Below are positions 1-32,351 of a stretch of DNA of 32,351 bases, piece after piece. The stretch comes from Chrysochromulina tobinii (taxonomy: Eukaryota > Haptophyta > Prymnesiales > Chrysochromulinaceae). Both the position numbers and the translations under genes were made by a program. The notes beneath the pieces were generated by a model, which saw only the letters and a program-made list of their open reading frames with translations, was not told the DNA's origin and did no database searches. Numbering within the stretch: the stretch's first letter is position 1; every line of letters starts with the position of its first letter. The stretch lies in the NCBI GenBank assembly GCA_001275005.1, contig JWZX01003326.1, forward strand, positions 1-32,351. The letters are read 5' to 3'.

Positions 1-823
1 CCTCTTCTGACTTCTGAAACGACGGGTGCCTCGGCCGATCGCTACGTTGCGGGCCCAAGCCCCCCAAACACAGGCTCCACGATACAGTTATTGTGCGTCC
101 GCGTGTCCCGTGTGTCCCGTGTGTGTCCCGGCTCCCCCCGGTGTCTTTTTACCGGTAGGAAATTCCTAGTTGGAATCCTAGACGCGCTAAGACGCGCGGA
201 GTCCCCGAAGCATGCCGAAGTGTGAAGTGAAAAGGGAGTCCATGGGTCCCCGAGCTAGTGGTAACCGCATCCGTATGTACGCCGGCCCGGTGTCTTGGGT
301 GTCGAATTATGACCACTGTGGCTGTGAAGTCCAAATAGTCAACTTACAGTCTGAAAGTCTGTAGTCAAGGGTTCAAAAACTACGTTTCATGTCGGCATCA
401 AGGTATAAGCATGCTAGCAAGGTCAAGTCGAGCGACGTGTCGCCTCTTTGAATACCCTCCGCCCTCTCCATCGATTCCCGAAGAGAGCACGAGACGCGAG
501 AGCGCAAGAGTGAGTGTCGCACTGTCGCATTCAGCCTGTGGAGGCACCTGACTTCAAGTCCAGTCAAGTAAAGTCAAGACTCAAGTCGAGGCTTCCTTTT
601 ACAGTACCGTTTACGGGTTTTCGGTCTTTTGTTTATGTACAATGTACGTGAAACTTGACTTGACTTGATACCTGACTTAACCTGTCCGGCCTGTCCTATG
701 TCTTTTAACCCCACCGATACAGCTGTGATGCACGTAGCTACTCACTCTTAGGAGTAGGGCTTTACCGCATGCAACTACAACTCCGCCGTCCGCCATCGAG
801 TCATCGCTGTGTATCCGCATTAA
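1..823. other. Intergenic, no convincing gene
   Basis: This stretch lies beyond the 3' end of the transporter gene. The only open frames are short (about 60 codons, minus strand) with no recognisable protein features. It holds scattered AAGTC/GACTT repeats (about 327-370, 551-590 and 651-675) and a small GTGTCCC repeat near 104-130. The base composition is visibly less GC-rich than the neighbouring genes, as expected for non-coding DNA here. Nothing functional is seen. Confidence 0.6.
551..675. repeat. Degenerate AAGTC/GACTT short repeats
   Basis: Between 551 and 590 the pentamer TCAAG/AAGTC recurs with small variations. Between 651 and 675 its reverse complement CTTGACTTGACTTGA appears, so the two blocks form an imperfect inverted arrangement about 60 bp apart. 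The same pentamer forms a cleaner array at 32022-32064, at the other end of the window. The role is unknown. Confidence 0.6.
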
Positions 824-2518
824 TCAAGTGCAATCATCGGGTGATCGCTGTATCCGCTGGTAGAGGCCGATGCCGATGACGCACAGCCCGAGCCCGGCGG
901 CCTTGAGCGTTGTGATCGTGTCGCTAAAGAGGATGACAGACGCCCCCACCGTGAGCACCTCCTTGAGAACCCCAAGCACCGAGAGCGTGAGTCCGGATGC
1001 GAGTTGCACCACGCGCAACTCGCACAGTAGCATGAGGAACGCGAGCATGCCCCCGCCTACCAGCAGCGCCAGCAGCGCCCCGAAGGCCATCTGAGGCTGA
1101 ACGGTGGACTCGTCGACGACGGCAGCGTCCATCTCGACCGACGACAAGCCTGCGGCGGCTGCACGACGTCCGAAGGTCTCCATTTCATCGTACTCGAGCA
1201 CGAGTGCGAGTGGCAAGAGCAGCGCCACGCCAAAAGGAGCGGTGCGCAAAGTCACCAGCAGCGGCGAGAGCGGCTCTAGTTGCTCCCTCGGTCCTCGCTG
1301 CGCGTCGACTGGCGCTTGCAGGAGCAGCTGCAGGGTGGCCCAGCGCAACCCGCTGCACAGCGCCGCAATGAGCACCATCACGACGCCCACCATGTGCTCT
1401 TGACGCTGCACAGCCTCCGCCGCGTGCTCGCCCGCCAACACCGCGCCACTGACCGCGCCACGTGACTCCATACCCAATCTTCGACCATCTCCGACCAGAG
1501 GGACCGGGACCTGGACCGGTGGCAAGTCGCCCCGCCAGGCCGCGGCGATCGCCCCGATCGCCAAGTCACCCGTGGCGGCGCCCGTGGCCACGCTCACCAC
1601 AACGCTCACCAAGCCGGCGGCGCCTCCGGCGGCGGGGGCGGTCTCGGCGGCGGCGGTCTCGACGGCGGCGGGCGCCTCGACTGAAGGGGGCGGCGAGTCG
1701 TAAGGCGCAGCGGCATCGACTGCGCCGCTCGTTACGGCTCTCGCTAAGCCCGGTTCATGCTTCGTCAACGGCTTCTGTGTCACATCGGCTGATGTGTGGG
1801 TGTGGGTGCTCGGCGGCAGCAGCTGCAATCCGCTAGTCCAGCCGACGGCTTCGCCACCCAGGCCAAGAGATGCCCACACACCGCGCTCGATCTCGATCTC
1901 GGCCCAGTCGGGCATGGCCCTCAGCTCTGGCCATTGCACCGCCGCGCTGATGAACCATCTGTCAAGCGGCAACGCGCCCAGGCAGATGCCCGACACGAGG
2001 AGCGCCACCACCGCGAGCAAGCTCGGTCGCCAGCTCACGAGGCCGAGGCATAAGCTGAAGCACAGTATCCATGCCGGCACCGAGCTCTTGACGATGATGT
2101 AGGTCGTCACCGTGACGTACATGAAGGACGCATTCGACAGCGCAATGTCCGTCGCCGTGGCACAACCCGCACACGCAAAGGCCACCCATGTTGTGTGCGT
2201 GTGCTTGATGGTGGGCAGCGAGCCCAGCTGAAGGCACAGCGTGAGCGCAGCGAGCACCGTCTTCATTGCAAGATGCGCCGCAGTCACCATGAGCGGAAAG
2301 CGGATGCGCGCCACGCCAAACGCCCACTTGTTGATGAAGATCAGCGCAGTGCTCGCCGTGTACCAGAGGAGCACGAAGGTGACGATGCTGCCGCGCTGCT
2401 GCGGCGGGGGGCGGCCTGGCGTGTCATGCTTTGCGCCGCGTCCGAGCAGCGTGTGCCCTTCGTCCTCCTCGTCCTCGTCCTCCTCGACCTCATCGATTTC
2501 CATTCTGTGTGTGCCCAT
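824..2518 (-). CDS. SLC35C2-like nucleotide-sugar / triose-phosphate transporter (DMT superfamily)
   Basis: A single open frame of 564 codons with about ten hydrophobic helices, in the layout of the TPT/nucleotide-sugar transporter branch of the drug/metabolite transporter superfamily. Family-typical stretches are FINKWAF in helix 1 (about 61-67), the LSNASFMYVTV segment after helix 3 (about 127-137), the IVKSS motif (142-146), SGLRWATLQLLLQ in helix 6 (389-401) and LTLSVLGVLKEV in helix 9 (510-521). These fit SLC35C2-type Golgi/ER transporters best; substrate cannot be told from sequence. The N-terminus (residues 7-20) is strongly acidic and probably cytosolic. Residues 187-374, between helices 5 and 6, are an Ala/Pro/Glu-rich insertion absent from the usual 330-370-residue family members; it could be a loop or an unrecognised intron. 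The start at 2518 is the first ATG of the frame. The gene is divergent from the ARM gene, 555 bp away. Confidence 0.85.
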   Translation of the reverse strand: MGTHRMEIDEVEEDEDEEDEGHTLLGRGAKHDTPGRPPPQQRGSIVTFVLLWYTASTALIFINKWAFGVARIRFPLMVTAAHLAMKTVLAALTLCLQLGSLPTIKHTHTTWVAFACAGCATATDIALSNASFMYVTVTTYIIVKSSVPAWILCFSLCLGLVSWRPSLLAVVALLVSGICLGALPLDRWFISAAVQWPELRAMPDWAEIEIERGVWASLGLGGEAVGWTSGLQLLPPSTHTHTSADVTQKPLTKHEPGLARAVTSGAVDAAAPYDSPPPSVEAPAAVETAAAETAPAAGGAAGLVSVVVSVATGAATGDLAIGAIAAAWRGDLPPVQVPVPLVGDGRRLGMESRGAVSGAVLAGEHAAEAVQRQEHMVGVVMVLIAALCSGLRWATLQLLLQAPVDAQRGPREQLEPLSPLLVTLRTAPFGVALLLPLALVLEYDEMETFGRRAAAAGLSSVEMDAAVVDESTVQPQMAFGALLALLVGGGMLAFLMLLCELRVVQLASGLTLSVLGVLKEVLTVGASVILFSDTITTLKAAGLGLCVIGIGLYQRIQRSPDDCT

Positions 2519-3073
2519 CGATCGATCGACGCTATCTAGCCAGCGCTACGCTGTTGATCTGGCGGGCGGACACCAAACGGACAGTGCAAGGGGGCCCGGG
2601 ATGAGACAGGGCTTGCGATGTGCACGAAAACTTGCGACAACGAGTTGTCAGAAAGACAGACACAAACACCCCTCCAATGGGAATGTATGTAACAAAATTG
2701 CATGCATTCACCAATATGATTCATCGCACCGGCCGGGGTCGAAGGCCCTTACGCTGCACGAAGTGCTCACAAAAAAGACGTTGCACGAACTTCTCTTGCG
2801 AATGAGTACAAGCTAACGCGCGAGGAAATAAGGAGGAAACGAAGCTCGAAGGAAACGTCCGAGGTCGGGCGGCGGGGTTACATTGGACTTGTCTGTCGAG
2901 GTCTGTCGAGGTCTGTCAAGTTTCTCTCGAGGTCTGACGTCTGTCGAGGTCTGTCGAGGCCACAGGGCTCAAGCAAACCAAGGGGCTGGGAGCCCCTTGA
3001 GCAAACCTTTCCTCTCTTCACGAGGCTTTTTGAGTGATCGCTTTTTTCGTTTCAAAAGTCGACTCAACGCCCA
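2519..3073. promoter_or_regulatory. Shared upstream region of two divergent genes
   Basis: This 555-bp stretch separates the start of the transporter (minus) from the start of the giant ARM gene (plus), so it should contain both promoters. No clear TATA box is seen. It is less GC-rich than the flanking genes in its middle (about 2640-2830) and contains a 10-bp tandem repeat at 2891-2959, close to the ARM start. Short open frames inside it have no protein-like character. Confidence 0.5.
2891..2959. repeat. 10-bp tandem repeat, unit GTCTGTCGAG
   Basis: Unit GTCTGTCGAG is repeated at 2891-2910, continues with a CAAG variant, is interrupted by TTTCTCTCGAG, and resumes as GTCTGACGTCTGTCGAG and GTCTGTCGAG to 2959. 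It lies 115-180 bp upstream of the ARM gene start. Its 10-bp period matches that of the family A intron repeats in gene 4, but the unit sequence differs. Confidence 0.8.
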
Positions 3074-6000
3074 ATGCGCAAGGCCGAGACGTCCTCGTCC
3101 ATCGAGGTGCACTCGCTCGTGCGCGACCTGAAGAATGCGCCGCAAGAGCATAAAGCGCGAGCTGCCAAGCGGCTGTGTGTGCTGGTGAGCAACCAAGAGG
3201 ATGATGCCAGCGCCGTCGCCCTCGGCGTGGGCGTGCTGCCTGTGCTGATCGGGATGCTGAGCTCCGGCACCGACGGTGGCCAGCTGTACGCGTCCAGCTG
3301 CCTGGCGAGCCTCGCGGCGGCGGGTCACTCGGCCGTCATCGTAAAGGGCGGCGCAATCGGCCCGCTGGTGCAGGTGCTCAAGGTCGGCTCCATGGGAGCT
3401 GTGGCCGCCGCAGCGAGTGCACTGCTCGGGCTCTCGGAGGAGCACGCGCCCGAGCTGATCAAGACGAACGTGACTGCACCCTTCGTGCGCCTGCTCAAGC
3501 AGGGCAACACGGATGCCAGGGAGCACATCGCCTCCATGATCGCCAACTTGTCGCGCGCAAGCTTCGATGCGGAGGCGGCCTTCGTTGGCGCGGGTGCCGT
3601 CGAGGAATTGCTTCGAATGCTCTCGAGCGCCAAGACGTGCAACACCGCCGCGTGGGCGATCGCGAGCCTTTGCAGCTGCTCAGAGCACGTCGAAGCCATC
3701 AGTGCCGCTGGCGGTATCGCCAAGCTGCTCGAGCTGCTGAACACGTCGATCAATACGACGTCGCAGGTGGCGGCGGCCGCGGCCGTATCGAATCTCGCGC
3801 GTGACCACCCGCCGACGCAAACGGCGATCGCCAAGGCGGGTGGCATCGGGCCGCTCCTCGCACTGCTCGCGAGCCGCAGCCCACAGGCGCAGGCGCAGGC
3901 GGCCGAGGCCGTCGGACGGCTCTGCGCGCATCACCGCGACAATCAGGACGCGGTCGGAAGAATGGGAGGGGTCCCCTCACTTGCGGGGCTGCTGGCGTCG
4001 GGCACGCTGCCGGTGCAGGCGATGGCGGCCTTCGCCGTGTGCGAGGCGTGCCGAGGGCACGCCGACAACCAAACGGCCTTCACTGAGCTCGGAGGCATCT
4101 CGAATCTCGTCATGCTCCTGCGCCAGGCCACCTCGCATGTGGCGAGCGGAGTAGCCAGCACCACTACGTCGGACGGCTTCGTCGGACTGCGGCTGAACGC
4201 GGCGTCCGCGGCCGAAGACTTCGAGGCCGCCCGCACCGCGCACTACGAGGCGATCCGTGTCGAGACGGCCGGTGCCCTTTGGATCCTGTCGGAGGCGAGC
4301 GAGGCGAACCGCGTGTCGATCGCCGCCTCGGGCGCCCTTGCGCCGCTTGCGGCGCTGCTCGCGAGCGGCGGCGCGCGCGGCCGGGTGCATGCAACGCATG
4401 CACTCGCGCATCTGGCCATCGAGAATGCGGCGAATCAGCATGGGGTGACCACACTACTCGTGGGGCTGCTCGCTCCGTCCTCAGCGGTCGAGGCGCGAAA
4501 GGCCGCCGCGGAGCTGCTGTGGCGGCTCGTACGAGAGAACGATGCAAGCGTTGAGATCATCGCGGCGGCCAGCAGCGCGAGTGAGCTGGTCGAGTTGCTC
4601 AAGACGAGTGACGCCGACGCACGCGCCTTTGCGCTGTGGGCGCTTTCGCTCGCGATCGACGGCACGAAGCAGGCCACGGTTCTTGAGGTCGGAGGCGTGG
4701 CGCCACTGCTCGCCGTGCTTCGTACGAGTGGCTCGCTGCAACGCGAGCAGGCGGCGGCCGCGCTGGCACGGCTCGCGAACGGCTCGGCGGCCGCGCAGGC
4801 GGCGATCGCGGCCGAGGGAGGTATCTCGCCGCTCCTGAACATTGTCGAGGGCGTCAACTGCCGCGATGGCAAGGAGACGGCTGCGGCGCGTGTGCACGCA
4901 GCGAGCGCAATCGCCTCTCTCGCTCGCCTCGCAGCCAACCGCGACACCATCGTCGAGTCGGGCGGCATCACGCCGCTCGTCGCGCTGCTCAACGATGGTG
5001 AGGACGCGGCCAAGACTGGCGCGGCCGCGGCCCTCGCATGTATCGCTGTGGCCAACGCGAGCACCCCTGGTGCCATCGCGCAATCTGGGGGCCATCTCGC
5101 CCCTCGTGTCGCTGCTCACGGGCGAGCACGGCGCGGCGGCGCAGGAGGCCGCGGCGGGGGCTCTGCATGCGCTCGCGCACGACGCAGACAACCGGATCGC
5201 CATCGCCGAGGCGGGCGCGATAGGTCACCTCGTGCTCTTGCTCGGCTCCGCCAACCCATTGACGAGCGAGTTCGCCGAGGGCGCGCTCGTCCGCCTCTCG
5301 ATTGAGAATAGCAACCGAGAGCTGATCATTCACAAGCTCGTGGGCATGCTGTATGACAAGGGCAGCGAGGCGGGTGGAGAGGAGCAAGCGGCTGCCGCCC
5401 TCGCCAACCTCGCATCCGATTCGGACGCCAACCGCGATTCGATCGTCGAAGCGGGCGGCATCGCACCTTTGCTGTCCCTCCTCGAGACTTCGTCGTCTAC
5501 GAAGGCCAAAGAGAGGGCGATCGGGGCCATCTCGCAGCTCGCCTCGCGCCGCACGATCCAGAAGGAGATCGCCAAGGCAGGCGGCATCCCGCTGCTGGCG
5601 AGCGTGATCATTGCGTCCCAGTCGAATGGCAAGCAGGAGAAGGGGGCCGACATTGGGATCGCATCGAAGCTCTACGCACTCGCCGCCTTTGCCGCGTCGC
5701 AACTCGCCAAGGGCAACCGGCTCAACCAGACTGCGCTCGCCGACGCGGGCGCCATCCAACCGCTCGTCGCGATGCTCGGCTCGCCGAATTCTGACATGCA
5801 GGCCAACGCGGCGTGCGCGCTCGGCACCCTGGCCGAGGCGCACGCTGACAACCAGGCGGCGATTGCGCGGACGGGTGCCATCGCGCCGCTCACGTCCCTC
5901 GTGCGCGAGGGCGCGCCGCTCGTCAAGGAGATGTGCGCCGGCGCGCTCTGGGCGGTGTGTGATGACCATGCGCCCAATAAGTCCACCGTGACGAAACTTG

Positions 6001-9000
6001 GCGGCGTCGAGCCGCTCGTCGGTCTGCTGGTGAGCGGCGGCACCGAAGCGTCGCTGATCGCGTCCGTTGGCGCGCTCGTGTCGCTCGCGACCAAGCACCC
6101 GGAGAACCGCGAGGCGATCGCAAAGCTGCTGGTGGCCCGGCTGTCGAGCCGAGTGGCAATGGCGGGCGCGGGCGCCGTGCGTATGCTCCGGGCCGTCGGC
6201 ATGGTGTGCGATGAGGGCGCGTACCCCGCGAATCAGCTCGCCCTCGCCAAGGCGGGCGGCTTGCCGTCCCTCATAGCGTGGCTGTCGGGCAGCGCCGATG
6301 CGCGCTGGCTCGGGGGCAATCCGGATGCACAGCGCGAGGCGGCGCACGCCGTGCTCTCGATCGTGGCGAACAACGCCACACTGCAGGCAGCCATCGTGCA
6401 GCTCGATGCCATCCCTCCTCTGATTGAGCTCATCATCAAGGCCGAGCAGCAGGCGCAAGCCTACGCCGCACGCACGCTCTTCCATCTGGCCGCCACGCTC
6501 GAAGGCGTCGAGGCGATCGAGGCGGCGGGTGGCGTGGCGCCGCTTGTGCACCTGCTCTCGTCAGAGCATCCCCACCTCGTCGACGTGGGCGCCGTCGTCA
6601 TCTCACGCCTGACGACGTTCTCGGCGCATGCGGTGGCGGTCGCGGGCGGCATCGCACCACTCACGAAGCTGATCTCGATGGGCAGCCACGCCGCGCAGCA
6701 GCACGCGGCGTCGGCGCTGGCCGACATTGGCTCAGTGCCCGCGCATCGCGACGCCATCGCCTTTGGCGCGGAGGGCTCGATCCAGGCGCTCGTGCATCTG
6801 CTCGGTAGCCACGTGGCCGGTACGCCTGAGGTGGCGGCGCGTGCGCTGTCGCAGCTGGCGCGTGACGAAGCCGAGTGCGCCAACGACGGCGGCGTCAAGG
6901 CCATGGAGGCATCCGTGGAGGCGGCGAGCGGCGCGAAGCCTGGCGCGGCTCGTCGGCAGCTCATCCTCGCGTGCGGGGGCATCGACCGGCTGATCGCGAT
7001 GCTCTGGGCCATCCCAAATAAGGGTCTCGCACGGCGTATGTGGGACCTGATCTCGTCCATTGTCGGCTCCAAAGACAGCATCGAGGTGTTGAACGGCGAG
7101 ACCAACTCGATTTTGGATATGCAGAGCGTGGCGATCGCCGCCATGGTCAAGGCACGTGCCACTGAGAAGGCCGCGCTCGCCCAGAAGGTCGAGAAGCAGC
7201 AGCAGCATCGTGCCCAACACGCCGTGCCCGACAAGGAGCGCGTATCGGACAAGGGGAGTCCGTCGCAGAAGCGCTGGCAGGCCATTGCCAACGCTGCGAG
7301 TCCCTCGCGTACCGACGCGGCGCAGCAGCAAGCGCAGCAGCGTGAGGTCGTGGAGGCGCGCGAGGAAGCCGCTCTGGCGCTCGCCGATCTGGCGTACGGT
7401 GACAGCGCGATGCAGAGCGCCATTCTCGCCGCGGGCGGCGTGCCGCCTCTGCTGCGCCTGATCCGCGAGGGCTCGGCCGCCTCGCAAGAGGCGGCCTCCC
7501 GTGCCATCTGGCATCTGTGCGCATCGCTCGAGAGCCAAGGTGTGCTCGTGGCGTGCGGTGCGGTCGAGGAGCTCGTCGCGCTCAGCAGGAATGGCTCACC
7601 CGCCGCGCAGGACACGGCGGCGGCAGTCATCTCAGACCTCGCAAAGGGCGCCATCCTCGAACGTGAACGGCGAGCACGCGACTCGGGCATCGGGCTCGAG
7701 TCGATGCTGGCGGATGAGACGACAGATCCTGAGGAGAGCCTACCACCACCAGCCTCGCCCCTGCCACCAGTGCCGATCCCGCCGCTGGCGCTCCAGCCCT
7801 CAATGAAATCCGTCTTCCACGGCGAGGCACCGCTCCTGCCTTCGCCCATCGCGCAGGCCCCGAGCGAGGTTTTGTTGGGCTCGGCGCAGAGCACTGCCAG
7901 CACTGATTGGAAGCCGCCTCCCGGCGACAGGCTGAACGCAATCGCAGCGGCGGGCGGCATCGTGCCGCTGGTGAGCCTGGTGCAGTCGGGCAGCCAAGCC
8001 GGTAAGGAGCGCGCCGCCTCGGCGCTGTGGCACCTGGCCAACGACCCATCCAGCCAAGTGGCGATCGCCAAGGCGGGCGGCATCGCGCCTCTGGTTCAGC
8101 TCCTTGACGACGGCACGTTGCAAGGCACCATCTTTGCGGCGGATGCACTCACCCACCTCGCACGCGGCCATGCTGACAACCAGGCGGCCATCGCGAAGAA
8201 GCTCGTCGGGCTCCTCGAGGTCGACCGACCCGACGGAACGCTGCGGCGCGCGGCGCGCGCGCTCTGGAAGCTCGCCGACGAGAACGAGGGCGCCCCCGTC
8301 CGCGTGGTCAATGCGGGTGCCATCTCGCCACTCGTCGCACTTCTAGGCTCAGGCTCGATGGAGGCCAAGAGTGAGGCCGTCGGCGCGCTCACCTGCCTGG
8401 CCACCAACGACCCGAAGAGCCAACTCGCGATCGCGACTGGGCTGGTCGCGCTGCTTGGCTCTGGAACGGCCGAGTCGCAGGAGCATGTCACGTGCATGCT
8501 CCTCGGCCTGTCCGAGCAGCCGGACAACCTGCGCGCGATTGCCCACGCGGGCGCGGTGCAACGGCTGATCGTGCAGCTGCGCGGCGGCGGCGCCCTTGAG
8601 GCCGCTTCGGCACGTACCAGCCTGCGTGCGCAGGAGCTCGGCGCTCAAGTGCTCCTGCGCCTGTCCCGGGACGACGAGGCCAACGCCCACGCCATCGTGG
8701 CGCACGGCGGCCTTCGCTACCTCGTGGCACTGCTGAGCGCGGAGAGCGAGGAGGCGCAGGTGAACGCCGCGGACGTCCTGTGCGACGTGGCGCGCCGCTC
8801 GACCGAGATCCAATCTCGAGTGGCAGCCGAGGGAGCGGTCGAGATCCTTGTGAAACTCTTGAGCGCCACTGGACCCCTCCGGGCACGGACCGCCGCGGCG
8901 GGTGCACTCTGGAGCCTCTCGGTCGGTCATGCGGCCATCCAAGCGGCCGTCACCGCCGCTGGAGCGATCCCCGAGCTCGTGCAGCTGCTGTGCACCGACG

Positions 9001-12000
9001 ACGCAGGCGCGCAGCGCCAGGCGGCCGTTGCCCTCGCTGCGCTGGCTGTCGGAGGACACTCGATCCAGGGCAGTATCACGCGCGCGGGGGGCATAGAGCC
9101 CCTCGTCCGTCTGCTCGATGCGGCGGCGGCCCGCACCCAAGGCAGCACCGCGGCCCAAGCCGCGACCGCGCTGGCGGCGCTCGTGGCGAACCATCCCGCA
9201 AACCAGGCGGCCGTCGCCGCCGCGGGCGGCATCGAGCCGCTCGTGGCCATCATTCGCGACGCGGGCGCAGAGGACGCCAAGGAGGAGGCAGCGACAGCCC
9301 TGTGGGCGCTCACGGCCAGCCATCCGCCCAATCAGACCGCCTCGGCCGAGGCGGGCGCGATCGTGCCGCTCATCGCCATGCTTGGAGCGGGAGGCACGCG
9401 TGCGCAGGCGCAGGCTGCGAGCGCACTCGCCTCGATGGCCCTCGGGCACAGCACCAACCAAAGCGAGATCGCGAGCATGCTCGTGCAGCTGCTCAATGCG
9501 GAAGGAGAGGTGGACGAGAGCAAGGGCACGAAGGCCGCCCGCGCTATTTCCCGGCTTGCGCGCGCGCACGAGGCCAACCAAGCGGCCCTCGCGGCTCACG
9601 GCGCCCTCGTGTCGCTCGTGCGCCTGCTACGATGCACATGCCTCGACTACCTGCCCGACGGCGTCACAGCCGCGCTAGGCTCACTCCGCGCGTGCCGCGA
9701 AGTGATGATTGTTGGGGGCACGCCCATCGCCACGCCGCTGCACACACCGCTGCACACGCCGCTGCACACGCCGCTGCACACGCCGCGCTCCCTCAGCAGC
9801 AATCTCCTGCGGCGCGAGATCGCATGCGCACTCTGGAGCATGGCGGATGGCTCGTCCGCCAACCAGGAGGCTATCGCCGCTGAGGGCGGCGTGCCGCTGC
9901 TCATACGCGCTGCTCAGCAAGGACTTTGAGGCGGCAGTGCAACGGGAGGCCGCCGGAGCCCTATGGTCCTTGGCCTCGCAGCTGCCCGCCATCCAGCGGC
10001 GCATTGCGGACTCGGGCGGACTGGCGCCTCTCGTGGGTCTGCTGTCGAGCAGCCACGTGCCCACTCAAGAGACCGCCGCGGGTGCACTTTATAGCCTCGC
10101 ATCCCTCGCGACGAACCGGACCATCATCGCTGAGGTCAAGGGCGTTGCGGCGCTCGTGGGAGTTGTCGAGCGTGGCTCCGCCCAAGGACGGGAGCAGGCC
10201 GCTGGAGCGCTGCTCACTCTTGTGCAGGCCAACTCCGCCAACCAAAGCGCCGTGTCGAGCGAGCTGGTTGCCAAATTGGGCGAGGGCTCGAAGGCGACGG
10301 CCGAGGCGCAGGGCGAGATGACGAATCTGGTGCACCGACTCTCGCTCGACTCGAACAATCGCGCCGCACTCGCAAAGGCCGGCGCTATCCCTGCGCTGGC
10401 CCTTCAGATGCAGAAGGCTGCCAAGGCGGGCGCGCCCGGCGCGCCGCGCACCATGGTCGCCGCCGCGGCGGCCCTCGCGCAGATTGCGCTCAGGTCGCCG
10501 CAGGTGCGGATTCAGGTGACGGCGCAGCTCATCTCACTGCTCGGCGCGCCCGAGCCCGAGGTTCGTCAATGCGCCTCGTCCACCCTGCGCGAGATGGCCG
10601 CCGAGGGCAGCGCCGAGTCGCAGGTGACGGTGGCCACGATGCCCGGCGGTATCGAGCGCATCGTCGCGCTGCTGCGCGAGGGCTCTGTCGAGGCGCAAGA
10701 GTACACGCTCTGGATGCTCGCGGTGATGACGGACGCGGCCTCCAAGAGCTCGATCGCGCACTCCCCATGCACGCGCGCCGTCGTCGAAGTCTTCCGCAAA
10801 AGCTCCGCTGCAGCGGCGAGCGCCGCCGCGGGCAAGGAGCTCCTACCCGAGGGCGCCGTGCTGAGCGCCCTCGCGCAAGAGCACGCGGCGGCGGTGCTCG
10901 CGCTCCTCGCCTCCGACATCCCGGGCGTCGATGAGGAGGTTCGGTCGCGCAACTCGCTCGAAATCTCCGCGTCAGGCGGCATTCGGCCGATGGTGAGGCT
11001 GCTGCGTGACGGGACCGACGGCGCCAAGAGGCACAGCGCCACGGCGCTCACGCAGCTCGCGTGCGGCCCGATGGGGCGCTCGAGCAGCATGCAGATCGAG
11101 ATGGCACGCGCGGGCGCAACGGCCGCCTTCGGCGCGTGGCTTCGCGAGCCGTCGCTCGGCCCTCCAGAGCTCGCAGCGCAGGCGCTCGCCTGCATCGCCA
11201 ACCGCAATGCAGACACGCAGACTCTCATTGCGGAGGAGGGCGCCATCCCGCCGCTCGTGGCGATGCTGCAGGCAGCGGAGCCCTCTGACGAGGCGCAGCG
11301 CTGGGCGGCGAGCGCACTCGCGGCGCTCGCGCAGGACCATCCGGTCAACCAGATCACCATCGCGGAGGAAGGAGCCATCGGTGCGCTCGTTGATCTTCTC
11401 AAGTGCCCCACGTCGGGCGCCGCGCACGAGAATGCGACGCGCGTACTCTGGCACCTGGCAGCCGACACCGACAACCAGTTGAGCGTCGCACGCGCGGGCG
11501 GGCTGGCGCCGCTGGTCGCGATGCTCTCGGCCGAGGCGCCCAAGACACAGGAATGGGCTGCGGCGGCCCTCTCCGCCCTCTCGCTCGACTGCGCCGAAAA
11601 TCAAGTGGCCATCGCACGAGCTGGCGCGATCCCAAGACTCGTGTCGCTCATCGGCTCGCCCAGTGACGAAACCCAGCTCTACGCGCAGGCGGCGCTCGTG
11701 CTCATGGCCAGCTCGTGCCCGCAGACGCGCTGCGCCGTGGTTCAGCCCCTCGTTGAGCTGCTCGATGAGTACCGGCTCGCGACGGCGCAGATGAAGGCTG
11801 CGGAGACGCTCTCGATGCTCGCAGCACGCTCGACCGCCAACCGCACGGCGATTGCCCAGGCGGGCGCCATCGCGCCGCTCGTGCGGCTGCTCGGCGACGG
11901 CACGAACGCGAACAAATCCCAGATCTCCGCCGCGGCCACCTTGGCCGACCTAGCACGCGCGGCCTCGGACCGCGCGGCGATCGCAAGTGCGGGTGGCGTC

Positions 12001-13449
12001 GGTCCACTTGTCGAGATGCTGCGTGCGTCCAACATGGAGGCGCAGGCCAAGGCGGCGGGCGCGCTCTTGCACCTCTCGTCGCTCGCAAGTGCGCAGACGA
12101 GCATCGTCGAGCGCAACGGCATCGCTCTCCTCGTGGCCCTTCTCGACTCCGAGCGTCTGTGTGCGGCCAACCACGCCGCGGGAGCGCTCTGGCAGGTGGC
12201 CTCGACTGCAGCGGCCAAGGGCGCCATCATCAAGGCGGGTGGGCTGACGAAACTCGTGGCGCTGCTGCTGCGCACGGATTCGGCGGAGGCCAAGGAGCCC
12301 ATAGCGGCGCTTCTCGCGGACCTCGCACGCACCGGCCACAAGGGTGACGCAACCAAGGGGACTCTCGTGGCCGCGGGCGGCATCGCGCCGCTCGTCGCGC
12401 TGCTCGAGGCGTCATCTGTCGACGCCCAGAAGCACGCGGCATGCGCACTGTGGGGACTCACAGACGGCGTGTCGGCACATCAAGCGGCCGCGACCGCCGC
12501 CGGAGCGGTGCCGCGGCTCGTCAGCCTTCTCGGGAACGAGAGTGAGGCGCAGGGCTTCGCCGCCGCGGCGCTGTGCAACCTGGCCGAGGATGCGCACGCG
12601 CGCCAGCAGCTCGTCGACGCCGGAGCTGTGAAATCTCTCCAAGAGATCTCCAAGGGGCCTCAGACGTGGCTGCGCACGCAGGCCGTCAACTTGCTCAACC
12701 AGCTCGACGTGTTCGCACCCCCCTCAGATGCGGAGGTCGGTCGGAAGATCCATCTCCAGAAGACAGACCTCCACAAGAGCCAAAAGGTGTCGCTGCAGGC
12801 GGCCGTGGTCGCCGCGAACGCCGCCGCCAAGCTGAATGCGCCTCTCAAGAATGGCGCCATTCTCTTCGATAAGGGCGTGCCGGCGGCAGCGACGGAGACC
12901 TCGAAGGAGGCGGCCCCGCCTCCCAGGGCAGCGGGAGAGGAAGCGCTCGCCGCGGCGCTCGCCAAGGCTGCTGCCGCGTACGAAGCTGCCAAGGCAGTGG
13001 CGGAGGTGGACGAGAATCTTGATGACCATTGCAAGACGCCGAAGGCGAAGCGCACGAGCAAACGGCCTCCCAAGAGTGGCGCCAAGGACAAGGAGCCCCC
13101 GACAACGACGCCAGTGGCGGCCAGAGATACTTCAAGCGCTCCGAACAGCAGCCGCGAGACGGGCGCCGCATCGCGTGACAACTCGCGGCCATCCTCACGA
13201 TCCTCTTCGAGGGTCAACTCACGCAACGTCTCGCCGCGCAACGGCTCGCCGCGCAACGTCTCGCCGCGCAGCGGCTCGCCGCTCAACAGCGCGCGCGCTG
13301 GCTCGCCCAGTGTCTCGGCAGAGCGTGCGCCTACAGGGAACGCTGGAGGGGCGTCGAGAGCTAAGCCACAGCGTAAGCGCACGCCCAGCCCGAACGCGAG
13401 GCGTTCGAGCCCTTCATCGCGAACGGGCGAGAGCGTGAGAATCGCTTGA
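3074..13449 (+). CDS. Giant armadillo (ARM) repeat protein, about 68 repeats, with two +1 frame shifts
   Basis: The frame from ATG 3074 carries ARM repeats of about 42 residues to about 5087, continues in the next frame to about 9905, then in the third frame to TGA 13447-13449. Each repeat has the signature AG(A/G)I-x-PLV-x-LL, then AxxAL-x-LA and NQ-x-AI. Counting that core gives about 68 repeats. Removing one base at each shift yields about 3,457 residues without introns. Two non-ARM linkers occur: a Gln/Lys-rich one (about 7150-7340) and a Pro-rich one (about 7670-7910). A TPLH tetrapeptide repeat interrupts the array at 9736-9784. After about 12710 the array ends in an Ala/Lys segment and a basic Ser/Arg tail with NVSPRNGSPRNVSPRSGSP, resembling microtubule- or RNA-binding tails. 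ARM solenoids bind proteins; the partner is unknown. The shifts may be assembly errors, real mutations or recoding. Confidence 0.9.
5087..5091 (+). other. +1 shift in the ARM gene at a G5 run
   Basis: In the first frame the repeat reads AIAQSG then loses the ARM pattern (GHLAPRVAAHGR). Dropping one G from the five-G run restores SGAISPLVSLL, which joins perfectly to the repeat in the next frame (GEHGAAAQEAAAGALHALA). A one-base insertion in a homopolymer is the simplest explanation. Confidence 0.85.
9736..9784 (+). repeat. 12-bp coding repeat encoding TPLH x4
   Basis: The unit ACGCCGCTGCAC (with one CCG-for-GCC type variant) is repeated four times in frame within an ARM repeat, between the VGGTPIA segment and PRSLSSNLL. 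It replaces the PLVxLL part of that repeat, so one ARM unit is degenerate here. Confidence 0.85.
9900..9929 (+). other. Second +1 shift in the ARM gene, ending in TGA 9927-9929
   Basis: The second frame reads AAEGGVPLLIR and then AAQQGL-stop. One base less near 9906-9910 (CGCGCTG read as CGCCTG) gives GGVPLLIRLLSKDFEAAVQREAAGAL, an ideal ARM repeat continuing in the third frame. As at the first site the shift is one extra base in a GC-rich stretch. Confidence 0.8.
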
Positions 13450-13549
13450 GGCAGCTGAGGGTGGTTTCAGTAGGGAGTAGAGTAGTGCGCTTTCTTTTCC
13501 GGCACTTTCTTCTTCCCATAGCCTAGCTCTGCGATGGAGCCCAAGGTCC

Positions 13550-13555
13550 AATAAA
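13550..13555 (+). terminator. Candidate polyadenylation signal AATAAA
   Basis: AATAAA followed by further A residues lies about 100 bp after the ARM stop codon, a plausible place for a cleavage/polyadenylation signal. Many algae do not use strict AATAAA, so this is only a candidate. Confidence 0.35.
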
Positions 13556-13590
13556 AAACATGAAAACCCCGCACCCCGCCTCACGGCCGT

Positions 13591-13620
13591 CTGTACCGTG
13601 TACGCTGTACCGTGTACGCT
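13591..13620. repeat. 14-bp tandem duplication CTGTACCGTGTACG
   Basis: The unit occurs twice in perfect tandem (13591-13604 and 13605-13618). It contains overlapping GTAC palindromes. Confidence 0.8.
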
Positions 13621-13637
13621 GCCTCGCCGCACGCCGG

Positions 13638-13682
13638 CCCGTGACCAAGCCCGTGACCAAGCCCGTGACCAAGCCCGTGACC
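13638..13682. repeat. 12-bp tandem repeat AAGCCCGTGACC
   Basis: CCCGTGACC appears four times with exact 12-bp spacing (three full units plus a partial first) between the convergent genes. Confidence 0.9.
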
Positions 13683-13872
13683 TCTCCAGTCGCGGGTACC
13701 GGTTGAAACCGCCTGCGCCTCGGCCCCTCCCCGCAGCTCGAGCTGCTCGGCTCTGCACCGTCCCGGGGTCACTCTAGCGAACTTACAGCCGGGCCGGTTC
13801 TTCACCACCTCACGATTCTGTCGCGATGGTCCCGCGTAGCCGTAGGATCGGCTGCTTTTCGAACCTGACTTT

Positions 13873-16800
13873 TCAGATTCGCTTTGCTGTGAGGGCGCCG
13901 TTACAGAGGGTGAAGCTGCGGCCCAGGGTGGGAAATTGTACCTTCTTGCCTTGCTTTGCGATGCCGAAGAGTGGGCAGTCATGGCTGTGAAGGCTGCCTT
14001 TGAAAGTTACCTGGTTGTAAGGTTTTACACCAGATGACTCAGCCACTCGGCGTGCCGTCACTGTTGCTGTTGCGTTGCATTCATTGCAGGTGACCTGTAG
14101 GTCAAATGCTGCGTTGCTCTCAATAGCACGGGCCACTGAGCAAAAAGCAGGCGATGGTGTGCGAATGGGTGTTAGAGGAGAGAACAGGAGAGAATCTATC
14201 ACAGGAATCAGTGCAAGACTTACCTCCTCCCTTGGCTTGAGCAGTCGTGTCCGCCTTGAAGGCCTCGGCGAGGCGCGGCATGAGCGTGGAGAGGCGGGCG
14301 AGCTCGTCGTGGGAGGCGTGGCACGTGCGCCCCCACAACGGCGAATTCGCCACCGGGATCTCCGCGAGCCCGCTCAGCACGCGGAGGATGTTGATCACGC
14401 CCATCGTGGTCTGGACAGCGGCCGCAGGTTCTGCGTTTGGGCCCTTGAGCTTGGGCGAGGATACCACGATGCCGACGAGCTTGCACGTGTTGTCCGGCAT
14501 CTGCACCAGCTTGAGGCCGAAGAGGTGCTTGGCCTGGCCCGGGGTCATCTCGCACTCGGCCACGCTCTTGCCGAAGAGCTTGTAGACGGCGGGGCCGGCG
14601 TGCAAGACAGCGGCGACGGAGCCATCCTCTACAAGTTGATGCAGAGCCTGCAGCTGGCTATCGCCCTGGGCGAGCGCGCCGGGCTTTTCTGGGCTGCAGA
14701 GCGTGGGCAGCACCGAGGCGCTGGCGCAGGCGCGGGCGATTTCGTCCGTCTTCGGCGGCTCCTTGTACGTCGATGGTCTCGAGCCCTTGCCCGCCTGCAC
14801 GTTCTCGTCAAACACGGTCGCGAAGGAGACGTCATTGAGGTGGACCGCCGTGAAGGGGGGGTCTGGCGGATTCGGCGAGAGAAGGGCGGCCTCCAGCATG
14901 GCGGTCTGGAACGTTGGCACTGTGGAGCCGTCCTGGTGGCACACATATGGGCCCTTCTGGGCCGGAAATCGGCTCATGCCCACGTCAGCTAGGTTACGAG
15001 TTGTCTCCAACTGTTGGGCCAAGGGCCAGGACGTGAGCAGACTCCAGATCGCGGCGTTGGGCAACGCAGAGGACCCCATTGGGTTGGTCTCAACTCGAAA
15101 GCCTTTGAGGCAGAGTTCACGGGCCTTGGCCACCCCGGCTTGCACGGCCGCCACATCCGGGCCTGCCACGTGGCTGCTGCGGGCGAGCTCCAGGCAGGCT
15201 TGCAGCCCTGCCAGCAGCGTCGTGAAATTTGGCGAGCCCATCGGCCGGCAATTTGGCACAGCAGCAGCATCAGCAGCAAATGCTGCTACAAGGGCCCCAG
15301 CCTCAACATGGCTGCTGGGAACACCGCCACTGCCGCCGCTGTCGCCACAGCTGCTGGGAACGCCACTGCCGCTGCCGCTGCCACCGCTGCTGCCGCCATT
15401 GGGAACGCCACTGGGAACGCTGTGCTGTGCGGCCCAATGCTCGGGAACGCCGTGGGCAGCCCAATGCTCTGGTGGGATCTCGTACACTTCCACCTCCTCA
15501 TCACTGTCCATGAGCGAAAGGCGAAGGGCCTTCTGCAGCTGTGCTGCATCCCCATCCTCGTCACTGTCAACGACTGGCACTAAGTCACGTCCAAGGGATG
15601 TCGAGTTGACTCGTTTCTTGCCTTCCTTGCGGGCCACCAGAGAGGTCCGAGTTGCTTGGCCTTCCATGGACAGAGCTATTGCTTGCACGAGCCGGGCCTC
15701 CTCAGTCTCAGCCGTATCCAGTGTGCTGACACCAACTGCCCCGCCCGCGCATGCTCCGCCCATCTCTGAACAGAAGCCACCACCGGCCTTGTCACTGTAG
15801 CCGCTGCCGCAGAAATTACTGCCGCCACCTAAGCCATCCGAGAGCATATGTTCGGGCTGGGCGTGGTGCAGCTGCACGGCCAAGGCGGACATTGGCCGCG
15901 AGCTTTGGGTGCTGCCACCGCTTCGACCACCGAAGCTGTCGCCGCTATGGCGCATGGCAGCGGCGGCGGCGCACGCGCCTTCAAGATCGAACGCATAGAG
16001 ATCCGGGTCCGAAACATCAGTGGAGACAGTGGTGAGAGTGGTCTGGAAGCTGCCGAAATTGCCGCCAGTGCTGATGCCATCCGAGAGCAAATGTCTGGGC
16101 TGGGCACGCTGCAGCGGCACGTCCAAGGCTGACATTGGCCTCGAGCCCTGGACGCTGCCGAAGCCACTGCTGCTGAAGCCACTGAGGCCGCCGTAAATGC
16201 CTCCTGGGTGCCGGTTGAAGCCGCTGCCGCCAGCAGCTGCCTTATCTGGCGGTGGCAGTCCTTCCGGCAACTCCACTCCCACCATCATCTCTCCAGGAAC
16301 ATCCCCCGGAGGTCCTGATGGTAGGTCTGGTGGAAGTTCCTCTACAGTCTGGAGCCGATCCGGCCTCTGCAGCCATCTTGGCACCTGATGAAGGAGGTCA
16401 TCAGGTGCATCAGCCGCAGACGGTTGGAGTTCATCAGGCGCAATCAGGCACTCAGGAGGGGCACTCATTAGGTGCAATCAGGCACACTTCACTCACCGGC
16501 TGTGGTCCGCTCTCACACCGGCTGACCTCCGCAATCTTGTCCTCGTGGGCGCCGTGGATCGGAGGCGCCAAACGGTTCTTGAGCGCAGGCATGGTGCTGA
16601 ACAGTGGTGCAGCGTACTTGTGGAGCGGGATGGTCATCGCATTCCACATCTTGAGCACGAGCTGCAGCGGAGTCAGCTGCACGTGCGACCGCTCTGCCGC
16701 AGCGGTTTGCTCGTACGACGGTGGCGCCAGCTTGGGCGGCAGCGCGGGAGCGGCAGGCCGTGGCGGGCCGAGCGCGGCAGACGCACGCGTGGAGCGTGCA

Positions 16801-19800
16801 GCGCGCGCCAAGCGCACTGCGACCACCTCGACTTCTGCCCGCTCGGCAGCCTCTTCGGCAGCCTCGGCCGCCTCGTTCGCCTGCCGCTGCTGCTCGTGCG
16901 CCGTGGCCGCCTGGTCTACTTGGCAGCTAAGCGCCGCGGAGAGGGCGATTCGATGCCCCTGGCCACCTCGAGGGCACGAGGACTCCTCGTCCCGCTCCAT
17001 CGCTACCCGATCGACCATGGCCGGCTCTTGCGCCTTCTCGTCGACCTCCTCGTCCTGCTGCTGCGCCATCAGCTCACCATCCGCCGCCTCGAGCGCCGCG
17101 AGCTTCGACCGCAGGTGCTCCTGCAGTCGCTCGGCGAGCACGGCCTCGCGCCCGCCCTTGGTGTCGAGACCTGCGCGGGTGAGCTCCGCACGCAGCTCAG
17201 CGAGCTTGAGCGGGTGGATGCGCTCGAGCAGATCCTCGAGCGCCTGCTTGCTGTCCTCAAGCTCGTCAGCCTCCGCAGCTCCCTCCACCGCGCCATGCGC
17301 CGGTGCCTCCTCAGCGGCGGGTGTATCGTCGATGGCGTGCTCGTCCGCGGTGTCGAGCGGCGGCTCAGTCTCATCCATTGGCGCGCCCATGTCCTCTGCG
17401 GGCAGCGGCTGCGTGTCGTGCTCGGACGACGGTGGCGCCGGCTTGGAAGGGGGTGACAGTGGCGCCGGCTTGGAAGGGGGCGGGGACGCCTTCTTCTCGC
17501 GCTCGGCCACTGTGAGCTGCTCCTGCGCGGTGACGTGGTCTTCGGTCTCGGATACGTCCGAGAGCGCCGACTGCGACACGTTGAACGAGGAGGGCGGCGG
17601 CGTGCGCCCGAGGCCCACCGCGAGGCGCACCGCGAGCGTGAGGGAGGTCGTGCTCATCTTGCGCCCAAGGCTGGTTTTGGTGGCAGAGGGGGCCGCGTCG
17701 CCACTTACTGCCAGCTTGCTCAGTCGCGGCATGGCCGCCGCGCCGATCCAGCCACTGCCGCCCTTGGCGCCACCACTGCGGACTGCGGCCAGCTTCAAGA
17801 CACTCCACTTGGCGCCTGAGCCGCTGCCGTCGGCGCCACTGCCTACTCCGGCTGCAAGCCCCTTGGTTGCGCTCACCTTGCTCGCGCCGGCATCGGTGGC
17901 CGGCGCTGGCGTGCGAGGCGCGCTGCCAACGGTGCTCGGAGGCTCGAAGTCGCGCTGCATCCGCGGCGCAGGGCTCTTGACACCCGCGCCGGCGAGCAGC
18001 ACTGCGCCCGCGCCAATGCTGGCACCGCCGCCCTTGCCCGAGCTGCCCGCGCTGCCACTTGAGCGAGCTGGCGCGCCGCTGCCGACGGGGAGAGAGACAG
18101 AGGAGACCGACTGCTTGCGGGCCGCACGCTCAAGCACCTTGGCGGGTGCGCGCTGCTCGTCGAGGAGCCGCAGCAGCACCGGACGCCAGCTCTCGGGCAG
18201 CGCGGGGAAGATTCGATCTGCGATCGTCTCCACCTCGGCCGCGTCCACGCAGAAGGCGATCGAGAGGTCCTTGGGCACAGGCTCCAGTGGGATCGCAACG
18301 GGCGTGGCGAAGAAGCGCACCCAGTAGTAGCGCCCCGCCTCGCGCGCGCCACTCACGACCGGCGAGAGGCCCGCGCGCAGCTCAAGCTCGCCGTCGTCAG
18401 GTTCGACGACCACGCCAGACTCGAGCTCCGTGTCGAGGAAGAGCTCGCGACGGCACGTCTGCTGGTTGCCCAGGTCGTAGTTCATGTCGATGGTGGAGAG
18501 GTTGAAGTCGAACCAGCCAAGGTGGTCGCGGCGCGAGCCCCACGCGCACTGCTCGCCGAAGTTCGTCTGCGCGAGCGGCCGAAGCGACAGCACGCGCGAG
18601 CTCACGTCGCCCACGTTGAGCGCCGCGAGCAGCTTGCGCGCCGACTGGCTCTTGACTCCCAGGCTCTTGGACTCGCCCGACAAGCGCGCCACGTACGAGG
18701 CATGCTCGTCGATCTCGAGGGGCGCGTAGCGCGCTTGGAGCACGCTCAGCTTGTCGGTGCACGCGGCCGAGTGCTTGGCGAAGACCTGCAGCGTCGAGAT
18801 CAGCAGCTCCTGCAGCTTGAACAGGCCCGCCGAGAGGAGCAGCTGGTCGAGCATGCTCGCGAAGCCGGAGCAGAGCGACTCCGGGAGCGTGTGGAACTGG
18901 ACGCGGTCGAACTTGCAAAGGATGGAGGCCGCCTGGAGACGCACGTCGGCGTGAAAAGGGGTCGGCTCGGCGCACGTGACCACGCGGTACGCCGAGTGTT
19001 GCAGCGCCGTGCACGCGACGCGAGAGTCGTCCACGAGCTTGGCGTCCTCCTCGATGGTCTGGTCGGTGTTGCCGAGCATGCACATGATCATCGTGCTCAG
19101 GTGGTACATGAGGTTCTGCGAGAGCGCAACGCGCGGAGATACGGTGCAGGCTCGGTCAGACGTGCGCGCGCGCAGCGCACGGTGCGAGCGCGCGGCCGAT
19201 GGGTGAGCGGTCGGGCGGGCGCTCGATCGAGTGGATGGGCACTGACTCACTGCGGGCGGCGCGCGCGAGTGGACGCACCTGATCGTCACATGGGTAGTGA
19301 CCGGACATGCGCGCGAGACGCAGCACGTCGTACAGCTTGCACACCGCGTTCATGAACGCCGGGGTGAGGAACTTGGCAAGCCACGCCTTGGTGCCTGTGC
19401 AGCCCTTTTTGCCATGTACGAGACGGCAGACCTGCGAGTGGGGCGGATGGGAGAAGCGGTGAGCGCGTTGAACTTGGAGCGATGGGAGCCAGGCGTGCTT
19501 GTGATGGGCGCGCGCGGCACCGGCCGAGCGGCTCGCAACATCTTGCGCGGTGCGGCGCGCGAGGTGCATGCGCAAGCAGTGCACGCGCGCATGCACGCCA
19601 GGGAACCTGCAGTGTCCAGAGTGCGCGATGGACGCAGGACGAGACGCGCTCCCTGCGCGCTGCAGCCCCATGCGCAGGCGATTCGGTAGCGATGGCGTGA
19701 GGCTCGCGCGCGCGCTCACCAGATCGAAGAAGTCTTGCAGGTGCATCGGGCAGTCATCCGGCATCTCCTTGGCCGTCTCGATCGTGCGGAGGATCTCGAA

Positions 19801-19851
19801 GAGAAGCGGCTCGGCCGTCGGTGGAGAGACGTCGTCGGACTCGTCGGACAT
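13873..19851 (-). CDS. ARM-like / SYCP2-like, SAP and double-UIM protein (five exons, ~1,775 residues)
   Basis: Exons on the minus strand: 19851-19720, 19431-19279, 19115-16497, 16384-14224, 14135-13873. All junctions are GT-AG and the sum closes in frame. Residues 1-260 are helical and ARM-like. Residues about 270-390 contain GWFDFNL followed by beta-rich sequence (YYWVRFFATPVAIPL) and a helix, like the SLD/PH-like domain that follows the ARM part of SYCP2-type meiotic axis proteins. A long disordered Ser/Pro/Ala region leads to a clear SAP motif (about 724-760, HPLKLAELRAELTRAGL), a DNA/chromatin-binding fold. Exon 4 has Gly/Ser-rich repeats, two UIM helices (about 1197 ARLVQAIALSM and 1247 AQLQKALRLSL) that bind ubiquitin, and an unrecognised domain. 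The last exon has CNEC...HSHDC, possibly zinc-binding. A nuclear, chromatin-linked role is inferred. ATG 19851 is chosen; an upstream in-frame ATG at 19905 is possible. Exon 4 might instead start a separate gene. Confidence 0.7.
14136..14223 (-). other. Intron 4 of the SAP/UIM gene (88 nt)
   Basis: Donor GTAAGT (14223 downward) and acceptor TTTTTGCTCAG (ending at 14136). Phase 1: GGA-G joins TG-GCC to read GGVARAIESN. The unspliced frame runs on only to a low-complexity end, whereas splicing adds the 87-codon CxxC-containing last exon. Confidence 0.8.
16385..16496 (-). other. Intron 3 of the SAP/UIM gene (112 nt), or gene boundary
   Basis: Strong donor GTGAGT after ...ESGPQP and acceptor CTTCATCAG before VPRWLQRP. 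Both are phase 0, linking two long frames. A second acceptor 18 nt further (GGCTGCAG) is also in phase. The intron contains two imperfect copies of a TGATTGC-CCT-ATGA segment about 32 bp apart on the minus strand, plus further CCTGATGA copies. If not spliced, the upstream frame stops at 16452 and a new ATG at 16477 could start a second gene. Confidence 0.55.
19116..19278 (-). other. Intron 2 of the SAP/UIM gene (163 nt)
   Basis: Donor GTGCGT after ...GHYPCDDQ and acceptor CTCTCGCAG before NLMYHLST, phase 0. The two exons lie in different frames, so splicing is required. The intron is rich in GCGC runs with no special repeat. Confidence 0.85.
19432..19719 (-). other. Intron 1 of the SAP/UIM gene (288 nt)
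   Basis: Donor GTGAGC after ...DFFDL and acceptor CCCCACTCGCAG before VCRLVHGKKG, phase 0. Its length is a multiple of three and it has no stop in frame, so it could be mistaken for coding. The translated intron is Arg/His/Pro low-complexity, unlike the flanking exons. Confidence 0.8.
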
Positions 19852-20155
19852 GATCCCGGCGGGTCTGTGTGGGCGCGAAGGGGACGATGCGCGCTCGCGG
19901 TGCAAGGTGCGTGGCGACTGCGCTAGGGAGTGATCACTCGCCCCTCGGGCGGTCGTGCCGGTACCGCGCGCGCGCGCTCGAGCGAGCGAAGCTCAAAAGG
20001 GCGCTCTATCAGATTCATGTCGAATCGCAGCGCATGCATTTCAATCACTTGCAGTTACTGAAATTCGCAAGTTTCAAGTCGTTGAGGAACGCGTTGAGTC
20101 TCCAGAGGACAGAGGACGTCGGAGCGCGCCCTCGAGCTGAGGCGAGAGGACAGGG
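19852..20155. promoter_or_regulatory. Shared upstream region of two divergent genes
   Basis: These 304 bp separate the starts of the SAP/UIM gene (minus) and the ARM/IQ coiled-coil gene (plus). The region has CG-alternating runs (about 19964-19985) and an AT-richer patch (about 20020-20080) that could be open promoter DNA. No convincing TATA box or short gene is seen. Confidence 0.45.
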
Positions 20156-23100
20156 ATGGGAGACTCTCAACAGGTGAACAACCTGCTGCAGCAGCTCGCC
20201 CGGCAAACCGCGTCGCTCGCGCAAGTTCAGGCGGAGTGGGAGCGCCGGCAGTCGGCGACTCCCAGGTCGCTCCGGGTGCGCCTCGGCGATGCAAACTATG
20301 AGGTGCGGCTCGAAGCACTTGAGGAGCTGGCCGAAGCCTTGGGCAACGAGGATCTCTCGCTTGGCGATACAACCATCATTGCGCGGCGCCTGCGCGAGGA
20401 GGGTTCGCTCGCACGGCTCGCCCTGCTTGTGCAGGATGACTCAAATGAGGTGCTCACAAGGGCCCTCTACTGCCTTGGTAACTTGTGCTCCGACTCCTTC
20501 GACACGGCGAGCCGCGAGACGAAGAAACTGCTCTTCGAGCGGGACGGCAGCGGTGCGCGAGCGCGGCGGGGCGTGACGAGCGCTGACCGCTAGCCCACCA
20601 TCGCGAGCCTACCCGCGACCTCCCCCACACCTCCCCTACACCCGTCTGAGCACACGCGAATTATCCCCCACCTTTCGACTCCCGCCCCGCCCGCCCCGCC
20701 CGTCCCGCCCGTGATCTCAGGCATCAGCGGCGCGCTCCTGCGCTGCCTGGCCTCGCCCGACCTCGAGGTGGTCACGTACGCGGCGGGGCTGTGCCTCAAC
20801 CTCTCCAATGAGCACATGTGGTGCCAGTTACTCCTCGAACAGGGTGGCGCGGACCGCTTCGAGGCGATGGTGGCCCATGACGACTCGCTCATCGCGCGCT
20901 ACGCGGCCAGCACGCTGGTGAACATGTCGGCGCGAATCCCGGGGCTCGAGCTCATCCCAACCGTCGAGCGCGACATCAGAAAGTACGGGGACCTCGTCAA
21001 AGCCGTCGAACTCGGGCTAGTGCCTTCGGGCTCGATTGAGAATTGGAGGCCGGCCGCCAATGTCGTGGCGGCGATCGCCGCGCGCGCCTCGCCTCGTGGG
21101 AAGAAGGAGATGCAGGCGGCGGCAGCCCTCTCGCGGGTGCGTAAAGAGGCGGAGATGGCGGCCTTCAAGGCGGAGCAGGAGCGGCAGGTGGCCGAGAGGC
21201 GACGGGCCGAAGAGGAGGAGGCGGCGTATCTTCTGAGGCTCGAGGCTGAGGCGAAGCGCGAGGCGCAGCTGGCGGAACGCGAGCGCCTGAGGCTCGTGGC
21301 CGAGGCGAAGAAGAAAGCAGAGGATGAGGCGGCGGCAGCGACCAAGGTGCAAGCCATCACGCGCGGCCGGTCGGATCGCGAACTGACAAAGGGCCTGAAG
21401 GCGAAGAGAGCGGCAGAGCAAGCGGAGGTGGAGCGCAAGCAGCTTGAGGCGGAGGCGAAGAAACGCGCCGCGGACGAGGCGAAACGACGCGCCGCGCTGG
21501 ATGCGGAAGAGCGCAAGCAGCTTGAGGCGGCGGAGAAGGAGGCGCAATTGGCACGCGAGAGGGAGGAGGCAGAGGCGAAGGCGGCGGCCGAGTTGAAGGC
21601 GGCGGCTGATAAGGCGGCGGCCGAGGCGAAAGCGGCAGCCGACGCAAAGGCGGCGGCCGAGGCGAAGGCAGCGGCCGAGGCGATGGCCGCACGGATGGCA
21701 GCGGAGAACCATGCGGCTACGAGTATCCAAGCCACATTTCGTGGCCGGAGAGATCGCGGGCGCGTGGCGGTCATCCGTCGACAGAACGTCGTCGAGGCCG
21801 ACGCGGCCACCACCATTCAGGCGCACGCACGCGGCCATGCGGACCGTTGCATGGTGGCGAAGCAGCGCGCTCAGATCCTCGCGCGGAGTCGGCTGCACAA
21901 GGGGATCTCTACAGTGAAGCTCACCACGGACATGGAGGCACAAGCCAAGCAGACGGAGCTCGAACGTCGTGCAACGACCAAGATTCAGGCGCGCGTCCGC
22001 GGGCGCTCGGCACGCAAGAAGGTCAAGGCACTCCGTGCCCAAAATGAGGTTGAGCGCCAGGCGGCGACGACGCTGCAGGCGTTCGCGCGCGGGATGCAGG
22101 ACCGCGCGTACGTGTCGGCCATCCGAGCGCAGATTCACAAGGAGCTGCGCGCCGCCATTCGGATGCAGAAGCATGCACGTGCCATGGTCGCGCGGCGGCG
22201 TGTGGCGGCCATGCGGGGGCAGCGTGCCGCCGAGGCTGCCACGCTGCTCGTGGTGGAGGCGGCGCATGCGGCCAAGGAGGCGGCGACGCATGCGGCTGAG
22301 GGGGAGGCGGCGGCGGCGACAGCGGCAGGCACGGCGATGGCTGCCATGACGCAGGCCACGGCCGCAGAGGCTGAGGCGCTCAAGGCCAATGAGAGTGCGC
22401 TCCGCGCCCAAAAGGAGAAGCAAGTCGATGAGTGTACGGCGGCCTCGAGCAAGGCAGTTGAAAGCGTCGCGGTGGCCGCGGCGGCAGTGGAGGCCACGGA
22501 ATCGGTCGTGAGCGCCGCGACCACAAGCGCAACCGCGGCGGCCGAGGCCTCTACGACCGCCCAAACCGCGCTTGCAAAGGCCAAGGAGTGCTTCGCCCAG
22601 GCGACGCACGACCCGCTGCCCTTGGGCACACTGGAGGCGCCGGCTCGCGCCACTCGCGCGGCGGCGATGGAGAGGCTGGAGGCGGCTGCGGAGTCGGCGG
22701 CCGCGGCGGCGCAGTCGGCGCGTGCGGCGGCGGCGTCCCTGGCCAAAGTAGAGATGGCCGTGGCGCGTGCCGGCCAGGCTCATGCCGCCGCCAAGGAGGC
22801 GGCAGTAGCCGCGAGCGCCGCGAGCGCCGCCACGCGCGCGACGGCTGCCAAGGAGCGCCTCAAGAAGCATGCGAGGGCGCAGGTCCTCGCGGCGGGGCTC
22901 CGACTCAAAGCCGAGGAGCTTTCGCGCCAGCGTGCAGAGGCGGCGCGCCGGGCGGCGGCTGCGCGCGCGGGGCTCCGAAAGGCGGGAAGGACGACCGCGT
23001 TCCAGGCGGGTCTCAATCTCAGGGCACAGGAAATGGAGAGGGAGCGTGCACAGGCGGCGGCCGAGGCGGCGGCCGTGGTGGCCGAGGCGGCCGAGGTTGC

Positions 23101-26100
23101 GCTTGCAGCCAGCGAGAGGGCGATGACGGCGGCGGCGGAGGTGGTCTCCGGGGCGGCGGCAGCTGCACAGTCGGCCGCGGAGGCGGCGGACGCTGCAGCA
23201 GAGGCGATGCGTGCGCAAGCGAATGCGGCGGCTGCGGCGGCGACTAAGGACGTTGACGGCTGCATGCAGGCCGCCAAGGCGGCGGGGGCGGCCGCTGCCA
23301 AGGCTGCGACGTCGGCCGCGGCCGCCCAGAGCAAGGTGGCGCCGGCCGTAGAGGGATCGGGCGTGAGCACGGCCGCCGAGCGCGAGGTTGGGGCAGCGCT
23401 GGTGAAGGCCGCCGAGCACGTGGCGAAGGCGTCGCGCGACCCGATGCCCGATGGGCCTGCGGGCGTCGTCGCACTCGAGACGCAGACCGCGGCAAAGAGC
23501 TTCGAAGCGGATGTCAAGATGGCAGCAGTGTCGGTGACCGAGGCGGCGAGGGCGGCGAGCACTGGGATGGTGGAGGCGAAGCAGGCTGCCCACGCGGCCA
23601 CTGACTCCGCGGCCAAGGCCACGGCGGCCGCGGAGGAAGCTGCCGCGATTGTGGCCAAGGCGCGTAAGGAGCAGGCCAAGCGACGCATGCTCAAAGCCGG
23701 CCGGACAGGTGTGATGACGGCCCACCTCCAGAAGCGTGCCGAAGAGATCGAGGCTGAGCGGCAGGCCGAAGCGGCACGCCATCGATGGAAAAAGGGGGGG
23801 CGCGCCGCACTCATGACGGCAAGCCTACAGGCGAGGGCAGAGGAGCTCGAGAGAGATCGCGCCAAGTTTGCGGCCGAGGCTGCCGACGAGGCAGCGCAGG
23901 CGGCGGCCGCGGCGCAGGATGCCGCGCGCAAGGCGCGAGCGGCTGCGGCGGCAGCTGCCACAGCCGCCACCGCCGCGGCAGAGTCGATGGCGTTGGCATC
24001 CGCTTGTGCCATGGATGGCGACAAGGCACGGGAGGCGGTCGACAAAGCGGCTACCACCAACGATCTGGGCCGGGCGATGGTGATGGCCCGCACCGCGTGC
24101 GCGGCGGAGGCGACGGCGAGCGCGGCGGCAGAGCGGGCCAGGGGCGAGGTGGAGCCTGCACGGCAGGGTGCAGAGGCAGCCAAGATGGCGGACGAGGAGG
24201 CGACCGAGGCCCTCAGCAAGGCAGCCGAGGGTGCCGAGAAGGCGTTGCGCGACCCGATGCCCGATGGGCCTGCGGGCGTCGTCGCACTTGAGACGCAGAC
24301 CGCGGCCGAGACGAGCTCCGAAGAGGCCACCAAGGCGTCGGTGGCGGCGTCGAGCGCCTCGGTGGCGGCGGAGACTTGCCTAGGTGAGACGAAGGCCTGT
24401 GCGGCAGCCGCGGCGGAGTCAGCGACCCATGCGCATGCCTCGGCTCAGCGGGCTGCCGAGCGAGCCCAGCTGATCCTCGAGGCTGTGGTGGCTGAGAGGG
24501 CAAGGGCTGTGGGCGAGGCGATGGCCGAGGCCAGGCAGGAGGGCGAGGCGGCCAAGGCGGCGGCACAGAAGGCGGCAGAGGCCGCATCCACCGTTCAGAT
24601 GGCCTCTGACGCTTCCCAAAAGGCGGAGGCGGAGTCCCAAAGTGCCCGCGAGAGCGCCCTCAAGGCAGCCGAGGCACTGCAACTCGAGACGCTCCTTACA
24701 CACGCAGCGGCGAGCTATGAAGCGGCGGGCCGAGCGGCGGCGGCGGCGGCGGCGGCGGCGGGCGGCTTCGAACCGGTGGCCAAGAGCGCGGAGGAGGCAG
24801 AGGCGGCGCGCGCAAACGCTGCGACCGCGCACGCGGCCGCCGACGCGGCACGCGGGAGCGCCGTGACGAGCGCCGAGGGGCCGACCTCCGCTGACAGCGC
24901 CGTGACGAGCACCGTGTCGAGCGCCGTGACGAGCGCCGAGGGGCCGACCTCCGCTGACAGCGCCGTGACGAGCGCCGAGACGAGCGCCGAGACGAGCGCC
25001 GAGGGGCCGACCTCCGCTGCTGGCGGCGAGGGCACCGCGCCCGCCGCCGAGGACGGTGGCGAAAGCAACACGGCTGCCGCCGTTGACGTTCCGAATCCGA
25101 GCGCTTCGGAGCCTTACCAAGCCGCCCGCACGGCCGTCGCCACGCGCCTCGCCGACGCGCTCACAGGCTTGAGCGTCTTAGGGGCGCTGAGTTGGCTCGA
25201 CCCTGGAGTGGTTACGTTTGCCCAGTTGACGTCGCCGTTGCTGATTTGCAAGGGCGAGGCGAAGGCGAACGCCAAGGATGCTGCGGCTGCGGCGGGCGCG
25301 GCCGAGGCGGCCGCGGCCGCGGCGGCCGCCTCGAGCGTCTCAGCGCAGTCTGCCATCGGTGCAGCCGCGTTGTCATGCACGGCCGCCAAAATGGCGGCCG
25401 AGGTAGCGACCGGTAAGGCGCAGGAAGTGCTCGAGACACTCGTGGCCGAGGCGGCCGTGAGTGTGAGCACGGCGGCGCGCGCGACGCAGCAATCAGATGC
25501 GAAGGTGGCGACCTTCGCGGCCCAAACACTCAAGGCGCTCGAGGCCGTGCAGTCGACGGCACTCGAGACGGCGGCCGCCGAGGCAGACACCCTCGCGGCG
25601 CTCGACACGGCGCTCGTGGAGGCGGCCGAGTCGACACGCGTGCGCGAAAAGTGCCTCGGGCCGGGCGAGGCGTATCATGCGGACTCGAGCCTCGCCAAAG
25701 CCAAGGAGGCGGAGGCAGCCGCGAAGCGCGCCGTCGCGGGCGCCGCGGCCACGGAGCATAAGCTCAAGGCAGTCGAAGCGTCCGAGAAGCTCACTTGCGA
25801 GGCCGACGAGGACGCGCAGGCGGCGCTCGCTTTAGGCAATGGGAGCTTGCAATTGGTGCTCGAGCGCGCCGCGCTGGCGACTGGCGCGCGGATGCCGTGG
25901 CTGGCCCCTCAGGAGGCTGGGAAGCCTGTGAGCGCCGCGGCGGGCGCGAGCGTCGACGAGGCCGTTCGGATGGCCCTGGAGGCTGTGAAGCCCGTGAGCG
26001 CCGCGGCGGGCGCGAGCGTCGACGAGGCCGTTCGAATGGCCCTGGAGGCTGTGAAGCCTGTGAGCGCCGCGGCGGGCGCGAGCGTCGACGAGGCCGTTCG

Positions 26101-29100
26101 GATGGCCCTGGAGGCCGCCATAGCCGCAGAGAGATCTGCGAGCACCAGGGCGGCTGCCGCGGATGCGCTCGCGCAAGCGAGGCAGATGACTCAGGCGGCC
26201 GTCGAGCAGGTGACTGATGACCCTTGAGGACCCTTGAGGACCCTTGATGACCCTTGATGACCCTTGATGACCCTTGATTGCCACTGATGATCACTGCTCG
26301 GCTCCGTCGAGCAGGCGACCTTGGCAAAGTGCAGCGCCGTGACCGCGGCCACGCAGGCGCAGGAGGCCCTCGAGGCGGCCATAAAGCGTAAGTTGGGCGA
26401 CGTGGCCCTCGGAGCGATCTTGGCGATGAGCCGCGCCATTCGAGCGTACCGCAAGCGCAAGCGACGCACGCTCGAGATTAACAAGTACGCTGCCGAGAGC
26501 TGGGGGAGCCTCCAAAGCCCTGCATGCACGTGCTCACCACGGCGCCCTTTCGTCACGAGCGCTGGGGGAGCCTCCAAAGCCCTGCATGCATGTGCTCACC
26601 ACGGCGCCCTTTCGTCACGAGCGCTGGGGGAGCCTCAAGAGCTCTGCATGCACGTGCTCACCACGGCGCCCTTTCGTCACGAGCGCTGGGGGAGCCTCCA
26701 AAGCCCTGCATGCATGTGCTCACCACGGCGCCCTCTCGTCACTGACGCGCCGAGCTGCCTGCATGCATATGCTCACTACGGCGCCTCGTCCCCCTCCCCA
26801 CAGGTACGCAGCCGAGCTCTGGGGGGGCCTCTCGGGCGGCGCGCTCGCCGTGGTCGAGGCGACGCGTACCGCCTTCGATGCGTGCTGGGTGCATGCAATG
26901 CGCCGGTTGCATGCGGCCGTTCGGATCCAGGCGCTCTTCAGGTGGAAGGTAGCACACCGCCGGGTAGTGGCCGAGCAGGCAGCGCGCTACGCGGCAGCGT
27001 GCCGGAAGCAGTCGGCATGGCGCGGCTGGCTCGGGAGGCGGATACGCATGCGGCTCGAGGCCCAGATCCGTGCGCACGTCCAACGGATTCAGACGTTTCA
27101 GCGCATGCTCGTGGTGCGTCGCTACTACCGAGTGCGCCTACCAGTGATTCGGACGGATCAGATGCGCATGCGCCTCGCGCGCGCGTGCACGATCAGCGCC
27201 ATCAGCAACGTGCAGGCGGCGCTCAAGGTCGAGTACCAGCGCGCGTATTCGCTCTCGATGGCCAAGCGGGCGGCCGAGGTGCTCGCCCAAGCTGCCGAGG
27301 ATGTCGTCGCCACTGAGGCCGATGCGCACGCTGCCGCGCTCGCCGGTGCCGAGGCAAGTGCGGCGGCGATCGAGGCGGCCAACGGCGCGCTCGCCGCCGA
27401 GCGCGAGGCCCTCGACGCCAAGCAGAGGGCCCTCGAGCAGGTGAGTCTCGTCAATTGCCTCTGATTGCCTCTGATTGCCTCTGATGGCCACTGATGGCCA
27501 CTGATGGAGCCCCCATGCCCCTCGAGCATGTGAGTCTCGTTAATGGCCTCTGATTGCCTCTGATTGCCTCTGACTGCCACTGACGGAGCCCCCATGCCCC
27601 TCGAGCAGCTCTTGGTGCCCTTTGACGCGAGCTTGGGATACGTGACGGCGTCCAAAGGGCTCGACCAGGTCGATCTATGCGCCGTCAAGGCTTCTCTCGC
27701 CGAGGCGGCGGCGAACGAGGTCGTCGGGCACGCCCAGCAGGCGGTCGATTGGGCGGTGCTCGCCAGCCGCCATGCGAGCGCGGCGCGTACGGCCAACGAG
27801 GCCGCCGAGGCGGCCGTGCTGCAGGTGAGTCTCGTCAATTGCCTCTGATGGCCTCTGAGGGCCTCTGAGGGCCTCTGAGGGCCTCTGATGGCCTCTGATT
27901 TGCCGAGGCGGCCGTGCTGCAGGTGCGCTTCGCGCGCAAGCTCATCGTCGTGCTACTCGGCCAGAGCACGGGCAAGACCTTCCAGGCCATCTTTCAGCCA
28001 AACGACGCGATTGGCCAGCAAGCGCTGCAAGTCTTCAAGGCGGCGCAGGCGGACGCGGCGCGCGCCGAGAGGGCGGCCGCGGCCGTCGGCGCGAATGCTG
28101 GCAACTCGACGCGCAACGCGCACCGCGCCGAAACGGCGGCCGCGCGCGCGCAGAAGGCGCTCAGCACGGCGCGCGACGCGGCGGACCTGGCGGCGCAGCA
28201 GGCTGTGAACGCAGTCGTGCTGTCTGTGAAGCGCGCGCAACGCATCCGATCCTCGCTCTTCCACAACGACTTGGACGCCACCGCCGTTTTCGGCGAGCCT
28301 TCGCCGCCGCTCATCTCACCACGCACCAAGAACAGCTCGCCACAACGCTCCAGCTCGCCGCCCCGCTCAGCGACGCGCTCGTCGATGCGCAGCGCGCACG
28401 CCGGCGGTGGTTCCACGCTCGGCGGTGGCAGCTTCGCGCCGCCGCAATTCGAGCCGCCGCCGGCGCCGCTCTTCCGCGAGGGCTCGTTGGCGGCGGAACT
28501 GGCGGCGAAACATGCGCCGCCGCCGCCCACGCCGCCCCTCCCCTCATCCCCCCGCTCGCCCTCCCCCTCATTGGATCCTTACCCATCATACCCATCGGAC
28601 TCGGACACAGAGTTGGGGCACCGTCCCTCACCCAGCGGCCGCTCCAACCAGCCCCCCGCCCACGACGGCGCGCCCTCGCCCAGCGGCCGCTCCAACCAGC
28701 CCCCCGCCCACGACGGCGCGCCCTCGCCCAACGGCCGCTCCAACCAGCCCCCCGCCCACGACGGCGCGCCCTCGCCCAACGGCCGCTCCAACCAGCCCCC
28801 CGCCCACGACGGCGCGCCGACGCCCCGCCCGCCACGGCGCGCGCGCGCTCCCGCGGTGGTGGGCGCCGATTTCGTCAGGCTCGAGGACGGGAGCATTGCG
28901 CTCGTCGATCTGGTACGCGACGATCGAGGGCCCGTCTTGGCGCCGCTCAAGCCGAAGCCGTACACGGGCGGCCTGTCTAGGCAAGGCTCCAGAGGTGCGC
29001 TGACGTATGCTGGTACACATGGCGATCATGCATGCACGTGCTCACCACGGCGCCTCGTCCCCCTCCCCACAGGTACACATGGCGATCGGAGTGCTGGCAC

Positions 29101-30685
29101 GGCGGCGGGAACTCCCATATTAGGAAGTCCAGACAAGCCGTTGCCCCCTGTGCGCCATCCTTCCCAAAGCCTTGGCGCGACGCCCCGGCAACAGGCATCC
29201 CATATTAGGCAACAGGCATCCCATATTAGGCAACAGGCATCCCACGCCACCGCGCGCCCTGCCACGAGCTGGGTGCCTACGCCAGCGCCTCTGGCGGGAT
29301 TGCACGCCACCGCGCGCCCCGCCACGAGCTGGGTGCCTAAGCCCGCGTCCCTCGCGTCCCTCCCGCCTCGCGACGCGACGGCCTCCGCGGCGACAGGGCC
29401 GTCCCATCCGGCGTCCCATCCGACGTCCCATCAAGGAGCACCCATGGGGCGGTATGCGTGGGAGAACCAGGGACTACGTGCGCTCCCCTCGAGTATGTAC
29501 GAGCGGGTGGTGACGGCCAGCCGCGAGGGAATGGCGACTCCGCAAGCGCGCTCGGCGGCGTCCACTCCATACCATGCCAAGCCATACGAGCTCGATCGAT
29601 CTCGATACGATCTCGAGGCGGGCCTCGAGGTCGAGTGGCCAACGACGTCCATGCCGTCCGTACCCTCTGCCCAGCCTCACTCGGCCAACAGGGCTGCGAC
29701 GGGCCGCTCGGTGCGTCCCACCGCCACGTCGAGCGCCGTGTCGAGCGCGGGGCTACAGCTCGACCCGGAGATTTTCGCGAGCTACACGGGGCCACAGCAC
29801 GAGACGCGCCCGCCCACGACGGCGGACGGCAAGCCGCTGGGCACGCCGCAGCCCCAGCTCGCCGCGCCGCGTTGGGCGCGCGCTTCGGTCGCGCAGAGGA
29901 TGGAGAAGGCGAGCGCCGACGGGCGGCTCCCCGCGCTGCTCTCGCCGGCAGACCACCGCACGTGGAGCTTCGAGCAAGGAGACTTCGAGAAGGCCGAGCG
30001 CCGTTTCGAGCGCCAGGATCGGCGCGAGCGGCGCCTGCAGCGCCGGGCGGCGCGCCAGGCAGCGGCCGAGCGCCGTGACGGGCGCACCGCGGAGGGGCGG
30101 CACTCAAATCCTCAGCCGACCCACCTACATGGAGACGCGGAGATGTGGACTGGGGCTGGCCAGATGCAGCCAGATGCAGATGCAGCCAGATGCAGCCAGA
30201 TGCAGCCACCGCCCTCGCCCTCGTATCGACCCCGGACGACGCCGATCGACGAAGAGCCCGAAGGGTCCAGGTACTTTGACGGCGACGACGAGGGCGACGA
30301 GGGAGGCGACCGGACGACCGACGAAGAGGCGATCGACGAGGAGGAGCGCTTCCTAATTAGGGATGAGCGCTTCCTAATTAGGGAGGAGCGCTTCCTCGTC
30401 GACCAATACGGCCCCCGGATGCACCCAGTGCCGCTCTCGTCGGTGTCGCCACGGCCGCCAGGGCACGGCCACTCGCCGCCCAACACGGCGCCCATGCATG
30501 CACACAGCCCACGCAGGCGGCGCAACGCAGGGCGCGCAGCTGCACCGCCGGCGGGAGGGATGCTGTCCCAGCAGGCACAAGGACAAGCACAGCCGCGCGG
30601 CCGAACGCCTGCAAGCTTCGCGTCGTATGATGAGGCTGCCATGTGGCTCGGCGCCCGGCCGCGCGTGCTCACAGCGCCGGCGTGA
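20156..30685 (+). CDS. Giant ARM / IQ-motif / Ala-rich coiled-coil protein (seven exons, ~3,203 residues)
   Basis: Exons: 20156-20552, 20721-26209, 26315-26484, 26804-27440, 27609-27824, 27923-29012, 29073-30685. Total 9,612 nt, in frame throughout. Residues 1-280 form ARM/HEAT-like helices (LYCLGNLCSD, AAGLCLNLSN, AASTLVNMS). A Glu/Lys/Ala coiled coil follows, then six IQ-like calmodulin-binding motifs (about 340-620; IQATFRGRRDR, IQARVRGRSARKK). Residues 620-1960 are extremely Ala-rich helix with internal modules: a KAGRT...RAEE unit four times and a DPMPDG unit three times. Exon 4 adds about three more IQ motifs (RIQALFRW, RIQTFQRM). From about 2420 the protein is Pro/Ser-rich and disordered, with several coding minisatellites. 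The domain mix suggests a cytoskeletal, flagellar or scaffold protein regulated by calmodulin, but I recognise no named family. The tail and repeats are probably fast-evolving. Confidence 0.85.
20553..20720 (+). other. Intron 1 of the ARM/IQ gene (168 nt)
   Basis: Donor GTGCGC, acceptor GTGATCTCAG, phase 1. It joins ERDGS-G to ISGALLRCL and so reunites two halves of an ARM repeat. The unspliced frame stops at about 20591. The intron is pyrimidine-rich with CCCGC repeats (about 20683-20710). Unlike the other five introns of this gene it has no flanking exon duplication. Confidence 0.85.
24863..25020 (+). repeat. Coding tandem repeat, VTSAEGPTSADSA units
   Basis: Three copies of a GTGACGAGCGCCGAGGGGCC-type segment with shorter TSA/ETSA units between them give alternating VTSAEGPTSADSA and ETSA peptides. 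All stay in frame inside exon 2 and break the coiled coil. Confidence 0.85.
25922..26119 (+). repeat. 66-bp coding repeat x3
   Basis: Three 66-bp units start at 25922, 25988 and 26054. Each encodes 22 residues from KPVSAAAG to RMALEA(V/A). They differ at only a few bases, so the amplification is recent. The array ends about 90 bp before the first family A intron. Confidence 0.95.
26210..26314 (+). other. Intron 2 of the ARM/IQ gene: introner-like, family A (105 nt)
   Basis: Donor GTGACT, phase 0, joining AAVEQ to ATLAKCSAVTA. A direct repeat of 16 bp with one mismatch (CCGTCGAGCAGG-T/C-GAC) spans both exon/intron borders, at 26199-26214 and 26304-26319. The intron's AG therefore comes from the duplicated copy of the upstream exon end. 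The body is a 10-bp tandem repeat. Without splicing the frame ends at TGA 26225. Confidence 0.85.
26211..26300 (+). repeat. 10-bp tandem repeat GATGACCCTT / GAGGACCCTT in intron 2
   Basis: About eight to nine units in exact 10-bp register fill almost the whole intron: central units are identical or differ by T/G at one place, and the last two have drifted. Compare the GATTGCCTCT/GAGGGCCTCT units of introns 4 and 5; all fit GA-K-K-R-CC-Y-Y-T. Confidence 0.9.
26485..26803 (+). other. Intron 3 of the ARM/IQ gene: introner-like, family B (319 nt)
   Basis: Donor GTACGC after AACAA, acceptor CCCCTCCCCACAG, phase 2 (AA-G = Lys), joining EINK to YAAELWGGL. The first 28 nt of the intron (26485-26512) repeat the first 28 nt of the next exon (26804-26831) with four mismatches, so the intron start would encode YAAESWGSL. 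The body is a 62-bp tandem repeat and the last 42 nt match the end of intron 6 with three mismatches. Confidence 0.85.
26499..26753 (+). repeat. 62-bp tandem repeat, about four units, in intron 3
   Basis: Units start at 26499, 26561, 26623 and 26685 (exact 62-bp period), followed by a degenerate unit. Each unit contains GCTGGGGGAGCCTC (the duplicated exon segment), GCATGCA and GTGCTCACCACGGCGCCC. The amplified unit thus includes both exon-derived and element-derived sequence. Confidence 0.95.
27441..27608 (+). other. Intron 4 of the ARM/IQ gene: introner-like, family A, internally duplicated (168 nt)
   Basis: Donor GTGAGTCTCG, acceptor CCCTCGAGCAG, phase 0, joining QRALEQ to LLVPFDASLG. CCCTCGAGCAG stands at both borders (27430-27440 and 27598-27608) and a third copy, ending CAT, lies in the middle (27519-27529) followed by another GTGAGTCTCG. 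The periods are 89 and 79 bp, differing by exactly one 10-bp repeat unit. The inner acceptor is lost (CAT for CAG), so the doubled element is removed as one intron. Confidence 0.85.
27825..27922 (+). other. Intron 5 of the ARM/IQ gene: introner-like, family A (98 nt)
   Basis: Donor GTGAGTCTCG, acceptor GTGCTGCAG, phase 0, joining EAAVLQ to VRFARKLIVV. A perfect 24-bp direct repeat (27804-27827 and 27902-27925, from GCCGAGG to GCAGGTG) spans both borders. Its spacing, 98 bp, equals the intron length. The body is GAGGGCCTCT/GATGGCCTCT repeats in 10-bp register. Its first 20 nt match intron 4. Confidence 0.9.
28625..28816 (+). repeat. 48-bp coding repeat x4
   Basis: Four 48-bp units (28625, 28673, 28721, 28769) encode the 16-residue SPSGRSNQPPAHDGAP with Ser/Asn variation at one position. 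They are near-identical in DNA, in frame, in the disordered tail. Confidence 0.95.
29013..29072 (+). other. Intron 6 of the ARM/IQ gene: introner-like, family B, minimal (60 nt)
   Basis: Donor GTACAC, acceptor CCCCTCCCCACAG, phase 1. A perfect 16-bp direct repeat, GGTACACATGGCGATC, lies at 29012-29027 and 29072-29087; intron length equals its spacing. The remaining 42-44 nt match the 3' part of intron 3 in the same gene. The length is a multiple of three with no stop, so retention would insert 20 residues. Confidence 0.8.
29187..29360 (+). repeat. 21-bp (RQQASHI) and 60-bp (HATARPATSWVP) coding repeats
   Basis: Three 21-bp units at 29187, 29208 and 29229 encode QQASHIR. Immediately after, two units of about 60 bp encode HATARPATSWVP followed by (T/K)PA(P/S)LA(G/S)L. 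Both arrays stay in frame. Confidence 0.9.
30346..30396 (+). repeat. 24-bp coding repeat ERFLIRDE
   Basis: GAGCGCTTCCTAATTAGGGA is repeated twice with a third partial copy, encoding ERFLIRDERFLIREERFLV. The unit contains CCTAATTAGG, a perfect palindrome. Confidence 0.9.
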
Positions 30686-30745
30686 GCGTTCACAGCGCCC
30701 GGACGCGCGTGCTCACAGCGCCGGCGTGAGCGTTCACAGCGAACA
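30661..30745 (+). repeat. 44-bp tandem duplication across the stop codon
   Basis: GCGCGTGCTCACAGCGCCGG to TTCACAGCG is present twice, at 30661 and 30705 (44-bp period). The first copy contains the TGA that ends gene 4 and the second copy repeats it downstream. Confidence 0.9.
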
Positions 30746-31164
30746 GGTGTCCTGGGCAGCGTGATGATCGCAGTGAGACGACGGCAGAGGGAGATTAAGG
30801 GAGATGCGATTTTTCATCATGTGCGACGATCTGACGTGAGCCGCTCTGCCGTTTGTGTCCCGACCAGCTTGATTGACCGGACGCGACGCTGAAGGTCAAG
30901 TCTCATCTTGTGTCACCCATTTCGTATTTCGCAATCTACGAAACGTTTCACACCCCGACAGTTACTCCTCTCTCCGTCCGCTCTCCGGACTCGACGCTCT
31001 CCGCTCCCGCGGTCCCCAGCGCTATGTTGCCCCAGCGCGCGCAAACGGTGGTCGGTGCTGTTCGTACATGTGGTGCGTGCTCCTCGCCGTGGTTCACCAA
31101 CGAGCGGCCGCGAGCGGGTTATCAGTGCTCTCTCACGTCGACACCATGTGCCACTCTCCATTCA
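30686..31164. other. Convergent intergenic region
   Basis: These 479 bp lie between the 3' ends of the ARM/IQ gene (plus) and the secreted protein gene (minus). Apart from the 44-bp duplication at its left edge no structured element is seen. Short open frames here have no protein-like character and I call no gene. Confidence 0.55.
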
Positions 31165-31941
31165 TCAACGACGACGGCCACCCACGCGGCCGCCGACGCG
31201 GCCGCCGATACGGCGCCCACGCCCGTCACCCGAACTGCCGTCTGCGCGGCGACCGCCGTGGCCGGTGTACGGGGAGCCGCCATAGCCACGCAGCTTATCG
31301 TGGCCATAGCCATAGCCGTGGCCATAACCATAGCCGTGGCCATGGCGCGGGAAGCCGTACATCATCCACATGGCCGCATTCATCCAGCTGTGGAGGCGGC
31401 GTTGCTGCATGTAGCGTTCCAGCTCGGTCTGTCCATGGGACGTGGCCGTCGTGTTGACTCTGGTGGCAGCCGCCGCCGATGGCACGCTTACAAAAGGCAT
31501 CGGCGCGACGAGCACATTCTCACCGACGCGCAGCTTGAGCATCCTCATGTCCGCAACCGTCAGCCGCACGCCCGCGTCCAGCTTTGGGTCGGCCACCGCC
31601 TCACCGATGGCCTGGTCGGGCTCCGAAGACCACAGTGCCGCCGGCTTCATTTTGCGCACGCGCACGCGGCTGCCGGGCTGCAGGCCGAGTCGTTCGAACT
31701 CTGAGGACGGCAGCGTGATGAGTGTGCCGCCCTCGGTCGGGTTGACGACCTTGAGCTGCAGCACCTCCGTGCGAGCGCTTTTTCCATCGAGGCGGGGTTC
31801 GGCGGCGAGCATCGAGGGACCGGGCATTGTAGCGACGTTGCCACCTCGCATGCGCAGCAGCTGCGACTGGCCAATCCGTGATGGGGCCGCGCCGGCGGCG
31901 ACTGCCGAGGCAAGGCACGCGACCAGCAGGCTCACCCGCAT
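31165..31941 (-). CDS. Secreted CDC48-N-like double-psi barrel protein with Gly/His/Tyr-rich tail
   Basis: 258 codons from ATG 31941 to TGA 31165. Residues 1-20 form a clear signal peptide (MRVSLLVACLASAVAAGAAP), so the protein enters the secretory system; there is no aromatic residue at the predicted cleavage site, which argues against plastid import through a red-type bipartite signal. Residues 30-34 read RMRGG. Residues about 58-148 resemble the N-terminal double-psi beta-barrel of CDC48/p97: LITLPSSEFERLGLQPGSRV matches the substrate-side strand/helix, and VRLTVADMRMLKLRVGENVL matches the conserved NLRVRLGD region. No AAA ATPase domain follows. Residues 200-222 are HGHGYGYG repeats and the C-terminus is RRIGGRVGGRVGGRRR. 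In p97 this fold binds cofactors of ubiquitin-dependent extraction; what a stand-alone secreted copy does is unknown. Confidence 0.7.
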   Translation of the reverse strand: MRVSLLVACLASAVAAGAAPSRIGQSQLLRMRGGNVATMPGPSMLAAEPRLDGKSARTEVLQLKVVNPTEGGTLITLPSSEFERLGLQPGSRVRVRKMKPAALWSSEPDQAIGEAVADPKLDAGVRLTVADMRMLKLRVGENVLVAPMPFVSVPSAAAATRVNTTATSHGQTELERYMQQRRLHSWMNAAMWMMYGFPRHGHGYGYGHGYGYGHDKLRGYGGSPYTGHGGRRADGSSGDGRGRRIGGRVGGRVGGRRR

Positions 31942-32351
31942 CGCGTTAGACTCGGCGGTCGGTTGCCGGCTGTGGCCGCCGTGTTTTGAGGATCACAGTT
32001 TCCTTTCCGAGAAAGTGTCGTGTCAAGTCAAGAAAAGTCAAGTCAAGTCAAGTCAAGTCAAGTCGAAGTGCGTTCCCCATTCGTGACACGAAAACCCCGT
32101 CTTCACGTTCACGTTAAATGTTTAGAGTGCTACCGCCGGCTTCCCCACCCCCGTTTGTCGTTTCTCGTTTCGGTGGTGAGGTTGTCTTACTTTAGTCACT
32201 TTAGTTCTCTAGTCTCAGTCATGTACAGGACATGTACATGTACGGAAACATACACTGTCTCCGCTTACCATGTGACGATGGTCCGGTCCACCTGCCGTGC
32301 TCGGCCCGGGGCCGGGCGGAACTCCGAGCCGGGGCTGCAGTCGTTGCAATC
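31942..32351. other. Upstream region of the secreted protein gene, no gene seen
   Basis: This would include the promoter of the minus-strand secreted protein gene. It contains an AAGTC array (32022-32064) about 80-120 bp upstream of that start, and a palindrome-rich stretch of overlapping CATGTAC/GTACATG (32220-32246). No coding sequence is supported. Confidence 0.5.
32022..32064. repeat. Pentanucleotide array (AAGTC)n
   Basis: After TGTCAAGTCAAGAA, five to six uninterrupted AAGTC units run to 32064. The same pentamer occurs in degenerate form at the left end of the window. Confidence 0.9.

Follow-up and report, generated by a model that had tools for sequence, protein, structure and literature searches.

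Introner families with a 10-bp minisatellite body and long, variable target duplications in the haptophyte Chrysochromulina tobinii

The origin of new spliceosomal introns is a long-standing question, which is raised in a concrete form by one gene of Chrysochromulina tobinii. The gene is located on a contig of 32,351 nucleotides (JWZX01003326.1, here C2167), analysed at its full length and referred to as the window, in a genome assembly (GCA_001275005.1) of 53.15 Mb and 2253 contigs. It occupies positions 20711..30685 of the plus strand, with a putative start, and its product contains an IQ motif. Taking out five introns (introns 2-6) leaves a single frame of 3074 codons with zero internal stops. 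A sequence-only reading of the window had described introns 2, 4 and 5 as introner-like, filled with 10-bp tandem repeats and closed by a duplicated exon end, and had proposed slippage or local tandem duplication as their source. The question is where such introns come from and what is copied when a new one is formed. Among the 8000 candidates scored, no relative of the gene spanning introns 2-5 was found at E 0.001. The neighboring gene (window 3074-13449) is a very long armadillo-repeat gene, whose closest metagenome relatives are roughly 40-55% identical. Chrysochromulina tobinii is among the named relatives of the armadillo-repeat gene, and the best solved relatives of a light-harvesting protein of this genome bear the names light harvesting protein, iFCPI-7 and FCPI-7, which are haptophyte entries; both make a haptophyte source likely.

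The repeat arrays that had been claimed for the three introns were found at the expected positions (26215-26278, 27454-27505, 27546-27583 and 27841-27898), and the proposed formula GA-K-K-R-CC-Y-Y-T fits in general, with A replacing Y in some units. Intron 2 (26210..26314, plus strand) starts with the donor GTGACT, continues with the 10-bp array and ends with an exact 11-bp repeat of the upstream exon end, CCGTCGAGCAG, which can be extended only with a gap. It carries the repeats without the donor block of introns 4 and 5. Intron 4 (27441..27608, plus strand) belongs to the donor-bringing type A1 and is composed of two tandem units, with a second donor at 27530 and an inner acceptor in which CAG is now CAT. 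The left copy of its 11-bp exon-end repeat is the exon end CCCTCGAGCAG (27430..27440, plus strand). The tail that precedes the right copy, GGAGCCCCCATG, is also present in contigs C1626 and C500, and for this reason the repeat of intron 4 may not be a fresh target duplication. Intron 5 (27825..27922, plus strand), the other A1 member, ends with a perfect 21-bp duplication of the exon end GCCGAGGCGGCCGTGCTGCAG (27804..27824, plus strand). The common start of introns 4 and 5 is present, at 25 nt and not the 20 nt first given. Similarly, the exon-end repeats of introns 2, 4 and 5 are real, with exact lengths of 11, 11 and 21 bp in place of 16 (one mismatch), 11 and 24 bp. Introns 3 and 6 are members of family B. 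Intron 3 (26485..26803, plus strand) consists of 62-bp units in tandem; the element gives CCCCACAG, and the donor GTACGC derives from a diverged copy of the downstream exon start, with an exact match of 6 nt only. The donor of intron 6 (29013..29072, plus strand) is a 15-bp duplicated exon start, GTACACATGGCGATC, and the acceptor CCCCACAG is again that of the element.

Three types of element, A1, A2 and B, follow a common plan, X-D-[element]-D-Y, where D is the duplicated target stretch. In A1, the donor is located at the start of the element and the right D ends in AG, which supports the initial proposal that the element supplies the donor and the duplicated exon end supplies the acceptor. 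The A2 type, unremarked in the sequence-only reading, is built from the minisatellite of A1 in the opposite polarity: the element ends with CCCTCATCAG, while GT or GC opens the left D. Family B differs in sequence; its element measures roughly 40-50 bp and usually has CCCCACAG at its end, and its left D is the donor. The sole candidate for a full-length element with both an A1 donor and an A2 acceptor (locus L085) is probably a coincidence of its exon and was rejected. An A2-type acceptor (CCTTCATCAG before GTGCC) is also present in the window at position 16385 of the minus strand, at the junction of two overlapping minus-strand frames, and probably marks an older acceptor-type introner in that gene.

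The presence of the duplication was scored at each site against controls, with L021, a copy of L016, left out of the chained counts and later ones. A score of at least 12 was reached by 34 of the 57 A1 chains (control 1/1140), 25 of the 83 A2 chains (control 1/1660) and 8 of the 20 family B sites (control 0/190), the last being a sample from near the top of the listing. A wider A1 set gave 42/75 against a control of 9/1500, where part of the hits reflect genuine sharing of tails or of repeat sequence. At a score of at least 9, the numbers rise to 40/57 for A1 (control 27/1140), 33/83 for A2 (22/1660) and 11/20 for B (2/190), and the duplications measure 9-45 bp in A1 (median 23) and 11-57 bp in A2 (median 22). 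The description of the introns as introner-like elements with a minisatellite body and long, variable duplications is thus upheld. No duplication was detectable (score below 9) in 17/57 A1 chains, 50/83 A2 chains and 9/20 family B sites. These rates hold for the selected sites and not for all introns, because most A1 loci were picked on the basis of the donor, and the small A2 loci on that of the acceptor. When the score is at least 12, the best repeat adjoins the splice end of the element in 32/38 A1 and 23/33 A2 introns; the remainder, judged by eye, mostly resembles small edge indels or substitutions, or low-complexity sequence. The left D ends in CAG in 34/40 A1 cases and starts with GT or GC in 30/33 A2 cases.

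Multiplication of the units in tandem seems to follow insertion. Multi-unit chains account for 13 of the 57 A1 (donor-type) and 19 of the 83 A2 (acceptor-type) chains, and introns of 2 to 4 units are exemplified by L027:7633-7786, L011:4376-4745 and L085:207-460 (minus strand). Consecutive units in these three could be spliced AG|GT or AG|GC without an intervening exon, so that removal in steps would yield an identical mRNA. The near-identical contigs C1354 and C1759 (99.6-99.9%) are distinguished by a single tandem unit of about 118 bp, which may be a polymorphism or an assembly difference.

The elements are not confined to the window. The donor 19-mer GTGAGTCTCGTCAATTGCC has 25 exact copies in the genome (0 for the reversed control) and 151 with up to 3 mismatches (4 for the control), so the further copies called for by the introner interpretation are present. 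Three-unit arrays of the 10-bp repeat give 4005 overlapping hits, the A2 acceptor-end pattern GAKKRCCTCCCTCATCAG gives 1457 exact ends and the family B core gives 2041 matches with up to 2 mismatches, each against 0 for the reversed control. Such counts are not counts of introns, because tandem units inflate them, and for copies beyond the first 100 listed for a pattern, the status of intron is an extrapolation. In the loci inspected, the flanks of the copies are unrelated. The window introns are therefore members of introner families present in thousands of copies, and not products of local slippage. Carriage by viruses was also considered and rejected: exact searches of IMG/VR gave no match to either the donor 19-mer or the three-unit repeat.

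Coding phase and homology indicate that the elements would be removed as introns, with the reading frame kept. Among introns with 90 nt of flank, the phase is consistent after removal in 34 of 38 A1 and 26 of 32 A2 cases, compared with 17 and 14 when unspliced; chance alone would give one third. Among introns whose length is not a multiple of 3, the spliced form is consistent in 19/22 A1 and 14/17 A2 introns and the unspliced form in 2/22 and 2/17. The orientation of the elements is mostly sense to the gene. In the codon model, the decided cases with a duplication are 27 sense to 2 antisense for A1, 17 to 4 for A2 and 2 to 0 for B; in the large loci, all acceptor motifs give 15 to 9 and all B cores 16 to 2; arrays give 23 to 8. 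This tally is not taken as proof, since many cases are ambiguous.

An example of a gene with several such introns is a CHD-type helicase (locus L009, contig C88). Its seven introns have bodies of A type or B type, and in six of them the length is not divisible by 3. Removing all seven yields 429 codons without a stop, against 26-29 stops per frame in the unspliced sequence, and the product aligns with CHD4 (6ryr; E 2.5e-97). The alignment covers query residues 16-370 and with them each of the seven joints, and is weakest near the fifth. A clear terminal duplication is present in three of the seven introns (29, 16 and 35 bp, one mismatch each); the fourth has a 44-bp repeat inside, and the first, third and seventh have weak or diverged repeats only. 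A comparison with a relative that lacks an intron is offered by P0121, an open reading frame from a metagenome, which agrees with the helicase at 207/209 residues of the exon segments. At the protein level, it runs without an intron through the sixth joint (VLIFSQFTMML), and at the fourth it reads through an apparent family B intron, with the A1 units absent. Such a 99%-identical relative, empty at one joint and apparently without the A1 part at a second, points to recent intron gain. More distant relatives cross five of the joints with 0 gaps (P0135, 78% identical) and six with 2 gaps (P0125, 73%), and splicing by their predictors is possible. At L009:4667-4863, inspection by eye places two A1 units exactly at the donor position of the presumed family B intron. 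This B intron is probably older than its A1 pair, and new introners may land on existing donors.

What is copied can be read from a few introns that carry the letters of another gene. The 95-bp intron of L101 (contig C1159) matches the intron of L075 (C1619) at 90/95 positions, from GT to AG, and the flanks of the two are unrelated. The last 45 or so nucleotides of the L075 intron repeat its own upstream exon (45 bp, 2 mismatches), and this exon codes for part of a GRIP domain. The exon of L101 does not match the tail (own repeat score 4), and no new long duplication is seen there. Within the genome, a 22-mer from the start of the tail is limited to two places, L101 and L075, even when 2 mismatches are allowed. 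The host of L101 presumably belongs with proteins resembling strawberry-notch, an identity that Pfam does not support. A similar situation is found in L104 (C1453), an EMP70 family gene (Pfam 6.9e-33 across the joint), whose tail is like that of C1800; its EMP70 piece has no PDB match at 0.001. The intron of L013 (C500) carries the tail common to C1626 and window intron 4, and the product is aligned across the joint to midasin (6qta, 5.6e-15), the best chain being 8ql1, named NDE1 (3.4e-22). L018 (C1444) has the tail of L015 (C736), at a site matching the last 10 bp of that tail. The copies in L101, L104 and L013 are of full length, with exact ends and own repeat scores of only 4. Only a few such foreign-tail pairs were found; these few daughters with exon letters of another gene suggest that new introns can be copied from introns that are already spliced. 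Excised intron RNA is favored as the template because the copied unit runs exactly from GT to AG, including the exon-derived letters of the other gene.

In many copies, one end of the element is fixed and the other is not. The variable end (3′ in A1, 5′ in A2) falls at differing points of the repeat. Microhomology with D at this joint was measured in single-copy introns, with tandem chains and scores below 12 dropped (34 A1, of which 19-32 testable, and 18 A2, of which 12-16 testable). It averages 2.36-3.05 in A1 against 1.37-1.68 in shuffled pairings (p 0.0005-0.002), and 1.5-2.0 in A2 against 0.72-1.17 (p 0.0035-0.03). A stricter period-based test, in a set that includes tandem cases, gives 0.94 against 0.39 for A2 and 1.5 against 0.47 for A1. 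Terminal inverted repeats are not seen in 51 A1 elements, where the mean longest match is 3.94 compared with 3.93 after shuffling. The bases around the free end of D, at the 34 A1 and 18 A2 sites, lack the A/T-rich consensus of an L1-type nick, and poly(A) was not noticed at the introns. For these two reasons a classic LINE is not indicated, and an endonuclease of another type may act at these sites. The motif YTGAY, which is branch-point-like, is present in 222 of 264 10-bp units.

Taken together, these features can be described by one scheme, in which the mobile unit of the introner families is, at least sometimes, the excised intron, copied into staggered breaks from which only splice-neutral products survive. 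We give this scheme roughly even chances. Copies of intron sequence would enter protosplice-like sites (AG|GY) at breaks with nicks about 10-45 bp apart, and the fill-in between the nicks would duplicate D. Many of the survivors would keep one exact intron end, whereas the other end would break off within the repeats, where a few bases of microhomology are present. An A1 copy, with its 5′ end preserved, would be spliced with the AG that closes the right D, and an A2 or B copy, with its 3′ end preserved, with the GT or GC that opens the left D. In either polarity the mRNA would be unchanged and the copy would survive. Copies with both ends, which do exist, would be neutral only if hardly any new D, or none, is formed. 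Shortened copies may still be spliced, because many of the 10-bp units carry the branch-point-like motif. The units would later multiply in tandem, again leaving the mRNA unchanged. The copies, the duplications, the fixed and variable ends, the restored frames, the intron missing from the relative and the transfer of a whole intron are observations; what we infer is the act of splicing, an RNA intermediate, target-primed synthesis and the enzyme involved. Counting against the scheme are the chains in which no duplication was detectable and the helicase gene, where a clear terminal duplication marks only three of seven introns.

The fuller version of the scheme, in which intron RNA is reverse-transcribed into the staggered breaks, is held with somewhat less than even confidence. 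In this version, the long variable duplications would give the missing splice site, the branch-point-like minisatellite would keep truncated copies spliceable, and the unit defined by splicing would carry exon tails from host to host. The genome contains reverse transcriptases, with 26 RVT_1 matches, 22 of them over the cut-off, none tied to the introns. Five stretches that were read (L089-L093) have long open frames with a reverse transcriptase, three of them with RNase H and one also with a 3′-5′ exonuclease domain; no endonuclease domain was found in the five.

The original proposal of slippage at exon ends, with introns arising independently of each other, draws on the multi-unit chains, on the tandem difference between the two near-identical contigs and on the boundary 'mirages' described in amphioxus (PMC3087553). 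It does not account for a donor block, an acceptor block and a repeat found at hundreds to thousands of places over many contigs, nor for sampled copies that often have private duplications, nor for the foreign-tail copies, in which a whole intron is shared by unrelated genes. Tandem genomic duplication meets the same obstacle, as the bodies are common genome-wide and the D part alone is local. Slippage is therefore not supported as the source of these introns and is considered highly improbable, the least probable of the explanations. A non-autonomous DNA transposon, of the sort put forward for introners in other algae but with target duplications of unusual length, would explain the dispersed copies and the division of the two splice sites between element and target, as in several families presented in PMC9860276. 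The duplication length is not fixed, whereas 3-9 bp are given for previously characterised families; the A1 elements have no terminal inverted repeats, although these are also absent from some such families; and one end of the element is variable. The strict form of the model is already contradicted by the variable length and end, in agreement with the previous view that these introns do not reflect cut-and-paste transposition with a fixed duplication, and the model as a whole is very improbable.

A stronger competitor is the repair of breaks at the DNA level, in which paired nicks are filled in, giving a tandem duplication, a patch of minisatellite intron is captured by microhomology from another locus and selection keeps the patches that abut a splice site, with no RNA involved. 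Variable duplications and microhomology are expected under such repair, the repeats are easy templates, and tandem duplication may be active, as the unit of about 118 bp distinguishing the two contigs illustrates. Exact GT and AG ends, and the movement of a unit from GT to AG with an exon-derived tail into unrelated flanks, are not themselves predicted by repair, unless selection removed everything else. The exact intron ends could, however, arise by selection on DNA-level insertions, which counts against the reading based on RNA. Repair without RNA is accordingly kept as a tentative, less probable explanation. It is also conceivable, if unlikely, that two processes operate: reverse splicing for L101, L104 and L013, whose low scores and exact ends recall fungal introner-like elements, and an unrelated mechanism for the copies flanked by duplications. 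Both classes have the same families and the same fixed ends, and a single process plus selection suffices. The best reading thus remains one process that, together with selection, accounts for both polarities and for the classes with and without duplication.

The proposed copying of excised introns into breaks can be followed further in this material, as introner copies number in the thousands within a single genome and those sampled often have readable insertion scars. The exon-derived tails act as natural barcodes, which identify parent and daughter and mark the limits of the copied unit, and therefore the question of RNA or DNA is directly testable.

Several known systems share parts of this picture. 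Direct repeats of 4-30 bp (mean 11.4 bp) at or near the borders of 213 introns were read as insertion scars in the survey PMC11782384; they resemble D, but the survey concerns assorted introns and not a mobile family. In PMC3087553, amphioxus 'mirages' are described as tandem duplications across intron-exon boundaries that leave regular splicing undisturbed. The boundary duplications presented here would likewise be splice-neutral; 'mirages' are local, whereas the copies of one sequence described here are dispersed. Introners of Amoebophrya are also strain-specific and flanked by repeats; unlike the present ones, they have inverted repeats, direct repeats of 3-5 nt and mostly non-canonical splice sites (PMC7789003). 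In the open-licence literature, covered mostly at the level of titles and abstracts, no description was found of minisatellite introners with long variable duplications or of daughters carrying tails. The insertion of LINE- or SINE-like elements by target-primed reverse transcription (TPRT) offers a mechanistic parallel, with variable duplications, one fixed end and the other end truncated with microhomology. The present elements differ from it in the absence of an A/T nick consensus and of noticed poly(A), and in a fixed end that is a splice site, and none of the RVT_1 matches is tied to them as a partner enzyme.

The closest counterparts are the introners of Gozashti et al. 2022 (PMC9860276). 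In that paper, known introners are for the most part attributed to DNA transposons; for fungi an RNA route has been proposed, and the introner-like elements found there, as cited in it, are interpreted as products of reverse splicing. The fungal elements are exact copies of whole introns without duplication, as are L101, L104 and L013, whereas many of the copies described here have long duplications (score of at least 9 in 40/57 A1 and 33/83 A2) and a truncated end. Introners with one target-derived splice site are described in both polarities; the target duplications of previously characterised families are 3-9 bp, with examples of 4 and 8 bp, and the words 'tandem', 'nested' and 'minisatellite' are absent from the main text of the paper. 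One of the reported families, family 5 of a Chrysochromulina sp. (TARA_PON_109_MAG_00232), has its own 5′ splice site, no terminal inverted repeat and a 4-bp duplication, and A1 is similar to it in bringing the 5′ splice site without such repeats. The example published from that Chrysochromulina genome (scaffold 114, 1755-1824) has no counterpart at the corresponding positions of C112-C115, a comparison of little weight, as the contigs may be numbered differently. As in those introners, many similar introns of C. tobinii are located in unrelated genes and take one splice site from the duplicated target. They differ in duplications that are variable and reach from 9 to 57 bp, in two types with a 10-bp minisatellite body that serves both polarities, and in a variable end with microhomology, tandem multiplication and exon tails copied along with the intron.
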